64,000 bases of DNA. It comes from an uncultured delta proteobacterium. GTDB lineage: Bacteria > Myxococcota > Myxococcia > Myxococcales > 40CM-4-68-19. The position numbers were made by a program, and so were the translations under genes. Positions within the stretch are counted from its first letter, which is position 1, and the number at the start of each line of letters is the position of its first letter. Where the stretch lies: assembly GCA_903911145.1 (NCBI GenBank), contig CAIWCD010000048.1:207984-271983 (forward strand), written 5' to 3'. Under the pieces are notes generated by a model. It had not been told where the DNA came from. It worked only from the letters and a program-made list of their open reading frames with translations, and ran no database searches. Below, one piece after another: positions 1-64,000 of the stretch.

Positions 1-1923
1 TCGCCGGACTTCGCGGCGTTCCACTCTGGCTACGACTCTGGCGGCGCGTGCGCTGCCAACTCGAATTCCGCCACGTGTGCCGCCGAGCTCGCACAGTACC
101 AGGCCGACACCATCAACCTCCTGCGCCAAGCGTATTACGACGGCATCGCCTCGGCACTCCCGCGAGCATATTTCCCGAACGTGCGCTTCAGCTGGTACTG
201 GCTCGACGGATACGCCGCATACCAACGGTCGGTGTGGTCTTTGGGCGGGCGCGATGCCGCCGAGGTGCAGCCAGGCCAGCTCTTCGAGTCGCCGGGGTTC
301 AAGCAGCGACTCTCGACCAGCGACGAGTATTGGCGGAACCCGACCTCGTGGGACACGCTCAACGCGCATGCGGACTGCGACCTGACCTGGCTCGACGTCG
401 CGCGCGAACCGGAGGAGGCCGCCGGCGACTACCTGACCTCACCGTTCGTGAGCGGAGGCTGGTCGCAGAATCCCGCTGAGGACACGCGCCCACCGCAGAT
501 GCTCAGCCTGGAGAAGTTCCTGCTCGCGGCTGGCGCAATCTCGTTCCACCCTGGCGTCTTCGCCACCGCGCGGATTGATGACGGCGTCAACCATCCCACG
601 GACCCAAGCGACGCGCGTGAGTACATCTGGCAGGCGGCCGCGGCCTCCTACGGGCAGGCACTGGCGAGCAAGGTTGAATCACGAATGCGCAGCAGCAAGA
701 TCGTCTGGGAGACCGACGAAATGGGCGGTCACCACATCTACCACCAGGCAGGAGATCCCTCGAACCTGGTCGGTGTCCGGCAGCAGTTCGACGAGGCCGA
801 TGCTCCGCTGCAGCGGTACTTGATCTCCACCGGCCTCGAGGGATTCGCAAATGGGGTCGGCGGGCAGTGGCGCCGCAGCGGCGACGTGACCTTCGCGCTC
901 AACAGCGGCGGCCCGACGGTGACGCTCCCAGCCCGCAGGCAAGGCAGTTTCTATTCGCTCGACCTCGACGGCGCGAGTCCTGTGCTGATCCAGTACGACG
1001 CCTGGCACGAAGACGGCGCATTCAACTATTGGAAGCAGGGCTTCTCGTTCGAGGCGGAGGGGCAGGACGCCGTGCAGGATGGGAGCGGCGGCGCCCACCT
1101 CGTTGCCGCGACAGAAGCACCCGGAATCGGCGAGTTGGACTTCCGAGACTTCACCAGCTTCCTCACAGCGCAGCCCTCGAGCGCGCAGAGCTGGTCCTTC
1201 GCGCAGGCGCCGCGGGCCGGTTACCTGTTCGAGCCGCGCTCGGCGTGGGGCACAAGCACCTGGTACGTCTGGGTCCGTGCGCGCAACCACGGTGCGAACG
1301 CAGCCCCTGTCTACGTCAGTCTCGACGAGCAGCCACCAGTCGAACTCGGTTGCATCTACGGAAGCGATTGGCAGTGGGTGCAAACCGACGTGTTGACCGG
1401 ACAGGCGGCCGCGCTCATCGGCGTGTCAATGGACGTCACCCACACGCTCTGGGTCGCGCCTGGCAGCGGCACGCTCGACATCGACCAGGTCAAGCTGGTG
1501 GCCGAAGCCGACCATATGGAGTGCCCGCTCGCGGCGACCTGCGGCTGTGGAGCAGCGGGCATCGACGGGGGCCCCGACGCCGGAGAACCGGATGCAGGTA
1601 GCGTCGATGCGGGGCAGGACGCAGGCGAGCCGGATGCAGGTAGCGTCGATGCGGGGCAGGACGCAGGTGAGCCGGATGCAGGCGCCGTCGGTGCCGGGCA
1701 GGACGCAGGTGCAGGAGATGCCGGTTCGGTCGATGCAGGCAATGACGGCGGGCAGCCGATTCTTGATGGCGGCGCTGTTGCGGATGGGGGTGCACCGGTC
1801 GGCGTCGCAAGCGGCTGCGGCTGCAACTCGACGCAAGACAAGGGCGCAGCGATTGCCCCGGCCGCGATGCTGCTCGCTGGCCTCGCGCTCATCCGTCGAC
1901 GCAGGCGTGCTTCGAACGGCTAA
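1..1923 (+). CDS. Surface protein with MYXO-CTERM-like tail, 5' truncated
   Basis: The frame is open from the first base, so the N-terminus lies outside the window; 640 residues are visible. The body (about residues 1-505) is rich in Trp and Tyr and matches no family I recognise. Its last part, ending in LDIDQVKLV, resembles the final strand of a carbohydrate-binding type beta-sandwich. Residues 519-600 are a low-complexity Asp-Ala-Gly / Glu-Pro-Asp linker. The C-terminus has SGCGCNS, a hydrophobic helix of about 15 residues and RRRRR, the layout of the MYXO-CTERM sorting signal of Myxococcota. I infer export and anchoring at the cell surface. An internal GTG at 181 could be taken for a start, but coding quality upstream of it is equally good. 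Confidence 0.75.
   Translation, partial: SPDFAAFHSGYDSGGACAANSNSATCAAELAQYQADTINLLRQAYYDGIASALPRAYFPNVRFSWYWLDGYAAYQRSVWSLGGRDAAEVQPGQLFESPGFKQRLSTSDEYWRNPTSWDTLNAHADCDLTWLDVAREPEEAAGDYLTSPFVSGGWSQNPAEDTRPPQMLSLEKFLLAAGAISFHPGVFATARIDDGVNHPTDPSDAREYIWQAAAASYGQALASKVESRMRSSKIVWETDEMGGHHIYHQAGDPSNLVGVRQQFDEADAPLQRYLISTGLEGFANGVGGQWRRSGDVTFALNSGGPTVTLPARRQGSFYSLDLDGASPVLIQYDAWHEDGAFNYWKQGFSFEAEGQDAVQDGSGGAHLVAATEAPGIGELDFRDFTSFLTAQPSSAQSWSFAQAPRAGYLFEPRSAWGTSTWYVWVRARNHGANAAPVYVSLDEQPPVELGCIYGSDWQWVQTDVLTGQAAALIGVSMDVTHTLWVAPGSGTLDIDQVKLVAEADHMECPLAATCGCGAAGIDGGPDAGEPDAGSVDAGQDAGEPDAGSVDAGQDAGEPDAGAVGAGQDAGAGDAGSVDAGNDGGQPILDGGAVADGGAPVGVASGCGCNSTQDKGAAIAPAAMLLAGLALIRRRRRASNG
1582..1716 (+). repeat. 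42-bp tandem repeat coding for EPDAGSVDAGQDAG
   Basis: Three head-to-tail copies of a 42-base unit, with equivalent CCGGATGCAGG positions at 1588, 1630 and 1672. The first two copies are nearly identical and the third has diverged. Each encodes 14 residues of the Asp-Ala-Gly linker. The period keeps frame, so copy-number change would alter linker length only. Confidence 0.8.
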
Positions 1924-1981
1924 AGTCATCGCCACTGGCGCCAGGAGAACTTGATCAACGAAACTTCGCACCGGCCGCATC

Positions 1982-2013
1982 TTGACAGCGCTGCGCAACT
2001 ATGTGATCTGCGC
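1982..2013 (+). promoter_or_regulatory. Possible promoter of rpmB
   Basis: TTGACA at 1982-1987, a 16-base spacer, then TGATCT followed by GCGC. Spacing and the GCGC discriminator match the better promoters at 17219 and 23951. The -10 itself fits poorly (only its first and last T agree), so this is tentative. Confidence 0.4.
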
Positions 2014-2042
2014 CATCCCCGTTTTCTCAAGGCAGGCATCCG

Positions 2043-2234
2043 ATGGCGTTCAAGTGTGACCTCTGTGGCAAGGGCCCCCTCACCGGCAACCAGGTGAGCC
2101 ACGCGAACAACAAGACCAAGAAGCGCACGCTCCCGAACCTCCAGCGCGTTCACGCGACGGTCGACGGCCGCAACACGCACCTGCGCGTCTGCACCCGCTG
2201 CCTCAAGGGCGGCAAGGTCACCAAGGCCGCGTAG
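2043..2234 (+). CDS. rpmB: 50S ribosomal protein L28
   Basis: A 63-residue protein, the usual size of bacterial L28, a component of the large ribosomal subunit. The N-terminus [10 protein letters not shown] and the later CTRC give two CxxC pairs, so this is the zinc-ribbon (C+) form. The central NNKTKKR and the LPNLQ segment are typical of the family. The ATG is preceded by AAGGCAGGC. The gene stands alone, without the rpmG partner often found beside it. The CxxC pairs suggest the cell is not using only zinc-free paralogues. Confidence 0.95.
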
Positions 2235-2328
2235 CGCAATCTCTCGAAGTCATCAACGACGGCGCGCTTCGGGCAATCCGCTCGAGCGCGCCGAGTCGTT
2301 TCCAGCGCACGACTTAAGAGGGCCGCCC

Positions 2329-3945
2329 ATGTCCGCTTCCGACGCTCTCGCGCTTCGCCAGATCCGCGCCGCGCTCCTGCAATCCGGCGGTCGGCAGAAG
2401 CTCGACCTGATTCTCAACGCGCCCAATCCGCGCGAACTCGTGCAGTCGCTGCCCGCGCAGGAGTTGTATCTCGCGCTCCTCGACATCGGACTCGACGACT
2501 GCGCCGAGATCGTCGCGCACGCCTCCAACGAGCAGTTCAAGTTCTTCATCGACGCAAGCTGCTGGCCGCGCCGAGACGCGCCTCCCGATCCGCGCAAGAT
2601 CATGCGCTGGCTGACCCTCGCGCGCGATGGAGGAGGCGCGACCGACCACGGAATGCGTCGCTTCCACATGAAGCTCGCCTCGCTCGACACCGAGCTCTTC
2701 TCGCTCTTGATGCGGCGCGAGTTGAAGGTGCACGACCTGACCGAAAATGAGTTTCCCGACTACGGCGACGACGTGCCGACCTGGACCACGCCCGATCGCC
2801 GCTACATGATCGAGTTCCACGAAGAGGGCGCGCCGTATGCGATCCTCAAGCGGCTGCTCGATGATCTCGTCGCGCAGAATGCGTTCCACGTCAGCCGGAT
2901 GCTCGAGGCGCTGCGCTGGGAGCTGCCGAGCGAGCTCGAGGAGACGGCGCGTCGCTTTCGCGATGGACGTCTGCGCGATGCGGGCGTGCCCGATCTCGAT
3001 GAGGCGCTCGCGTTCGTCGCGAGGCCGGTGCGCAAGAAGGTCAAGGCGGGCGACACCGGCACGACAGCGGCTGCCGATACGAAGAGTACGCCGAGCGCTG
3101 GGCCGCGCCAGGAGCCAACGAGCGCGATCGCTCTGCCCTTCGGAACACCGCCGATGCTCGAGCGGGCCATGCACCGTCTCGACGACTCAGACCGCGCGCA
3201 CGCCGAGGAGGCGATCGTCTACGCAGCGAATGCAGCACTCGTCGGATGGCAGGTTCAACTCGACGATCCGAACGAGCTGCGTCCTGCGTTGACCAATGCC
3301 CGCTCGCTCTTGTCGCTGGGCCTCGAGCTGCTCTCCAATGGCGACGAGTCGCTTGCTGCACAGCTCCTGATCAACGAGCCGGTGCGGGCGATTTTCCAGG
3401 CAGCGATGGGCGAGCTCTATCGCCTGCAGACGCGAGGACGGGCCGTGGCGCAAGCATCGCGCCTCCCGCAGGCAACGCGCGCGACGCTGCTGGGTCCGCC
3501 CTACGCCGCGCTGATCGATGCGCTGCACGGAACTCCGCCGCTCATCGACGGCGTGCGCATGCACTCGACGGGGCCGCACGCCCCCGAGTCGCGCGCGGAG
3601 CTGCAGCGAGCTGAGCTTCTCCTCGACGAGGCGGCGACGATGCCTGCACTTCTCGCTGCCAATGGGCTTACGATGGAGAAGCTCGGCGCGGCGATTGAGA
3701 GTGCGGGAGTTGCGGCCTCGGCGCTGCGCGCTTCGGACGTCTTTCGAGCACTGGTGATCTGCGACCTGCGTCGGGCCGAATTCTCTCTTGCAGACCAGCA
3801 GGAGAACGGCAGCCCTTCGCCGGATGGCTTTGTCCAACAACTGGACGTCCGCCTCAGACAAGGAACAGATTCGCTACAGTTGGGTCCAGAACGAGTCGCA
3901 GGGGGTCGCGTTGCGGACCACCTGCGCGCGATGTTGCTCGCCTAG
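2329..3945 (+). CDS. DUF6178 family protein
   Basis: A 538-residue, probably cytoplasmic protein of a family seen mainly in deltaproteobacterial lineages and of unknown function. The N-terminal half carries what I recall as the family pattern: an LPAQELYLALLDIG helix, DCAEIVAHAS, and an acidic EFPDYGDDV segment near residue 145. Residues 235-275 are a low-complexity linker, followed by a helical C-terminal half. There is no signal peptide or membrane helix. The ATG at 2329 has TAAGAGGG upstream. It follows rpmB in the same direction after 94 bases and could be co-transcribed with it. The assignment rests on remembered family features; function is unknown. Confidence 0.75.
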   Translation: MSASDALALRQIRAALLQSGGRQKLDLILNAPNPRELVQSLPAQELYLALLDIGLDDCAEIVAHASNEQFKFFIDASCWPRRDAPPDPRKIMRWLTLARDGGGATDHGMRRFHMKLASLDTELFSLLMRRELKVHDLTENEFPDYGDDVPTWTTPDRRYMIEFHEEGAPYAILKRLLDDLVAQNAFHVSRMLEALRWELPSELEETARRFRDGRLRDAGVPDLDEALAFVARPVRKKVKAGDTGTTAAADTKSTPSAGPRQEPTSAIALPFGTPPMLERAMHRLDDSDRAHAEEAIVYAANAALVGWQVQLDDPNELRPALTNARSLLSLGLELLSNGDESLAAQLLINEPVRAIFQAAMGELYRLQTRGRAVAQASRLPQATRATLLGPPYAALIDALHGTPPLIDGVRMHSTGPHAPESRAELQRAELLLDEAATMPALLAANGLTMEKLGAAIESAGVAASALRASDVFRALVICDLRRAEFSLADQQENGSPSPDGFVQQLDVRLRQGTDSLQLGPERVAGGRVADHLRAMLLA

Positions 3946-4054
3946 AGCCAGGCCGCTCAGCGCGCTTTCTCCTCTGGGTAAGCTGGTGTAGGTATTCTGG
4001 CGCGATTCCTGCTGTGGGCCTCTTGCCGCCGAGCTTCGGCGCAAAGGATCCACC

Positions 4055-5173
4055 ATGCGCAACCTCTCCATCGCGTCGACGCTTCTCCTCGCCAGCGGTG
4101 CGCTTCTCTCCGCATGCAGCGCGCCGAGCGATCTCGACAACAGTAGCGACTCGCTCACGCGCACCACGTTCGCGCAGTCGATCCAGCACGGCGCGGCCCG
4201 CCCGAATTCGGTGACCAGCTTCATCCTCGTTGGCAAAGCTGGCGATGAGATCCTGCCGGATGTCTGGCCGACAGCTGGTGCACCGAACGAGCTGGTGCCG
4301 ACGCTCAAGGTGTTCGGCCCCATGGACACGTCGGGCACACGGCCGCTCCTCGCCGTTGGGAGCCCGACCGGCGAGGGCCCGACGCATCTCTCGCTGCAGC
4401 TCGAGCTTCCACAGTCGGGGAGCTACCTGATCGCCGTCGGCGCGACCCCGTCGCATGGCGGGCGCTTCACGCTGCGGCTCTGGGATTCAGCGAGCCATGC
4501 CCCTCGCGCAGAAGCGATGCAGGTCCCGCTGCTGCTCGTGCCAGGCGCTGCCGTGCAGGCAGCGCTGGCGCGCCACGACGCTGGCGGACCGAGCGAAGGA
4601 GCTGCATGGAGCAGCGATGAGCTCGCCTCGATCGGCGCGAGCATTCATGCAGAGACCGACGCGGTCGCTGCGCTCTCTGATTGCACGCTCGTCTACTCGA
4701 CGTTGGTCAATGCCCGGAGGGCAAACCTCGCGAGCGATGCGCTGGTGAACATGGCGCAAGGGTTTGCGGTTGATCTGGTCGGCAGCTCAAAGACCTTCTC
4801 GAACTGGGCGCCGAGCACGCAGACGTTCGCGCTCTACTGGCTGGGCATCGTGCAGCCGGCGGTATTCGCGAGCGAGGATCAAACCGTGAACGAGGCCCAG
4901 TTGGCCGGCCCACTCGGGGCGGTGACGAGCCGCATCCGGGCGCTGGTCGCGGCCTGGCCGAACGCGGTCGAGCAGGTCTCTTCACGCAAGATCACCGCGC
5001 TCACGCACGGCGGAGAGACCTACGGGTTCGCTGCCGACTGGAGCGCCGTGCGACTCGATGAGGACGGCAAGACCGAGCTGTTCTCCTGGCAATCGAGCGA
5101 CTACTTCAGCGCGAGTGGCGGCTGGATTGGCGAGTCGTCCTATGGCGCGGGAGAGCCTGACGACGGGGACTAG
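4055..5173 (+). CDS. Putative lipoprotein, unknown function
   Basis: 372 residues with a lipoprotein signal: MRNLS, a hydrophobic stretch, then LLSAC as lipobox with Cys at about residue 22. The mature part begins SAPSDLDNSSDS. Around residues 55-145 the sequence (for example GSYLIAVGA and FTLRLWDS) reads like a beta-sandwich of the pre-peptidase C-terminal type. The rest is not recognised. The start is supported by AAAGGA seven bases upstream. It converges on the lipoprotein gene at 5306. I infer attachment to a membrane facing the periplasm or surface; no catalytic motif is visible. Confidence 0.7.
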   Translation: MRNLSIASTLLLASGALLSACSAPSDLDNSSDSLTRTTFAQSIQHGAARPNSVTSFILVGKAGDEILPDVWPTAGAPNELVPTLKVFGPMDTSGTRPLLAVGSPTGEGPTHLSLQLELPQSGSYLIAVGATPSHGGRFTLRLWDSASHAPRAEAMQVPLLLVPGAAVQAALARHDAGGPSEGAAWSSDELASIGASIHAETDAVAALSDCTLVYSTLVNARRANLASDALVNMAQGFAVDLVGSSKTFSNWAPSTQTFALYWLGIVQPAVFASEDQTVNEAQLAGPLGAVTSRIRALVAAWPNAVEQVSSRKITALTHGGETYGFAADWSAVRLDEDGKTELFSWQSSDYFSASGGWIGESSYGAGEPDDGD

Positions 5174-5305
5174 CGGGCGAGCGCGTCCATACTCGGGAAC
5201 GTTGGACGGCCACAGTTGAAGCACGGCATTCGCCCCAGAGTGGCATCCAGGCTGCAAAACGGAACCCCGAGCAGCAGAGAACGCAACTGCTCGAGGTCTC
5301 TAGCC

Positions 5306-6538
5306 TCACAGAGATCCAACACCCGGCGTTGGAGTCGTTGGACCGAAGTTCATCGAGTCAGACGGAGTGCCGTTCAGGAGAATCGAGCCGCCTCCATCGC
5401 TTGGATACAGGCTCGCGCCGTCGGTGGTGTTCGGGCCGCTCGTGGAAGCCCGGCCCAGCGCAGGAATCGAGAACGTCGTCAACGACGCGCCGCACGTTGC
5501 GGGCGTGCTGATATCGCTCGCAGCGACGCAGGCCGTGTAGGGTCCGTTGCAGGTGGTGCCCATGTCTGGTGAGCCGATTCCATAGACTGTCGTGCCATCG
5601 GAATCGAACTGGGCGCCACAATATCCAAACCCGACTCCTGCAACTGCCATCTCAAACATTGACGTCTGAGAGTTGGCGAACAGATGGATGACGCCATAGG
5701 AGCAATCATCCCAGGCACTGATATGCCCGCAGGTCATTCCACTGCTGGCGTTGTTCGCACCGATCGCAATCCACGCCTCGACGATGTAGGGACCCACGGA
5801 TGGCGCTCCACCGTCGCCTCCATTCGGCGCTCCACCATCCCCATTTTCGAAGGGCCCGGCATCGCCATTGGGAACGTTGCCACCATCCAGGTTCGTCGGG
5901 CTTCCACCATCGGAATCGAAACGCTTCGCGCTCCCCGCATCGGAGGCGCCGCCGAGGGACGTCACCCGGAGCGCATAGTCTCCAATGCCTCCGGATGAGT
6001 AGATGTAGTTGACGCCTCCCTGTGTGCCGAACTGGACGAACTGATTCTGGGCCGCTCCAGTCGACTGCCAGCACTGCGCAAAGAACTGTTCGGACTGCCC
6101 GAACGGAGCCAACGTGTAGGACACGGCCTGTTGAGTCAGGCACGCGGAGGTGCTGCTCGCGGATGCAGCATTGATGTTTCCAATCGTGCCATCGATGTTG
6201 GAGAGAAGCTGGAAGATGTCTGTTGGGCCCGCTCCAAAGAAGCGCTGTTTGATGTCTGTGGTGTCCAGACTGGTATCAGTCGCCTTCATCGGAACGGTGC
6301 GCCGCGCAGTTCCACCGAAACCGGCGGGAACTGCGGCCCGCACAGGAGGAGATACAAGCGGGAGTCTCGCGCCGCGGCCGCCACCTGCGCCGCCACCAGC
6401 GCCGCCACCCGAGCCGCCGGCGCTGCCTCCGGAGCCACCTCCGGAACCGCCACCCGATCCATTGTTGTTTCCGCTCGAGCAAGCCATTGCCGCGGAAAGA
6501 ACGAGCGCCAGCCCCAGAGTTTGAATCGCTTTGTTCAT
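5306..6538 (-). CDS. Putative lipoprotein with Gly/Ser-rich linker
   Basis: 410 residues from the preferred ATG at 6538; an ATG seven codons upstream is possible. The signal peptide MNKAIQTLGLALVLSAAMAC ends in a lipobox, and the mature protein begins with about 35 residues of Gly/Ser/Ala repeats, a tether common in myxobacterial lipoproteins. The body has a region with scattered DGG motifs near residues 200-250, and several Cys-containing short motifs (MTCGH, DDCSYG, YCGAQF, TTCNGPYTAC) that may form disulfides outside the cytoplasm. No family is recognised. An unusual inverted repeat lies 155 bases upstream of the start at 6693-6724. Confidence 0.65.
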   Translation of the reverse strand: MNKAIQTLGLALVLSAAMACSSGNNNGSGGGSGGGSGGSAGGSGGGAGGGAGGGRGARLPLVSPPVRAAVPAGFGGTARRTVPMKATDTSLDTTDIKQRFFGAGPTDIFQLLSNIDGTIGNINAASASSTSACLTQQAVSYTLAPFGQSEQFFAQCWQSTGAAQNQFVQFGTQGGVNYIYSSGGIGDYALRVTSLGGASDAGSAKRFDSDGGSPTNLDGGNVPNGDAGPFENGDGGAPNGGDGGAPSVGPYIVEAWIAIGANNASSGMTCGHISAWDDCSYGVIHLFANSQTSMFEMAVAGVGFGYCGAQFDSDGTTVYGIGSPDMGTTCNGPYTACVAASDISTPATCGASLTTFSIPALGRASTSGPNTTDGASLYPSDGGGSILLNGTPSDSMNFGPTTPTPGVGSL

Positions 6539-6692
6539 CGCATCAGCTTCGTGGGCCAATGGCGTCTGTCAAGAATTCTTCATCCTCCTCAAAGCAACCA
6601 GCGCGGGCACCAGAAACACAGGCCGGTCGGGGTCGCAACGACAGGGCGCGCGATGAGAACTCTGGGTGCTCGTGATGGGAAGATCCAACCGA

Positions 6693-6724
6693 GTCTGAGA
6701 TCTGATCTCAGACGGATCTCAGAC
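6693..6724. promoter_or_regulatory. Three half-site inverted/direct repeat, possible operator
   Basis: GTCTGAGATC (6693-6702), one base, its perfect inverse GATCTCAGAC (6704-6713), one base, then a second GATCTCAGAC (6715-6724). The centre-to-centre spacing of about 11 bases would put all three half-sites on one DNA face. It lies between the receiver-like gene (ending 6745 on the minus strand) and the lipoprotein gene at 6538, so it may be an operator for the latter. As a terminator it would lack a U-tract. Confidence 0.45.
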
Positions 6725-6744
6725 CGGGTAGAGAGTCTGCGCGT

Positions 6745-7089
6745 CTACTTCTGCAGCAGCTCGCGCAACTGGTTCGCGAATGCCCCTTTTGACATCACGC
6801 GATCGCAGCCGGCCTCCTTGGCGGCCTGGATCACCGCGTCGGCCTCGTGTCCGATGTAGCCGATGATCGTGATGGCGCGGGTCGCCTCGGCGGCCTTGAG
6901 GGCGCGGATCGATTCAATGGGTAGATTCTTCGGCGCACCCAGATCGACCAGCAGGATCTCAGGCTTCTCGCGCGTGACCCAATCAACCATCGAGAGACCG
7001 CGCGGGAGCCAGACAACCGTCTGTCCCGCCGCGGCGGCGTTCACCTTCGAGGAGAACATCAGGTCGTGGATGGCGGCGGCGATCTTCAT
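6745..7089 (-). CDS. Receiver-like (CheY-fold) protein, atypical
   Basis: 114 residues from the ATG at 7089, chosen because GAGGAG stands nine bases upstream; a longer frame to 7137 lacks a site. The sequence has receiver-like features: a beta strand ending in PEILLVDLG with the candidate phospho-acceptor Asp, a later ITIIGYIG strand where the conserved Ser/Thr would sit, and MSKGAF with a Lys. The usual acidic pair near the N-terminus is missing (MKIAAAIHD carries one Asp), so it may be a pseudo-receiver. It lies 68 bases downstream of ygfZ on the same strand and may share its transcript. There is no output domain. Confidence 0.65.
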   Translation of the reverse strand: MKIAAAIHDLMFSSKVNAAAAGQTVVWLPRGLSMVDWVTREKPEILLVDLGAPKNLPIESIRALKAAEATRAITIIGYIGHEADAVIQAAKEAGCDRVMSKGAFANQLRELLQK

Positions 7090-7157
7090 GAAGGGAAACT
7101 CCTCAAAGCGAACCAAGGTGGAGCGAAGCGACAGCAATGCGGGGAGAGCCGTTGATC

Positions 7158-8222
7158 TCAGCCCCGCTGCCCGGCACCGGGGCGCGAACCATACGGCAGA
7201 CCGAGCACGGTCGCGCTGCGACCATCGGCGAGCGGGATGGGAGTGCCCGGTTCGATCGACTCGCGATGAACGATTCCCAGGAGGAGCGCACGCTGGCCCA
7301 GTGCGACGGAAGAGGTAACGCGCCCCTTGGCGCCGCGCGCGGAATCAAGCGCACTGCCCACTGCGGGAGCCGTGCCTTCCACTTCGAGGCGGACGAGATT
7401 CCACGGGACGCGGCCGCGGAAGGTCGCCATCGCGATCACCTCCTGTCCGACGTAGCAGCCCTTGTCGAATGCGAGTTGCCCATCGAGGCCAGCCTCGAGC
7501 GGAGTTGAGTCGGCGTCGAAATCCTGCGCCCAGAGAGGCACGCCGAGCGCGAGGCGGTGCTGCTCGAGCGCGAGCGGGTCGGGCCTTTCCGGAATGGCCG
7601 CGAGCAGAGCGGAGCAGAGATCGTCTGAGACGAGCAGGTCGAATCCGAGCGGGCCAGGAGTTCCGCGCAGCGCAGCGAACTGCTCTCGCTGCGCGGGCGC
7701 GAGTGCAACGAGAATCTCGCGCGCGGCACCAGGCGACAGGCGCATCGCGTGCAGGCTGGGCGCGGGATTGAGCTCCGCATCCTCCATGATGAGTAGCCCG
7801 TTGAGGTGTTGGAGCAGCGACGCGAGACGATCGGCAGGGACAGTCGCGAGCAGCTCGCCAGCCCGCCGCCAGAGCAGCCCATCGCTGAGCGCACGCCCGC
7901 GCGAATTGAGAAAGAGCGTCGGGCCTGCGCCCTCGACCAGGATGCGACGCACGTCCGCCGTCTGCACGCCCTGCAGCCACGACTCGCGCTCAGCTCCACT
8001 CACGCACAGGAACGCTCGCGACGACAGCTCGACGATTCCGCGAGGAAGCGGCGGCAACTGCGTCGGCGCACGCCCGTGCGAAATGGTCGCGAACTCCGGC
8101 ACCCAATCGAGCAGCAAAGGCGCGCGGAGAGCGGGCGCGCCGCTCGCATCGAGCAGCTCATCCCCGGCCTTCGCCATGGAGTGGTCGCTGCTTCTTCGCG
8201 TGATCGTCGAGGCCATTTTCAT
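7158..8222 (-). CDS. ygfZ: Folate-binding protein YgfZ (GcvT-related)
   Basis: 354 residues, close to the usual 320-350. The family signature KGCYVGQEV is present near residue 240 with its conserved Cys. The N-terminal half shows the GcvT-like core (FLCVSGAERESWLQG, LNSRGRALSD). YgfZ binds tetrahydrofolate and supports assembly or repair of certain Fe-S enzymes in the cytoplasm. Two ATG codons lie two codons apart (8222 and 8216); GGAG lies four bases before the first and ten before the second, so the start could be either. The gene is divergent from the small Cys/His-rich gene at 8287, with 64 bases between them. Confidence 0.85.
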   Translation of the reverse strand: MKMASTITRRSSDHSMAKAGDELLDASGAPALRAPLLLDWVPEFATISHGRAPTQLPPLPRGIVELSSRAFLCVSGAERESWLQGVQTADVRRILVEGAGPTLFLNSRGRALSDGLLWRRAGELLATVPADRLASLLQHLNGLLIMEDAELNPAPSLHAMRLSPGAAREILVALAPAQREQFAALRGTPGPLGFDLLVSDDLCSALLAAIPERPDPLALEQHRLALGVPLWAQDFDADSTPLEAGLDGQLAFDKGCYVGQEVIAMATFRGRVPWNLVRLEVEGTAPAVGSALDSARGAKGRVTSSVALGQRALLLGIVHRESIEPGTPIPLADGRSATVLGLPYGSRPGAGQRG

Positions 8223-8286
8223 CCGCTCCGGTTACAGTTCACTCGCGTCTATTCTTGCTGCCATCTACACCGAGAAGAGAAGTCTC

Positions 8287-8577
8287 ATGACCGATCCGCG
8301 CGCAAGCAAGCCCTCTTCCTCTGACGATGAGCGGCTCCTCTCTCCTGAGCGCACCGCCGATGTCGCGTCGCACATCGACGATCCATGCGACGAGGGCGGA
8401 TACGATCAGTTCTGCCGCGACCGCGCGGGTTCGCTCTGCTCGTTCCACGCCAGCCACTGCCACGCGCCCGAATATCCCTGCCTCGACCTTCTGCGGCACA
8501 AGCTGGCGGTCGTCTTCCTCGAGGACGTCGTCGCCCGCAGGCGCGCGCGGCGGGAGCTGGACAACAGCAAGCCGTAG
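8287..8577 (+). CDS. Small Cys/His-rich protein, unknown
   Basis: A 96-residue protein starting at ATG 8287, with AAGAGAAG upstream; the same frame runs open further 5' but only as antisense of ygfZ. Residues 33-65 hold five Cys and two His in a compact cluster (DPCDEGG, FCRDR, LCSFH, HCHAP, YPC), which suggests a metal-binding knuckle. The C-terminal third is a basic/acidic helix (VFLEDVVARRRARREL). No signal peptide is seen, so it is probably cytoplasmic. I do not recognise the family. Divergence from ygfZ, an Fe-S maintenance gene, is suggestive but not proof of a shared role. Confidence 0.6.
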   Translation: MTDPRASKPSSSDDERLLSPERTADVASHIDDPCDEGGYDQFCRDRAGSLCSFHASHCHAPEYPCLDLLRHKLAVVFLEDVVARRRARRELDNSKP

Positions 8578-8648
8578 CGATTTACGGACCGCCATGGGCG
8601 CGGCTTTGCGCAATTCCGCATCAAGCAGATGCCCAGCCGGACGGACGA

Positions 8649-10052
8649 TCACGACCTCGCAGCGAGCGCCTCGGCGAGGACCTCTTCGGTGAAGAGCGGC
8701 GCGACTCCGCCGCCTCCCACGATGTTGACGATGCGTCCGGGCGCGGCCCGACAGACGCTGCCTCCCTCGCGCGCGTTCGGAAGCAGCGAAGCATAGGTGC
8801 TGATGTCGAGATGCAGCGGCAGCTGCGTCGCGGACCGCGTCCCATCCTTCGCACGCACCGCAAGCCATCGATCGCTCGCGGGCGCATCGACGAGACCTTG
8901 CGCAACCCATGTCCCGGGCGGCTCAGCCCGCGCCGAGGCCAGCGCGGTCTTGAAGGCCGTCGGGCCAACCTCGCGACCGATCACGACGCTCTTGCCTCCG
9001 TAATCGTGCGAGCGCTTGAGGACGATCAGGTCGCCATCACCAAGCTCCGCATCGGTCGCGTCGTCGAGGATTCGCGTCCACGGCAACACGTCCCGCACGC
9101 AGGCAAGCTCCTCGTCGGTGAGCAGCGCACTGCGCGCACCTGCGCGATCGACATGCAGCGACAGCTCCGCGACCAGCCCCTTCGTCTCCAGCCAGCCGTT
9201 CACGCGATTCCACATCCCGTGGCGATTCGGCTCGAGGAACGCACGGCCGAGCGCGCTCTCCTTCTCGACATGGCGCGCGAAGAGATGGCGATAGATGGCG
9301 CGCCGCGGATCACCGTCGAGGTTGATGTCGTCGGGCGTGACGGTGCGCGCGCCCGCGCCCCGCGCGGTCAGGAGCGTCACGAGTCCCTGCAGCTCCGTGA
9401 TCTGCGGATCCCCATTTCGATGCAGCAGCTGCACTTCGAGCCCCTGCGGAAACGGACGCGAGGGATCGCCGCGACCTGCGGCCTGCGCAGCGCCCAGGAA
9501 GGTGTCGAGGAGCCAGCCCGCATTGCTCGGCGAAGTCGCCACCAGAGCGGCCGCGCGCGATTCAGGAAGAAATGCGTGCAGCCAGCCGGCGACCGCCGCG
9601 TCCGAATAGATCTGCATCGCGGGGATGGTCGAGTTGACCTCGAGCGCGCGCACGCGGCCGGCCTGCCTGTCGATGAACCAGTCGACGCGCGCGACGAGAA
9701 GCTCCTCGCCCTCGAGAGAGCGGCCCTCAAGCGCGGCCAATTCGAGCGGCGAGAGATGCGCGAAGAGCAGCCTCGCCCGCTGCGGCCGCGACGCGACCAG
9801 ATCGCGCGAGACCTTGACCAGCGCAGAGACGAGCAGCCGCGCCGCGTGCCCGAGGAGCCGGAGATCTTCACGCGGCAGAGCGACCGGAGAGAGCACGAGC
9901 GGGATCTCATCGGGGCCGCGCATCAGCCCTCGCCGCGACGCCTCCTGCTGCGCCTCACCCGCGAAGCGATCGCGCGCGGCCTTGTCCAGCGCGGTCAGGA
10001 GCGCGTGCGTGCGCGCGGCAGCATGGTTCACATCGAGCAGATTCACGTTCAC
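8649..10052 (-). CDS. ATP-grasp-like protein, circularly permuted type (tentative)
   Basis: 467 residues from GTG at 10052, which has GAGG eight bases upstream; a 541-residue version from ATG 10274 would overlap the divergent gene at 10228 and adds low-quality coding sequence. The block LVARVDWFID ... ALEVNSTIPAMQIYSD and the C-terminal VLKRSHDYGGKSV with a Lys look like the nucleotide-binding parts of circularly permuted ATP-grasp enzymes (glutathionylspermidine-synthase-like). These would ligate a carboxylate to an amine. The C-terminus ends with a Gly-rich NIVGGGGVAPLF loop. Cytoplasmic; substrate unknown. The family call is by pattern only. Confidence 0.6.
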   Translation of the reverse strand: MNVNLLDVNHAAARTHALLTALDKAARDRFAGEAQQEASRRGLMRGPDEIPLVLSPVALPREDLRLLGHAARLLVSALVKVSRDLVASRPQRARLLFAHLSPLELAALEGRSLEGEELLVARVDWFIDRQAGRVRALEVNSTIPAMQIYSDAAVAGWLHAFLPESRAAALVATSPSNAGWLLDTFLGAAQAAGRGDPSRPFPQGLEVQLLHRNGDPQITELQGLVTLLTARGAGARTVTPDDINLDGDPRRAIYRHLFARHVEKESALGRAFLEPNRHGMWNRVNGWLETKGLVAELSLHVDRAGARSALLTDEELACVRDVLPWTRILDDATDAELGDGDLIVLKRSHDYGGKSVVIGREVGPTAFKTALASARAEPPGTWVAQGLVDAPASDRWLAVRAKDGTRSATQLPLHLDISTYASLLPNAREGGSVCRAAPGRIVNIVGGGGVAPLFTEEVLAEALAARS

Positions 10053-10227
10053 GCGGAAGACCTCGTGCAGATGATGCGCGATTCGATGCTCGCGCGCGGC
10101 GCACGTTTCTCCCGCCGCCGGAGATTTCGCGCAACCGTGACTGCGCTCGCAGGCCGCCTTCGCGCTGTCCGCTCGCGACCCTTCAACTGGCTTGGCCGCG
10201 GAATCACCGCGCGCTATATCCCGCCGC

Positions 10228-10590
10228 GTGAAGCGCCGCCTTCTCGCCGCATTGACCGCATTCGCGCTCGCCATTCAAGTGGTGGGCGCGCTCGCGGCGT
10301 TCGCTGAGACGCCGGAGTCGTGCAGCTGCCCGCGGCGCGGCAAGAGCCATGAGTGCGGCTGCCACGACTGCTCACGCCACCGCAGCCAGGAGGCTGGCAA
10401 CTGCTCCATCGGAGGCTGCTCGTCGAATGCCGACGCGCTGACACCCCCGACACCGGCGCAACCATTCTTCCCCGCGCGTGCGCCGATGGAGGCACACGCG
10501 ATCCACGCCGATCGCCCGCGCCCTCACCTCTCCGCGCCGCCGCTCGCCCCGGATCGCGACGTGCCGACTCCGCCCCCGCTCGCGGCCTGA
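10228..10590 (+). CDS. Exported Cys-rich protein, possible metal binding
   Basis: 120 residues from GTG 10228. A signal peptide (VKRRLLAALTAFALAIQVVGALAA-type, cleaved near residue 25) is followed by a cluster CSCPRRGK, HECGCHDC, then NCSIGGCSS: eight Cys in about 45 residues with nearby His. The C-terminal half is Pro-rich and probably unstructured. It lies upstream of, and in the same direction as, a beta-barrel gene whose mature N-terminus also has a Cys cluster, so I infer a linked periplasmic role in metal (copper-like) handling. No family is recognised. A longer TTG-initiated reading exists but lacks the signal-peptide layout. Confidence 0.55.
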   Translation: MKRRLLAALTAFALAIQVVGALAAFAETPESCSCPRRGKSHECGCHDCSRHRSQEAGNCSIGGCSSNADALTPPTPAQPFFPARAPMEAHAIHADRPRPHLSAPPLAPDRDVPTPPPLAA

Positions 10591-10793
10591 TCGCGCAGCG
10601 ACCTGCATTCCCGATTCGCCGCTCGCTGCGCAGAGTCGAGTGGACCTGATCATCGTCGCCGTTGCGCGCCCATTCTCTCTGGGCACGCGTCTGCGCGCTT
10701 CGATTGCGCCGCTCATTCTCTTTCGCACCGTTCTTTCCTTCGCGACCGCTTTCGCGCGCGTTCACTCGTGCGCCGAATCGATTGGAGTCTCCT
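10591..10793 (+). other. Intergenic, pyrimidine-rich
   Basis: About 200 bases with long C/T runs (for example around 10660-10740). A small hairpin GCCCA / TGGGC at about 10659-10675 is the only structure I see. A frame open from TTG or ATG near 10662 merely extends the next gene and has no leader-like composition. Confidence 0.4.
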
Positions 10794-11828
10794 ATGCAGC
10801 GTTCAATGAAGTACCTCTGGCGATCATTTGTTTCGATATCCATCTTCTCCGCACTCCTCGGTATCCTGCTCGCGCCAACTCAAGCGTTGGCCTGCGCGTG
10901 CGGCTGCAGCATCTTCGACGTGGGGATGAACGGCGGCCTGATGATGATGCCCGTCGATACCGACAGCGGCTGGTCGGTATGGGCGAGATATTCCTATCTC
11001 GACCAGAATCAGAATTTCGAAGGAACGTCGAAAGCGCCGGCCTCCGACAACAAGGATAAGGAGATCAAGACCAGCTTCTTCACTGTCGGCGGCCAATACA
11101 TGATCAATCGCAACTGGAGCGTGATGGCCGAGTTGCCGATGTTCAATCGGTCGCTCACGACGACCGACGACGGATCTGTCTCTGGCGCCGCGGGCAGCGT
11201 CTATACCGCCCATATGTTTGATATGGGCGATCTGGTGATTCAAGGCATGTATACCGGCTTCTTTTCGGACCTGTCGACGGGTATATCGCTGGGATTAAAA
11301 CTCCCGACGGGGAACTATAGCGGGCCCACCGGCCCCCTCGGAGGTTCGCAAATCGATCGGGATACCTTGCCGGGCACGGGAAGCACCGACGTCATATTGG
11401 GCGGATATCACGCAGGAGGCATCACTGCCGATCACCGCCTCGGATATTTCCTGCAGGCGCAGTATCATATCGCGATAGCGACTCGAAACGCCTATCGGCC
11501 GGGCAATGAACTCGATGCGGCAGTGGGCCTGGGCTACAGCTGGAACAAGCTGGGGTTCCTGAGCCGGCTTACGCCCGTCATGCAGTTGCTCGGCAGCGAC
11601 CGGATGGCCGACAGCGGCGCCAATTCCGATCCATTGAACTCGGGATATGCGCGATTGATTGTCGCGCCGGGATTGGAGCTGCGCTTCTCCAGTCTGAAGA
11701 TCTTCGCTGACGTGGAGATCCCCATCTATCAATGGACCAATGCGGCGACGGGCGAGGCTGCGCAGGACACCAGCGGGCAGCTCGTCGCCTCGGCGGCGTA
11801 CAAGGTGCAGGTCGGCTACGACTTCTAG
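10794..11828 (+). CDS. Outer-membrane beta-barrel, transporter-like
   Basis: 344 residues. The ATG at 10794 has GGAG six bases upstream. A signal peptide ends at LACACGCS, so the mature protein starts with a Cys-Ala-Cys-Gly-Cys cluster followed by IFDVG, a pattern I associate with barrel proteins of the phenol-degradation/metal 'transporter' group. The rest alternates polar and hydrophobic residues with many aromatics and ends in VQVGYDF, a C-terminal Phe typical of outer-membrane barrels. I infer a channel in the outer membrane, perhaps for metals or aromatics. Codon use differs from its neighbours: TAT and GAT-ATC are frequent. Confidence 0.7.
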   Translation: MQRSMKYLWRSFVSISIFSALLGILLAPTQALACACGCSIFDVGMNGGLMMMPVDTDSGWSVWARYSYLDQNQNFEGTSKAPASDNKDKEIKTSFFTVGGQYMINRNWSVMAELPMFNRSLTTTDDGSVSGAAGSVYTAHMFDMGDLVIQGMYTGFFSDLSTGISLGLKLPTGNYSGPTGPLGGSQIDRDTLPGTGSTDVILGGYHAGGITADHRLGYFLQAQYHIAIATRNAYRPGNELDAAVGLGYSWNKLGFLSRLTPVMQLLGSDRMADSGANSDPLNSGYARLIVAPGLELRFSSLKIFADVEIPIYQWTNAATGEAAQDTSGQLVASAAYKVQVGYDF

Positions 11829-11846
11829 CCATCGATTGAGTCTCGC

Positions 11847-11888
11847 CTCCGCCCGAGGGCAGCTTGCGCTCCACGCTCTCGGGCGGAG
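11847..11888 (+). terminator. Terminator-like hairpin after the barrel gene
   Basis: CTCCGCCCGAG (11847-11857) pairs perfectly with CTCGGGCGGAG (11878-11888) around a 20-base loop, starting 19 bases after the stop at 11828. There is no clear U-tract, so it may act with Rho or only protect the 3' end. Confidence 0.45.
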
Positions 11889-11892
11889 ACGA

Positions 11893-11921
11893 TTGACGCA
11901 TTGGTTCATCGCACCTACTCT
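11893..11921 (+). promoter_or_regulatory. Possible promoter of the cNMP-binding/pilT genes
   Basis: TTGACG at 11893-11898, a 17-base spacer and TACTCT at 11916-11921, about 50 bases before the GTG start at 11974. The -35 is good and the -10 weak. Confidence 0.35.
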
Positions 11922-11973
11922 GCCGCGCGCTTCAATCCGGGCCGCGCATCAGCCTCCTCCTTGCAGGTGAGTC

Positions 11974-12471
11974 GTGAACGAGATCAGCATCGACATCCCT
12001 GTCGTGCCCGGCGCTGATCTGCTGCAGCGCGTGCCGCTCTTTTCGAAGCTGGGCTTCGAGGAGACGATGCTGCTCGCGCGCATCAGCCACATCGAGCGCA
12101 GGCGAGACGGAGACCTGATCATCGCGCAGGATTCCCTCGGCGGCGCGCTCTACATCCTCAAGGACGGACTCGCGCGCGTGCGCGTGCATGAGCGCACGAC
12201 GAACCAGGTGCGCGAGGTCGCGACGCTCGTTCCCGGCGAGCTGTTTGGCGAGCTGACGCTGATCGACGACCAGCTCGCCTCGGCCGATGTCGTCGCCGTC
12301 GGAGAGGTCGAGTTGCTGGTGATTCCGCGGCGCGCGTTTGACGATCTGTTGAGTGCCAATCAACTGCTCGCGATCAAGATCTACCGCTGCTTCTGCCGCG
12401 CGCTCGCAGACAAGCTGCGCCGGGCGAACGTGCGCATCGGCGAACTCGGCCACCCTCCCGAGGCCGGCTAG
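11974..12471 (+). CDS. Cyclic-nucleotide-binding (Crp-like) domain protein
   Basis: 165 residues from GTG 11974, with AGGTGAG just upstream. It is a single cNMP-binding fold: LLQRVPLFSKLGFEE, the beta-roll ILKDGLARVRV, and VPGELFGELTLIDD corresponding to the phosphate-binding cassette. The usual Arg of the cassette (FGE-x-x-L-x6-RSA) is replaced by an SAD sequence, so cAMP binding is doubtful. There is no helix-turn-helix, so it is not a transcription factor by itself. It is adjacent to pilT: its TAG is followed directly by the pilT ATG, implying coupled translation and a possible regulatory input to type IV pilus retraction. Confidence 0.8.
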   Translation: MNEISIDIPVVPGADLLQRVPLFSKLGFEETMLLARISHIERRRDGDLIIAQDSLGGALYILKDGLARVRVHERTTNQVREVATLVPGELFGELTLIDDQLASADVVAVGEVELLVIPRRAFDDLLSANQLLAIKIYRCFCRALADKLRRANVRIGELGHPPEAG

Positions 12472-13548
12472 ATGGAGCAGCGAACGTTCAACCAGCTCCT
12501 CGCTGCTGCGGTGAAGAATGGCGCGTCCGATCTGCACCTCAAGGTCGGCGCCCCGCCTGCGCTGCGCATCAACGGCGCACTCATCGCGGTGAAGATCCCG
12601 GCGCTCGCGGCGGAGGATACGAAGAACATCGCTTCGTTCATTCTCCAGAGCGCGCGCTGGAAGGGCGAGCTGGATTCCGTGCGCGACTGGGACACCAGCT
12701 ACGCAGTGGAGGACGTCGGTCGCTTTCGCTGCAACATCTTCCGGCAGAAGGGCGACTTCGCGCTGGTGCTCCGCGCGATTCCGCTCTCCGTCCCGACCGT
12801 CGAGTCGCTCGGCCTTCCTCCCGTGGTGAAGTCGATGGCCGAGTTCGAGCGGGGCCTGGTTCTGCTGACGGGCGTCACCGGCTCCGGCAAATCCTCGACG
12901 CTCGCAGCGCTCGTGCGGCAGATCAACGAGACGACGCGCGCGCACATCCTCACCATCGAAGATCCGATCGAGTTCATCCACGAGGACAAGATCTCGCGCG
13001 TCGTGCAGCGGGAGATCGGACCGGACACGTCGAGCTTCCAGACCGCACTGCGCGCGGCTTTGCGGCAGGATCCCGATGTCATCCTCGTGGGCGAAATGCG
13101 CGACAGCGACACGATCGAGATCGCGCTGAAGGCGGCAGAGACCGGTCACCTCGTGCTCTCAACGGTGCATACGACAGACGCAGCGAAGACCATCTCGCGA
13201 CTCGTCGATGCCTTTCCCTCCGAGGCCCACGACGGTGTCCGGCATCGGCTCGCGGAGAATCTCAAAGGCATCATCAGCCAGCGCCTGCTCCCGCGCGCGA
13301 CCGGAAAAGGTCGCGTGGTCGCAGCCGAGATTCTGGTGACGACCGAGTCGATCAAGGAGTTCATCGTCGACAAGAATCGGACGCACGAGATCTCCGACTA
13401 CCTGGCGAAGAACCGCGACATCTATGGAACGCAGAGCTTCGATCAACATCTCTCCGAGCTCTACAAGGCAGGCCACATCACTCTCGACGTGGCGAAGGCA
13501 GCGGCGTCGAATCCGAGCGATTTCGAGAGGGCGTTGAGCTTTGAGTAA
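12472..13548 (+). CDS. pilT: Type IV pilus retraction ATPase, PilT/PilU family
   Basis: 358 residues. Motifs in order: N-terminal PAS-like part with ASDLHLKVG, Walker A GVTGSGKSST (about 134-143), Asp box LTIEDPIEFIH, Walker B DPDVILVGEMRD, and His box TGHLVLSTVHT. The hexameric cytoplasmic ATPase drives pilus disassembly and twitching or social motility. The C-terminus (TQSFDQHLSELYKAGHIT) is longer than in many PilT proteins and leans toward PilU, so paralogue identity is open. No other pil gene lies in the window. It is coupled to the cNMP-binding gene before it and overlaps the next gene by eight bases. Confidence 0.92.
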   Translation: MEQRTFNQLLAAAVKNGASDLHLKVGAPPALRINGALIAVKIPALAAEDTKNIASFILQSARWKGELDSVRDWDTSYAVEDVGRFRCNIFRQKGDFALVLRAIPLSVPTVESLGLPPVVKSMAEFERGLVLLTGVTGSGKSSTLAALVRQINETTRAHILTIEDPIEFIHEDKISRVVQREIGPDTSSFQTALRAALRQDPDVILVGEMRDSDTIEIALKAAETGHLVLSTVHTTDAAKTISRLVDAFPSEAHDGVRHRLAENLKGIISQRLLPRATGKGRVVAAEILVTTESIKEFIVDKNRTHEISDYLAKNRDIYGTQSFDQHLSELYKAGHITLDVAKAAASNPSDFERALSFE

Positions 13549-14095
13549 TCCGCTCACAGAGTCGCGGCGGACGCGCGGAGCGGGCCCGTTGCTCGTCCTG
13601 GCGTGCGCGCTGCTCGCCTCTTCTCCCGCGCGCGCGCAGGGCTTGTCGAACGACGTTCAGGATCTGCTTGCACCGAGCAACACCGCGCCCAGCAAGGCCG
13701 CGGCGATCGACGGCGGCACGAAGGCCAAGGCTGCGAGCGCGCCAGCGATGGTGATTGAAGAGACCGATGCGAAGGCAGAGCCACCGCCGCCCGTTCCGGT
13801 GGGCGAAGAGCGACGCGCGATCGGCGAGTACATCCACGGGCATAGCGACGACGTGCACGACTGCTATTCGCAGCGGCTGCGCGAGATGCCGGCGCTGCAG
13901 GGAAAGCTGATCGCGCGGTTCCAGATCGGTCCGTCGGGTCGCGTGATTGGCGCGAAGGCAGAGGGAATCAACGACGCGCCGCTGGCCGCATGCGTGGTGG
14001 CCGCCGTGCGCAAGTGGGAGTTCGAGAAGCCGGCGTCGGGCGGCAAGCTGAGCGTCGCGTATCCGTACATCTTCAAGCCGATCGCTGCGCAGTAG
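13541..14095 (+). CDS. AgmX/PglI C-terminal domain protein
   Basis: 184 residues from TTG 13541, which overlaps the end of pilT and has GAGAGG ten bases upstream. A signal peptide or anchor (GAGPLLVLACALLASSPARAQG) is followed by an Ala/Lys/Pro-rich linker with EPPPPVPVG, then a domain from about residue 85 with DVHDCYSQRLRE, FQIGPSGRVIGAK and CVVAAVRKWEFEKP. This is the TonB-like fold found at the C-terminus of myxobacterial AgmX/PglI motility proteins. The two Cys may form a disulfide in the periplasm. Proximity to pilT supports an envelope or motility link, by inference only. Confidence 0.7.
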   Translation: MSNPLTESRRTRGAGPLLVLACALLASSPARAQGLSNDVQDLLAPSNTAPSKAAAIDGGTKAKAASAPAMVIEETDAKAEPPPPVPVGEERRAIGEYIHGHSDDVHDCYSQRLREMPALQGKLIARFQIGPSGRVIGAKAEGINDAPLAACVVAAVRKWEFEKPASGGKLSVAYPYIFKPIAAQ

Positions 14096-14117
14096 CGCGC
14101 GGACAGCGAGCGGCACG

Positions 14118-15047
14118 ATGCGACTCAACGTCATCCCTTTCGGCACCAGCGCGGGCCGCCCGACCCTGCAGCGCGGCGCCTCTGCGCTCGCGGTCGTCGA
14201 CGAGACGGGCTGGATGCTCTGCGATTGCGGCGAGGGCGCGCAGCTCGGCGCGATGCGCGCGGGACTCTCGCTCGCCCGGCTCGATGCGGTGCTCATCACG
14301 CATCTGCACGGCGATCACTTCAACGGCCTCCCCGGGCTGCTCGGCTCGCTCGGCCTTGATGGGCGCAGTCGCCCGCTTCTCGTCGCCGGACCGCGCGGCA
14401 TCGGCAAGCTGCTCGAGGAGTTGGGGCGCGCGGGCGCGCTGGGTCTGGGCGACATGCCGATTGAGCTGATCGAACTCGAGGGAGACGGCGGCCCTCTGCC
14501 CTCGATTCGCGAGGGCTCGTCGCTCTCGGTTGTCGCGCGTCCGCTCTCGCATCGCACGCCGACATTCGGATTTCGCCTCTCGCAAGCAGACAGGCCGGGC
14601 ACGCTCGATGTCACAGCCGCGCGCGCCCGCGGCGTCTCGTCGGGTCCGCAATTCGGCGAACTCAAGGCGGGCCGCAGCGTGCGCCTCTCCGATGGAACGC
14701 TCGTCTCTCCTGAGGGTCTGATCGGTCCGGTCCAGCGCGGCACCTGCGTCGCGTACACGCTCGACACCGTGCCCTGTGCGGGCGCGATCGATCTCGGCCG
14801 CAACGCCGATCTGCTCGTCCACGAAGCGACCTACGAGCATGCCCGCGCGCAACTCGCGCATGAGCGCGGCCACTCAAGCGGGCAGGAAGCTGCGGAAGTC
14901 GCTCGCACTGCGGGCGCGCGCAGATTGCTGCTCACCCATTTCAGCCCCTCCGTCGACGTCAACGAGGTCGCCGCTGAGGCCCAGTTGATTCACGCGCAGG
15001 CGGTCGCCGCTCAGGACAACGAGCCTCTCGAGATCGTCAGCAGTTGA
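14118..15047 (+). CDS. rnz: Ribonuclease Z (tRNA 3' endonuclease)
   Basis: 309 residues, the short bacterial RNase Z form. A metallo-beta-lactamase fold with N-terminal GTSAGRPT, the metal-binding THLHGDH near residue 57, PLSHRTPTFGFRL, VHEATY and GHSSGQEAAEVA, and LTHFSPS near the C-terminus. All expected His and Asp ligands are visible. The enzyme removes the 3' trailer from precursor tRNA in the cytoplasm. The usual HFSPRY reads HFSPSV here. It starts at ATG 14118, 22 bases after the AgmX-like gene, and converges on the FHA gene at 15129. Confidence 0.92.
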   Translation: MRLNVIPFGTSAGRPTLQRGASALAVVDETGWMLCDCGEGAQLGAMRAGLSLARLDAVLITHLHGDHFNGLPGLLGSLGLDGRSRPLLVAGPRGIGKLLEELGRAGALGLGDMPIELIELEGDGGPLPSIREGSSLSVVARPLSHRTPTFGFRLSQADRPGTLDVTAARARGVSSGPQFGELKAGRSVRLSDGTLVSPEGLIGPVQRGTCVAYTLDTVPCAGAIDLGRNADLLVHEATYEHARAQLAHERGHSSGQEAAEVARTAGARRLLLTHFSPSVDVNEVAAEAQLIHAQAVAAQDNEPLEIVSS

Positions 15048-15128
15048 CGATCACGCAAAGGCTCACAAACCGCGCGCGACCGCACCCGGCGGCTGCGCGC
15101 GACTTCCCCAACACCGCTCGCGCGACGC

Positions 15129-15794
15129 CTACCGCAGCTCCGCCTTGACCGTGAGATATCCCGCGAGCTGGAACGTGTCGCCATCGCGGATCACGCGGCG
15201 TGAAATGCGCTCTCCGTCGAGGAACGTCCCGTGCTCGGTGTTCATGTCCTCGAGCACCCAGCCGTCGTCCGACTGAACGATCTGCACATGCAGCGTCTCG
15301 ATCTGCGGCTGGTTCACCCAGATGGTGTTGCGCCGGCCGCTTCCGAGCGTGAGCGGGCTGTCGATCACCTCGACCGGCATTCCGCCTCCGTCGAGTCCGC
15401 GCCCCGCGAGCCGCAGATAGAGGCGCCGAGGAAGATAGGCGCCCGGTCCTTTCCGCTCCGGCTGCAAACGCACCGCGTCCTTGTCCAGCAAGGCCGCGCG
15501 CGATTCGTCCTTCGGTGCCGCCGCCGCATCGCCGAGCAGAACGGGCCGCGCCGCCAGCTCGCGCAGCGCCCGCGCAATCACCTCGTGCTCACTCAAACCG
15601 AGCTTCGCAGCGAGTTCGAGCGCGAGAGGAAACGACGCGCGCTTCGCGGGGGCCTTTGCCACCGGCTTCGCCTTCGCTGCACCCTTCTGGGCCTTCGCGG
15701 CAGGCTTCACGCGCGCAGCTGCCTTGTGAACCTTCGCAGTCGACCGCGCCCCACTCGACTTCTGCTTCGCTGCCTTCGGCTTCTTGGTCGCCAT
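15129..15794 (-). CDS. FHA-domain protein with histone-H1-like tail
   Basis: 221 residues from ATG 15794, which has GGGGAG upstream; a start at 15824 adds ten residues without better support. Residues 1-60 are almost only Lys, Ala and Pro (MATKKPKAAKQK..., repeated AKAKPVAK), like eukaryotic histone H1 or bacterial Hc1 tails. A short helical segment follows (SEHEVIARALRELAARP). The C-terminal 90 residues form an FHA domain: LTLGSGRRNTIWV, then QIETLHVQI, and NTEHGTFLDGERI. FHA domains bind phosphothreonine. A basic DNA- or RNA-binding tail joined to a phospho-reader suggests a nucleoid or regulatory scaffold; the target is unknown. Confidence 0.8.
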   Translation of the reverse strand: MATKKPKAAKQKSSGARSTAKVHKAAARVKPAAKAQKGAAKAKPVAKAPAKRASFPLALELAAKLGLSEHEVIARALRELAARPVLLGDAAAAPKDESRAALLDKDAVRLQPERKGPGAYLPRRLYLRLAGRGLDGGGMPVEVIDSPLTLGSGRRNTIWVNQPQIETLHVQIVQSDDGWVLEDMNTEHGTFLDGERISRRVIRDGDTFQLAGYLTVKAELR

Positions 15795-15867
15795 TCGCGC
15801 TCTCCCCTCGAGGAATTGCTGCACGTCGCGAGATCAGCACTCGATCTCGACAGATGAACTCCGGATG

Positions 15868-17106
15868 TCACGTCGTCGTCGCGCTCTCGATGAAGGCGCG
15901 ATGGAGCGCGCGCACGGCGTCGGCGGCACGTTCGCGCGGCAGGAGAAACGAGAGGCGCAGTGGCCCGGAGAAGAACTCGGCGGGCGGCGCGATCTCCAGA
16001 AGAGCCGCGAGAGCACGCTCGAGCGGCTCGGCTGTCGCGCCCACACCGCTTCCCACCAGCGACACGAGCGCGAGTCCTTCAAAAACCTCGGCGTGCGGCA
16101 CAGCGGCGAGCGCTTCGATCAGCCGAGGCAGGCCATGCACATTCTCGAGAGGAATGATCGCATGCGCCAGTTTCCCATCGTCGCGCAGCTCGCGCGGCCA
16201 GGCACCGTGTTGCGTGAACAGTTCGCGCAGAGCTCGCGTGCGCGCAAGTCCGCCAGGGGCGCGGACGATCAGCAGATCGTTCTCGAGCGAAACGCCGCTG
16301 ATGCGCAGCTCGCGCACAGCTCCCGCGCGCCCGACGCGGGTCCCTGCGCCGGACGCAAACGTGCTGCGCGCATGGATGGTGATGCCCCGATCGCGCGCGA
16401 ACTCGACGGCCTGCGCGTTGAGCACCTTCGCACCCGAGAGCGCCAGCTCCTGCATCTCCTCATGCGTCAGCTCAGCCAGACGCTTCGCTCCAGCGACGAT
16501 CCGCGGATCGGCCGTGTAGACACCATCGACGTCCGAGCAGATCTCGCAGAGCTCCGCACTGAGCGCGGCCGCGAGCGCCACCGCGGTCGTGTCGCTTCCT
16601 CCGCGACCGAGCGTGGTCACCTCCTTCTCGCGCGACACGCCCTGGTAGCCCGCGACGATCACCACCTTGCCGCGTGCGAGCTCCTCGAAGATTCGCACCG
16701 GCCGCACTTCGAGTATGCGCGCGTTGGTGTGCGAGCCATCGGTGATGATTCCGCTCTGCGAACCGGTGAAGCTCACCGCCTCGACACCGCGGTCCTGCAG
16801 CGCCATTCCGAGCAGCGCCATGCTGATCCGCTCGCCCGCGCTCAGCAGCATATCGAGCTCGCGCCGGTGCGGATCCGCGCTCACCTTGCGCGCGAGCGCC
16901 AGCAGTTCGTCGGTCGTGTCGCCCATGGCCGAGACCACCACCACGACCCGCTTGCCCGACGCGCGCGTCTTCGCCACCCGCTCGGCGACGCGTTTGATCT
17001 TCTCCGCGTCAGCGACCGACGAGCCGCCGTACTTCTGCACGATGATCGGCAGCGCATCCTCCGCGCTCGCCACGCCTGCGTGATTTCTCTCTGTCGATTC
17101 AGACAC
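15868..17106 (-). CDS. lysC: Aspartate kinase
   Basis: 412 residues from GTG 17106, with GAGGAAGG four bases upstream. It catalyses ATP-dependent phosphorylation of aspartate, the first step to lysine, threonine and methionine. [17 protein letters not shown] near residue 25, [19 protein letters not shown] and [16 protein letters not shown] are the kinase signatures. Two ACT-like regulatory segments follow from about residue 280, with [18 protein letters not shown] and [11 protein letters not shown], so feedback control is likely. The length fits monofunctional enzymes. It is divergent from the ABC operon, with 259 bases between the starts. Confidence 0.93.
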
Positions 17107-17218
17107 GGCGCCTTCCTCGCACGAAGGGGCCGCGGCTTCAACGTGAAGGCCCTGAAGCGAGCGACGCGCAGTTCGCGAACGCGGGAAGAATTTTCTGCGC
17201 CGCGCTGTTGAGGTCGTC

Positions 17219-17250
17219 TTGACAGGCGGCCTCCGATGTCTAGATTGCGC
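17219..17250 (+). promoter_or_regulatory. Promoter of the Gld-like ABC operon
   Basis: TTGACA (17219-17224), a 16-base spacer, TAGATT (17241-17246) and a GCGC discriminator. The -35, spacer length, -10 and discriminator are identical to those of the groES promoter at 23951. Transcription would start about 110 bases before the ATG at 17366. Confidence 0.65.
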
Positions 17251-17365
17251 GCCCGCGCAGGCGGCCCTCTGTCGTGATCAGCCGAGGAATCGAACTGCGA
17301 AACAGACTCATGAACTTCATCGCGCCGTCCTTCTCCTCTCGCAACGGCGCAAGAGGTGCCTGTCG

Positions 17366-18112
17366 ATGATTGAAGTCTCCCATCTGGTGAAGAGCTACCG
17401 CGATCTCAAGGCGGTTCAGGATCTCTCCTTCGAGGTGAAATCGGGCGAGATCCTCGGCTTCCTCGGGCCCAATGGCGCGGGCAAGACGACGACGATGCGC
17501 ATCCTCACGGGCGTGCTTCCGCCGACGTCGGGCACAGCGAAGATCTGCGGCTTCGACGTCTTCGAGCAGCCGATGGAGGTGAAGAAGCGCATCGGCTACC
17601 TCCCCGAGACGCCGCCGCTCTATCCGGAAATGACGGTGCGCGACTACCTGCGCTTCGTCGCGCGCATCAAGGGAGTCGCGAGCAAGCAGATCGAATCGGA
17701 GGTCGAGCGCACCGCAACCGCGACGCACTGCGATCTCTTCATCGAGCGCGTGATCGGAAATCTCTCCAAGGGCCAGCGCCAGCGCGTTGGTCTCTCGCAG
17801 GCGCTCCTGGGCAACCCCGAGGTGCTGATTCTCGACGAGCCCACGGTCGGCCTCGATCCCGCGCAGATCATCGAGGTGCGCGAGCTGATCAAAGGGCTCG
17901 CGGGCAAGCACACGATCATCCTCTCGACGCACATTCTTCCGGAGGTCACCGCGACCTGCCAGAAGGCGCTGATCATCGCGCACGGGAAGATGGTCGCCTA
18001 CGACACGCTCGACGGACTGCGCGCGGCGCACAGTGGCGCGGTCGCGGCGGACGGAACGCCGGGGCCTGCGCTGTCGCTCGAAGAGATCTTCCTCAAGCTC
18101 ACCTCTGCTTAA
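17366..18112 (+). CDS. ABC transporter ATP-binding protein, GldA-like
   Basis: 248 residues from ATG 17366, with AAGAGG nine bases upstream; the open frame further 5' is leader. Walker A GPNGAGKTTT near residue 38, signature LSKGQRQRVGLSQAL, Walker B VLILDEPTVGLD, and the His switch ILSTHIL. It is the cytoplasmic energiser of the permease encoded next (15 bases downstream). The sequence group is that of GldA, NosF and similar ABC-2 exporters; in Flavobacteria GldA-F-G supports gliding. The operon order ATPase, permease, GldG-like and DUF4340 is widespread in other phyla, and its substrate is not known. Confidence 0.88.
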   Translation: MIEVSHLVKSYRDLKAVQDLSFEVKSGEILGFLGPNGAGKTTTMRILTGVLPPTSGTAKICGFDVFEQPMEVKKRIGYLPETPPLYPEMTVRDYLRFVARIKGVASKQIESEVERTATATHCDLFIERVIGNLSKGQRQRVGLSQALLGNPEVLILDEPTVGLDPAQIIEVRELIKGLAGKHTIILSTHILPEVTATCQKALIIAHGKMVAYDTLDGLRAAHSGAVAADGTPGPALSLEEIFLKLTSA

Positions 18113-18127
18113 TCCAAGAGCGCCCAA

Positions 18128-18910
18128 ATGAACGCCATCGCCATCGCTCGCAAAGAGCTCAACATCTACTTCTCGACGCCGATCGCCTACGTGATGTTCA
18201 CGCTCTTCACCGTGGTCGGCTCCTACTTCTTCCTGCAGCTGCTCGGCGGCTACGAGCAGGCCTCGATGTACTTCATGCAGGTCAACCAGCCGGAGATGAT
18301 GAACCGGCTCAACTTCCAGGACATGATCTTCCGCAACCTGTTCGGGAACCTCGGCGTCATCCTCATCTTCATCGTGCCGTTCCTGACGATGCGGCTGCTC
18401 GCGGAGGAGAAGCACTCGCGCACGATCGAGCTGCTCTACACAACTCCGATCACGCCGGGCGACATCGTGATCGGGAAATATCTCGCGGCGATCTCGATCC
18501 TCTTCTGCACGCTCGCGCTGACGCTCATCTACCCGGTGCTCCTCCAGGTCCTCGCGCGCGACACGTCAGGCGTCGAGTGGCACTCAGTGATCCTCGGCTA
18601 CGTCGGCCTCTTCCTCCTCGGCGCCGCGTACATGGCGCTCGGCCTCTTCGTCAGCTCGCTCACCGACAGCCAGGTGGTCGCGGCGCTGATCACGTTCGTG
18701 CTGCTCCTGATGACCTGGATCATCGGCTGGGCCGCGGGCCAGACCGAGGGGACGATGCGCGAGTTCGTCACCTATCTCTCGGCCGTGAGCCACCTCGACT
18801 CGTTCAGCAAGGGAACGGTCTCGCTGAAGGACACGCTCTACTTCTTCTCGGTGATCGTGCTCGGACTCTTCGCCACCCACCGCGCTGTTGAAGCGCACCG
18901 CTGGAGCTAA
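18128..18910 (+). CDS. ABC-2 type permease, GldF-like
   Basis: 260 residues with about six membrane helices: an N-terminal RKELNIYFSTPIAYVMFTLF segment, then a loop rich in Met and Asn, FIVPFLTMRLLAEEK followed by RTIELLYTTPIT (typical of ABC-2 permeases), and four further helices. It lies in the inner membrane and pairs with the ATPase encoded just upstream. The next gene begins four bases after its stop, so translation is coupled. Confidence 0.88.
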   Translation: MNAIAIARKELNIYFSTPIAYVMFTLFTVVGSYFFLQLLGGYEQASMYFMQVNQPEMMNRLNFQDMIFRNLFGNLGVILIFIVPFLTMRLLAEEKHSRTIELLYTTPITPGDIVIGKYLAAISILFCTLALTLIYPVLLQVLARDTSGVEWHSVILGYVGLFLLGAAYMALGLFVSSLTDSQVVAALITFVLLLMTWIIGWAAGQTEGTMREFVTYLSAVSHLDSFSKGTVSLKDTLYFFSVIVLGLFATHRAVEAHRWS

Positions 18911-18913
18911 CCA

Positions 18914-20458
18914 ATGGCCAACAACGACATCAGCCGCCGCGTGCTGGGCCGCAAGCTGGGCCTGCTCGGCGTGGTCGCACTCTTCTCCGCGCTCTTCGCC
19001 GCGCTCTTCATCACGAGCACTTTCAAGGACCCCGCGGTCTTCCTGCAGCTCGTCGTCGCGGTCTTCGGAATCGGCGCGTTCTTCGTCACCAACGTCGGCC
19101 AGCTCGGCGAAAACTTCTCGGGACGCGGCACGGTCTTCCTTGCATCGAGTCTCATCTCGACCGCTCTGGTGGCGGGCGCGCTCGTCGGCGTGAACTACAT
19201 CGCGGTGAAGAAGCCGAAGAGCTGGGACCTCACGAAGGATCAGGTCTTCACGCTCTCCGATCAGACGACGACGCTGCTTGCGGGACTGAAAGACGACGTC
19301 GAGATCTATGCGTTCTACGCGACGGCCGAGCCCGCGTTCGCGGAGCTCGATGGGCGGCTGCGCCAGTACAAGGAGCACACCGACAAGCTCAAGGTGAGCT
19401 TCCTCGATCCGAGCAAGCACCTCGCCGAGGTCAAGCAGTTCAACATCTCGACGACCGGTCCTCGCGTCATCTTCAAGCAGGGCACGAAGGAAGTTCGCGC
19501 GAAGGAGCTGACGGAAGAGGCGCTGACCAATGCGCTCGCGGAACTGACGCGCGGGGCGAGCAAGAAGATCTATCTCTCGAAGGGCCACGGCGAGCGGGAC
19601 GTCGCCGATCCCACCGAGCGCGGGATGAAGTACTTCGTCGAGAATCTCAAGTCGGATGGATATCTCGTCGAGGAGATCCTGCTCGCGGACCACAAGGAGA
19701 TGCCGGCCGACGCGCAGGCGCTGATCATCGCGGGTCCGACGACGAGCCTCTCGACCGGCGAAGCGACGCTGGTCCACGAGTGGGTCGAGAAGAAGGGCGG
19801 GCGCCTGCTCGCGATGATCGATCCGACGCTCAACAGCGGGCTCGAGACGAAGCTCGCGACGTGGGGCATCTCGGTCGATGCGGACGAGGTGATCGATCCG
19901 GAAGCGCAGCAGCCCGAGTTCGCAATCGCGCAAGCCTATGCCGATCATCCGATCACTGCACCGCGCAGCACAGCGTTCCAGCTGGCGACGATCTTCCCTC
20001 TCGCGCGTTCGATCTCGAAGACCGCGGCGCCAGAGGGCTGGACGATCACCGAGCTGGCGAAGAGCGGCCCGCGCGCGTGGGGAGAGACCGAGGCGATCAA
20101 CGGCGGCACGGTGCAGTACGACGTGGGAAAGGACATCAAGGGACCGGTCACGCTCGCGATCGCGGCCACGCACGGCACGGGCGAGAGCGAATCGCGCGTC
20201 GTGGTGGTCGGCAACTCGAGCTTCGTCGCGAATGGCTTCTTCAAGATCGGCGGCAACCGCGACTTCGCGCTGAACGCAGCCGCGTGGGTCGCGCACGAGG
20301 AGAGCAAGATCGCGATCCATCCGAGGAGCCGCCAGTCGAACCGGCTCTTCCTCTCGGCGGAGCAGAAGCACACGATGATGATTTTCGCGCTCGACCTGCT
20401 CCCGTTCACGCTGCTCTTCGCCGGTCTGTTCGTCTGGCAGACGCGCAAGTCGCGCTAG
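18914..20458 (+). CDS. GldG-like ABC-associated membrane protein
   Basis: 514 residues. Three hydrophobic segments at the N-terminus (about 15-110), a large extracytoplasmic domain, and a C-terminal helix near 485-505 (LDLLPFTLLFAGLFVWQ). The soluble part has LTKDQVFTLSDQT, YLSKGHGERD and ADAQALIIAGPTTSLSTGE, which are landmarks of the GldG family (DUF4350/ABC-type uncharacterised transport domain). It probably forms a periplasmic auxiliary part of the transporter. Start and stop are spaced tightly within the operon (four bases after the permease, 18 before DUF4340). Confidence 0.85.
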   Translation: MANNDISRRVLGRKLGLLGVVALFSALFAALFITSTFKDPAVFLQLVVAVFGIGAFFVTNVGQLGENFSGRGTVFLASSLISTALVAGALVGVNYIAVKKPKSWDLTKDQVFTLSDQTTTLLAGLKDDVEIYAFYATAEPAFAELDGRLRQYKEHTDKLKVSFLDPSKHLAEVKQFNISTTGPRVIFKQGTKEVRAKELTEEALTNALAELTRGASKKIYLSKGHGERDVADPTERGMKYFVENLKSDGYLVEEILLADHKEMPADAQALIIAGPTTSLSTGEATLVHEWVEKKGGRLLAMIDPTLNSGLETKLATWGISVDADEVIDPEAQQPEFAIAQAYADHPITAPRSTAFQLATIFPLARSISKTAAPEGWTITELAKSGPRAWGETEAINGGTVQYDVGKDIKGPVTLAIAATHGTGESESRVVVVGNSSFVANGFFKIGGNRDFALNAAAWVAHEESKIAIHPRSRQSNRLFLSAEQKHTMMIFALDLLPFTLLFAGLFVWQTRKSR

Positions 20459-20476
20459 CCCACAGAGGGAATCGCC

Positions 20477-22111
20477 ATGAAGCAGACGACCAAGACGCTG
20501 GTCTCGATGGGCGCGTTCGCGCTGCTCGCGCTTGCTGTCGCGTTCGCGGCGGCGTGGGTCGGGCGCGACGAAGAGCAGAAGGCCGAGAAGAAGGAGAAGT
20601 CGGAGAAGCTCTTCGAACTCGACAAGACGAAAGCGCGCTCGATCAGGCTGAGCAAGGCCGGGAAGCTCATCGCTCACGTCCAGCGCGACGACGAGAAATC
20701 GCCGTGGAAGATCCTCGAACCGGTGAAGACCGACGCGGATGAAGCAACCGTGAACGCGCTGCTCGAGAAGCTCTCGACGATGAAGCAGAAGGGCGAGGTC
20801 GAAGGGATGGACCTCAAACTGGCCGGTGTCGCCGACAACGAGGATTGGCAGAAGACGGGCATCGAGGACTCGGCGCGCATCTCGATCCGCTTCGACGAGG
20901 AGGCCAAGAAGATGGAGGGGCTGCTCATCGGCGAGGAGAATCCGTTCGATCATTCCGTCTACGTCCGGCGCGCCGGAATCACCGATAAGACGGTGCGAAC
21001 GATCGCCAAGGCGGACGAGGCGCCGTTCGACAAGAGCTTGTTCGATCTGCGCGACAAGCGGGTCGTGCACATCGAGGATTCGGCGAGCATCAGCAAGCTG
21101 GAGGTCGCGCCAGAAGCGGCCGCGCTGCATTCCGGTGCCGCGAACAGCGCGGGAAGTTTCGCCTATGCGATCGATCGCGACGGCACGAACTGGAAGCTCG
21201 CGAAGCCCGTCGAGGCGCTCGGCGACAGCGCGACGATCGACCGCCTGATCACGTCCATCAAGGGTTTGCGGGCGACGCAGGTTGCGGCGGAGAGCTCCGA
21301 CGCGGCGGCGCTCGCGCAGTACGGCCTCTCGTTTCCGAAGGTCACGGTGTCGCTCACGGTCGTTCCCGCGGGCGCCAAGGATTCCTTTGTACGCAAACTA
21401 TTGATCGGCCAGCCCGCGCCCAGTGCGGGTTCGGTGACGGTCCACACTTACGCCAAGCGCGACGACAGCGGGACGATCTACGAGATCGACAACCAGATCC
21501 TGCGCGATCTCTCGAAGGAGCTGTTCGACCTGCGCGACAAGACGGTCTTGAAGTTCGATCGCGAAGCAGTGCGCCGCATCGAGTTCTCCGAGAAGGGCAA
21601 GGAGACGCTCTCGATCGCGCGCCACAAGGATGCGCCGGCAGACGGCGGCTTCGCCGACGAGACGTTCGAGGTCCTCGCGCCCAAGCCAGGTCCGGCGAAG
21701 AAGACGAAGCTCTCGGGAAACCTCTACGCACTCGCGAACATCAAGGCCGCGGCGTTCACCGACGAGCCGTTCCTCCACGAACGCGCGATGCTGCCGGCCG
21801 AGCGCACAATCACGCTCTTCGGCGAGAAGGATGAGGAGCTCGCGCGGCTGGCGATCTTCAGCGAGACGGCAGGAGGCACGGACAAGAGCAAGCAGCGCCG
21901 CCAGGTGCAGGTATTGGCCCCGGGAAATCCACGCTTCCTCGAGATCGACAGTGCGTCGCTCAACGACTTTCCGCGCGCGCTCGCGGATGTGCTCGACGCT
22001 CCGCCGCCACCGACGTCCGCTGTGAACGATGCGGGAACGCCAATGACGCCAGGCGCGCCGCAAGCGCCTCCCGCGATCGGTCCGAAGTCGCCCGCACACT
22101 CGAGCAAGTAG
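20477..22111 (+). CDS. DUF4340 domain protein
   Basis: 544 residues. A single N-terminal membrane helix (TLVSMGAFALLALAVAFAAAW) is followed by an acidic/lysine-rich stretch and two copies of the DUF4340 pattern (residues about 45-200 and 225-400), with LFELDKTKARSIRLSKAG and WKILEPVKTDADEATVNALL in the first. The C-terminal 40 residues are Pro/Ala-rich and disordered. DUF4340 proteins regularly close GldAFG-like operons and are thought to face the periplasm with the GldG partner; their role is unknown. Confidence 0.85.
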   Translation: MKQTTKTLVSMGAFALLALAVAFAAAWVGRDEEQKAEKKEKSEKLFELDKTKARSIRLSKAGKLIAHVQRDDEKSPWKILEPVKTDADEATVNALLEKLSTMKQKGEVEGMDLKLAGVADNEDWQKTGIEDSARISIRFDEEAKKMEGLLIGEENPFDHSVYVRRAGITDKTVRTIAKADEAPFDKSLFDLRDKRVVHIEDSASISKLEVAPEAAALHSGAANSAGSFAYAIDRDGTNWKLAKPVEALGDSATIDRLITSIKGLRATQVAAESSDAAALAQYGLSFPKVTVSLTVVPAGAKDSFVRKLLIGQPAPSAGSVTVHTYAKRDDSGTIYEIDNQILRDLSKELFDLRDKTVLKFDREAVRRIEFSEKGKETLSIARHKDAPADGGFADETFEVLAPKPGPAKKTKLSGNLYALANIKAAAFTDEPFLHERAMLPAERTITLFGEKDEELARLAIFSETAGGTDKSKQRRQVQVLAPGNPRFLEIDSASLNDFPRALADVLDAPPPPTSAVNDAGTPMTPGAPQAPPAIGPKSPAHSSK

Positions 22112-22203
22112 CGCTGCCGTCAAGGGCAGCCGCGCTGGACAGCAAGTCCGACCTCATGTAGTGAACGCCGTTCTGCTTTGCGTCACGTTTGGAGGAGTTC
22201 AAG

Positions 22204-22470
22204 ATGGCTCGCGTTACCGTCGAAGATTGCCTGCCGCTGGTCGACAACCGCTTTGCGCTCGTCCTGCTCGCCACCAAGCGCGCCCGCCAGTTGATGGCCG
22301 GTGCGCGTCCGCTCATCGATGCGAAGGACAAGCCGGTGGTGCTCTCGCTGCGCGAAGTCGCGACCGGCAAGGTCCGCTTCGATCGCAGCGTGCGCGAGGC
22401 GCTCGCGGGCAAGTTCGACTCCGAGAAGCTGCCCGCGTCGGCCACGCCCGCCCAGGCGCGTCGCCGCTAG
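22204..22470 (+). CDS. rpoZ: RNA polymerase omega subunit
   Basis: 88 residues. The N-terminus [22 protein letters not shown] matches omega of deltaproteobacteria, with the helical [15 protein letters not shown] following. Omega helps fold and retain the beta-prime subunit and, in many bacteria, forms part of a ppGpp site. The ATG at 22204 has GGAGGA eight bases upstream; a TTG five codons earlier lacks one. A small stem (22113-22130) separates it from the DUF4340 stop. Gene order around rpoZ here is unusual in lacking gmk and spoT. Confidence 0.9.
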
Positions 22471-22477
22471 TTGAGGT

Positions 22478-23164
22478 TCAGGCCGCCCAGGCGGCCATTC
22501 CGCGGGCGAGCGTCGAGAGCTTCTCGCCGCCGCCCAGGCGATAGATCCGCCGCACCTCGCGCAGGAGCGCCTCGAGGCGCCCCGCGAGCACGTATCGAAC
22601 CTCCAACATCTTTGCCGTCGCCGCCGCGAGTGCGTTCGCGAGACGGTATCGCTCGCGCTCCTGCGTCGTCAGCTCGGGCCGCGGGCGCCACGCGCCAAAG
22701 AGAGATGCGCGAAGTTCCGGCGACGCGGCGCGCTCACCTCGAGCCCAGAGCTGCAGCAGCACCGAGAGGTACTTGTCGAGCTCGCCCTGCGCCTCCATCT
22801 CGAGCATCGACACGGGCCGGTCGGCCTGCGCGCGGTGATTCAAGTAGAGAAAGTGGCTCACGCCCTCGGCGGCCTGACAAAATCCATTCAAACGATTTTG
22901 CGTCCACGGCTCGCGATGACCGCGCGCGAGATGGCCGAGCACGTCGTCGGAGAGAAAGAGACCCACGCGCAGATCGCCGAGTGCGACTTCGCCGCGCGAG
23001 ACCAGCAGCGCTTCATCGGGGCTCGCGCCAGGACAGATGCTCTCACGCTCCTCGGCAGAGACGAGAAACGCGTCCACGGGGTCGGCCTTCACACCGTTGA
23101 CCGACTCGAGGAGCGTCTGCAGCTGCGCAAGTCCCAGCGCTGCCCGCGCCGGGAGCCGCGTCAC
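22478..23164 (-). CDS. Conserved unknown protein, coupled to the gene upstream
   Basis: 228 residues from GTG 23164, overlapping the stop of the preceding gene in a GTGA arrangement. Mainly helical in appearance, with LGDLRVGLFLSDDVLGHLARG, then a central QAAEGVSHFLYLNHRAQ and a long helical QGELDKYLSVLLQLW. No signal peptide or membrane helix. I do not recognise the family. The QxxEGVSHFLY segment is the most distinctive and could be an active-site helix. It converges on rpoZ with seven bases between the ends. Confidence 0.65.
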   Translation of the reverse strand: MTRLPARAALGLAQLQTLLESVNGVKADPVDAFLVSAEERESICPGASPDEALLVSRGEVALGDLRVGLFLSDDVLGHLARGHREPWTQNRLNGFCQAAEGVSHFLYLNHRAQADRPVSMLEMEAQGELDKYLSVLLQLWARGERAASPELRASLFGAWRPRPELTTQERERYRLANALAAATAKMLEVRYVLAGRLEALLREVRRIYRLGGGEKLSTLARGMAAWAA

Positions 23165-23820
23165 GACTTCCGCCCGCCGCGCGCCGCGACGATCGGGATC
23201 GGCACGAGCACGCCCTGCCCTCGCAGCAGCGACGCAAGCCGCATCGAGCCGTCGTTGATGCAGCGATTGTAGAGGCGCGCCACACCCGCGTTCGTCGCCA
23301 GCCAGGTCCGCTCGCTCACTTCGTGAAGGAGCTCGACGAGCTGCTTGAACTTCGCGGCCAGCTCCTCGAAGACCGAGCGATGCACCCCGAGGTCGCCAGA
23401 GCGACGACCATGCCGAGCAACCGCCCCGCCGAGCGCGTCGTACGCCCGCTCGCCCATCGAGATGTAATAATCGACGCCGACGAGCCCGCGATCGAGCGAC
23501 TCCGGGAAGAAGCCCGAGACAAAGAGGCTGGTGTCTCCGAGCTTGCGCAGGCGGGCGATGCGCATCGGTCCGCTCTCCTCGAGCGCGTCTTTGAGCATGA
23601 ACGCCAGAGGCCGCGCCTCGAGGCTCCCCGACTCTTCGCGGGCGTAGAGCGACTCGCTCTCGATGTATCCACTGAGTAGATTTACCAGATAGGCCCGGGT
23701 CTCCTCACCGAGCTGCGCATGCTGGTGCTCCATCGAGGTGCGAAGCAGATCGCGGAAGAAATCCTGAGGCCGGAGGGTGGAGAGGAGCGCCTGATCGAGG
23801 GTCGAGCCTTCGTCGGACAT
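23161..23820 (-). CDS. Conserved unknown protein, first of a coupled pair
   Basis: 219 residues from ATG 23820, with GGAGGT five bases upstream. Predicted mixed helical protein: HAQLGEETRAYLVNLLSGYIESE, then PLAFMLKDALEE, GDTSLFVSGFFPES and LVGVDYYISMGERAYDAL. The C-terminal part reads VFEELAAKFKQLVELLHEVSE. No motif of a known enzyme is visible and it is probably cytoplasmic. Overlap with the next gene implies the two products work together. It is divergent from groES across 227 bases, so it borders the CIRCE-controlled promoter but faces away. Confidence 0.65.
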   Translation of the reverse strand: MSDEGSTLDQALLSTLRPQDFFRDLLRTSMEHQHAQLGEETRAYLVNLLSGYIESESLYAREESGSLEARPLAFMLKDALEESGPMRIARLRKLGDTSLFVSGFFPESLDRGLVGVDYYISMGERAYDALGGAVARHGRRSGDLGVHRSVFEELAAKFKQLVELLHEVSERTWLATNAGVARLYNRCINDGSMRLASLLRGQGVLVPIPIVAARGGRKS

Positions 23821-23950
23821 TGCAGACCTCCATACGTCAAAGTGTCACACCAGCGCTTCGCGACTGCAACTGCGCGCTCCGCCTACCCTTCCAGCGTTCC
23901 GGACCGCGCTTAGGCCTCATCAATCTCTTCGACACAAAACCGGCCGTCCC

Positions 23951-23982
23951 TTGACACGCGCGCAAACGAGATTAGATTGCGC
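23951..23982 (+). promoter_or_regulatory. groES-groL promoter
   Basis: TTGACA (23951-23956), a 16-base spacer, TAGATT (23973-23978) and GCGC. The CIRCE operator begins 11 bases after the -10, so a bound repressor would block initiation or early elongation. Confidence 0.75.
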
Positions 23983-23988
23983 ACACCT

Positions 23989-24015
23989 TTGGCACTCCTA
24001 CATGGCGAGTGCTAA
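23989..24015 (+). promoter_or_regulatory. CIRCE operator (HrcA binding site)
   Basis: TTGGCACTC, nine bases, GAGTGCTAA. The consensus is TTAGCACTC-N9-GAGTGCTAA, so one base differs in the left arm. CIRCE is bound by the HrcA repressor, which is released under heat shock. hrcA is not in this window. Confidence 0.93.
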
Positions 24016-24047
24016 TCACAACTCACCGAAAACACTGGAGAAACACC

Positions 24048-24338
24048 ATGAAGATTCGCCCTCTGCAGGACCGAGTGATCGTCAAGCGCGTGCAGGAAGA
24101 GGAGAAGACCAAGGGCGGGATCATCATCCCGGACACGGCCAAGGAGAAGCCCATCGAGGGCGAGATCCTCGCGGTCGGCAACGGCAAGATCCTCGAGGAC
24201 GGCAAGGTCCGCGCGCTCGACATCAAGGCGGGCGACCGGGTCCTCTTCTCCAAGTACGCCGGGACCGAGATCAAGATCGACGGCGTGGAGCACCTCATGA
24301 TGCGCGAGGAAGACATCCTCGGCGTCATCGAGAAGTAA
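24048..24338 (+). CDS. groS: Co-chaperonin GroES
   Basis: 96 residues, the standard length. [14 protein letters not shown] at the N-terminus, the mobile loop [15 protein letters not shown] near 20-35, and [14 protein letters not shown] at the C-terminal part. The heptameric lid of the GroEL folding chamber in the cytoplasm. The ATG at 24048 has GGAG eight bases before it; a GTG thirteen codons upstream lies inside CIRCE and is not a start. It is 59 bases from groL and shares its transcript and HrcA control. Confidence 0.96.
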
Positions 24339-24349
24339 GTCGCTCCTGA

Positions 24350-26030
<1,681 letters not shown>

Positions 26031-26032
<2 letters not shown>

Positions 26033-26063
26033 TTTTCGTTATCGAAAATCGATAACTGAAATT
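26031..26063. repeat. AT-rich near-perfect palindrome after groL
   Basis: GTTATCGA (26038-26045), AAA, TCGATAAC (26049-26056), extended on both sides by AATTTTC and TGAAATT. It begins at the groL stop codon and stands out in its GC-rich surroundings. It may be an mRNA 3'-end stabiliser. Confidence 0.6.
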
Positions 26064-26075
26064 ACCGAATCGACG

Positions 26076-26107
26076 AAGGCCCGTGAGAGCGATCTCGCGG
26101 GCCTTTT
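26076..26107 (+). terminator. Rho-independent terminator of groES-groL
   Basis: AAGGCCCGTGAGA pairs with TCTCGCGGGCCTT (one G-T position) around a GCGA tetraloop and runs into TTTT. It lies 44 bases after the groL stop. Confidence 0.85.
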
Positions 26108-26128
26108 CGTTTGGGGGCGGCCGCTGGA

Positions 26129-26209
26129 CCCGATCCCCTTTTCCGTGCTCGCTGCTCAGCACCCCGCATGGGGGTGCTTCCGCGGCTGCGCGCGCAAAAG
26201 GGGATCGGG
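26129..26209. repeat. Nested inverted repeat between groL and the SDR gene
   Basis: Outer arms CCCGATCCCCTTTT (26129-26142) and AAAAGGGGATCGGG (26196-26209) are perfect inverses. Inside them is a second hairpin, AGCACCCC (26158-26165) with GGGGTGCT (26171-26178). The whole could fold as a long cruciform-like stem. It may be a dispersed element or a bidirectional structural RNA; no gene is seen in it. Confidence 0.65.
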
Positions 26210-26269
26210 CTCCGCCGGCCTATTGAGACCGGTCAAAAGAGGCGAGGGAACTCGCGGTAGTGTTCGCGA

Positions 26270-27091
26270 ATGGATCTGGAATTGAGAGGCAAGGCGGCGC
26301 TGCTGGTTGGTGCGGGGCGCGGGATTGGTGGCGCGGCGGCGCTCTCGCTTGCGCGTGAAGGGTGCAAGGTCGCGCTGGTGGCTCGGAGCGCGGCGGACCT
26401 CGAGGCGCGGGTGAAGGAGTGCCTCGCGGCGGGATCGCCGGCGGCCTATGCGATTGCTGCGGATGCGACGGATGCGCAACAGCTCGCAGATGCGATCGAT
26501 CGCGCCGCGACCGCGCTGGGCGGGCTTGATCTGCTCGTGACGCTGGTCGGAGGGAGCCAGCCGGGGGGCACTGCGGACACTCTCGATGCGGGATGGGAGA
26601 GTGCGTTTTCGCGGAATCTCTGGCCGGCGGTGCGCGCGAGTCGGTTCGCCCTGCCTCATCTCGAGAAGAGTGCAGCGAACGCCAGGGCGCGCGCGACCGC
26701 CGAGGGGCGAGATGCGGCGAGGCAGCAGAGCGCGATCATTCATGTCGCGTCGATCTGGGGACGCGAAGGAGGAGGCGCGCTGACCTACAACGCAGCCAAG
26801 GCGGCGCTGATCTCCCTCGCGCACGAGCAGGCTCGCGAGCTGGCGCCACGCGGGATTCGCGTCTGTTCGGTGGCGCCCGGCAGTGTGCTTCACGCGGGCG
26901 GCTCCTGGGAGCGGCGCCAGCAGCAGGATCCAGCGGGCATCGCGGCGTTCGTGCAGCGCGAGATCCCGTTCGGCCGTTTCGGGACCGCCGGCGAGCTCGG
27001 CGACGTGATCTGCTTTCTTGGATCTCCACGCGCGAGCTGGGTCGCCGGCGCCTGCATCGTCGTCGATGGCGCGCAGTCGCGATCGTTCTGA
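26270..27091 (+). CDS. Short-chain dehydrogenase/reductase
   Basis: 273 residues, classical SDR length. The cofactor loop is GAGRGIGG near residue 14; VASIWG carries the active Ser; and YNAAKAALI holds the YxxxK pair. ALVARSAADLE after strand 2, with Arg, points to NADP preference. The C-terminal FLGSPRASWVAGACIVVDGA is typical. It would oxidise or reduce a hydroxyl/keto group in the cytoplasm; the substrate is not deducible. It stands alone behind the nested palindrome, with the next gene 71 bases downstream. Confidence 0.9.
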   Translation: MDLELRGKAALLVGAGRGIGGAAALSLAREGCKVALVARSAADLEARVKECLAAGSPAAYAIAADATDAQQLADAIDRAATALGGLDLLVTLVGGSQPGGTADTLDAGWESAFSRNLWPAVRASRFALPHLEKSAANARARATAEGRDAARQQSAIIHVASIWGREGGGALTYNAAKAALISLAHEQARELAPRGIRVCSVAPGSVLHAGGSWERRQQQDPAGIAAFVQREIPFGRFGTAGELGDVICFLGSPRASWVAGACIVVDGAQSRSF

Positions 27092-27162
27092 TCGGCCGAC
27101 CGCGCAGAGTGCGCTTCTGACTCTTGCGCACCGCCGCGCCTCGTGCTTCTAGTTCGCCCGCC

Positions 27163-27741
27163 GTGACGACCCTCCGCGCCGCCATCCCGCTCTGCCGTTG
27201 CCTGCTCACCGCGTCGCTCGCGCTCGCCTCGATGAGCTGCATCGAGAGGCCGTACGAAAGTGCGCCGACGCAGCGAATGCAGTTCGATCGGTCCAGCGTC
27301 CGCGACGCGCTGGTCACAGGCGTTCCGCCCGACATGATCCCCGTCGGCGCGATCTACGGAAACGCCGCTGAGTTGCTCGGCTACCGCATCGAGCCGGCTC
27401 CGCTGATGCCCGGCCAGCGCGCGCGTATCACTCTCTATTGGCGCTGCCGTGGACCGCTCGAACCGTGGCACATCTTCGTCCACCTCGACGACGCGAACGG
27501 TTCTGGAGATCGCATCCACGCCGAACACGATCCCGTACAGGGCCGCTTCCCGACCAATGCCTGGCAACCGGGAGACATCATCGCCGACGCGTTCGTCGTG
27601 CAGATCGGCCGCGTGCCGCTCAACATGTTTATCGGCTTCTTCGCCGAATCCGAGAGCCGCCTCACGCTCGACTCGCCTGGACGTGGTCGCGACGACGGCT
27701 CGAACCGTCTCTTCGCGGGACTTCTCCCGCTCGCCCAGTGA
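27163..27741 (+). CDS. Putative lipoprotein, HupE-linked
   Basis: 192 residues from GTG 27163. A lipoprotein signal ending in LASMSC, with Cys at about residue 26, then a beta-rich domain: IYGNAAELLGYRIEP, ARITLYWRCRGPLEPWHIFVHLDD, WQPGDIIADAFVVQI, VPLNMFIGFF. The arrangement resembles beta-sandwich modules attached to some membrane mannosyltransferases. Its stop codon overlaps the GTG start of the next gene (GTGA), so the two are translated together and probably act together at the envelope. No strong ribosome site is visible at its own start. Confidence 0.65.
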   Translation: MTTLRAAIPLCRCLLTASLALASMSCIERPYESAPTQRMQFDRSSVRDALVTGVPPDMIPVGAIYGNAAELLGYRIEPAPLMPGQRARITLYWRCRGPLEPWHIFVHLDDANGSGDRIHAEHDPVQGRFPTNAWQPGDIIADAFVVQIGRVPLNMFIGFFAESESRLTLDSPGRGRDDGSNRLFAGLLPLAQ

Positions 27742-28898
27742 GGCACTGCGCGGCCTTTCGTACCTTCCGCCGCAGTCGCTCCCGCACTTCCGCCTCCCCT
27801 CTGCTCCTCGCGTCGTTGCTGCTCTGCGCCCGCGCGGCAGAGTCGCACCAGACCGCTCTCTCTTATGCAGACCTCCGCGTGCAAGGCGCGCGGGTCGACT
27901 GCGATCTGCGCCTCGCCGCGGGCGACGCAGCCCGGCTCGCATCGATCGCTGTCAGCGCAGACGACCGCTCGATGCGCGACGCTCCCTCCGTAGTCACCGA
28001 TGCGCTCGTCCGCGCCCAGCGTGCTCCATTTTCATTCTCGGCCAACGGAGCCCCCTGCCCGCTTGAAGCGCGAAGCGCAACCGCCGCACCCGACGGCGAA
28101 GATGGGATCGTCCTCCGCGGCAGCTACCTCTGCCCCGCCACTGCAGTGCGCCTCGACGGGCGCGCCATCTTCCTCGACGATCTTCCGCCGGGCCACACGC
28201 TGCTGCTCAAGCTGGAGTTCGTCGCTCCCGGGGTTGCGAACAGCGCGACATCTCCGACCGAGCGCGTGCTGCAGCAGGGCGCGGCATCATTCTCTGCGCT
28301 CCGCACCAGCGACGCGCCCTTCGCCTTCGCCCGCTTCCTGCGCCTCGGCGTCAGGCACATCTTCACGGGCGCCGATCACCTCGCGTTCCTGCTCGGCCTG
28401 CTCCTGCTCGGCGGCTCGCTCGGCGCGCTGGTACGCATCGTCACGGCCTTCACCGTCGCGCATTCGCTCACGCTCGCGCTGGCCGCTCTCGAGATCTATT
28501 CGCCGCCAGCAAGACTCATCGAGCCCGCAATTGCCGCAAGCATCCTCTGCATCGCGATTGAAAACCTCTGGGCTCTGCGCCGCGATCACGCGCCCGATGC
28601 CGCCGCGCGCGCCCTGCGACATCGGTGGCTCGCGACCTTCTGCTTCGGCCTCATCCACGGCTTCGGCTTCGCAGACGCCTTGCGCGAACTGCATCTGCCG
28701 CGCGAGTCGCTGGCCGCAAGCCTGCTGTCGTTCAATCTCGGCGTCGAATTGGGCCAGGTGTGCGTCGTCGGAGTTGCGCTTCCAATGCTCGCGCGATTGC
28801 ACCACTGGCCGGCGTTTGCGCGCCGAGGACCACAAATCATCTCGATGGCCGTGGGCGCGGCCGGGACATTCTGGCTCGCGCAGCGGCTCATCGGATAG
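27738..28898 (+). CDS. HupE/UreJ-like membrane protein
   Basis: 386 residues from GTG 27738. A signal peptide, then an extracytoplasmic domain (about 35-185) starting SHQTALSYADLRV, and a C-terminal membrane part with six to seven helices. The hallmark HIFTGADHLAFLLGLLL stands near residue 210, followed by VTAFTVAHSLTLALA, LIHGFGFADAL and LSFNLGVELGQ, all conserved in the HupE/UreJ_2 family. Relatives are linked to nickel or other metal transport beside hydrogenase and urease genes, but no such genes are here. His and Asp in the helices could pass a metal ion. Confidence 0.82.
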   Translation: MRHCAAFRTFRRSRSRTSASPLLLASLLLCARAAESHQTALSYADLRVQGARVDCDLRLAAGDAARLASIAVSADDRSMRDAPSVVTDALVRAQRAPFSFSANGAPCPLEARSATAAPDGEDGIVLRGSYLCPATAVRLDGRAIFLDDLPPGHTLLLKLEFVAPGVANSATSPTERVLQQGAASFSALRTSDAPFAFARFLRLGVRHIFTGADHLAFLLGLLLLGGSLGALVRIVTAFTVAHSLTLALAALEIYSPPARLIEPAIAASILCIAIENLWALRRDHAPDAAARALRHRWLATFCFGLIHGFGFADALRELHLPRESLAASLLSFNLGVELGQVCVVGVALPMLARLHHWPAFARRGPQIISMAVGAAGTFWLAQRLIG

Positions 28899-28925
28899 CT
28901 GCTGCGCGAATCCTCGTTTTCGTCC

Positions 28926-31900
28926 CTATGCGCTCTGCAGTTCGCTCACAACTCGAGCTGGCGTCTCCACCACAGCGCCTGTGCCGACAATCGACGTCTG
29001 CTCAAACGCGAGCGGCACCTCCTGGTGGCAGCCATTGGGAACAACGCCGCGATAGGCCTCGACGCGAATCCGCTCTCCCTCCGCATATCGACGTGCCAGC
29101 GCGGCAGGAGAAAGCTCGTCGGCATTGCCCGCGCGATTATCCCGATAGGTCGTCTGCACGATATTGACCGGGTTGCAGAACGTCACCGACTGCTCGAAGC
29201 AGAGCAGGTCCGGCTGCGTCGCCGCATAGGAGACCGCGCGTTCCGCCATGCGCGCCTCGAGTTCATTCGGGTTGCGAAACGCGAGTTGCGAGATCAGCGC
29301 GTGCATATCCGCGGCGCGATAGAGCGAACTCGATACTTCGAGCGGATAACCGAAATCATGCTGGGAACCGACCCAACGGAATCGCTTCAATCCGTAGGCG
29401 CTGGCCATAGGAGGGACGCGCTGCTCAGCCCGCATCGTATAGCAGGAGGTTGTATTGCTCCCGAGGCGCAACGAGACCCCGAGCAGCTGGGGATCCATCC
29501 GCAGTGCATTCGAGGCTTCGGCCAGACTGAATGGGCGCACGACGATATTGTCGTCGACGAGAAAGAGGACCTGCTCATAGAGACCCAGCAGCCCAAGCAA
29601 CTGCGCGCGGAAATCCGTCTCGGTAATCAGCTCTACGCGCGGATGCTCCTGCCCGAGGCGGCGATAGAGCGCGCGGTGGCCATCGGTCGTCGCCTTCGTC
29701 AATACCTTGATGTCGGCATTCTCGGCCTCGCGCCAATGGAGCTGGAGCGAACGAAGCGTGCCGTCGAGCTGCATCTGGCGATCACGGCTGAACGCGAGCG
29801 CCAGAATCGGTGATCTGTTTGCACGCATCGTCGATTTGTCCGCGGCACGCGCGGCCGGTGCCGAAATGCGTGCGGGCGCGGCCTTGCTGATCTCGCGAGC
29901 GACCGTAAGCAGATTGGCGTTCTGCGGATGCCCGCTCAGGGCGGGTTCAATGGTGCGCGCAGCGCCTTCCACGTCTCCGCGGGAGAGCTGAATCATCGCG
30001 AGCGTGCACGCGATCTCCGGCGTATTCGGCGCGAGCGCAATCGCGCGCTGGGCATGCATGAGCGCATCCTGCTGTCGACCCGCACCGTTCAATACAACAG
30101 CGAGATCGTTATGCGCCTCCGCCGAATCGCTGCAGGCCGAGATGAACGCTTCCAATGCCGAGATGGCTCGCGGGTAATCAGCCGCATTCACCATCGTTTC
30201 AATCTGCGGCAGGAGCTCCTGGTATCGCGAAGAGGAGCCAACGCTGCGATTCTCTTCACTCTGCTTCAACGGACCGGCAGCGCCAGCCAGAGCGGTCCGG
30301 ATGGCAGCCTGCGTCTCCAGTGCCGTCGCATTATTCGGATCGAGTTCCAATGAGCGTTGAATCGCCTCCCCCGCCTGCCGGTATCGACCCGCGCTGTAAT
30401 CAATGACGGCGAGGTCGTTATATCCCTCTGCATAGGTCGGGTCGGCGAGGACCACGCGCGCCATCTGCTCGAGTGCCTCGGCATTCTTGCCGGCGCCAAT
30501 CAACGCGGTCACCGGCTTCATTCTCTCGCGATAAGCCGCGGCCCGCGCGTCCTTGCGCGACCGCGCGGCCTTGCGCTGCTTGGCCCGGATGACGTTCGCG
30601 GTCAGTCGCTGCAACGGCTCCGCGGCCGCATTGTCGCTGCGCCCAAGCATGCAGGTCGGACGCTGGACGTAGGCGAAGGAGTATCGGAGCCCGAGGCGAA
30701 GGCAGAGATCCCACGACTCCAGTGCGCCCAGAGATTCATCGAATCCACCCAACTCGCCGTTGGCCCCCAATTCAATCAGGCAACGCCGCTCATGCAGAAG
30801 GCACGAGAGCGGAATATAGGGCTCGGCAAGCATTCGCACGGCGTCGAACGTTCCGGTACGCAGCGGCTGTCCTTCAATCCCCGCGTCTCCTGCTTCGAGT
30901 TGCGATTCCAGCGACAGGGCATCCGAATATGCTGCCTGGCTCTTGCCATCCGAGAGCGCGTCCACGAGCGTCTGCAAATGCTCACGGCGATAGCAGTCGT
31001 AATCGTCGAGATAAGCGATATATCGGCCGCGCGCTGCCCGCAGCCCGAAGTTGCGCGCCCCCGCGGCTCCCCGCGCACGCGCCAGACGAAGCGATTGAAT
31101 CTTGTTTCCATGATCAATCGACGCAATCAATGCATCGACGCTCTCTCCACCGTCGTTCACCACAAGGATTTCGAAATCCTGCAACGTCTGGGCGAGCACG
31201 CTGCGCAGCGCCCGCTCGAGCGCTTGCGGGCGATTGCGTGTCGAGACAATCACCGACACGGTCGGCGCGAACGTGCGGCCGAGGACAGGATTTGCCTCCG
31301 CCCCGAGAATCCTCCAGGCGGCATCCTCTTTCGCCGGCTCAAACAACCCGGGGTGATTCAACACGATGATCCCGATCATCTTCGGCCGCTGCGCATTGCA
31401 CTCCGTGACCATGCTCTGCGCTGCAGTTCGATATCGAAACAGCGGCTGCGCGACCTTGTCGCCACGAAATCCGCGCCGCATCGCGTGCAGCCAGAACTCC
31501 CAATCCTCGTGTGAGAGGCGCCGCGTCGGATCATATCCCCCGACCGCATCCCAGACGCCACGGCGATAGAGCGAACAATAAGGAAGCTGGTTGTCTTGCA
31601 TCTCGGCATCGAGCTCGAACCGGCCCGTCTGCCAGATATCGGTCTTCAATCCAAAGAGCTGCACGTCGGTATAGGCGACCGAGAGCTCAGGACTGCGCTC
31701 AAGCAGACCGACCGTCGCTTCCAGCATCGTCGGCGCCAGCAGGTCGTCAGCGTCGAGCGGAAGGATATATCGACCCGACGACGCGCGAATGCCGTTGTTG
31801 CGCGTCTGGCCGAGCCCTTGATTCACCTGGCGCAGCAATCGGATTTTCCGTGCGGGATATCGCTCAATCAACGCCTGCGCCACCGCGGAGGTATCGTCGG

Positions 31901-32084
31901 GGCTGCCGTCATCGACGATGATGCATTCCCAGTCCGTATAGGTCTGGTTGACGATCGATTCGATGCAGCCCGGAAGGTATCCCGCATGCTTGTAGCAAGG
32001 GATGATGATCGACACCGCGGGCGCGAGAGACGAGTCGGCAGAGGCCATCCGTGGACTATGAGCAATCAAGGTGCCACGCGCCAT
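28926..32084 (-). CDS. Giant glycosyltransferase: GT2-GT2-TPR-GT-A-like
   Basis: 1052 residues from ATG 32084; ATG 32048 (MASADSS) is equally possible since neither has a clear ribosome site. Domain 1 (about 20-250) is a GT2 transferase with SIIIPCYKHAGYL, VDDGSPDDT and the DxD-type LPLDADDLL. Domain 2 (about 270-490) is another GT2, with VSVIVSTRNRPQALERAL, VVNDGG and AYLDDYD. A TPR region (about 520-730) with two clusters follows (LELDPNNATAL, IALAPNTPEIA). The last part (about 755-1000) has ILALAFSRDRQMQLDGTLRSL and LFLVDDNIVV, suggesting a third GT-A fold. It is cytoplasmic and probably adds several sugars to one acceptor. Divergent from the equally large gene at 32365. Confidence 0.82.
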   Translation of the reverse strand: MARGTLIAHSPRMASADSSLAPAVSIIIPCYKHAGYLPGCIESIVNQTYTDWECIIVDDGSPDDTSAVAQALIERYPARKIRLLRQVNQGLGQTRNNGIRASSGRYILPLDADDLLAPTMLEATVGLLERSPELSVAYTDVQLFGLKTDIWQTGRFELDAEMQDNQLPYCSLYRRGVWDAVGGYDPTRRLSHEDWEFWLHAMRRGFRGDKVAQPLFRYRTAAQSMVTECNAQRPKMIGIIVLNHPGLFEPAKEDAAWRILGAEANPVLGRTFAPTVSVIVSTRNRPQALERALRSVLAQTLQDFEILVVNDGGESVDALIASIDHGNKIQSLRLARARGAAGARNFGLRAARGRYIAYLDDYDCYRREHLQTLVDALSDGKSQAAYSDALSLESQLEAGDAGIEGQPLRTGTFDAVRMLAEPYIPLSCLLHERRCLIELGANGELGGFDESLGALESWDLCLRLGLRYSFAYVQRPTCMLGRSDNAAAEPLQRLTANVIRAKQRKAARSRKDARAAAYRERMKPVTALIGAGKNAEALEQMARVVLADPTYAEGYNDLAVIDYSAGRYRQAGEAIQRSLELDPNNATALETQAAIRTALAGAAGPLKQSEENRSVGSSSRYQELLPQIETMVNAADYPRAISALEAFISACSDSAEAHNDLAVVLNGAGRQQDALMHAQRAIALAPNTPEIACTLAMIQLSRGDVEGAARTIEPALSGHPQNANLLTVAREISKAAPARISAPAARAADKSTMRANRSPILALAFSRDRQMQLDGTLRSLQLHWREAENADIKVLTKATTDGHRALYRRLGQEHPRVELITETDFRAQLLGLLGLYEQVLFLVDDNIVVRPFSLAEASNALRMDPQLLGVSLRLGSNTTSCYTMRAEQRVPPMASAYGLKRFRWVGSQHDFGYPLEVSSSLYRAADMHALISQLAFRNPNELEARMAERAVSYAATQPDLLCFEQSVTFCNPVNIVQTTYRDNRAGNADELSPAALARRYAEGERIRVEAYRGVVPNGCHQEVPLAFEQTSIVGTGAVVETPARVVSELQSA

Positions 32085-32134
32085 TTTCTGGCACGTCGAT
32101 GAACACCTGCGAAACCGTCGCTGCCCTTACCGCG

Positions 32135-32158
32135 CCGTCACGCTTCTGGCGTCACGCT
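32135..32158. promoter_or_regulatory. Direct repeats in the divergent glycan promoter region
   Basis: CGTCACGCTT occurs twice, at 32135-32144 and 32149-32158 (14-base period). GACGC and GCGTC follow at about 32181-32192. The repeats sit between two divergent giant genes and could bind a shared regulator. Confidence 0.35.
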
Positions 32159-32364
32159 TTCCCGAACAAGGCCGTCCCATCTGACGCCAACAGCGTCCCG
32201 ACCGGTTGAACCGCTCATCGCGCGATGATTTCCGTCGTGTTTTGTGAGCTCTCGCTCCGGCATGTCGCTTGCTGAACCATCGCAGCATGAAAGGTGACTC
32301 CTCCGCTTTTGTTGACGACGCGTCGGTTCCCTCGTCTGTTGTTGCCCGTCGAAAAGAGGGCAAC

Positions 32365-35300
32365 ATGACGCTCGTTCCCGATGCCAGCAGTGCCCCCACG
32401 CCGAAATCGCCGCGTTACGCCGATGACGTGCGCCCGCAGGTTGAGCAGCTGCTCAACGCAGGGCACGTTGAAGCGGCCCTCAAGCATATCGAGGAATATA
32501 TCCTCGACGGCCACGAGGACGAGGAAGCGGTTGCGGATCTGGCGGTCCTCTACCACGTCAGCAATCGCCACTCGGATGCGCAGATGCTGCTGTCGGGATA
32601 TGTCGACACGCATCCGAACTGTATCCTCGCGCGCAAGCGGCTCGCTCTGGTCGAGTTGGTCCGAGGCAACGCCCCGATCGCGCTGGGCGTGATCGAGCCG
32701 GTGCTTTCCCTGGCGCCGAACGATCCCGAGGCGCTGCGCATCGTGGGTGAGATTGCCTCAGCGTTGAAGCGACCAGATCATGCGCGCTCGTTCTATGTCC
32801 GCGCCCTCGCGATCACGCCCGGCGATCCCGAACTCGCGGCGCTGCTCGCCGCCCTTCCCCCGCCGAGCGCAGCGCCGATCACGACCACGCCGGGTCGCTT
32901 CTCCGATCTGCTCGCGCTCGGCAATTTCTTCGAATCCGTGCCGGTTCCCTACGCGATCCTCCGCCTCTCGCCCGACTTTCCGCACTATGCCGTCAACGAG
33001 GATATCGACGTCCTCTGCGAGGACCGGGAGCAGCTGCGCGCGCATATCCGCGAGGTCGGACGCCGATATGAATCGCAGGGATTCCGCGTCGAGGAGACGA
33101 TTCACGACGGGCACCTGCATATCGATTACTTCGCGCCCCGCGAGCAGCGCCTCAACTTCCGGTTCGATATCCTCGATACCCTGTCCGGCTTCCACAAGAT
33201 CAAGGTCGCTGCAGATTGGACGCGCACCCTGCTCGCGCGCAGCCAGCGCGTCACACAAGGCGGCGTCGCGATCTCCGTTCCGTCTGCGCAGGACGAGCTC
33301 GCGCTGCGCCTGCTTGAATATCTCGAGCACCGCGATATCCGCCCGGACAAGGTGAAACACCTCCAGCATGTGCTCGCGGCCGGCACGACCGACTTCCTCC
33401 AGCCGCTGGCGAAATATACCGACCTGAAGCTCTCTATCGGCAACGGGGCAGTCTCCACCGACCTCGCCATTTCGCCGTCGGGACCTGCGCTGCCGACGAA
33501 ATCACCGCAGACCCGAATGGACTATTTCCTCATCTGGGGTCACGGTCTGTCGCATACGCGCGAGATCCTCGAGATCATCCGCTCGCACGGCGCGTTCGAT
33601 ATCGTCGCCGTCTATCGACGCAACGTCGGTGATATGGCCCGCTTCGTCCAGCGCGTCTATGAATGCGACGCGGTTCCAATGGAGCATCTGATCGCGAAGA
33701 CGAAGTATCTGCTCACCGTCCCGTCCGACGTGCTCCTGGTGGTCGCGAACAACAAGCAACCGCGCGAGAAGTATTTCGGCGAGGGCGCGTTCCGGCATAT
33801 CCAGTGTCAGCAAGTGAAGGACGTCAAAGAGATGATTCGCGATCGCTTCAATCCGCGCATCAACGGGAAGCGGACGGAGAATCACGTCATCCATGCCTCG
33901 GATTACGAGAGCCAGACCGAGCACGTCCTCAAGGTGATGGGGCTTCCTCCCGTCGCGCAGTTCCGACGCGAGGCCAATTCCAGTCTTCTCACGCCGCATC
34001 ATATCCAGCCGTTCACGAACTACTTGATTCACGAAGTACCCATCGAACAGCTTCGTGCGAATATCCTCGGGCAGGGCACTGTTACCATCGAGGCCACGCC
34101 GCACTATCAGTATGCTCGCGGCAATCGGACTCCCTATATCGACTATCAGGCGAAGTATGCGGGCAATCAACTCACCGACGATCACTATCCGGAGGCATTC
34201 GACCGGCTGATCGCGAGCTATGATCCCGCAGCCGACCAGCGCGACGGCAAGGTCAGCCATATCCTCGCCCTTCGGCGCGCCGAGGGTGGATTTCTCATCA
34301 TCGACGGCGTGCACCGCGCGGCGATTCTGGCAGCGCGTGGCGTGCGGACCATCACCATCGCGGAGCCGAACTTCACGCCCGGTTCGAGCGAACCCAGACC
34401 CGGCGTCGGCGACGCGGTCGCGGTTCAATCCAACGCAAGCGCAGCGCGTGCGTTTGTGAAGAATGGATTGACCCAGAGGAGCAACGGGAAACTCGAATCT
34501 GCGTCTGGCCCGGGAAGTTCGGTCGCTGCCGCAGCGAATGCGATCGGGTTTCTTCGCAAGATCATTACCGAGCACAACGTTCGCAGCATTCTTGATCTGG
34601 GCTGTGGCGATTGGAACTGGATGAAGGAGGTCGGCCTGCACGACCTCGGCGTCCATTACACCGGTTGGGATATCGAGCCTGGCCTGATCGCGGACCTCAA
34701 CGCGAACCATGGACGCAAGGAGATCCGTTTCGAGGCGCACGACGTTCTGCAGACGCCGCTGCCGAAGGTCGACCTCGTGATCTGCCGCGATATCCTCTTT
34801 CATATCGACGTCAATTGGGGTGCACGTCTGGTCAAGGCGATCAACGCCTCCGGAACGCGGCTCTTCCTCGCGACGAGCTTTCCCGGCGTCGTCGAGAATT
34901 CCAACATCAAGAGCTACAACCAGATCGAAGGCTGGGGCTTCTACGAGACCAATCTCGATATCGCTCCATTTCAGCTTGCTGCGAAGAAGGTTGCGTTCAT
35001 CGACGAACCGCTCTGCAAGCATGGCAACTACGACCGCACGATGGCGCTCTATCAATTGAACGGCCGCGCCGAGTCGATTCGCAACCCGACCGAAACAGCA
35101 GGTCGTGCCGATACCGTCTGGATGTATTGGGAAGGCGCGATGCCGACCTATGTCGATATGTGCATCGACTCGATCAAGCGCAACGCCCATATGCACGTCG
35201 AGTTGCTCAACCAGCAGTCGGTCAAGGAATGGCTCCCTGATCTGCGACCGGATATCTGGCTCGTCCGCGAACCCGCGCATCGCGCTGATTACATTCGTGC

Positions 35301-36507
35301 ACGCCTGCTGCATCGCTATGGCGGCGTCTGGGTCGATGCGGATTTCATCTGTCTGCGCTCTCTGCGGCCATTGCTCGACGAGGCCGCGGCGACCGGATTC
35401 GCCTGCTCGGGCGCGCAAGCCGGTTCACCGTCGATCTGGCTGCTCGCCTCGTCCCCCGCGAGCAAGCAGACGCTTGGTTGGATTCAGGCAATGGACGCGA
35501 TCCTCGATCAGAAAGGCGCGGACGCGAAGCTGGACTGGAACGAACTCGGCGGCCTGCTCCTCGCTTCAATCGTTGCGTCGACGGGATATCAACATATCGA
35601 GCGCAGCAACTTCGGTTGGATTCCCTGGGATCGCTCCGCGGAGATCTTCGAGCCGGAAACGGCTGCGGCGAGCGCCTTTGACGGTTATGGCTTCGCGCTC
35701 TTCAACAAGATGATCGGCCAGCGTCTCGCATCTGCGAGCAAGGTCGAGCTGCTCTCGGCGCCGACGTTGCTCGGCAGTCTGTTTCGTCGCGCCTATAGCT
35801 CCCCATTGAACGATCGCTCGACGGCACCGACGGGATATCAGGCCTCGAAGACCTGTCAGATCCCCGGCCTTGCGCAGATCTATGAGCAGTATCTCGGCTT
35901 CAAGACCGACGGCACGTTCGTCGAGGTGGGCGCCTTCGACGGCGAATATGTCAGCAATACTTCGAACCTCGCAGACCTGGGCTGGTATGGGCACTATATC
36001 GAGCCCGTGCCGGACCATGCGGCCGCGTGCCGCAAGCGACATGCGAAGAACAAGAATACGAAGGTCTTCGATCTCGCGATTGCAGAGAAAGATGGGGAGG
36101 CCACGATCCACGTCGGCGGGCCGCTCTCCACGATGGACCCGGAGAGTCTGCGTCTCTATCAAACCTTCGATTGGGCGCAGGGCTATCACTCGGGCAAGGT
36201 GGTCAAGACGCGGCAGACCACACTCGATCAGTTCCTGCGGTCGGCACAGATCCAGCCCGGCTTCGATCTGCTGATCGTCGACGTCGAAGGATACGAGTGG
36301 AACGTCTTTCAACGTTTCGATATCGCCCACTGGCAGCCGCGCATGGCGATCGTCGAGCTGCACGACGAGGCCGAGGCCTACGTCTCGATCCGCGAGAGCT
36401 GCCTGAAGGTCGCGCAGCTGTTTCGCGATCACGGCTATCGACCGGTGTTCAAGGACGGGACGAACACGGTGTTCCTGCGCACGGAGCCCCTGCGCAAGAC
36501 GTCGTGA
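32365..36507 (+). CDS. Multi-domain glycan-modification protein (TPR, NTase-like, ParB-like, MTase, GT, FkbM)
   Basis: 1380 residues from ATG 32365, chosen for AAGAGGG four to five bases upstream; starts at 32269 or 32287 lack a site. Order: TPR-like helices (20-165); nucleotidyltransferase-like fold (180-335) with VNEDIDVLCED and HIDYFAPREQRLNFRFD; an unrecognised domain (386-545) beginning DYFLIWGHGLSHTREILE; a ParB-like segment (562-672) with LIIDGVHRAAILAARG; a class I methyltransferase (727-822) with ILDLGCGDWNWM; a DxD sugar-transferase (917-1112) with TVWMYWEG and DYIRARLLHRYGGVWVDADF; and an FkbM methyltransferase (1162-1372) with FVEVGAFDGEYVSNT and LLIVDVEGYEW. No signal peptide or membrane helix. 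Probably assembles and O-methylates a surface glycan, in partnership with the divergent giant glycosyltransferase. The domain combination is unknown to me. Confidence 0.8.
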   Translation: MTLVPDASSAPTPKSPRYADDVRPQVEQLLNAGHVEAALKHIEEYILDGHEDEEAVADLAVLYHVSNRHSDAQMLLSGYVDTHPNCILARKRLALVELVRGNAPIALGVIEPVLSLAPNDPEALRIVGEIASALKRPDHARSFYVRALAITPGDPELAALLAALPPPSAAPITTTPGRFSDLLALGNFFESVPVPYAILRLSPDFPHYAVNEDIDVLCEDREQLRAHIREVGRRYESQGFRVEETIHDGHLHIDYFAPREQRLNFRFDILDTLSGFHKIKVAADWTRTLLARSQRVTQGGVAISVPSAQDELALRLLEYLEHRDIRPDKVKHLQHVLAAGTTDFLQPLAKYTDLKLSIGNGAVSTDLAISPSGPALPTKSPQTRMDYFLIWGHGLSHTREILEIIRSHGAFDIVAVYRRNVGDMARFVQRVYECDAVPMEHLIAKTKYLLTVPSDVLLVVANNKQPREKYFGEGAFRHIQCQQVKDVKEMIRDRFNPRINGKRTENHVIHASDYESQTEHVLKVMGLPPVAQFRREANSSLLTPHHIQPFTNYLIHEVPIEQLRANILGQGTVTIEATPHYQYARGNRTPYIDYQAKYAGNQLTDDHYPEAFDRLIASYDPAADQRDGKVSHILALRRAEGGFLIIDGVHRAAILAARGVRTITIAEPNFTPGSSEPRPGVGDAVAVQSNASAARAFVKNGLTQRSNGKLESASGPGSSVAAAANAIGFLRKIITEHNVRSILDLGCGDWNWMKEVGLHDLGVHYTGWDIEPGLIADLNANHGRKEIRFEAHDVLQTPLPKVDLVICRDILFHIDVNWGARLVKAINASGTRLFLATSFPGVVENSNIKSYNQIEGWGFYETNLDIAPFQLAAKKVAFIDEPLCKHGNYDRTMALYQLNGRAESIRNPTETAGRADTVWMYWEGAMPTYVDMCIDSIKRNAHMHVELLNQQSVKEWLPDLRPDIWLVREPAHRADYIRARLLHRYGGVWVDADFICLRSLRPLLDEAAATGFACSGAQAGSPSIWLLASSPASKQTLGWIQAMDAILDQKGADAKLDWNELGGLLLASIVASTGYQHIERSNFGWIPWDRSAEIFEPETAAASAFDGYGFALFNKMIGQRLASASKVELLSAPTLLGSLFRRAYSSPLNDRSTAPTGYQASKTCQIPGLAQIYEQYLGFKTDGTFVEVGAFDGEYVSNTSNLADLGWYGHYIEPVPDHAAACRKRHAKNKNTKVFDLAIAEKDGEATIHVGGPLSTMDPESLRLYQTFDWAQGYHSGKVVKTRQTTLDQFLRSAQIQPGFDLLIVDVEGYEWNVFQRFDIAHWQPRMAIVELHDEAEAYVSIRESCLKVAQLFRDHGYRPVFKDGTNTVFLRTEPLRKTS

Positions 36508-36985
36508 GCGTCGCCCCGTTCGCCCAGCGTCGAGGCCGGGCAGGTCCGCTGCGGCGTGGTGACGCATCAGCGTGCGAAAACGCCGCAGTAAATACGTCAA
36601 AAAGCCTTTCTTCCTTGACAGGGAACCCCGCGGCAGCGTTCAGTGGCCGCGATGATTTTTTCCCGCCCGAATCGCGCGCGCTCGCACCCAGTCTCACTTT
36701 GCGCGCACTCGCCCCTTCTGAAGGGAGGTCCGAGAACACCTGAACAAGACTGATCCGCGTCCGTCCCGTCGTCCGGACGAGCGCGGCTCGGCGAACCCGA
36801 AACCACACGTTTTCTCGAGCTGGCTTCAGAGACGAACCGACGAGATTGCAACCGCTTGTGACCCCGCAGCAGCCGATTCGCCGCAGGCACAAGATTCAGA
36901 CTTAAGACTTTCCGCGTTTGTGTCGAACATACGAAGAGGCAGAAGGCCCTATGCCTCGAAACCGAAATTTCCCCATGGAGGAAAC
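36508..36985. other. Long intergenic region before the RTX lipoprotein
   Basis: 478 bases without a convincing gene. It holds a nested stem GCGGCGT / ACGCCGC at 36551-36586 that may end the preceding transcript, a TTGACA at 36615 without a partner -10, a 12-base perfect palindrome TCGTCCGGACGA at 36769-36780, and CTTGTG / CACAAG arms at 36855-36893. The last 130 bases are probably the 5' untranslated leader of the next gene. Confidence 0.5.
36769..36780. promoter_or_regulatory. 12-bp perfect palindrome, possible operator
   Basis: TCGTCCGGACGA, about 205 bases upstream of the RTX lipoprotein start. Nothing else identifies the binding protein, and short GC-rich palindromes arise by chance, so this is weak. 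Confidence 0.25.
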
Positions 36986-39900
36986 ATGAAATTGATCACT
37001 AGGAGCGCAGCGCTGGTTGCCACGGTATTGGCAACCCTCGCAGCTTGCGCACCCGCCACAGACACTCAGAGCAACGCGCCCGAAGGAGACCTCCGTGGAG
37101 TGGAGGAGCTCGGCCACACCGCAGCCCTGACCGGCCTCGCCTCGGGCGAAGTCACCTTCGTCGCCACCAGCGGCGTGATGGCCATCGCGCCCGTAGCCGA
37201 GACGCTCGTCGTCGTATCGAAGCGCGCGTCGGACAGCGCGATCCTCGTCAACGGCAAGCCGCAGCTTGACACCCTGAAGGCCGCGTTCGCGAACTCGACC
37301 ACCATCAAGCGCATCAACCTGACGGTTGGCGCGAACAACACCACCGTTATCTTCGACTACGCCAACGGCACGTTCAACGCCAACACCGCGCCGGTCTCGC
37401 CCGCGCTCTTCGGCACCGGCGGCTCGGTGGTCACGTTCGGCAGCCACACGGGCTGCACGTTCAAGCTCCGCGGCACGTCGGGCAACGACACCATCTACGT
37501 CGGGCAGGACGCGACCCCGAACGCCTTCATCTCGTTCTCCGCGGCGCACCCGGACATCGAGATCATCACGAGCGCTGCGCCGGCGATGGGCTTCAGCCTC
37601 GGCGCGGGCAACGACACGTTCCTCGCGACGGCGGGCGCTGCGGCGTTCACCACCGTCATGGGCGCGGGCACTGTGATGCACTCGTTCGGCGCGTCGATCA
37701 CCATCCACGGCGGTCTCGGCAACGACACCATCCAGGGTGGCTCGGCTGCTGACACCATCTACGGCGAAGAGGGCTACAACACGGTCGACGAGAGCACCGA
37801 CTCGGCCACCACCCACGTCGCGGACTACGTCTATGGTCTGCCGGCGAATGAGAACAGCACCTGGGGCGCGACCACCGTCACCTACGCGAACTGGGCCGGC
37901 GCGTCGGGCGTGAAGGTCGACCTCGTTCACATCGCGGGCGCCGGCCAGGTGGCCGCGGCGACCACGTTCGGCGTCACGGACTTCCTCGACGACACCGTTG
38001 GCGTCGTCATCGGCAGCCCGCTCGCAGACACCATGCAGTGCAGCCAGCTGACCGACATGCCCTGCATCCTCCAGGGCGGCGCGGGCGACGATACGCTGAC
38101 GCCTGGCGTGTCGACCACCAACACGCACTACCTCTACGGCGGTGATGGCAACGACACGTTCGCGATGAGCGCGGCGGCCACCAACGTTGTTCTGACCGGT
38201 GGAAACCTGACGGACGTGATGACCAGCGCCGACTCGGGCGTGTCGAAGAACCTCTACACCGACACGGTTGACTACAGCAGCCAGGTTGCAGCCGCGACGA
38301 TCAGCATGAACGTCCAGCCGCCCGTGACCTGCAACGTTACCGACGGTGGCAACCTCCCCTGCCCGCCGAACGTCGCGTCGCCCGCAGTTGGCTCGGGCAT
38401 CGGTGGCAGCGCGCTCACGTTCATCCGCAACGACATCACCGTGGCGAAGTGCCCGACGGGCTTGACCTCGGCTGGCCTCGTCTGCACCGTGACGGGCAAC
38501 AACCAGGGCAACACCATCTACTCGGGCTGGGGCTCGGATGCGCTGACCGGCGGCACGGGCGACGACACGTTCGTGATCGCCGACTTCAACCTCGCCGCGA
38601 ACTACTTGGCCGCGACCAAGGTGATCACCGGCGGTGGCGGAAGCGACTCCGCTGACTTCTCGGCGCACACCTCGCCCACCGTCATCAACCTGAACGGAAC
38701 GGCGCTCAGCCCCACCAACTCGGGCTTCCCGTTCGCGCTGACCTCGGTTGACCGCACGGACTACGCTCCGTTCGCGTCGGCAGCGGCGGTTGCCTCGGCA
38801 ACGGCGAACACCAAGCTCAACACCGACTACGCGGCGATTGCGCTGGCTTCGCGTACCGCGAACGACACTGCACTGAAGAACGCGGCGAACCAGACCAACA
38901 CGGACGCCGCAGCGGTCTCGGCGGCGATCACCACGTGGCTCGGAGACCCGAGCGCGGGCAACGCCACTGCGGTTGCCACGGCCAACTCCAAGCTGACTGG
39001 TGCAAATCTGACCACGCTGAACGCGGCGTACTCTGCGTCGGGCGTGTCGGACTCGGCAACAGTGAAGGCGGATGCGCTGGCGGTCAAGGCGGCAGAGGCC
39101 ACGATGGCGGCGGCGGCTGCAGCCGTGGCGTCGCTGGCTGGTGACATCGCGTCGATGACTGCAGATTACAACGCGACCTACGCCACCGCCAACGACACGG
39201 CGGAGTACCACGCAGCGGTTGCGGCGGTTACCGCGGCCAATGCATTGTCGGTAGCGGTCACTGCGGCCAACACGTCGCCGACTGCGACGAACACGGCACT
39301 GGTGGCCACCGACTCGACCGCCCTGATCGCAGCGGTTGCCGCCCTGAACACGGCGACCACTGTTGGCGCTGGCGGTTACACGGCTCCGACGGCGTCGGCG
39401 AAAGACACCGTCACCATCCTCTCGGGCAGCGGAGACTACACTGTGACCATCGGCGGAAACGCCGTTGGCCCCGTTGCATACATCACTGACGACACCACGA
39501 CTGCGGCGGCGATCGTCACCGCGATCGGCCTCGTCGCTCCGGCGAGCGCACTCGTCACCGCGACGTCTGCGCTCGGCGTCGTTACGCTGACTGCGAAGCA
39601 CGCTGGTGCCGGGATGAATGCAGTCGCCGTTACTGTAACGCAGACGGGAGCTGGTGCAACGGCAGCCACCGCAACGCTGACCGGCGGCATCGGTGACACT
39701 GCCTCGGTCAACGCCGATGCAATCGCCATCAAGACCAACGCCAGCGCAGGTGCGGCGTCGGCTGCGGGTGCGGCGTTCACGACGGTCTCCGAGCAGATTT
39801 CGCTGCTCGGGATCAACAACGCCGTCTGCCCGGCGTCGGCCAGCAACTCGGCCTGCGTCGTGACCAGCAACGCCAACGTCGACCTGATCGACTTCAACGG

Positions 39901-39994
39901 CGACAGCACCGCGAACGGGTCGTCGCTGACCTGCGAAGGCAGCGGAGTCACCACGGTCAACGCGCAGAACCTGACCTCCAACTGCGGAGGCTAG
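36986..39994 (+). CDS. RTX-type calcium-binding repeat lipoprotein
   Basis: 1002 residues from ATG 36986, with GGAGG five bases upstream. A lipoprotein signal (LVATVLATLAAC) precedes a beta-rich body. Calcium-binding nonapeptides GGxGxDxxx occur in scattered groups: GGLGNDTIQGG near 245, GGAGDDTLTPG near 370, YGGDGNDTFAMS near 390, GGTGDDTFVIAD near 530. From about 595 the sequence turns into Ala/Thr/Asn-rich heptad-like stretches (TANTKLNTDYAAIAL, AVAAVTAAN) with few other residues, ending in a small Cys-containing cap. RTX proteins are usually secreted by a type I system without a signal peptide, so a lipid-anchored version is unusual; no such exporter is nearby. Probably a surface structural or adhesive protein. 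Confidence 0.78.
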   Translation: MKLITRSAALVATVLATLAACAPATDTQSNAPEGDLRGVEELGHTAALTGLASGEVTFVATSGVMAIAPVAETLVVVSKRASDSAILVNGKPQLDTLKAAFANSTTIKRINLTVGANNTTVIFDYANGTFNANTAPVSPALFGTGGSVVTFGSHTGCTFKLRGTSGNDTIYVGQDATPNAFISFSAAHPDIEIITSAAPAMGFSLGAGNDTFLATAGAAAFTTVMGAGTVMHSFGASITIHGGLGNDTIQGGSAADTIYGEEGYNTVDESTDSATTHVADYVYGLPANENSTWGATTVTYANWAGASGVKVDLVHIAGAGQVAAATTFGVTDFLDDTVGVVIGSPLADTMQCSQLTDMPCILQGGAGDDTLTPGVSTTNTHYLYGGDGNDTFAMSAAATNVVLTGGNLTDVMTSADSGVSKNLYTDTVDYSSQVAAATISMNVQPPVTCNVTDGGNLPCPPNVASPAVGSGIGGSALTFIRNDITVAKCPTGLTSAGLVCTVTGNNQGNTIYSGWGSDALTGGTGDDTFVIADFNLAANYLAATKVITGGGGSDSADFSAHTSPTVINLNGTALSPTNSGFPFALTSVDRTDYAPFASAAAVASATANTKLNTDYAAIALASRTANDTALKNAANQTNTDAAAVSAAITTWLGDPSAGNATAVATANSKLTGANLTTLNAAYSASGVSDSATVKADALAVKAAEATMAAAAAAVASLAGDIASMTADYNATYATANDTAEYHAAVAAVTAANALSVAVTAANTSPTATNTALVATDSTALIAAVAALNTATTVGAGGYTAPTASAKDTVTILSGSGDYTVTIGGNAVGPVAYITDDTTTAAAIVTAIGLVAPASALVTATSALGVVTLTAKHAGAGMNAVAVTVTQTGAGATAATATLTGGIGDTASVNADAIAIKTNASAGAASAAGAAFTTVSEQISLLGINNAVCPASASNSACVVTSNANVDLIDFNGDSTANGSSLTCEGSGVTTVNAQNLTSNCGG

Positions 39995-40060
39995 TCTGAC
40001 GTAGTCGAAGGGAGCGCTGGACGAGCACCACCCAGCACTCTCCATCGATGAGAAACAAGG

Positions 40061-40093
40061 AGTCCCGCGGCCAGTTCGGCGCGGGATTTCTTG
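40061..40093 (+). terminator. Terminator after the RTX lipoprotein gene
   Basis: TCCCGCG (40063-40069) pairs with CGCGGGA (40080-40086) around a ten-base loop and is followed by TTTCTT. It lies 69 bases after the stop. Confidence 0.7.
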
Positions 40094-40176
40094 CTTCGTG
40101 GCGTTGAATGCAGCACGGTTCGACTGTTGCATCGATTGTTCAGATGGGCGTTTTGCGAGACACGAGGAACAATTTC

Positions 40177-41856
40177 ATGACGCATTCGAATGATTCTCTG
40201 GCGCCGGCGTTGCTCCGCGGCATCTCTCTGACCGCCATCCTGTTCGCGAGCGTGCTCTCCGGCTGCTCCTCGAAGAGCCAGGTCTGCGTTCCGGGCTCGA
40301 GCGTGTCGTGCGCTTGCCAGGGCGGCCAGTCGGGCGTGCAGGTCTGCAAAGCGGACGGCTCGGGACTCGACGCATGCACCTGCGGCTCGGGTGGCGGCTC
40401 CGGCGGCGGCTCCGGCGGCGGATCCGGCGGCGGCTCGGGAGGTGGCAGTGGCGGCGGCTCCGGCGGCGGCGCGACTGATGCGGGTCCGCAGCTCTCGAGC
40501 GCGGTGCTCGACAGCGTGACGGCTCACGTGGCCGGTCGACGCGGATATGACGTGCAGCTCAAGCTCACGGCGCACGATCCGAACAAGAAGATCGCAGCCG
40601 TGATGGTTCGGCTGATCGACGGCGCGGGGCAGCCGATCCTCGGCTTCGATTCCCACCAGAGCGGAGCGCTCGACTCGGCGCTCGGCCCCGCGAGCTTTGA
40701 CACGGTGGTCGCCAATTCCGCGTCGATCAGCACCACGGCGACGGTCATCGGCCTCGGCGAGGAGATGCTGGGATCGCCCGCGCAGATCGCGACCGTTGCC
40801 AGCGTGGGTGTCAGCCTTCGGGATCTCTCCGGGAACACCTCGAATGAAATTGTCACTCCCCTCGTCGCGCAGGGAATTGCGCAATCTGGCGACGCGTGCG
40901 ACCCGATGTACATCGCGCAGCGGTGCGCGCCGACGCTCTACTGCGATCCGTCGTCACCCGATGCGGGAAGCTGCGCGACGTCGCCTGCGCCGCAGATCAC
41001 CAAGCTCGCCTACCTGACCACCGACGCCGGACCTCTCATCCTCGTCACCGGCACGGAGCCGTCGGATTCGCTCTCGAATATTCACATCGACTTTGAAGAT
41101 GGCGGCGGCCAGCCGCTGATGATTCTCCTCGACGGAGACAACGAACCGGCTGTCGGATCGTTCGATACGCCGGCGACCGCCGACTCCAACGACGGGGTCT
41201 TCTTCACCATCATCACGCCGGTTGCCGGCTTCGAGCTGATGTGCCCGCAGATCGCGGTCACGGCGTCGGATACGACGGGCGCCGCTGGCGTTCCGGCGAA
41301 TGCCAAGCCCGCTGCGCGCCCGGTTCGCGCGCAAGGGAGCGCCTGCGACCCGCAGGGGTACTTCGACACCTGCGCATCGGGCTCGACCTGCGCCCAGGCC
41401 TCGCCGACGGCGGGGGCCACGTGCGTGAACCGGACGACGGCGCAGACGAGCGCCTGCACGGCAGCCCCCGTGCTCTCGCCGGCAGTGGGCACGACGGTCA
41501 CGACCTTTGGACATACCGTGCGGCCGTCGTTGTGGAACCCGCCCGCAGGCTGCGCGAGCAACAATCCGGTCAATCGTCCGCAGGGAATCGCAACGCTCAA
41601 GCTCGGCGCGGCCGCATCGACGCTCACGCTCAGCACCGACAACCCCGGAACCAACTTCTCGACCGTGCTCTATCTGCTCCCGAACTGCGCCGCGGATTCA
41701 TCCAGTGACCTGGGCTGTATCAACACGGCGAATAACGGACTCTACGGAACCGCGATTCTCACGCTGACGAATGTTCCCGCCGGCACCTATACGGTCGTGG
41801 TTGGATCGTTTGATTCCGCCGGCGGCGATTACCAGCTCACCGCGCAGGTGCAATAG
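40177..41856 (+). CDS. Lipoprotein with Cys-rich module and Gly/Ser linker
   Basis: 559 residues from ATG 40177, with GAGGA upstream. The lipoprotein signal ends LFASVLSGC. The mature N-terminus is a small Cys module (QVCVPGSSVSCACQGGQSG, VCKADG, ACTC) found at the front of many myxobacterial lipoproteins, followed by a (GSGG)n linker of about 28 residues and GGATDAGP. The central part (about 110-400) has two beta-rich segments, each with a CD-x-C module (GDACDPMYIAQRC, GSACDPQGYFDTC). The C-terminal 110 residues (LSTDNPGTNFSTVLYLLPNC, GTYTVVVGSFDSAGGDYQLT) look like a pre-peptidase C-terminal sandwich. Anchored at the envelope; ligand unknown. Confidence 0.75.
   Translation: MTHSNDSLAPALLRGISLTAILFASVLSGCSSKSQVCVPGSSVSCACQGGQSGVQVCKADGSGLDACTCGSGGGSGGGSGGGSGGGSGGGSGGGSGGGATDAGPQLSSAVLDSVTAHVAGRRGYDVQLKLTAHDPNKKIAAVMVRLIDGAGQPILGFDSHQSGALDSALGPASFDTVVANSASISTTATVIGLGEEMLGSPAQIATVASVGVSLRDLSGNTSNEIVTPLVAQGIAQSGDACDPMYIAQRCAPTLYCDPSSPDAGSCATSPAPQITKLAYLTTDAGPLILVTGTEPSDSLSNIHIDFEDGGGQPLMILLDGDNEPAVGSFDTPATADSNDGVFFTIITPVAGFELMCPQIAVTASDTTGAAGVPANAKPAARPVRAQGSACDPQGYFDTCASGSTCAQASPTAGATCVNRTTAQTSACTAAPVLSPAVGTTVTTFGHTVRPSLWNPPAGCASNNPVNRPQGIATLKLGAAASTLTLSTDNPGTNFSTVLYLLPNCAADSSSDLGCINTANNGLYGTAILTLTNVPAGTYTVVVGSFDSAGGDYQLTAQVQ
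40384..40470 (+). repeat. 12-bp Gly/Ser linker repeat
   Basis: Imperfect tandem copies of GGCGGCGGCTCC coding for (GGGS)n inside the lipoprotein at 40177. It is prone to slippage in frame. Confidence 0.6.
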
Positions 41857-41879
41857 CGCGGCGCCAGCAGACTGGGCTG

Positions 41880-43766
41880 TTATCGCCCCGCTGGCGTCCA
41901 GTAATGCCGGCGGGCGATCTCGAGGCCGCTGACCGCAAGCTCGCGGCCAGCGGCTTTTGATTCCAGGCCTCGAGAGGGATTCGCGCGCCGGCGTTCAATC
42001 GCCGCAGTAAATGCCGATTCAAATCCCGCGACGCATTGAGCGGCCGTGAAGTTCTCGACGATGCGCGCGCGTGCAGCCTTGGCGAGGCGCGGAAGATCTT
42101 CCGCGGATATGGCCGCCTTCAATGCCACGACATATCGCTCGACTTCATTGGAACCGTGGGGAACCAGAAAGCCGCAATCGGCCGTCACGAGTTCGCGCTG
42201 GCCGCCCACGTCGGCGACCACCGGGACGCACTCCATCGCCATCGCCTCGAAGAGCGAGCGCGCGATTCCCTCGATCTCCGAGGGCGCGTGGAAGACATCG
42301 GCGGCGGCATAGACCTCGCGCAGGGCGACGCTGTCGAGCTCGCCAAGAAACACGACGCGCGAGGATAGGCCCGCGTTCGCGACGGCCGCTTTGGTCTCCT
42401 GCAATAGCGGGCCGACGCCCACCAGCGCGAAGCGCGCATCGACCCCAGCGGCGATCAGTTGCTTCCAGCATTCGACCGCGAGCAGCGGCCGCTTCTCGCT
42501 CGAGGTTCTCCCCGAGAAGAGAATCAACGGCTGCTCCGGAGCGCAGCCGAGCGCGCGCCGCGCGGCCTCACGCGGAGATTTCGCGGGATCCCATTCGTTG
42601 ATATCGAGATTAATCGTGATTGCGCGCATCGCAGTCGAATCAGCACCGCGCTGCACCAACTCAGCCGCGAGCACCTGGCTACTGGCGACCTGGAGATCAA
42701 GCCAATCGGAATGCGCCGCCGAGAGCGTGGCATAGCTCCCATACATCCCGGTCTCGAACCAATCGGTATGGACGTAGTCGATAAATGCAGTCTGAGGGTG
42801 TCGCAGGCGCAGCCAGGGAAGCATTCGATAAGCCGCAAAGGCGTGGCTGATGAAGACGACGTCGATCTTTCTCGATTCGATTAAATAGCTCACATATCGG
42901 GGCATCGACGATAACGCGACAGTGCCGGGCCCATAGATGACGTCGGTGGTGGCGCGGCGGACAAGGTCGAGGTGCCATTCGGTGCGCCAGACCTCGGTTG
43001 CGCAGACGGTTAATGCATTTCCCGCGGAGACCAACCGGGGGAGGAAGTCGCTATTAAACGCGGCATATCCACCGAGCGGGAATCCCTGCAGCAGCGCGAG
43101 GATTCGATGATGGCCGGGCTTCACGGCGCGCACCGCCGCATTGTCGGGCAACGGCCGTTCGTCGATCGATTGCAGAGGGAGACGAGGCATTTCTGCATCC
43201 ACGCCGGAATCACCGAGAGAGGGATCGGTGACGCCTTGCGTGCGCAGCGTCGCTGTCGCCCGCACGATGGGCGCATTGGCCGCGCGAAGTCCCAGAGCCC
43301 GCGTTGCGAACGGCTCGCGGATAAACTGCCCGAACAGGCCGCGCTCCCGCACGCGAAAGACCGATGCGAGACCGAGGCGCGTCGAATCGTTGCTCGCGCC
43401 GCCATCGGCGAGAAGCGTGCTGCGCATGACAACAGACGTCGCGACCGCATCCAGCATGGGCGTCTTGACTCCGCGTTCGTCACCGAACACGACGAACGCA
43501 AGGCGCTCATTCGTCTCCAGCGCCCACCACGCGCTCTCGAGCGCCATCGGGCCAAACAGGGTTCCGTCGAGCATCAGCAGCAGCGCCGCCCCAGCGGCCT
43601 GTGCCTCCTTCACTGCGCGCGCGAGGGGATAGACGACGCGCAGATGGCGCCACGTCTGGTTGGCGAGACGCGCTCTCGCGGCAGCCGCTGTCTGCGCGTC
43701 CGGTGCAGCGACGAACACGACGAGAGGAAGCGATGGAGCAACGGGCAAGTTCACCGGGTCGGCCAT
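41880..43766 (-). CDS. Glycosyltransferase, GT4 family
   Basis: 628 residues from ATG 43766. The N-terminal 190 residues (LPLVVFVAAPDAQTAAAARARL, LLLMLDGTLFGP) resemble a degenerate GT2-like front. The rest is a GT-B fold of family 4: ALLQGFPLGGYAAF, IDVVFISHAFAAYRML and WFETGMYGSYATLSAAHSDWLD in the acceptor half, then LILFSGRTSSEKRPLLAVECW, FLGELDSVALREVYAAADVFHAPSEIEGIARSLFEAMAMECVPV in the donor half, containing the EX7E motif. It transfers a nucleotide-sugar unit onto a glycan at the cytoplasmic face. It is linked by location to the glycan genes upstream and converges with the lipoprotein at 40177. Confidence 0.82.
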   Translation of the reverse strand: MADPVNLPVAPSLPLVVFVAAPDAQTAAAARARLANQTWRHLRVVYPLARAVKEAQAAGAALLLMLDGTLFGPMALESAWWALETNERLAFVVFGDERGVKTPMLDAVATSVVMRSTLLADGGASNDSTRLGLASVFRVRERGLFGQFIREPFATRALGLRAANAPIVRATATLRTQGVTDPSLGDSGVDAEMPRLPLQSIDERPLPDNAAVRAVKPGHHRILALLQGFPLGGYAAFNSDFLPRLVSAGNALTVCATEVWRTEWHLDLVRRATTDVIYGPGTVALSSMPRYVSYLIESRKIDVVFISHAFAAYRMLPWLRLRHPQTAFIDYVHTDWFETGMYGSYATLSAAHSDWLDLQVASSQVLAAELVQRGADSTAMRAITINLDINEWDPAKSPREAARRALGCAPEQPLILFSGRTSSEKRPLLAVECWKQLIAAGVDARFALVGVGPLLQETKAAVANAGLSSRVVFLGELDSVALREVYAAADVFHAPSEIEGIARSLFEAMAMECVPVVADVGGQRELVTADCGFLVPHGSNEVERYVVALKAAISAEDLPRLAKAARARIVENFTAAQCVAGFESAFTAAIERRRANPSRGLESKAAGRELAVSGLEIARRHYWTPAGR

Positions 43767-43836
43767 AGCCGTGATCGTATGTCGTCTCGCCGCGGGGCGC
43801 GAACTATCGACCTATCAATTGCGATAGCATGGGCAT

Positions 43837-44217
43837 ATGCCCGATTCCGCCGAACAACGGCCTGACGATCTTCTCAGCCTGGCCCGCCGCTGGCTGGCCT
43901 GCTTCAGCACGCACGATCTCGAAACGCTGATCGGCCTCTATGCTCCAGACGCGCGCCACACCTCGCCCAAGCTGCGCGCACTCCGGCCCGAGAGCGGAGG
44001 ATATCTGATCGGGCAGGCGGCATTGCGCGACTGGTGGGCAGACGCCTTCGCGCGATTGCCGGGATTGAACTACGTCGAGGAGTCGCTGACGGCCAATCAC
44101 GAGCGGGTCTTCATGGAATATCGCCGCTGCGTCCCCGGCGAGACCGACTCCTACGTCGCCGAGGTTCTCGAGGCCAGGAACGGCCGCATCGTCGCGAGCC
44201 GCGTCTATCACGGTTAA
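43837..44217 (+). CDS. NTF2/SnoaL-like protein
   Basis: 126 residues of the NTF2-like fold: LLSLARRWLACFSTHDLETLIGLYAPDARHTS, a QAALRDWWADAFARLPGLNY segment, and ARNGRIVASRVYHG at the end. The cone-shaped fold covers SnoaL-type cyclases, isomerases and ligand-binding proteins; no catalytic residue is diagnostic. Cytoplasmic. The ATG sits in a 12-base palindrome (GGGCATATGCCC, 43831-43842) with no visible ribosome site, which suggests a short or leaderless message. It is divergent from the GT4 gene by 70 bases. Confidence 0.8.
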   Translation: MPDSAEQRPDDLLSLARRWLACFSTHDLETLIGLYAPDARHTSPKLRALRPESGGYLIGQAALRDWWADAFARLPGLNYVEESLTANHERVFMEYRRCVPGETDSYVAEVLEARNGRIVASRVYHG

Positions 44218-44222
44218 TAAAG

Positions 44223-44250
44223 ACGGCCGTGGCGGCTCGACGTGTTTTTT
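44223..44250 (+). terminator. Possible terminator after the NTF2-like gene
   Basis: A GC-rich segment with ACGGCCGT and GCCG/CGGC stems leads into TTTTTT at 44245-44250. A second inverted repeat AGTTAAG / CTTAACT (44251-44279) lies just beyond and overlaps the stop of the facing gene. Confidence 0.4.
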
Positions 44251-44273
44251 AGTTAAGTTAATCTCTGAAACGC

Positions 44274-45293
44274 TTAACTCGCGAGCTCCGTTGCCAACGA
44301 AGTAAAGCGGCGCACCTCGGTATCGAGTGCCTGCAATTGAACGCGGCCCAGCTTGAGGAAACGCGCGCTCTCGTCGACCTCGGCGAAACGGGCAATCGTC
44401 ATCGGGCGCGTGCGCAGGAGATGCAGCGCGGAGCAGAGGCGCACGATATGGACGACCTGGCTGTGCTCGCTCGCCGGAGCATCGCGGATGTGGTGTTCGG
44501 CGCAGACCTTCGACGCGCTCTCCGGCAGATTCCACGCACTGTGCGCGGCCGCGCCGATCTCGACGTGAACCTCCTCGAGCAGCGCATAGAGTTCGTCCTG
44601 GGTCATCTCCGGCCGCGCCGACTTTGTGCCGAGGGTGCTGGCGAGCACGCGCAGACCGATGGCCATTCCCACGTCGTGCAGCAACCCACCGAGGAAGGCC
44701 TGTTCGGCGCGAACCTTTCCGGTCGGCATCGAGAGTGCGAGCGCGCTCGAGGCAAGAGCGGTGGTCGTCGAATGAATAAACAGCTCGATCGCCATGGCAC
44801 GATCGTCTGCATGGAGTGCGTTGCGTGATTCGAAGAGCGTCTTCATCGCCAGAGCCGAACCAATGCGCGAGACCTGCCGGATCCCCAGCCGCGCCACGGC
44901 CTCCTTCACGCTGGTCACGCGATTGGTCGCGCGATTCACGACCGTGTTGGCGACGCGGAGCACCGCAATGGTCAGCGCCGGATCGATCGCAATCAACTCG
45001 GCCATTTCCGCAGGACCGGTATCCGGCTTGTTCTCCATCTCGAGCAGGCGCACCGCGACGTCAGGCAGCGTGCCGATTTCCGGAGAGGTGGCCGAGAACT
45101 CCGAGAGCAGCCACGCGGCGAGATCGCCATCGGCGACCTCGGGCTTCTGCTCGGGGAGCTTGAGCTGGAGGATATCCGCGATCGAACCGAGCCCCGGAGC
45201 GAGATATTCGGACTCCGGTGAACCGAACGCGGGAATGCGCACCGACGAAGGCGGACTAGACGGAGTGGGTTTGCGCTCAAGCCATGCGACCAC
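44274..45293 (-). CDS. HDOD-domain signalling protein
   Basis: 339 residues from GTG 45293, which has a textbook AGGAGG five bases upstream; a TTG 25 codons earlier lacks a site. The first 70 residues are a low-complexity linker (TPSSPPSSVRIPAFG). The HDOD core starts at about residue 85 with IGTLPDVAVRLLEMENKPDTG, MAELIAIDPALTIAVLRVANT, VARLGIRQVSRIG, and the His-Asp pair in LGGLLHDVGMAIG. HDOD proteins are non-enzymatic HD relatives that act in signal pathways, including cyclic-di-GMP and motility control. It is divergent from an HD-GYP regulator, across 294 bases. Confidence 0.85.
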   Translation of the reverse strand: MVAWLERKPTPSSPPSSVRIPAFGSPESEYLAPGLGSIADILQLKLPEQKPEVADGDLAAWLLSEFSATSPEIGTLPDVAVRLLEMENKPDTGPAEMAELIAIDPALTIAVLRVANTVVNRATNRVTSVKEAVARLGIRQVSRIGSALAMKTLFESRNALHADDRAMAIELFIHSTTTALASSALALSMPTGKVRAEQAFLGGLLHDVGMAIGLRVLASTLGTKSARPEMTQDELYALLEEVHVEIGAAAHSAWNLPESASKVCAEHHIRDAPASEHSQVVHIVRLCSALHLLRTRPMTIARFAEVDESARFLKLGRVQLQALDTEVRRFTSLATELAS

Positions 45294-45587
45294 GGCGACC
45301 TCCTGGGCAAATTGCTCCGCGAACGCGCGAGCAGCAACAGGCCCATTGTGTCCAATCGGATCAATCAAGCAATTCTTTGACCGCGAAATGGCGCGCCGTT
45401 CCTTTCAACCGCGCGAGTCATCTGGGCAGCTCGTGCGCGCGAGCGGATTCGCGCGGATCACATCGATTCGTGCGGCTCGTTCAAGCGGCTCAAGAACGAG
45501 GGATATTGTCATTGGTCACGATCGTATCGCGGCCGCTCATCGCTGGTTGACATCGCCCGCCGGCGCGACAGATGTTGGTGTTCTCCT
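45294..45587. other. Divergent control region between HDOD and HD-GYP genes
   Basis: 294 bases with no gene. It contains the TTGACA promoter candidate at 45547 facing the HD-GYP gene. I see no terminator or clear operator. Confidence 0.4.
45547..45574 (+). promoter_or_regulatory. Possible promoter of the HD-GYP/FIST/kinase operon
   Basis: TTGACA (45547-45552), a 16-base spacer and CAGATG (45569-45574), which agrees with TAGATT at four of six positions. The start codon at 45588 would be very close to the transcription start, and there is no ribosome site, so a near-leaderless message is possible. Confidence 0.4.
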
Positions 45588-46631
45588 ATGCGCATCGTGG
45601 TCGTCGACGATACCCCCGTCAATCTCACCGTCCTCTCGCACCTGATCGCAAAGGTCGGGCGGCACGAGTCGGTGCTCTTCGAGTCGCCGCAGGAGGCGAT
45701 GCGCTACTGCAAGGCGAATCCGTTCGACCTGCTGATTCTCGATTACATGATGCCGGACCTCGATGGCCTTGCCTTCCTCGCGGACATCCGTGCGACGGGA
45801 AACGAAGCGCCCATCCTGATGGTCACCGCGAGCTTCGACGCGGCGGTCCGGTACGAGGCGCTCGAGCGCGGCGCCAGCGACTTTCTCAATAAGCCGGTCG
45901 ACAAGGTTGAGTTCATCGCCCGCGTTCGCAATCTGCTCGCGCTGCGCGAGAGCAGCGAGGCGCTCAAGAATCGCGCGGCCTGGCTCGACACAGAGGGCAA
46001 GAAAGCGACTGCGTCGATTCTCATGCGGGAGCGCGAGTCGATCGCCCTGCTCTGCGGGGCCGCGGAATATCGCGACCCCGAGACCGGCGCGCATATCCAT
46101 CGCATGGCGCACTACTCACGGCTCATCGCCGAGGAGCTCAAGCGCCCGCTCGCCGAACAGGCCGACCTCCTGGCAGCAGCGCCGATGCACGACATCGGCA
46201 AGGTCGGCACGCCCGACGCCATTCTGCTCAAGCCGGGCCGCCTCACGGATGACGAGATGGTGATCATGCGCCGGCACGCGAAGAACGGTTACGACATCCT
46301 CAGCCGCAGCGACGCCGAGTTGCTGCGGCTCGGTGCTCTGATCGCGCTCAACCATCACGAGAAGTTCGACGGAAGCGGGTATCCGCAGGGGTTGACCGGC
46401 GAAGCGATTCCACTCGTGGGACGGATCGTCGCGGTCGCCGATGTCTTCGATGCCCTGACGTCCGCGCGCCCCTACAAGGCCGCCTGGCCGCTCGCCGACG
46501 CGCGGGCGCACCTCGAAAAGAATCGCGGCTCGCACTTTGACCCCGCTTGCGTCGATGCGTTCCTGCGACGCTGGGACGACATCCTCTCGATCCGCGAGCA
46601 GTTCCAGGACGAGGAACCGCAGCAACCATAG
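45588..46631 (+). CDS. Response regulator with HD-GYP phosphodiesterase (RpfG type)
   Basis: 347 residues. The receiver domain (1-120) has VVVDDTPVN, the acceptor Asp in LLILDYMMPDLDG, MVTAS and the Lys in FLNKPVDK. A helical linker leads to the HD-GYP domain (about 145-335) with GAHIHRMAHYSRL, MHDIGKVGTPD, HAKNGYDIL and HHEKFDGSGYP, so the metal ligands and the GYP loop are intact. The enzyme hydrolyses cyclic-di-GMP when phosphorylated. It precedes a FIST sensor (36-base gap) and a hybrid kinase, so phosphorylation by that kinase is the simplest model. Confidence 0.92.
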   Translation: MRIVVVDDTPVNLTVLSHLIAKVGRHESVLFESPQEAMRYCKANPFDLLILDYMMPDLDGLAFLADIRATGNEAPILMVTASFDAAVRYEALERGASDFLNKPVDKVEFIARVRNLLALRESSEALKNRAAWLDTEGKKATASILMRERESIALLCGAAEYRDPETGAHIHRMAHYSRLIAEELKRPLAEQADLLAAAPMHDIGKVGTPDAILLKPGRLTDDEMVIMRRHAKNGYDILSRSDAELLRLGALIALNHHEKFDGSGYPQGLTGEAIPLVGRIVAVADVFDALTSARPYKAAWPLADARAHLEKNRGSHFDPACVDAFLRRWDDILSIREQFQDEEPQQP

Positions 46632-46667
46632 CCGCGCCGGCCACCTGCGCGAGGAAGAGACCGCACG

Positions 46668-47825
46668 ATGTTGACGCAGCAGATTCTCATCGAGTCGAAG
46701 AGTGACCTGCCCTCGGCGATTCAATCGATCAACCTGGCGTCGGCTGATCTCGTCTTCGCGTTCGGAGCCGTGCCCTACTTCAGCGATCCCACGTTGCACG
46801 CGGCACTGCGCGCGCGATTTCCAGCAGCGAAGCTGCTCGGCTGTTCGACGGCCGGAGAGATCCGTGGAGCGCGCGTGTTCGACAACACCTGCGTGATCAC
46901 CGCCATCGATTTCGAGGGCAGCGAGGTACGCGAAGCGACGACCACGATCGAAGGCATGGCCGATTCGTTCGCAGCGGGTGAGCGCCTCGCGCGCGCACTT
47001 CCTCTCGAAGAGCTGCAGGGCGTCTTCGTCGTCGGCACGGGCGTGAAGATCAACGGCAGCGCGCTCGTCGCGGGAATGCAGAAGGTGCTCGGCGTCACCG
47101 TCAGCCTCTCGGGAGGGCTCGCCGCCGATGCGGGCGCGTTTCGCGAGACATGGACGCTGAGCAACAGCGGCGCGGCCAGCGACCAGCTCGTCGCCGTGGG
47201 TCTCTACGGCCAGCGCGTGCGGATCGGCTCGGGATCGTTCGGTGGATGGGAGCCATTCGGCCCCGCGCGGAAGGTGACGAGGAGCGACGGAAACGTCCTC
47301 TATGAGCTCGATGGAGAGCGAGCGCTCGACATCTACAAGCGCTACCTCGGCGAGCATGCCCGCTCGCTGCCCGGATCGGGCCTGCTGTTTCCCTTCGAGA
47401 TGCTGACGAAGGACCGGGACCGGAGCGGAATCATCCGGACCATCCTCGGCGTCGACGAGCAGGATGGCTCTCTCACCTTGGCGGGGGATATCGATCCGAA
47501 TGGATATCTGAAGCTGATGCAGGCGAGCACCGACCGACTGGTCGAAGGCGCGGGCCGGGCCGCTGAGCGCTCCGCCGCGGCATCCTCGAAACTGGTCTCG
47601 CCGACGGTGGCGCTGCTGGTGAGCTGCATCGGTCGCAAACTCGTGATGGGCGATCGCGTCGATGAAGAGGTCGAGGCCGTGGCGGGCCGCTTCTCGGATC
47701 AGAGCACCGTCGCGGGCTTCTATTCGAACGGCGAGATCTGCGCGGCAGAGGCGCATGGCGATTGCCGCCTGCACAACCAGACGATGACCGTCACCTGGAT
47801 CGGCGAGAGCGCTGCGGCGGCATGA
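46668..47825 (+). CDS. FIST-domain sensor protein
   Basis: 385 residues from ATG 46668. FIST N part (about 25-215) begins [13 protein letters not shown] and has [10 protein letters not shown] and [17 protein letters not shown] part (about 230-370) has [26 protein letters not shown], and [12 protein letters not shown] with [15 protein letters not shown] domains are thought to bind small ligands such as amino acids, and occur beside kinases, chemoreceptors and cyclic-di-GMP enzymes. No membrane segment, so it acts in the cytoplasm. Its stop overlaps the kinase start (ATGA), implying stoichiometric production with the kinase. Confidence 0.9.
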
Positions 47826-50563
47826 CAATCCACACCACGCTCGCAAGGCAGCTTCGGCGTTTCTGCGGCATCGACAGCGACGAGGCGATGCAACGTCTGC
47901 GCGAAGAGATTCGTGCGCTCGACGCGAGCACGTCGATCTCGCGCGGGCTGCGCGATCTCGTCGAAGGGCTGCCCCAACTGGTCGATCGCGTCGGCGGAAC
48001 GTACGACCAGATGGAGCGGGACATCCGGCTGCGACACCGGAGTCTCGAGCTCACGTCCGAGGAGCTGACAGCGGCAAATGATCGGATGCGAGGCGATCTC
48101 GAGAGCCGCAATCGCATTCTCGAGTCGCTGCGACGCGCGGCCACCGGCCTGATCGAATCGCGTGGGACCGCTGCAACAGGAAGTCCGTCGGGCGACGCCG
48201 ACCTCGAGACGCTCGCCGCGCTGCTGCCCGATCTCATCCGGCAGCAGGAGGAGACCCTCGACTTCGTGCAGGTCCTCGTCGAGTCGATCCCCGTGCCCGT
48301 CTACGTGAAGGATTCGGAGGGCCGCTACCTGCGACTCAACCGCGCATTCGGCGAGATGTTCGAGGTCGAGCCGACAACGCTTATCGGCAAGACGCCAAAC
48401 GAGTGGCTTCCGTCAGCGCGCGCCTCGATTCACGAGCAGAGAGAACGCGAGCTGCTCGAGACGCGCGAGAACAGCACCTACGAGTTCCTCTGGCAGGGCA
48501 AGAACGGCAGGTCGATCGACATCCTCTTCCGCAAGGCGGCGCTGGTGCGGCCGGACGGAACGTTCCTCGGCATCGTCGGGACAATCGTCGACATCACGAC
48601 GCAGAAGCAGGCCGAGCGCGTGATGAAGGAAGCGCGCGATGCGGCCGAGTCGGCCAACCGCGCCAAGAGCGACTTCCTCGCGAATATGAGCCACGAGATC
48701 CGCACCCCGATGAACGCGATCATGGGGATGACCGATCTGGCGCTGCAGCAGGAGCAGCTCACTCCGAATCTGCGCGAGTATCTGGAGATCCTGAAGTCGT
48801 CGTCGAACGCGTTGCTGACGATCATCAACGACATTCTCGACTTCTCGAAAATCGAAGCGGGCATGCTCGACATCGAGTCGATCCCGTTCGACCTCTCGGC
48901 GGTCCTGTCGGAGACGCTGCGCACGCTGATGCTGCGCGCCGAGAGCAAGGGGCTCGAGCTCATTCTCGACGTCTCGTCGAAGCTGCCGGCGCGCGTGGTC
49001 GGCGACCCCGGACGGCTGCGGCAGATCCTGCTCAACCTCGTCGGCAATGCGATCAAGTTCACTGCCGAGGGAGAGATCATCGTTCGCGCGCAGGTGGTCG
49101 ACGAGAGCGAGAACGAGCGGTTGCTCGCGATCACCGTCTCCGACACCGGCATTGGCATTCCAAAAGAGAAACAGGCGCTCATCTTCGAGGCCTTCGCGCA
49201 GGCGGACGCTTCCACCACGCGGCGATTCGGAGGCACCGGCCTCGGCCTCGCCATCACGCGGCAGCTCGCGCGGATGATGGGCGGCGACGTGGTCGTCGAG
49301 AGCGAGACAGGCAAGGGCAGTCGATTCACCGTGACGAGCCGCCTCAAGGCTGACGCGACGGGCGCCCCGCCCAGAGCGAGCCCGACCGTACTCGCCGGGG
49401 GCTGCATCATGGTGGTCGACGACAACATCACCAACCTTCGCTTGCTGCGCGAGAGGATCACGCGCTGGGGCGGGTCGGTTCTCGCGTTCGAATCGGGGAA
49501 GGCCGCCATCGCGTTTGCGAGCTGCAATCCCGGCGCGATCGACTGCGTGCTGATGGACCACGCGATGCCCGAGATGGATGGATTGAGCGTGACGCGGGAC
49601 CTTCGTGCGCTGCCGGGATTCACGCACGTGCCGATCGTGATGCTGTCGTCAGTCGGGCTGCAGAGCGTTGCCAACGTAATCGACGATTACGGACTCGCGA
49701 GTCTTCTGCTCAAGCCAGCGGCGCCGAGTGAGATCCTCAACGCGATGACGGCGGCGATGGCGCACGAACCGACCCCCGCGCGCGCGGTGGCTGCCCGCGC
49801 GGAGCCCATCGCGCAAGTGCGTCCGCGCGGAGGCACCGTGCGCGTGCTGCTCGCGGAGGATCACGTCGTCAACCAGAAGCTCGCCGAGGCGCTGCTGCGG
49901 CTGTGGGATTACACCGTGGTCACGGTCGGAGACGGACGCCAGGCGGTCGAGCGGTTTCGCGCCGAGCCGTTCGACGGAATCCTGATGGACGTGCAGATGC
50001 CCGAGATGAGCGGGCTCGACGCCACGCGCGCCATCCGCGAACTCGAGCAGCAGATGCCCGGTCACCACATTCCGATCATCGCCATGACCGCGAACGCGAT
50101 GCGCGGCGATCGCGAGCGATGTCTGCAGGCGGGAATGGATGACTACGTCTCCAAACCGTTCGAACCGAAGCAACTCGAGGAGACGCTGCGGCGGCTGTTG
50201 CGCAGCGGCCAACAGAATGCTGCCGCGCCGTTTGATTACGCCGGCGCGCTCAAGCGGGCAGACCCGGAGATTGTGACGCTCGTGGTCGGTGAGTTCCTCG
50301 TGGCGGCGCCGATCGATCTCGCGAAGATGCGCGCAGCGTTCACGCAGCGCGACTACGCAGTGCTGGCGCGTCTCGCGCACGGCATGGGCGGGCTGCTCGC
50401 GATCTTCAACGATCAGCCGGGATGCGACGTCTCGAAGGATCTCGAACGAGTGGCGCGCAGCCAGCAGGTCGACGAGGCGGCCAGGCTGATCGAAAGCCTC
50501 GATCGCGACCTGACAAATCTGCTGCCCCATCTACAGGCGTTTGCGGCCGGGCTGCCGAAGTAG
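47822..50563 (+). CDS. Hybrid histidine kinase (PAS-HK-REC-REC-HPt)
   Basis: 913 residues from ATG 47822. No membrane helix. Residues 1-120 are helical, probably coiled coil; a PAS domain (about 155-275) starts [17 protein letters not shown]; the HisKA site is [16 protein letters not shown] near 290; the ATPase shows NAIKFT, DTGIGIP and GGTGLGLAI; two receivers follow (about 530-650 with [10 protein letters not shown], and 680-800 with [10 protein letters not shown]). The C-terminus has an HPt-like helix with [11 protein letters not shown]: the His is present but the usual Lys-Gly after it is not. It probably senses input through FIST and passes phosphate to the HD-GYP regulator. Confidence 0.92.
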
Positions 50564-50602
50564 CGCGATCCCGATTTCGCGCGCGCGGAGAGGTGCGCTG
50601 GC

Positions 50603-51256
50603 CTATTGCACGAGAAGGATCTGATCGGTGGTCGGGTCGATTGCGTAGAGGCTCTCGCCGTCCGGGGAGATCACGAAGTCGCTCACCCCAGGTGGCAGCA
50701 GGACGGGCGATTCCGGTTGTCCATACTTTCCGGTGTCCGGATCAATTGGCAGTCGGACAAGTTGCACGCTCGACGCTGTGCGGGAGGCGAGGAAGTAGAG
50801 CCGTCGTCCGCTCGTCACCGTGTGCAGAAAGTGGTTCCCGGGATTCAGATCGAGCGGATAGGGAAACTCGGCCAGCGCGGTCGATCCACCGTCCTGCTGA
50901 ACAACCGAAGAGGCAACGCCCACGGGATCACTCGCTGGAATCTGCAGATAGTAGACAGCGCCCTGCGCACTTGTTGAATCGACAAAGTCGACCCCATCCG
51001 AGGCGAACGCGGCCAGCGCTGGAGCTCCGTGCAGGAGCGCAGGCAGCTCGTCGAAAATCTGAACGCCACCGCGATCGCTCATGGCGACGAGTCCCGTATT
51101 GGCACTCCCGGCCTGTACCCAGTCGACTCTCGGGTTGCCGACGTTGGCGGCGTAGAGCGGGTAGATGGACGGCGTCTTCTGTACGGAGAGACTCGCGGTG
51201 GCGTTGAGGAGCGCCGCGGAGAAGCAGGAGCAATCAGGACCCGCATCCTGAGAAGG
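50603..51256 (-). pseudogene. 3' part of the lipoprotein gene beyond an amber stop
   Basis: The frame of the lipoprotein gene at 51257 continues without interruption after its TAG (51259-51257) for 217 more codons. The first 57 of these have no ATG or GTG (PSQDAGPDCSCF, then ATASLSVQKTPSIYPLYAANV, VQAGSANTGLVAMSDRGGVQIFD) yet read as normal protein, including a propeller-like strand pattern that continues the upstream repeats. A 159-residue product from ATG 51082 would lack a signal peptide. I read this as the cut-off C-terminus of one protein rather than a separate gene. Sequencing error, readthrough or recent mutation would all explain it. Confidence 0.6.
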
Positions 51257-53080
51257 CTATACAATGGAAACCGTCTGGCCACTCGGCGTGACCTGGATCT
51301 CCGGAACGCTGCCCTGCCCAGTTGGGATGCTCCACGCCTGCTCCGGATCTTCCACCAGAACGGGCGCAGCAAATGCCGGCAACACTCCGTCCAGGTAGCG
51401 AAGCTCAAGTCCGTGCCTGGCATAAATGAACGGCTCATCCTGCTTGGTGGCGAGCGCATCGATCCCGGGCGGAGCAAGGCGCGAGTCGTGCTGCAGAGGT
51501 CCGTGCAGCTCGCTGTCGAGTTGCTCGATGCGGTTCACCATATGCGCTGCGACCAGAAGCTCGCGACGGGCCATACCCGCTGCATCGCCCGGCCGAGTGC
51601 GCAGCGCCGGCGTGGCGAGCCCAAGATGCAACGGCAGGAAACCCAACGAAGCCCCGGTGATCTCGGCAACGATTTCGGTTCCACCGAGAGCCGCGATGTA
51701 GAAAAGCCCGGAGCCGTTGCCTCCTTGCTTTGCGGCCCCCGCCTCCGCGCCGTCGAGTGCACTGAAGCTGCGCAGTCGGGGCGTCGTTGGGTCAAACCCA
51801 TCGAGCATCACCACGCCAGAGGGGCTTCTCGTCGAGGCCATCAACTTCTGATCAGCGGACGAATAGGCCAGTGCAACCACGTTCCCCTGGACCATTTTGA
51901 TTGAAGAGCCGAAGTTGAGCTGATCTCCGTCCAGGCTGAAGCCTTGGAGGATCCCACTCCCGTAGATTGCAGCGTAGACGACGCCGAGCCGCGCCTGAGC
52001 GTCCAGGGAGCCGCCAGCCACTGCGCCATACGTCCCGCCTTCGAGACCCGCATCCGCCGGTGGGCCGAACCCGCCATCGGCGGCGTCGAGGATCTGAAGC
52101 CGGGAATCAAGACTGAGTATGAAGCGCGACCCACCGAGCCCGCCAACCCACGCGGGCGCCGAGTGGTTCGCCGTCAACACAAGGGCTGGGGGGCGCACCG
52201 AGGGAGGTTCTGCAGAGAGATCGACCGTCCAGATCGAAAAGTCGGTCTTGACCACGGCCAGCGCGCCATCCGGCGAGACGGCCACGGTGGGAAATCCGCT
52301 CACCGCATCGCCTCCGCTGAGGATCGAGTGCAAGCAAGCTGGCGAGAGTGTTGCGAAGGGGCCGCCATCCACTCCCTGCTGAAAACGAAGCAGAGCGAGA
52401 TCGCCGGCCACAGCCCCGCTGCAGGCAGAACCAACCAGCTCCGAATCCTCTGAGATCGCGAAGACGGTCGATGGGGCTCCACGATTGGCGGGCGAGCTCG
52501 TCATGGCGATGTCACTCGCGCCTCGCGGCACGAGCACCTGGCGCGGAGCGGACGCTCCCGGGTCGACAACCGCGGCCCACCCGTAGTCCGCTGAGAACAT
52601 CACGACGCCTTGATCTGGAAATGGGAGAGGAAGCGCCCGATCGATCTGCACGCGCATGTCCACGACTCCGGTCACGGCGCCGAGGCGCAGCCGCCCGAAT
52701 CCCAGAGACGTGAACGCGCCGGGCATCGAGGCGACTCCCGTCGGGGCGGTGACCGCGATCGGCACCACCCCGAGCGGCGCATCATCGGGGACGACGACCT
52801 CGGCGGAGAAGGAGTTCCGCGTCTGCTCCAGTTTCAACGGCGTGGTCGAGGAGCTGGAACCGAAGCGGATCTGAACATCGCTCGGCGAGGTCGCGCCCCA
52901 GCCGTTGCCAGTCACAGTCACGTGCGCGCCGGCCCAGCCAGAGCTGGGAGTGGCAGCCGTCACCCGGATCACGTTCGCCGTCGGAACCGCCAGGTCGCGG
53001 GTACAGCCCGGCGCGCCGATCGACAAGAGGCCGACGGCGCACGCGGCGAGCAACAGCGAAGCAGACCCGGACATCCTCAT
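51257..53080 (-). CDS. Lipoprotein with IPT/TIG-like and propeller-like domains (interrupted)
   Basis: 607 residues from ATG 53080, which has AAGGAG seven bases upstream; an ATG two codons later is less well placed and a longer frame to 53128 is not needed. The lipobox is SIGAPGC near residue 26. An IPT/TIG-like beta-sandwich follows (about 35-115: VTAATPSSGWAGAHVTVTGNG, FSAEVVVPDDAP). The rest is a run of beta strands with 40-60 residue periodicity (VAVSPDGALAVVK, VVALAYSSADQKLMAS, LFYIAALGGTE), like an LVIVD or quinoprotein-type propeller. The frame ends at a TAG at 51259-51257, and coding sequence continues in frame beyond it. Probably exposed at the envelope. Confidence 0.72.
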   Translation of the reverse strand: MRMSGSASLLLAACAVGLLSIGAPGCTRDLAVPTANVIRVTAATPSSGWAGAHVTVTGNGWGATSPSDVQIRFGSSSSTTPLKLEQTRNSFSAEVVVPDDAPLGVVPIAVTAPTGVASMPGAFTSLGFGRLRLGAVTGVVDMRVQIDRALPLPFPDQGVVMFSADYGWAAVVDPGASAPRQVLVPRGASDIAMTSSPANRGAPSTVFAISEDSELVGSACSGAVAGDLALLRFQQGVDGGPFATLSPACLHSILSGGDAVSGFPTVAVSPDGALAVVKTDFSIWTVDLSAEPPSVRPPALVLTANHSAPAWVGGLGGSRFILSLDSRLQILDAADGGFGPPADAGLEGGTYGAVAGGSLDAQARLGVVYAAIYGSGILQGFSLDGDQLNFGSSIKMVQGNVVALAYSSADQKLMASTRSPSGVVMLDGFDPTTPRLRSFSALDGAEAGAAKQGGNGSGLFYIAALGGTEIVAEITGASLGFLPLHLGLATPALRTRPGDAAGMARRELLVAAHMVNRIEQLDSELHGPLQHDSRLAPPGIDALATKQDEPFIYARHGLELRYLDGVLPAFAAPVLVEDPEQAWSIPTGQGSVPEIQVTPSGQTVSIV

Positions 53081-53304
53081 CGACAGTCTCCTTGCGGCAC
53101 AGGCTCGACGACGCGAACGGCGCGGCACTCTATGATCAACTGCGCGGGAATGAGGGAATCGTCGGCTCCATGTGCAGCGCCTCGTGCAGCGCGCTGCGCG
53201 ACCACGGTGGCACCTGCGCAGAGGCCTGGGCCAACAACGCCGAGGAGAGAGAGCGACCGCTTCACAACCTCACGCGAAGCTTGGGCCGCTGCTCGCGGAG
53301 ACGA

Positions 53305-53787
53305 TCATCCGCGCCGTCGAGCCTGATCGCCCGAGGAGGAAAACATGGGCGGACGCGAGTCCGGTCCCTGCGAGGCATAGAGCGCTCGCGCCCAGGAGAG
53401 CGCCTCGTGGTAGTCGCCGAACACGCGGAACGCCATTCCCCGCGGCTTCACGAAGGCGAGGAAGACGGTCGCGACCGCACGGCCGAGCATGGTACCGCCG
53501 ACGAGCGCAACTCCACAGACTGCAGTTGAATCCGCGTCGGTGTTGTAGACCTTGCGGGCCGCGCTATCGAGAGAGGCAACCCGATCGACGAACGCGATCA
53601 CGGCCACGGGCCGACCTTCGCGGTGCCCGTGGTCGTTGAGGAAGCGCGCGTTGTCTCGCGCAGTCTCGCTCACTTCAATGGCGCCCTCGCGGGGCACGAG
53701 AGCAAGCACACCAGGCAGGACGGCGAAGTACTCCGCATTGGCCGTCTCGCCAACGCGGGCCCAGCGGCTGGTGTCAGGTGAGATCAT
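53305..53787 (-). CDS. Small STAS/SEC14-like protein (tentative)
   Basis: 160 residues from ATG 53787, with GGAG seven bases upstream. Alternating strands and helices (LPGVLALVPREGAIEVSE, VAVIAFVDRVASLDSAARKV, STAVCGVALVGGTMLGRAVATVF, VFGDYHEALSWARA) fit a single STAS-like alpha/beta fold of the type seen in short myxobacterial proteins. The loop after strand 3, where anti-sigma antagonists carry Ser, reads SLDSAARK. The last 25 residues are disordered. Likely cytoplasmic; function unknown. A 16-base palindrome lies 100 bases upstream. Confidence 0.55.
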   Translation of the reverse strand: MISPDTSRWARVGETANAEYFAVLPGVLALVPREGAIEVSETARDNARFLNDHGHREGRPVAVIAFVDRVASLDSAARKVYNTDADSTAVCGVALVGGTMLGRAVATVFLAFVKPRGMAFRVFGDYHEALSWARALYASQGPDSRPPMFSSSGDQARRRG

Positions 53788-53887
53788 CTTGGCTCCACAG
53801 AATCCTCCCGCGCGACACAGCCGTCAACCTGGAGTCGATCGCGATGCGCGCCGAAGGTCGTACGCGGCGAGGCCTCGACGTTGCGGA

Positions 53888-53903
53888 CTGTCGTCGACGA
53901 CAG
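53888..53903. promoter_or_regulatory. 16-bp perfect palindrome, possible operator
   Basis: CTGTCGTCGACGACAG is perfectly self-complementary. It lies in the 172-base gap between the giant gene (ending at 53960 on the minus strand) and the STAS-like gene starting at 53787, about 100 bases before that start. It could be a repressor site or the base of a terminator without U-tract. Confidence 0.4.
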
Positions 53904-53959
53904 GGGCAACTCGCCCTCTCGCGCGGCGGGTGGAGGTGCGCGTCGCCGCGGATGCGCCG

Positions 53960-56900
53960 TTATTTCGCCACAGCCTCCGCGACGATTGAGCCCGTGCTTT
54001 CTGTTTCGCCCCCGACGGCCGTGACTGAATAGTAGTAGAGCACGCCGTCTGAGAGTCCCGCGTTGTTGTAACCGGTTCCGGAAACCTGAGTCAGGAACGT
54101 TCCGGTCAGTGCGGAGACATCAGAGAAAGTGGAACGGTAGATATTGTAGGCAGTCGCTCCAGGCGAGGCGGTCCAACTGAGCGAGATTGTCGGGATCGTG
54201 GCGCTCGGGGTTGCAGTCAGCCCCGTCGGTGCGAGGAGCCAGCCAGGGTTGGAGGTGAGGCTCGCCACCGGCGTGTTGCTCTGGGCGTGGGAATTGTTCC
54301 CAAGTTCGCCGTTGAAATTGCCGCCCCATGCGCAGACGGTACCATCAGACTTCAGCGCCACCGTTTCATCATAGCTTGCACTGATCGCGACCACCCCGCT
54401 GAGAACCCCCGGGACTCCCTCTCCCGCCACCTGCACCGGCGTCGAGCTGTCGGTCGTCGAATTGTTCCCGAGCTGGCCGTCGAAATTCCACCCCCAGGCC
54501 CAGACAGTGCCGTCAGATTTCAGGGCGACCGTGTGGTATGCACCTGGAGCAACCGCCACGATGCCGCTGAGGACTCCGACCCCTCCCGAACCGAGCACCT
54601 GAACCGGGACGTGGCTGTCGGTGGTCGAATTGTTCCCGAGTTGGCCGTAGTAGTTGAAGCCCCACGCCCAGACGGTCCCGTCTGACTTCACAGCGAACAT
54701 GTTGCCATAATTCGCTGCAATCGAGACCACTCCGCTCAGCGTCCCGACGCCTCCCGCGCCCACCACCTGCGCGGGCCATCTACTCTGGTTGGTCGAACCG
54801 TTCCCGAGTTGGCCGTTCCCGTTGTTGCCCCACGCCCAGACTGTGCCATCCGATTTCAACGCGACGCTCTCATTCATTCCCGCAGCGATCCCGACGACGC
54901 CGCCCAGAACACCCGAACCCCCGGCTCCCAACACCTGCACCGGCAGATGGCTATCCGTGTTCGAGTTGTTCCCAAGTTCGCCGAGGACATTGTCTCCCCA
55001 TGCCCAGACAGTGCCATCCGACTTCAGCGCCACCGTGTGCGCGTCCCCTGCGGAAATTGCGACAACGCTATTGAGAACTCCAACGCCTCCTGCTCCCAAT
55101 ACCTGCACAGGAGCATGACTATCGGTGGTCGAGTTGTTCCCGAGTTGGCCGTTGGAATTGTCTCCCCACGCCCAGACAGTGCCATCCGATTTCAGCGCAA
55201 CTGCATGCTCTTGCCCGGCCGAGATCGCAACGACGCCACTGAGAACTCCGGCTCCTCCCGAACCCCGCACCTGCACTGGAATAGCGCTGGCGGTAGTCGA
55301 GTTGTTCCCGAGATGACCGTGGTTGTTGTACCCCCATGCCCAGACCGTGCCGTCCCCCATGAGCGTAACCGAATACCCGGTGTTGACCCCGGTCGCGCTC
55401 GCCACTGCGACCACCGTGTTCGGTGTCGCAGAAATCTGTCCGGAGACCGTCTCTCCCGTCGCATGCACGGCCGTGACGATCAGATAGACGGCCTGTCCAT
55501 TGGGCAGCCCCGTCAAGGGATAGGGAGACGTCACTCCTGAGATTCGTGTCCCATTCGCGGGCGTCACTCCAGAAACGGCACTGTAGTAGAGATTGTAGGA
55601 ACTGGCTCCGAATACGGAATTCCAACCGACGACGACGTCGCCTCCACCAACTGTCAGTACGACCAGTGTCGGCGGCACAAGCAGAGATTGGGCCGTCGCC
55701 ACCAAAGACGGGGTGCTCTCCGTAGCGCCGCCGACGGCAGTCACGACATAGTAATAACGGGTGCCATTGATCAGGTTGGTATCGTGGTTGAAGCTCGTGC
55801 CGGATACGGTAGTCACCAGCGTGCCGTTCAGCGGCGATACATCCGGGTGGGTCGATTCATAGACATTGTAGGCAGTCGCTCCGGAGGACGCGGTCCAGGA
55901 GAGCGAGACTGCGAGTGACGTCGTGCTCGCAGTGGCGGTCAGGCCAGTCGGCGAGAGGAGCCAGGATGGCGTGGCAACAAGACTCCCCACCGGCGTGCTG
56001 CTCTGGTTGTTGGAACCGTTTCCCAGTTCGCCAGAGGTACTGTCTCCCCAATCGCAGACAGTGCCGTCTGACTTCAGCGCGATCGTGTGATTCAGACCCG
56101 CGCTGATCGAGACCACTCCGCTGAGAACTCCCCTGCCGCCGCTTCCCTGCACCTGCACTGGAGTCTGACTATCAATGGTCGAATTGTTCCCGAGTTGCCC
56201 ATATTGGTTCCATCCCCACGCCCAGACGGTTCCGTCGCCTTTCAGCGCAACAGTGTGCATAGAGCCCGTGGCGATCGCGACGACGCCGCTCAGAATTCCC
56301 ACCCCTCCAGTTCCCAGCACTTGCACAGGCGTGTGGCGATCGCTCGTCGAATTGTTGCCGAGTTGGCCGTAGAAATTATATCCCCACTCCCACACAGTGC
56401 CGTCCGCACCCAGAGCGACACTGTGCCCATATCCCGCCGCAACTCCGACGATGCCGCTGAGAACTCCCGAGGCCCCGTTCCCCTTGACCTGCACGGGCGA
56501 GTACCTGTTGACGACTGTATTGTCCCCGAGTTGACCGCTCCAATTTCCTCCCCAGGCCCAGACAGTGCCGTCCGACTTCAGCGCGACCGTGTGGTCGCCG
56601 CCCGCGGCAATCGCAACAACATCGCTGAGCACTCCCGCACCTCCGCTTCCAACCACCTGTACCGGGACATTGCTTTGGTTGGTTGTCCCATTCCCGAGTT
56701 GGCCGTTCTGATTCGAGCCCCACGCCCAGACAGTGCCGTCCAGCTTGAGAGCGACGGTTCGCTTATTGCTCGCGGAAATCGCAACCACGCCACTGAGAAA
56801 TCCAGCGCCGCCGGCACCCAACACCTGCACTGGAGTATCGCTGTTGCCGGTCGAATTATTCCCGAGTTGGCCGTTGATATTCCATCCATAGGTCCACACG

Positions 56901-59900
56901 GTGCCGTCCGATTTCAGCGCAACCGTGTGCCCCCCACCGACGGCGATGGAGACGACGCCGTCGAGCAGTCCGATGCCGCCAGAACCCAGAGCCTGTACCG
57001 GCACACCGCTGTCGGTGGTCGTCCCGTTCCCAAGTTGGCCGGCGGCATTGGCTCCCCAGGCCCATACCGTCCCGTCCGACTTGAGCGACACAGTATGACT
57101 CCCTTCCTCACCTCCCGCGATGGCGACAACCGCATTCGCCATAGCCACAACCTCGGCCGAAGGAGTCTCGAACTCCGCACTCAACGCCGAGACGATCAGA
57201 AAGACAGGCTTCCCGTTGGCGAGACCCGTGAGCGTATAGGGAGACGTAACCCCGGACAGCCGCGTCCCGTTGGCTGGAGAGACTCCCTGGGAGGTGCTGT
57301 AATAGAGATTGTACGAAGTCGCGCCCGGTATGGAATTCCAACCCACCGAGACCTCTCCGCCGCCGACACCGAGCACAGTCACTGAAGGCGCAGCGAGCCC
57401 CGCAACCGCTTCTGCGCTGTATGATCCGGTCGTCTCCGTCGCGTTGCCGATCGCCGTGACGACATAGTAATAGCGCGCGCCGTTGGTCACGTCGGTATGG
57501 TTGAAACTCGTCCCGGAAACCGTACCAAGCAGCGTTCCGTTGAGCGGTGATACATCCGCGAACATCGAGCCATAGATATTGTAGACAGTCGCACCCGCAG
57601 AGGCCGTCCAGGAGAGATCGATGTCCAACGACGTGGCGCTCGGAATGGCTGTGAGCCCCGCAGGCGCGAGGAGCCAACCTGGGTTGGAGAGGAGGCTCGG
57701 CACCGGCGTCTCGCTCGGAGTTGTCGAGCCATTTCCGAGTTCGCCGTCGGAATTATATCCCCACGCGCAGACGGTGCCGTCCGACTTCAGCGCGACTGTG
57801 TCGTATGCGGTCGCGGTAATGGCGTCGACGCCACTGAGTACTCCCTTGCCGTTCGTGCCGAGCACCTGCACCGGCGTATTGCTATCCACGCCCGAACCAT
57901 TCCCGAGCTGGCCGGTTGCATTCCAACCCCACGACCAGACACTGCCGCTGGCGTCCAGAGCGACGGTGTGGTGCTCCCCTGAGGCAATCGCGACGATGCC
58001 GGTAAGGTTTCCAGTGCCCTCGACGCCTACGACCTGCACCGGCGTGAGGCTATCGTCAGTCGAATTGTCCCCGAGTTGACCAAATGAATTGTATCCCCAC
58101 GTCCAGACCGAGCCGTCCGATCTCAGCGCGACCGTGTCATATGCTCCCGCAGCAAGCGCGATCGCGCCGTTGAAAATTCCGGTACCTCCCGCGCCCAGCA
58201 CTTGGACAGGCGTGTACCTGTCGGTGGTCGAACCATCCCCGAGTTGACCGGACCCGTTGTACCCCCACGCCCAGACTGTTCCGTCCGATTTCAGCGCGAC
58301 ACTGTGCCCAAGGCCCGCGGCGATTGAGATGACGCCACTGAGAACTCCGACGCCCCCTGTCCCCAGCACCTGTACCGGGGTGCTGCTGTCGGCGTTTGAG
58401 CTGTTTCCAAGTGCGCCGTTGGAATTCGATCCCCACGCCCAGACCGTGCCGTCCGATTTCAGAGCCACGGTGTGGAATGCCCCCGCGGCCGTGGCGACCA
58501 TGCCGCTGAGAGCTCCCTTACCCCCTTCTCCCTGTACCTGGACCGGAGTCGAGCTGTCATCCGACGACCCGTTTCCAAGCTGGCCGTATTGATTCCCTCC
58601 CCACGCCCAGACAGTGCCATCCGACTTCAACGCGAGAGAGTGAGAATACCCCGCGGCAACCACGATGGCATTGCTGAGTACACCTGTGCCGGTTGCGTCC
58701 AAGACCTGAATTGGCTGGGCGCTGTTGCTGTTCGAATGATTCCCGAGTTGACCGTTTGAATTCGATCCCCACGCCCAGACCGTCCCGTCCGAGAGGAGCG
58801 ACACCGTATGGTTGCCGCTCTCCCCGCCCGCAATTGCAATTACCGTATTCGGGATCGCGACGACCTGCGCCGAGGGAGATTCGCCCACCGCATTCAGCGC
58901 CGAGACGACGATATACACGGGCTGCCCATTGGACAGCCCCGCCAGCGTGTAGGGAGAGGTTACTCCGGAAACAAGAGTGCCATTGGAGGGACTCACGCCA
59001 GACGAACTGCTGTAGTAGAGGTTATAGGAATCCGCGTGTGGCACGGCATTCCAACCCACCGTAACGCTCCCGCCACCAACTCCAATGACCGTCGCGAACG
59101 GCGCGGAGATCCCCGCGCGCGCCTGCGTCGTGTAGGCAGCCGTCGTCTCAGTCGCGCCGCCGACGGCCGTGACCACATAGTAATAGAGAGTATTATTTCT
59201 CAGACCCGTATGGTTGAAACCCGTCTCTGAGACACGGGCCAACAGCGTGCCGGTCAATGGCGACACGTCGGCGAAGCTCGACCCATAGACGTTGTATCCC
59301 GTCGCTCCATCGGACGCATTCCAGGAAAGAGCAATCGACAGGTCGGTTGTACTCGGCGTCGCATGCAATCCAGTCGGGGAGAGAAGCCAACTCGGGTTGG
59401 AACCCAGGCTTGCAACAGGCCAGGTGCTGTCGTTGTTCGAGTTGTTGTCATTCAACCCGTCTCCGAGTTGACCATTGGAGTTGGAACCCCAGGCCCAGAC
59501 GGTGCCGTCTGATTCCAATGCGACTGAGTGAATATCTCCTGCCGCAATCGACGTCGCGTTTGTTGTGAAGCCAGAGCCGCCGGCCCCCAGCACCTGCACT
59601 GGAATTGAGCTGTCGTTGTTCGAGTTGTTGTCATTCAACCCGTCTCCAAGTTGTCCATTTCCATTCGAGCCCCAGGTCCAGACAGTGTCGTCCGACAAGA
59701 GCGCGATCGTGTGGACATTTCCCGCGGAGATCCCGACGGCGCCGCCGAGGACACCGCTCCCTTGCGCGTCCAGAACCAGGACTGGTGTATTGGTGCTGAC
59801 GGTCGACCCGTTTCCAAGCTGGCCATTCCCATTCAGTCCCCAGGCAAAGATGGAGCCGTCCGCGGTCAGCGCGACCGTGTGCTCCTGTCCCGCCGCGATT

Positions 59901-62900
59901 GCCGTCACACCGGACAGAACTCCGGTCCCCCCGACTCCAAGCACCTGGACAGGAATGCTGGAATCATTCAGGGACCCATTGCCAAGTGCGCCGTTTCCGT
60001 GTGCTCCCCAGGTCCAGACGGTTCCGTCCGCCCTCAGTGCGGCGGCGTGGGCGGTGCCCGCTGCGATCGCGATGACGTTGGAGAGCGCTCCTGTTCCGCC
60101 GGAACCCACCACCTGCGTGGGAAGGTTGCTATTCAACGTCGCGCCGTTTCCGAGTTGGCCATTTCCATTCCAACCCCACGCCCACACTGTTCCGTCGGCG
60201 CTCAGCGCGATCGTCTCATTCGTCCCGGCGCAGATTGAAACGACGTTTCCGAGAACTCCATTGCCTCCCACCCCCACGGCCTGCACAGGGAATGGACTGT
60301 CGTTGTTCGAGCCATTCCCGAGCTCGCCACCTGAGTTGGACCCCCACGCCCAGACTGTGCCATCCGAGGTCAATGCAACCGTGTGCGAACTTCCCGCGGA
60401 GATCGCGACGACATGTTTCAGGACGCCCTTCCCTCCGGCTCCCAATACCTGCACGGGGATATCACTGTCGTTGTCCGCGTTGTTGTTGTTCACCCCATTT
60501 CCAAGTTGACCATTGGAATTGGATCCCCAGGTCCATACAGTCCCATCCGCCAGGAGCGAGACGACATGCGTTCCCTGCTCTCCACTCGCGACAGCAATGA
60601 CAGTGTTGGGCGTGGCAGCGATCTGGGTAGACGGACCGCCTTCTCCAAGCGCGCCGTTCGCAGTCACGACGAAATAGGATGCTGCCCCGTTCTGTAATCC
60701 CGTAACGGTATAGGGCGCAGAGATCCCCGAGACGCTTGTCTGGAATCTCGTCGGAGTCACGCCTGGATTCGACGACACGTAGACGGTATAGGAAAGTGCT
60801 CCGGCTTCTTGATTCCAATTCAGCGTCACTCCGCCGCCGATTGGCGCTGCAGTCAGACCCGTCGGTGGTGCGAGCAGCGTGGTGACACTGGCCGAGCCGG
60901 TGATTCCGTTGAGCGTCGCATAGATCGTCGCGACACCCGTGGCAACGCCCGTCACGGTTCCACTTGTGCTCACCGACGCGATCGACTCCGAGGAGCTGTT
61001 CCAGAGAACGCCTGCGACCAGCGGTGTCAGAGATGAGCCGTCGGAGTAGTGGCCAGTTGCAACCAGCGGCTCGCTCTGCCCGGACACAATCTCAGAGTCT
61101 GAGGGAGAGAGTGTAATCGACTGTAAGGTCGCCGCCGTGACCGTCAGAGTCGTGCTGCCTGAGATCCCGCTGGTGGTGGCGGTCACCGCACACAAGCCAC
61201 CGCCATGTGCCGTGGCGACTCCGCCGGAATTGATGGTAGCAACCGCGTGGGTATCAGAGCTCCAGGCCAGGCCAGAGTTCAACGGCTGCGTCGTGCCATC
61301 GGAGTAGGTTCCCGTCGCGGCGAACTGCTGGGTCTTCCCATTTGGAATGCTCGCATCTGCGGGGGAGACTGAGATCGACTGCAGGGTGGCTGCGGACACG
61401 GTGAGCGTGGCGCTCCCCGAGATATTGCCAACCGCCGCCGTGATCTCAGACGAGCCGAGGCTGCTTCCCTGGACCAGCCCACTCCCGACCATGGTTGCAA
61501 CCGCGGGTGTCCCGACATTCCAGAGAACACCTGAACTCAGAGTCTGAGATGTGCCGTCTGAGTAGTGACCCGTCGCGGTGAACTGCTGCGTCTTTCCGTT
61601 GGCAACTGTGGCACTCGAGGGCGCAATCGTGATCGATTGCAGCGCCTTGAGAAACACGACAGTCGTGGAGAGCAGCGGCTGTCCTGCGCCGCCCACGGTC
61701 ACCGACACGGTTTCGCTCTGCGCAGTGGAAGACGTGACGGTCGCAACCGCAAGGCCGCCAGCGTTCGTCGTGCCCGTCGCCACGCTGCCGGTCGAGCTTC
61801 CCAGAGTGAAATTGTTTCCACTTCCAGAGCCGGAGAGTGTGATCGCCTGTCCTGAGATCGGGTTTCCATTTGCATCCGCGAGCACGACGATCAGCGAGAT
61901 GGTTGCACCTGTGGCCACGCTCGACGGACTGCTGGTGATCGATGACTGCGCGGCGTTGGCGGGGCCCGCGACGAACGTGATTGCTGTCGACGCGGTGAGC
62001 GCGGCGGAGGCTGCAGTGACGACTTCGGTGCCCGCGCGCGTGGAAGAGAGTGTGGCGGTGAAGACGCCGCTCGCGTTTGTCGTGCCGCTGGCCGAGCTGC
62101 CATGATTGCTTCCCGCTGTGAAGGTGTTCGCGCTTCCGTTCGCGCCCAGCGTCACGGGCTGGCCTGAGACGGCGTTGCCGTGATTGTCCAGCACCGTTGC
62201 GGTCAACGTTGTCGTCGAGGTGCCATCTGCGACCACGCTGCTCGAGGAAGACGTGAGCGTGAGCGAGAGCGTGACGGGCGTCGACGTGAACGTGATTGGC
62301 GCGGAGACGAGCGCGCTGCTTGCGCCGGAGAGCGTCACCGAGACCATCTCGCTCTGCGCCGTGGCCGACGAGATTGTCGCAGTGAAGATCCCGCCCGCGT
62401 TCGTCTGCCCGCTCGCGGTCGCGCTCGTCGTACCCGCTGGCGAAAACGTGTTGCCGCTGCCCGACGCGGCGAGCGCCAGCGACTGTCCCGAGACGCTGTT
62501 CCCATTCGCATCACTCAGCACGACGAGCACGCTCGCGCTGCTGCCGACGAGCAGACTCGCGGGCGAAATGCTGATCGACGAACGGGCCGCGCTGGCTGCG
62601 CCTGGCACGAACGTCACGCTCGTCGCTGCATTGAGCGGGCCCGCATTCGCTGACACGATCTTCGCCTCCGCGCGCGTCGAAGAGAGCGTCGCGCTGAAGA
62701 CTCCGCTCGAGTTTGTGCTGCCTGAGATCGTGTTGCTCGTCGTGCTTCCGCTCGCGCTGGTCAGGGTGTTCGCGCTGCCGTTGATGTTGACCGACACGGC
62801 CTGCCCCGAGACGGCGTTGCCGTGGTTGTCCTGAACCGTTGCGCTGATCGTCGTCGTCGCGCTGCCATCCGCGACCACGCTGCTCAACGAAGAAGTGAGC

Positions 62901-64000
62901 GCGAGGGAGAGCGTGACGGGCGCGAGGGTGAAGGTGGCTGGGCCTGAGACAAGGGCGCTGCTTGCGCCTGCGAGAATGACGTTCACCGCCTCGGTCTGGG
63001 CGACGGACGACGAGAGCGTCGCGCGGAACAGTCCGCTCGTGCCCGTGTTGCCCGATGCCGTCGATGCAGTCACGCCGCCGACGGTGAACTGATTTCCCGT
63101 GCCCGCAGCCGAGAGCGTGAGCTGCTGCCCCTGCACCGGATTGTCATTGGCGTCATTGAGGATCACCTCGACGAGCTCGCTGTCGTTCACCAGCGCGCTC
63201 GAAGGATTGACCGTGATCGACGAATGGCCCGCGATGGGCGCGCCCGCGACAAACGCAACGGCCGCGACCGCCGAGAGCACGCCCGTCGAGGCCGTGACGA
63301 CCTTCGTCTCCGCGTGCGTCGAGGAGAGAGTGAACGCGCACGTCCCGTCCGCGCCAGTTGTGCTCGAGAGCGATCCGTTCGTGCTCGTCGTCGCAGCGTG
63401 TCCGAGCGTGTTCGCGCTGCCACTCGCGGCGACGGTGACCGTCCTTCCGCTGATCCCGTTGCCGAACTGATCCAGCACCGTCGCGGTCAACGTTGTCTTC
63501 GTGTGGCCGTCGGCGACGACCTGCGTGCTCGACGATTTGAATGTGAGGCTCGGCACGATCACCGGATCGACGAACGACACAGGCACCGAGAGCAGCGGCT
63601 GGGCCGCGCCAGTCAAGGCCACGAGCACGTTCTCGGTCTCTGCCTTGCTCGCGCTCAGCTGGGCCGAGAAGATCCCGCCGCTGCTCGTGCTGCCCAGAAG
63701 CTGAGCGCCGCCCGTGGCGCCGCGCGCCGTGAAGGTGTTGCCCGCACCGTCTGCAGAGAGTGTGACCGCCGCGCCCTCGAGGGGATTGTCATTTGCGTCG
63801 ACGAGCTGCACGAGCAGCGACGTCGTGCCTCCCGTCGGCAGACTCGACGGCGTCGCGCTCAAGGACGATCGCGCCGCGCTCGCGGGACCTGCGAGGAACG
63901 TGATCGGCGTCGACGCAGAGAGAGCTCCCGAGAGCGCCGTCACCACGACCACGCCTGCTTTTGTCGAGGAGAGCCGCGCCGTGTAGCTCCCATTGACGTC
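53960..64000 (-). CDS. Giant surface protein: Big_1, Big_2, RCC1 propellers and FN3 (5' end outside window)
   Basis: At least 3346 residues; the frame is open to the last base, so signal and start lie outside. From the N-terminal side: seven full Big_1-like domains of about 100 residues that alternate two types (61650-64000; e.g. SSVVADGTSTTTLTATV); three Big_2-like domains (about 60890-61650; LQSITIAPSSATVANGKTQQF); an FN3-like domain; then four blocks of seven RCC1 blades (VALKSDGTVWAWG...NGQLGN), each followed by FN3-like domains (GLTATPSATSLDIDLSW). It ends in an FN3-like domain with no visible anchor, so attachment would be N-terminal or by partners. RCC1 propellers bind proteins; Big and FN3 modules make stalks. 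An extended adhesin is the simplest reading. Confidence 0.88.
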   Translation of the reverse strand, partial: DVNGSYTARLSSTKAGVVVVTALSGALSASTPITFLAGPASAARSSLSATPSSLPTGGTTSLLVQLVDANDNPLEGAAVTLSADGAGNTFTARGATGGAQLLGSTSSGGIFSAQLSASKAETENVLVALTGAAQPLLSVPVSFVDPVIVPSLTFKSSSTQVVADGHTKTTLTATVLDQFGNGISGRTVTVAASGSANTLGHAATTSTNGSLSSTTGADGTCAFTLSSTHAETKVVTASTGVLSAVAAVAFVAGAPIAGHSSITVNPSSALVNDSELVEVILNDANDNPVQGQQLTLSAAGTGNQFTVGGVTASTASGNTGTSGLFRATLSSSVAQTEAVNVILAGASSALVSGPATFTLAPVTLSLALTSSLSSVVADGSATTTISATVQDNHGNAVSGQAVSVNINGSANTLTSASGSTTSNTISGSTNSSGVFSATLSSTRAEAKIVSANAGPLNAATSVTFVPGAASAARSSISISPASLLVGSSASVLVVLSDANGNSVSGQSLALAASGSGNTFSPAGTTSATASGQTNAGGIFTATISSATAQSEMVSVTLSGASSALVSAPITFTSTPVTLSLTLTSSSSSVVADGTSTTTLTATVLDNHGNAVSGQPVTLGANGSANTFTAGSNHGSSASGTTNASGVFTATLSSTRAGTEVVTAASAALTASTAITFVAGPANAAQSSITSSPSSVATGATISLIVVLADANGNPISGQAITLSGSGSGNNFTLGSSTGSVATGTTNAGGLAVATVTSSTAQSETVSVTVGGAGQPLLSTTVVFLKALQSITIAPSSATVANGKTQQFTATGHYSDGTSQTLSSGVLWNVGTPAVATMVGSGLVQGSSLGSSEITAAVGNISGSATLTVSAATLQSISVSPADASIPNGKTQQFAATGTYSDGTTQPLNSGLAWSSDTHAVATINSGGVATAHGGGLCAVTATTSGISGSTTLTVTAATLQSITLSPSDSEIVSGQSEPLVATGHYSDGSSLTPLVAGVLWNSSSESIASVSTSGTVTGVATGVATIYATLNGITGSASVTTLLAPPTGLTAAPIGGGVTLNWNQEAGALSYTVYVSSNPGVTPTRFQTSVSGISAPYTVTGLQNGAASYFVVTANGALGEGGPSTQIAATPNTVIAVASGEQGTHVVSLLADGTVWTWGSNSNGQLGNGVNNNNADNDSDIPVQVLGAGGKGVLKHVVAISAGSSHTVALTSDGTVWAWGSNSGGELGNGSNNDSPFPVQAVGVGGNGVLGNVVSICAGTNETIALSADGTVWAWGWNGNGQLGNGATLNSNLPTQVVGSGGTGALSNVIAIAAGTAHAAALRADGTVWTWGAHGNGALGNGSLNDSSIPVQVLGVGGTGVLSGVTAIAAGQEHTVALTADGSIFAWGLNGNGQLGNGSTVSTNTPVLVLDAQGSGVLGGAVGISAGNVHTIALLSDDTVWTWGSNGNGQLGDGLNDNNSNNDSSIPVQVLGAGGSGFTTNATSIAAGDIHSVALESDGTVWAWGSNSNGQLGDGLNDNNSNNDSTWPVASLGSNPSWLLSPTGLHATPSTTDLSIALSWNASDGATGYNVYGSSFADVSPLTGTLLARVSETGFNHTGLRNNTLYYYVVTAVGGATETTAAYTTQARAGISAPFATVIGVGGGSVTVGWNAVPHADSYNLYYSSSSGVSPSNGTLVSGVTSPYTLAGLSNGQPVYIVVSALNAVGESPSAQVVAIPNTVIAIAGGESGNHTVSLLSDGTVWAWGSNSNGQLGNHSNSNSAQPIQVLDATGTGVLSNAIVVAAGYSHSLALKSDGTVWAWGGNQYGQLGNGSSDDSSTPVQVQGEGGKGALSGMVATAAGAFHTVALKSDGTVWAWGSNSNGALGNSSNADSSTPVQVLGTGGVGVLSGVISIAAGLGHSVALKSDGTVWAWGYNGSGQLGDGSTTDRYTPVQVLGAGGTGIFNGAIALAAGAYDTVALRSDGSVWTWGYNSFGQLGDNSTDDSLTPVQVVGVEGTGNLTGIVAIASGEHHTVALDASGSVWSWGWNATGQLGNGSGVDSNTPVQVLGTNGKGVLSGVDAITATAYDTVALKSDGTVCAWGYNSDGELGNGSTTPSETPVPSLLSNPGWLLAPAGLTAIPSATSLDIDLSWTASAGATVYNIYGSMFADVSPLNGTLLGTVSGTSFNHTDVTNGARYYYVVTAIGNATETTGSYSAEAVAGLAAPSVTVLGVGGGEVSVGWNSIPGATSYNLYYSTSQGVSPANGTRLSGVTSPYTLTGLANGKPVFLIVSALSAEFETPSAEVVAMANAVVAIAGGEEGSHTVSLKSDGTVWAWGANAAGQLGNGTTTDSGVPVQALGSGGIGLLDGVVSIAVGGGHTVALKSDGTVWTYGWNINGQLGNNSTGNSDTPVQVLGAGGAGFLSGVVAISASNKRTVALKLDGTVWAWGSNQNGQLGNGTTNQSNVPVQVVGSGGAGVLSDVVAIAAGGDHTVALKSDGTVWAWGGNWSGQLGDNTVVNRYSPVQVKGNGASGVLSGIVGVAAGYGHSVALGADGTVWEWGYNFYGQLGNNSTSDRHTPVQVLGTGGVGILSGVVAIATGSMHTVALKGDGTVWAWGWNQYGQLGNNSTIDSQTPVQVQGSGGRGVLSGVVSISAGLNHTIALKSDGTVCDWGDSTSGELGNGSNNQSSTPVGSLVATPSWLLSPTGLTATASTTSLAVSLSWTASSGATAYNVYESTHPDVSPLNGTLVTTVSGTSFNHDTNLINGTRYYYVVTAVGGATESTPSLVATAQSLLVPPTLVVLTVGGGDVVVGWNSVFGASSYNLYYSAVSGVTPANGTRISGVTSPYPLTGLPNGQAVYLIVTAVHATGETVSGQISATPNTVVAVASATGVNTGYSVTLMGDGTVWAWGYNNHGHLGNNSTTASAIPVQVRGSGGAGVLSGVVAISAGQEHAVALKSDGTVWAWGDNSNGQLGNNSTTDSHAPVQVLGAGGVGVLNSVVAISAGDAHTVALKSDGTVWAWGDNVLGELGNNSNTDSHLPVQVLGAGGSGVLGGVVGIAAGMNESVALKSDGTVWAWGNNGNGQLGNGSTNQSRWPAQVVGAGGVGTLSGVVSIAANYGNMFAVKSDGTVWAWGFNYYGQLGNNSTTDSHVPVQVLGSGGVGVLSGIVAVAPGAYHTVALKSDGTVWAWGWNFDGQLGNNSTTDSSTPVQVAGEGVPGVLSGVVAISASYDETVALKSDGTVCAWGGNFNGELGNNSHAQSNTPVASLTSNPGWLLAPTGLTATPSATIPTISLSWTASPGATAYNIYRSTFSDVSALTGTFLTQVSGTGYNNAGLSDGVLYYYSVTAVGGETESTGSIVAEAVAK
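54239..60615 (-). repeat. Four 1.7-kb superrepeats: RCC1 propeller plus FN3 pair
   Basis: Equivalent Trp codons at the end of each propeller lie at 59387, 57674, 55961 and 54239, giving periods of 1713, 1713 and 1722 bases (571, 571 and 574 codons). Propellers occupy about 59390-60615, 57677-58860, 55964-57135 and 54242-55425, with FN3-like pairs between. Each has seven blades, 28 in total. Nearly equal length with moderate divergence implies in-frame tandem duplication. Confidence 0.85.
61650..64000 (-). repeat. Alternating Big_1-like domain array
   Basis: Seven full domains plus a partial one at the edge, about 300 bases each. Two sequence types alternate: one starting SSI-xxxPSS, with NGNPVSGQ-like cores; the other starting LxLxSSxSSVVADG, with GNAVSGQ cores. 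Each ends in ETVxV. The array probably continues outside the window. Confidence 0.75.

Follow-up and report, generated by a model that had tools for sequence, protein, structure and literature searches.

The window, that is, the whole 64,000-nucleotide stretch of DNA that was analyzed, contains two divergently oriented genes whose features are collected in Table 1. We confirmed that the plus-strand gene is a real, continuous and modular frame, so the claim of the original prediction that many glycan-related modules lie in a single frame was borne out. The frame begins with an ATG at 32365, preceded by the ribosome-site-like AAGAGGGCAAC, and runs with zero internal stops to a stop codon at 36505-36507. 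Coding-like G+C by codon position was observed for each module, indicating that the frame is one gene. The interdomain linkers of the translated sequence were enriched in Pro, Ala, Ser, and Thr, and no membrane segment was suggested in the protein, in which the best 19-residue mean hydropathy was 1.35. Misassembly, which had been named in advance as one possible refutation, was judged unlikely and rejected, because an independent planctomycete protein (L031) carries modules A, B, and C contiguously and in the same order, with 46% identity across residues 179-685. Hereafter, these three modules are called the trio.

Table 1. Features of the two divergent genes in the window
Feature	Position	Strand	Basis or size
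Divergent neighbour, GT2-GT2-TPR-E	28926..32084	-	1052 aa
Module E (neighbour residues 751-1043), unclassified, transferase-like, DDN motif	28956..29834	-	
Divergent intergenic region, 280 bp	32085..32364	.	ORF coordinates
Multidomain protein, TPR-A-B-C-MT-GT-FkbM	32365..36507	+	1380 aa
TPR repeats, residues about 28-164	32446..32856	+	Pfam TPR_14 1.5e-8, TPR_19
Module A, nucleotidyltransferase (NTase) fold, DxD plus third Asp, residues 180-360	32902..33444	+	Model pLDDT 90.7
Module B, nucleoside-diphosphate-kinase (NDK) fold, as modelled, residues 383-540	33511..33984	+	B-C model pLDDT 85.7
HVIHASD, residues 507-513, counterpart of NDK N-x-x-H-G-S-D with catalytic His	33883..33903	+	Joint alignment with NDKs
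Module C, ParB/SerK-like, residues 546-672 (DGVHR at 34303-34317)	34000..34380	+	Profile search
Class I SAM methyltransferase, residues 689-897	34429..35055	+	PHROG 3382 1e-49; Methyltransf_25 8e-8
DxD sugar transferase, residues 907-1145	35083..35799	+	Caps_synth 1.7e-11, Gly_transf_sug 3e-7
Module D, FkbM methyltransferase, residues 1158-1372	35836..36480	+	Pfam 4e-23 (match residues 1187-1359)

Pfam, NCBIfam, and PHROGs were then searched. These gave good scores for the TPR repeats, the class I methyltransferase, Caps_synth/Gly_transf_sug, and FkbM, and no good-scoring match for residues 180-685. The FkbM profile (PF05050) reached 82.7 bits, over its cut-off of 22.7. Furthermore, the FkbM domain was 46-48% identical to those of two trio-carrying relatives (L032 and L027) versus about 32% or less to the other FkbM domains examined, indicating that an FkbM clade travels with the trio. 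A co-located homologue of the DxD sugar transferase was also present in L029.

When residues 170-700 were used in single-sequence searches, no convincing match emerged from the order, the phylum, plasmids, phages, or viral contigs. The window genome itself was the sole confident return for this middle region, and the weak matches, including a ribosomal protein and a tRNA synthetase, were rejected as chance. The first true relative, L027 (47% identical over B-C), was recovered when viral contigs were searched with a degenerate artificial alignment, in which presumed motif residues were kept and the rest varied; this alignment served as a search probe only, and all later alignments hold real sequences exclusively. 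Seven further independent loci with enough flank were obtained beyond the window: one from Planctomycetota (L031, Sedimentisphaerales), two from Patescibacteria (L032, Paceibacterota; L033, Uhrbacteria), and four from IMG/VR viral contigs (L027, L029, L030, and L051/L054). The viral contig L048, which ends within the locus and has B only, stands outside this count. The B profile matched one genome in each of three sets (193 genomes of the window's phylum, 347 of the planctomycete class, and 380 of the Patescibacteria phylum), the weaker matches being chance, and a two-pattern search of 84,980 genomes gave at least 3 loci. The exact full domain order of the 1380-aa protein was not found in any other sequence examined.

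Comparison of the loci showed that A and B-C are separated by no more than a few kilobases in all eight, whether fused or separate, and in shuffled order. The window protein and L031 carry A-B-C fused, the latter as a 2276-aa protein (8270-15097) in which an unassigned N-terminal part is followed by A-B-C-E and three GT2 domains, and L027 encodes A-FkbM-B-C-E. Separate genes for BC and then A were found in L032, L033, and L051, and also in L029 with two genes between them, and L030 has C separate and B-A fused. In an all-against-all comparison, A and BC were the sole families present in 8 of 8 loci. GT2 was found in seven, FkbM in four (one match weak), and GT11, a fucosyltransferase family, in five (L029, L030, L032, L033, and L051); in L029, L030, and L051, GT11 immediately precedes the gene that contains B. 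Because the loci were recovered by B or A queries, the query module is present by construction, but the other is not. The A profile gave one match per genome or record in the relatives, indicating that the proximity of A to B-C is not chance; residues 170-700 likewise gave one match in the window genome.

The relatives are surrounded by glycosyltransferase, nucleotide-sugar (GDP-mannose dehydratase), or polysaccharide-export genes. The gene order in L032 is Bac_transf, ABC-2 permease, Wzt-like ATPase, FkbM, BC, A, and GT2, and in L033, BC and A come right after the gene of a Wzt_C-domain ATPase. The trio loci are thus loci of glycan biosynthesis, with a Wzm/Wzt-type exporter adjacent in two, and the glycan setting proposed from the window alone was supported.

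Next, we analyzed the modules of the trio individually. The sequence match of module A was weak (NTP_transf_5, E 0.01). Its AlphaFold model best matched 5uvd among PDB folds (E 5e-4), with further matches to 2ewr (E 0.01) and, weakly, FKRP. In alignment A9, D43, D45, and D84 were invariant and represent the D-x-D plus third Asp, and no conserved equivalent of the G-[GS] motif before the D-x-D was seen. A has the fold, the D-x-D, and the third carboxylate of pol-beta-type NTases. That it produces an activated precursor, as originally suggested, is a guess.

Module B had been described as an unrecognised domain. This stood at the level of sequence, as neither PF00334 nor any other Pfam family matched it, but not at the level of structure. 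B is confidently modelled as an NDK fold: 50 of the 50 PDB matches listed were NDKs (best E 2e-6, probability 1.0, target-normalised TM about 0.6). Against a viral library, the same model matched NDK-like proteins and annotated glycosyltransferases of Catovirus and Yasminevirus. The motif H-x-x-H-[AGS]-[ST]-D is strictly conserved across the relatives, with His and Asp invariant, and the joint alignment with NDKs shares H-[AG]-[ST]-D with the active-site His, together with Tyr and Arg; these invariant residues (His, Asp, Arg, and Tyr) are likely catalytic. In contrast, the NDK I-K-P-D reads I-W-G-H in B, Lys being replaced by Trp in all relatives, and the Asn of N-x-x-H is replaced by His. The NDK strand-1 motif I-I-K-P-D-G reads I-I-W-P-H-G in L048 and I-W-G-[HN]-G in the other relatives. 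The alignment thus suggests that the catalytic His is kept while the NDK Lys and Asn are replaced, so B may be altered or degenerate, and canonical NDK chemistry is doubtful. HH alignment of shallow profiles of B and NDK did not rise above shuffled controls; the relation is, therefore, a claim of structure and motifs.

Two further observations concern this fold. The B domain of L048 (9938-10525), located terminally on a 38-kb contig that IMG/VR assigns to viruses, has I-I-W-P-H-G-V and H-G-T-D and is intermediate between the trio-B family and NDKs. The fold search also located NDK-like domains within annotated giant-virus glycosyltransferases (A0A1V0SAX2, A0A5K0UAL1, and A0A481Z0W0), a likeness to B known from model matches.

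For module C, the profile search returned SbnI (E 2e-4) and then SerK (0.07), and ParB-domain structures were also matched. Similarly, the C region of the B-C model matched ParB/sulfiredoxin folds in the viral library. C has the fold and the D-G-x-H-R box of the ParB/SerK superfamily. This box is invariant from Myxococcota to Patescibacteria, and the D-G-V-H-R strand-helix region is identical in SbnI. The nearest relations of C are SbnI and SerK, which are kinases of free serine, and we regard C as a putative kinase. It differs from them in its glycan context and in that the SbnI alignment is limited to the C-terminal part, with the first half of C unaligned and the catalytic Glu of SbnI/SerK not located. 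A sulfiredoxin identity was rejected since the conserved cysteine is absent. No ParB helix-turn-helix follows C; a methyltransferase, a transferase, or the chain end is found there instead. The NTase and ParB-like folds expected in the middle region were thus recovered by fold and profile searches (5uvd for A; SbnI and SerK for C), and all the named modules (TPR, NTase fold, ParB-like, class I methyltransferase, DxD sugar transferase, and FkbM) gained support. Beyond that first view, we found two things, namely the NDK fold of B and the conservation of the NTase, NDK-like, and ParB/SerK-like modules as a trio.

The trio unit reaches past the 1380-aa frame, because the glycosyltransferase-like module E of the divergent neighbour has counterparts in L031 and L027 that follow C without a gap in the same fused protein. 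The neighbour's E (about 290 C-terminal residues) is 43% and 33% identical to these segments, respectively, and a 27% identical copy lies on the L030 contig. The neighbour is, therefore, very likely part of the trio system, and the proposal that one polypeptide does the work alone was not sustained. The TPR segments common to both divergent genes share 32.5% identity, and the pair GT2-GT2-TPR-E and TPR-A-B-C-MT-GT-FkbM holds most of the single-chain content of L031 and L027. No sigma-70-like promoter was found in the region between the two genes.

From the observed folds, conserved residues, co-occurrence, and glycan context, we propose, with a probability of roughly 0.4, a glycan scaffold in which the trio adds a phosphate-containing group that is then methylated. 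The 1380-aa protein and its partner would form a cytoplasmic glycan-assembly scaffold, the two probably being held together by their TPR repeats. The chain would be extended by sugar transferases, namely the DxD transferase here and GT2, GT2, and E in the partner. A-B-C, with an NTase fold, an NDK fold with its His, and a SerK/ParB-like kinase fold, would make a phosphate-containing group and attach it to the chain, either as a substituent or as a terminal cap, which the FkbM and/or class I methyltransferase modules would then methylate. What we infer here are the activities of A, B, and C, the glycan itself (and not just its precursors) as their target, and the sequence of steps. A transfer by the trio itself is favored because the loci do not all have any one cognate transferase family in common. 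More specifically, A-B-C may be an NTase, an NDK-derived histidine phosphotransferase, and a SerK-type kinase that form a new phosphate-containing glycan linkage or cap. This three-enzyme reading, which would cover scattered, mostly uncultured bacteria and elements classed as viral, is tentative.

Alternatively, the modules might regenerate a sugar donor: C would phosphorylate a sugar or alditol, A would couple it to an NTP, the glycosyltransferases would use the product, and B would remake the NTP from the NDP set free, with every step on a single scaffold. The four activities fit one cycle, and the kinase-like, NTase-like, NDK-fold, and glycosyltransferase modules are physically joined. We consider this doubtful, however, as a specialised donor would require a transferase specific to it and no single specialised glycosyltransferase family occurs in all loci, an ordinary NDK is already encoded in the window genome, B has lost NDK residues, and pol-beta-type NTases usually modify hydroxyls. 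It is unlikely that B and C have lost catalysis and serve as nucleotide sensors that time chain assembly, leaving A, the glycosyltransferases, and the methyltransferases as the only enzymes. Such a role would agree with the replaced Lys and Asn of B and with the ParB fold often being an NTP switch; the accessible part of a survey of ParB-fold fusions describes several that bind CTP, ATP, or GTP and mentions methyltransferase fusions, with no mention there of a glycosyltransferase fusion of the trio kind (PMC12704722). Nevertheless, the His and Asp of the NDK-like motif in B and the D-G-x-H-R of C do not vary across the range from Myxococcota to Patescibacteria, which suggests catalysis. A peptide, protein, or small-molecule target instead of a surface polysaccharide is improbable: a kinase and NTase-like pair phosphorylates and then glycosylates the lasso peptide pseudomycoidin (PMC9266682), and neither an initiator gene nor a glycan exporter was found beside the two window genes, but the relatives adjoin Bac_transf, Wzm/Wzt, GDP-mannose dehydratase, and many glycosyltransferases.

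With the trio adding a phosphate group that is methylated, the window system would resemble WbdD and ORF6-O7, two chain terminators of the methylphosphate type, with unrelated enzymes. The kinase and NTase-like pair of pseudomycoidin is a further precedent. In E. coli O9a, WbdD phosphorylates the terminal mannose and then methylates the phosphate, thereby terminating the chain (PMC3482155). The likeness lies in a cytoplasmic multidomain kinase-methyltransferase acting on a glycan end with a sugar-transferase partner, an activity that is predicted for the window protein. However, WbdD consists of a eukaryotic-type kinase and a coiled coil, whereas the window protein has the NTase, the NDK fold, the SerK/ParB fold, TPRs, and built-in glycosyltransferase and FkbM modules. 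As for the WbdD-type layout, with kinase and methyltransferase beside Wzm/Wzt, exporter and FkbM genes directly adjoin the trio in L032 and an exporter does so in L033, and none does in the window. Wzt_C had no match in the window genome, and GT11 was not found there in a search without a positive control. According to the accessible part of its report (PMC11231755), ORF6 of Klebsiella pneumoniae O7 (MT-kinase-coiled coil-GT2-GT2) unites polymerase and terminator modules in a single chain, and its kinase could not be recognised from the sequence; the window protein, as proposed, is alike in both respects. That kinase is AmiN-like, and NTase, NDK-like, ParB-like, and FkbM modules are not described in that part. 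The trio is a member of neither family. No description of it was found in a literature search, and the real novelty is this conserved, rare, and apparently undescribed set of domains. If the proposal is true, it would bring in kinase and nucleotidyltransferase chemistry based on folds that are seldom associated with polysaccharides. Three domains that are poorly annotated or unannotated at the family level would acquire a common role open to testing, and a compact locus of two genes would allow chain building, phosphate transfer, and methylation to be taken apart.

The G+C content was 0.59-0.65 over 28.5-36.5 kb of the window, spanning both divergent genes, compared to mostly 0.66-0.69 around it. 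Acquisition from elsewhere would fit this difference, and 28500-36500 is a possible island. Adjoining it, a plus-strand ORF of 1024 aa with an RTX calcium-binding repeat match was observed at 36920-39994, overlapped on the opposite strand by a 1076-aa ORF without a family match. Farther along the window, the minus strand holds an open frame of 3330 aa at 53960-63952.
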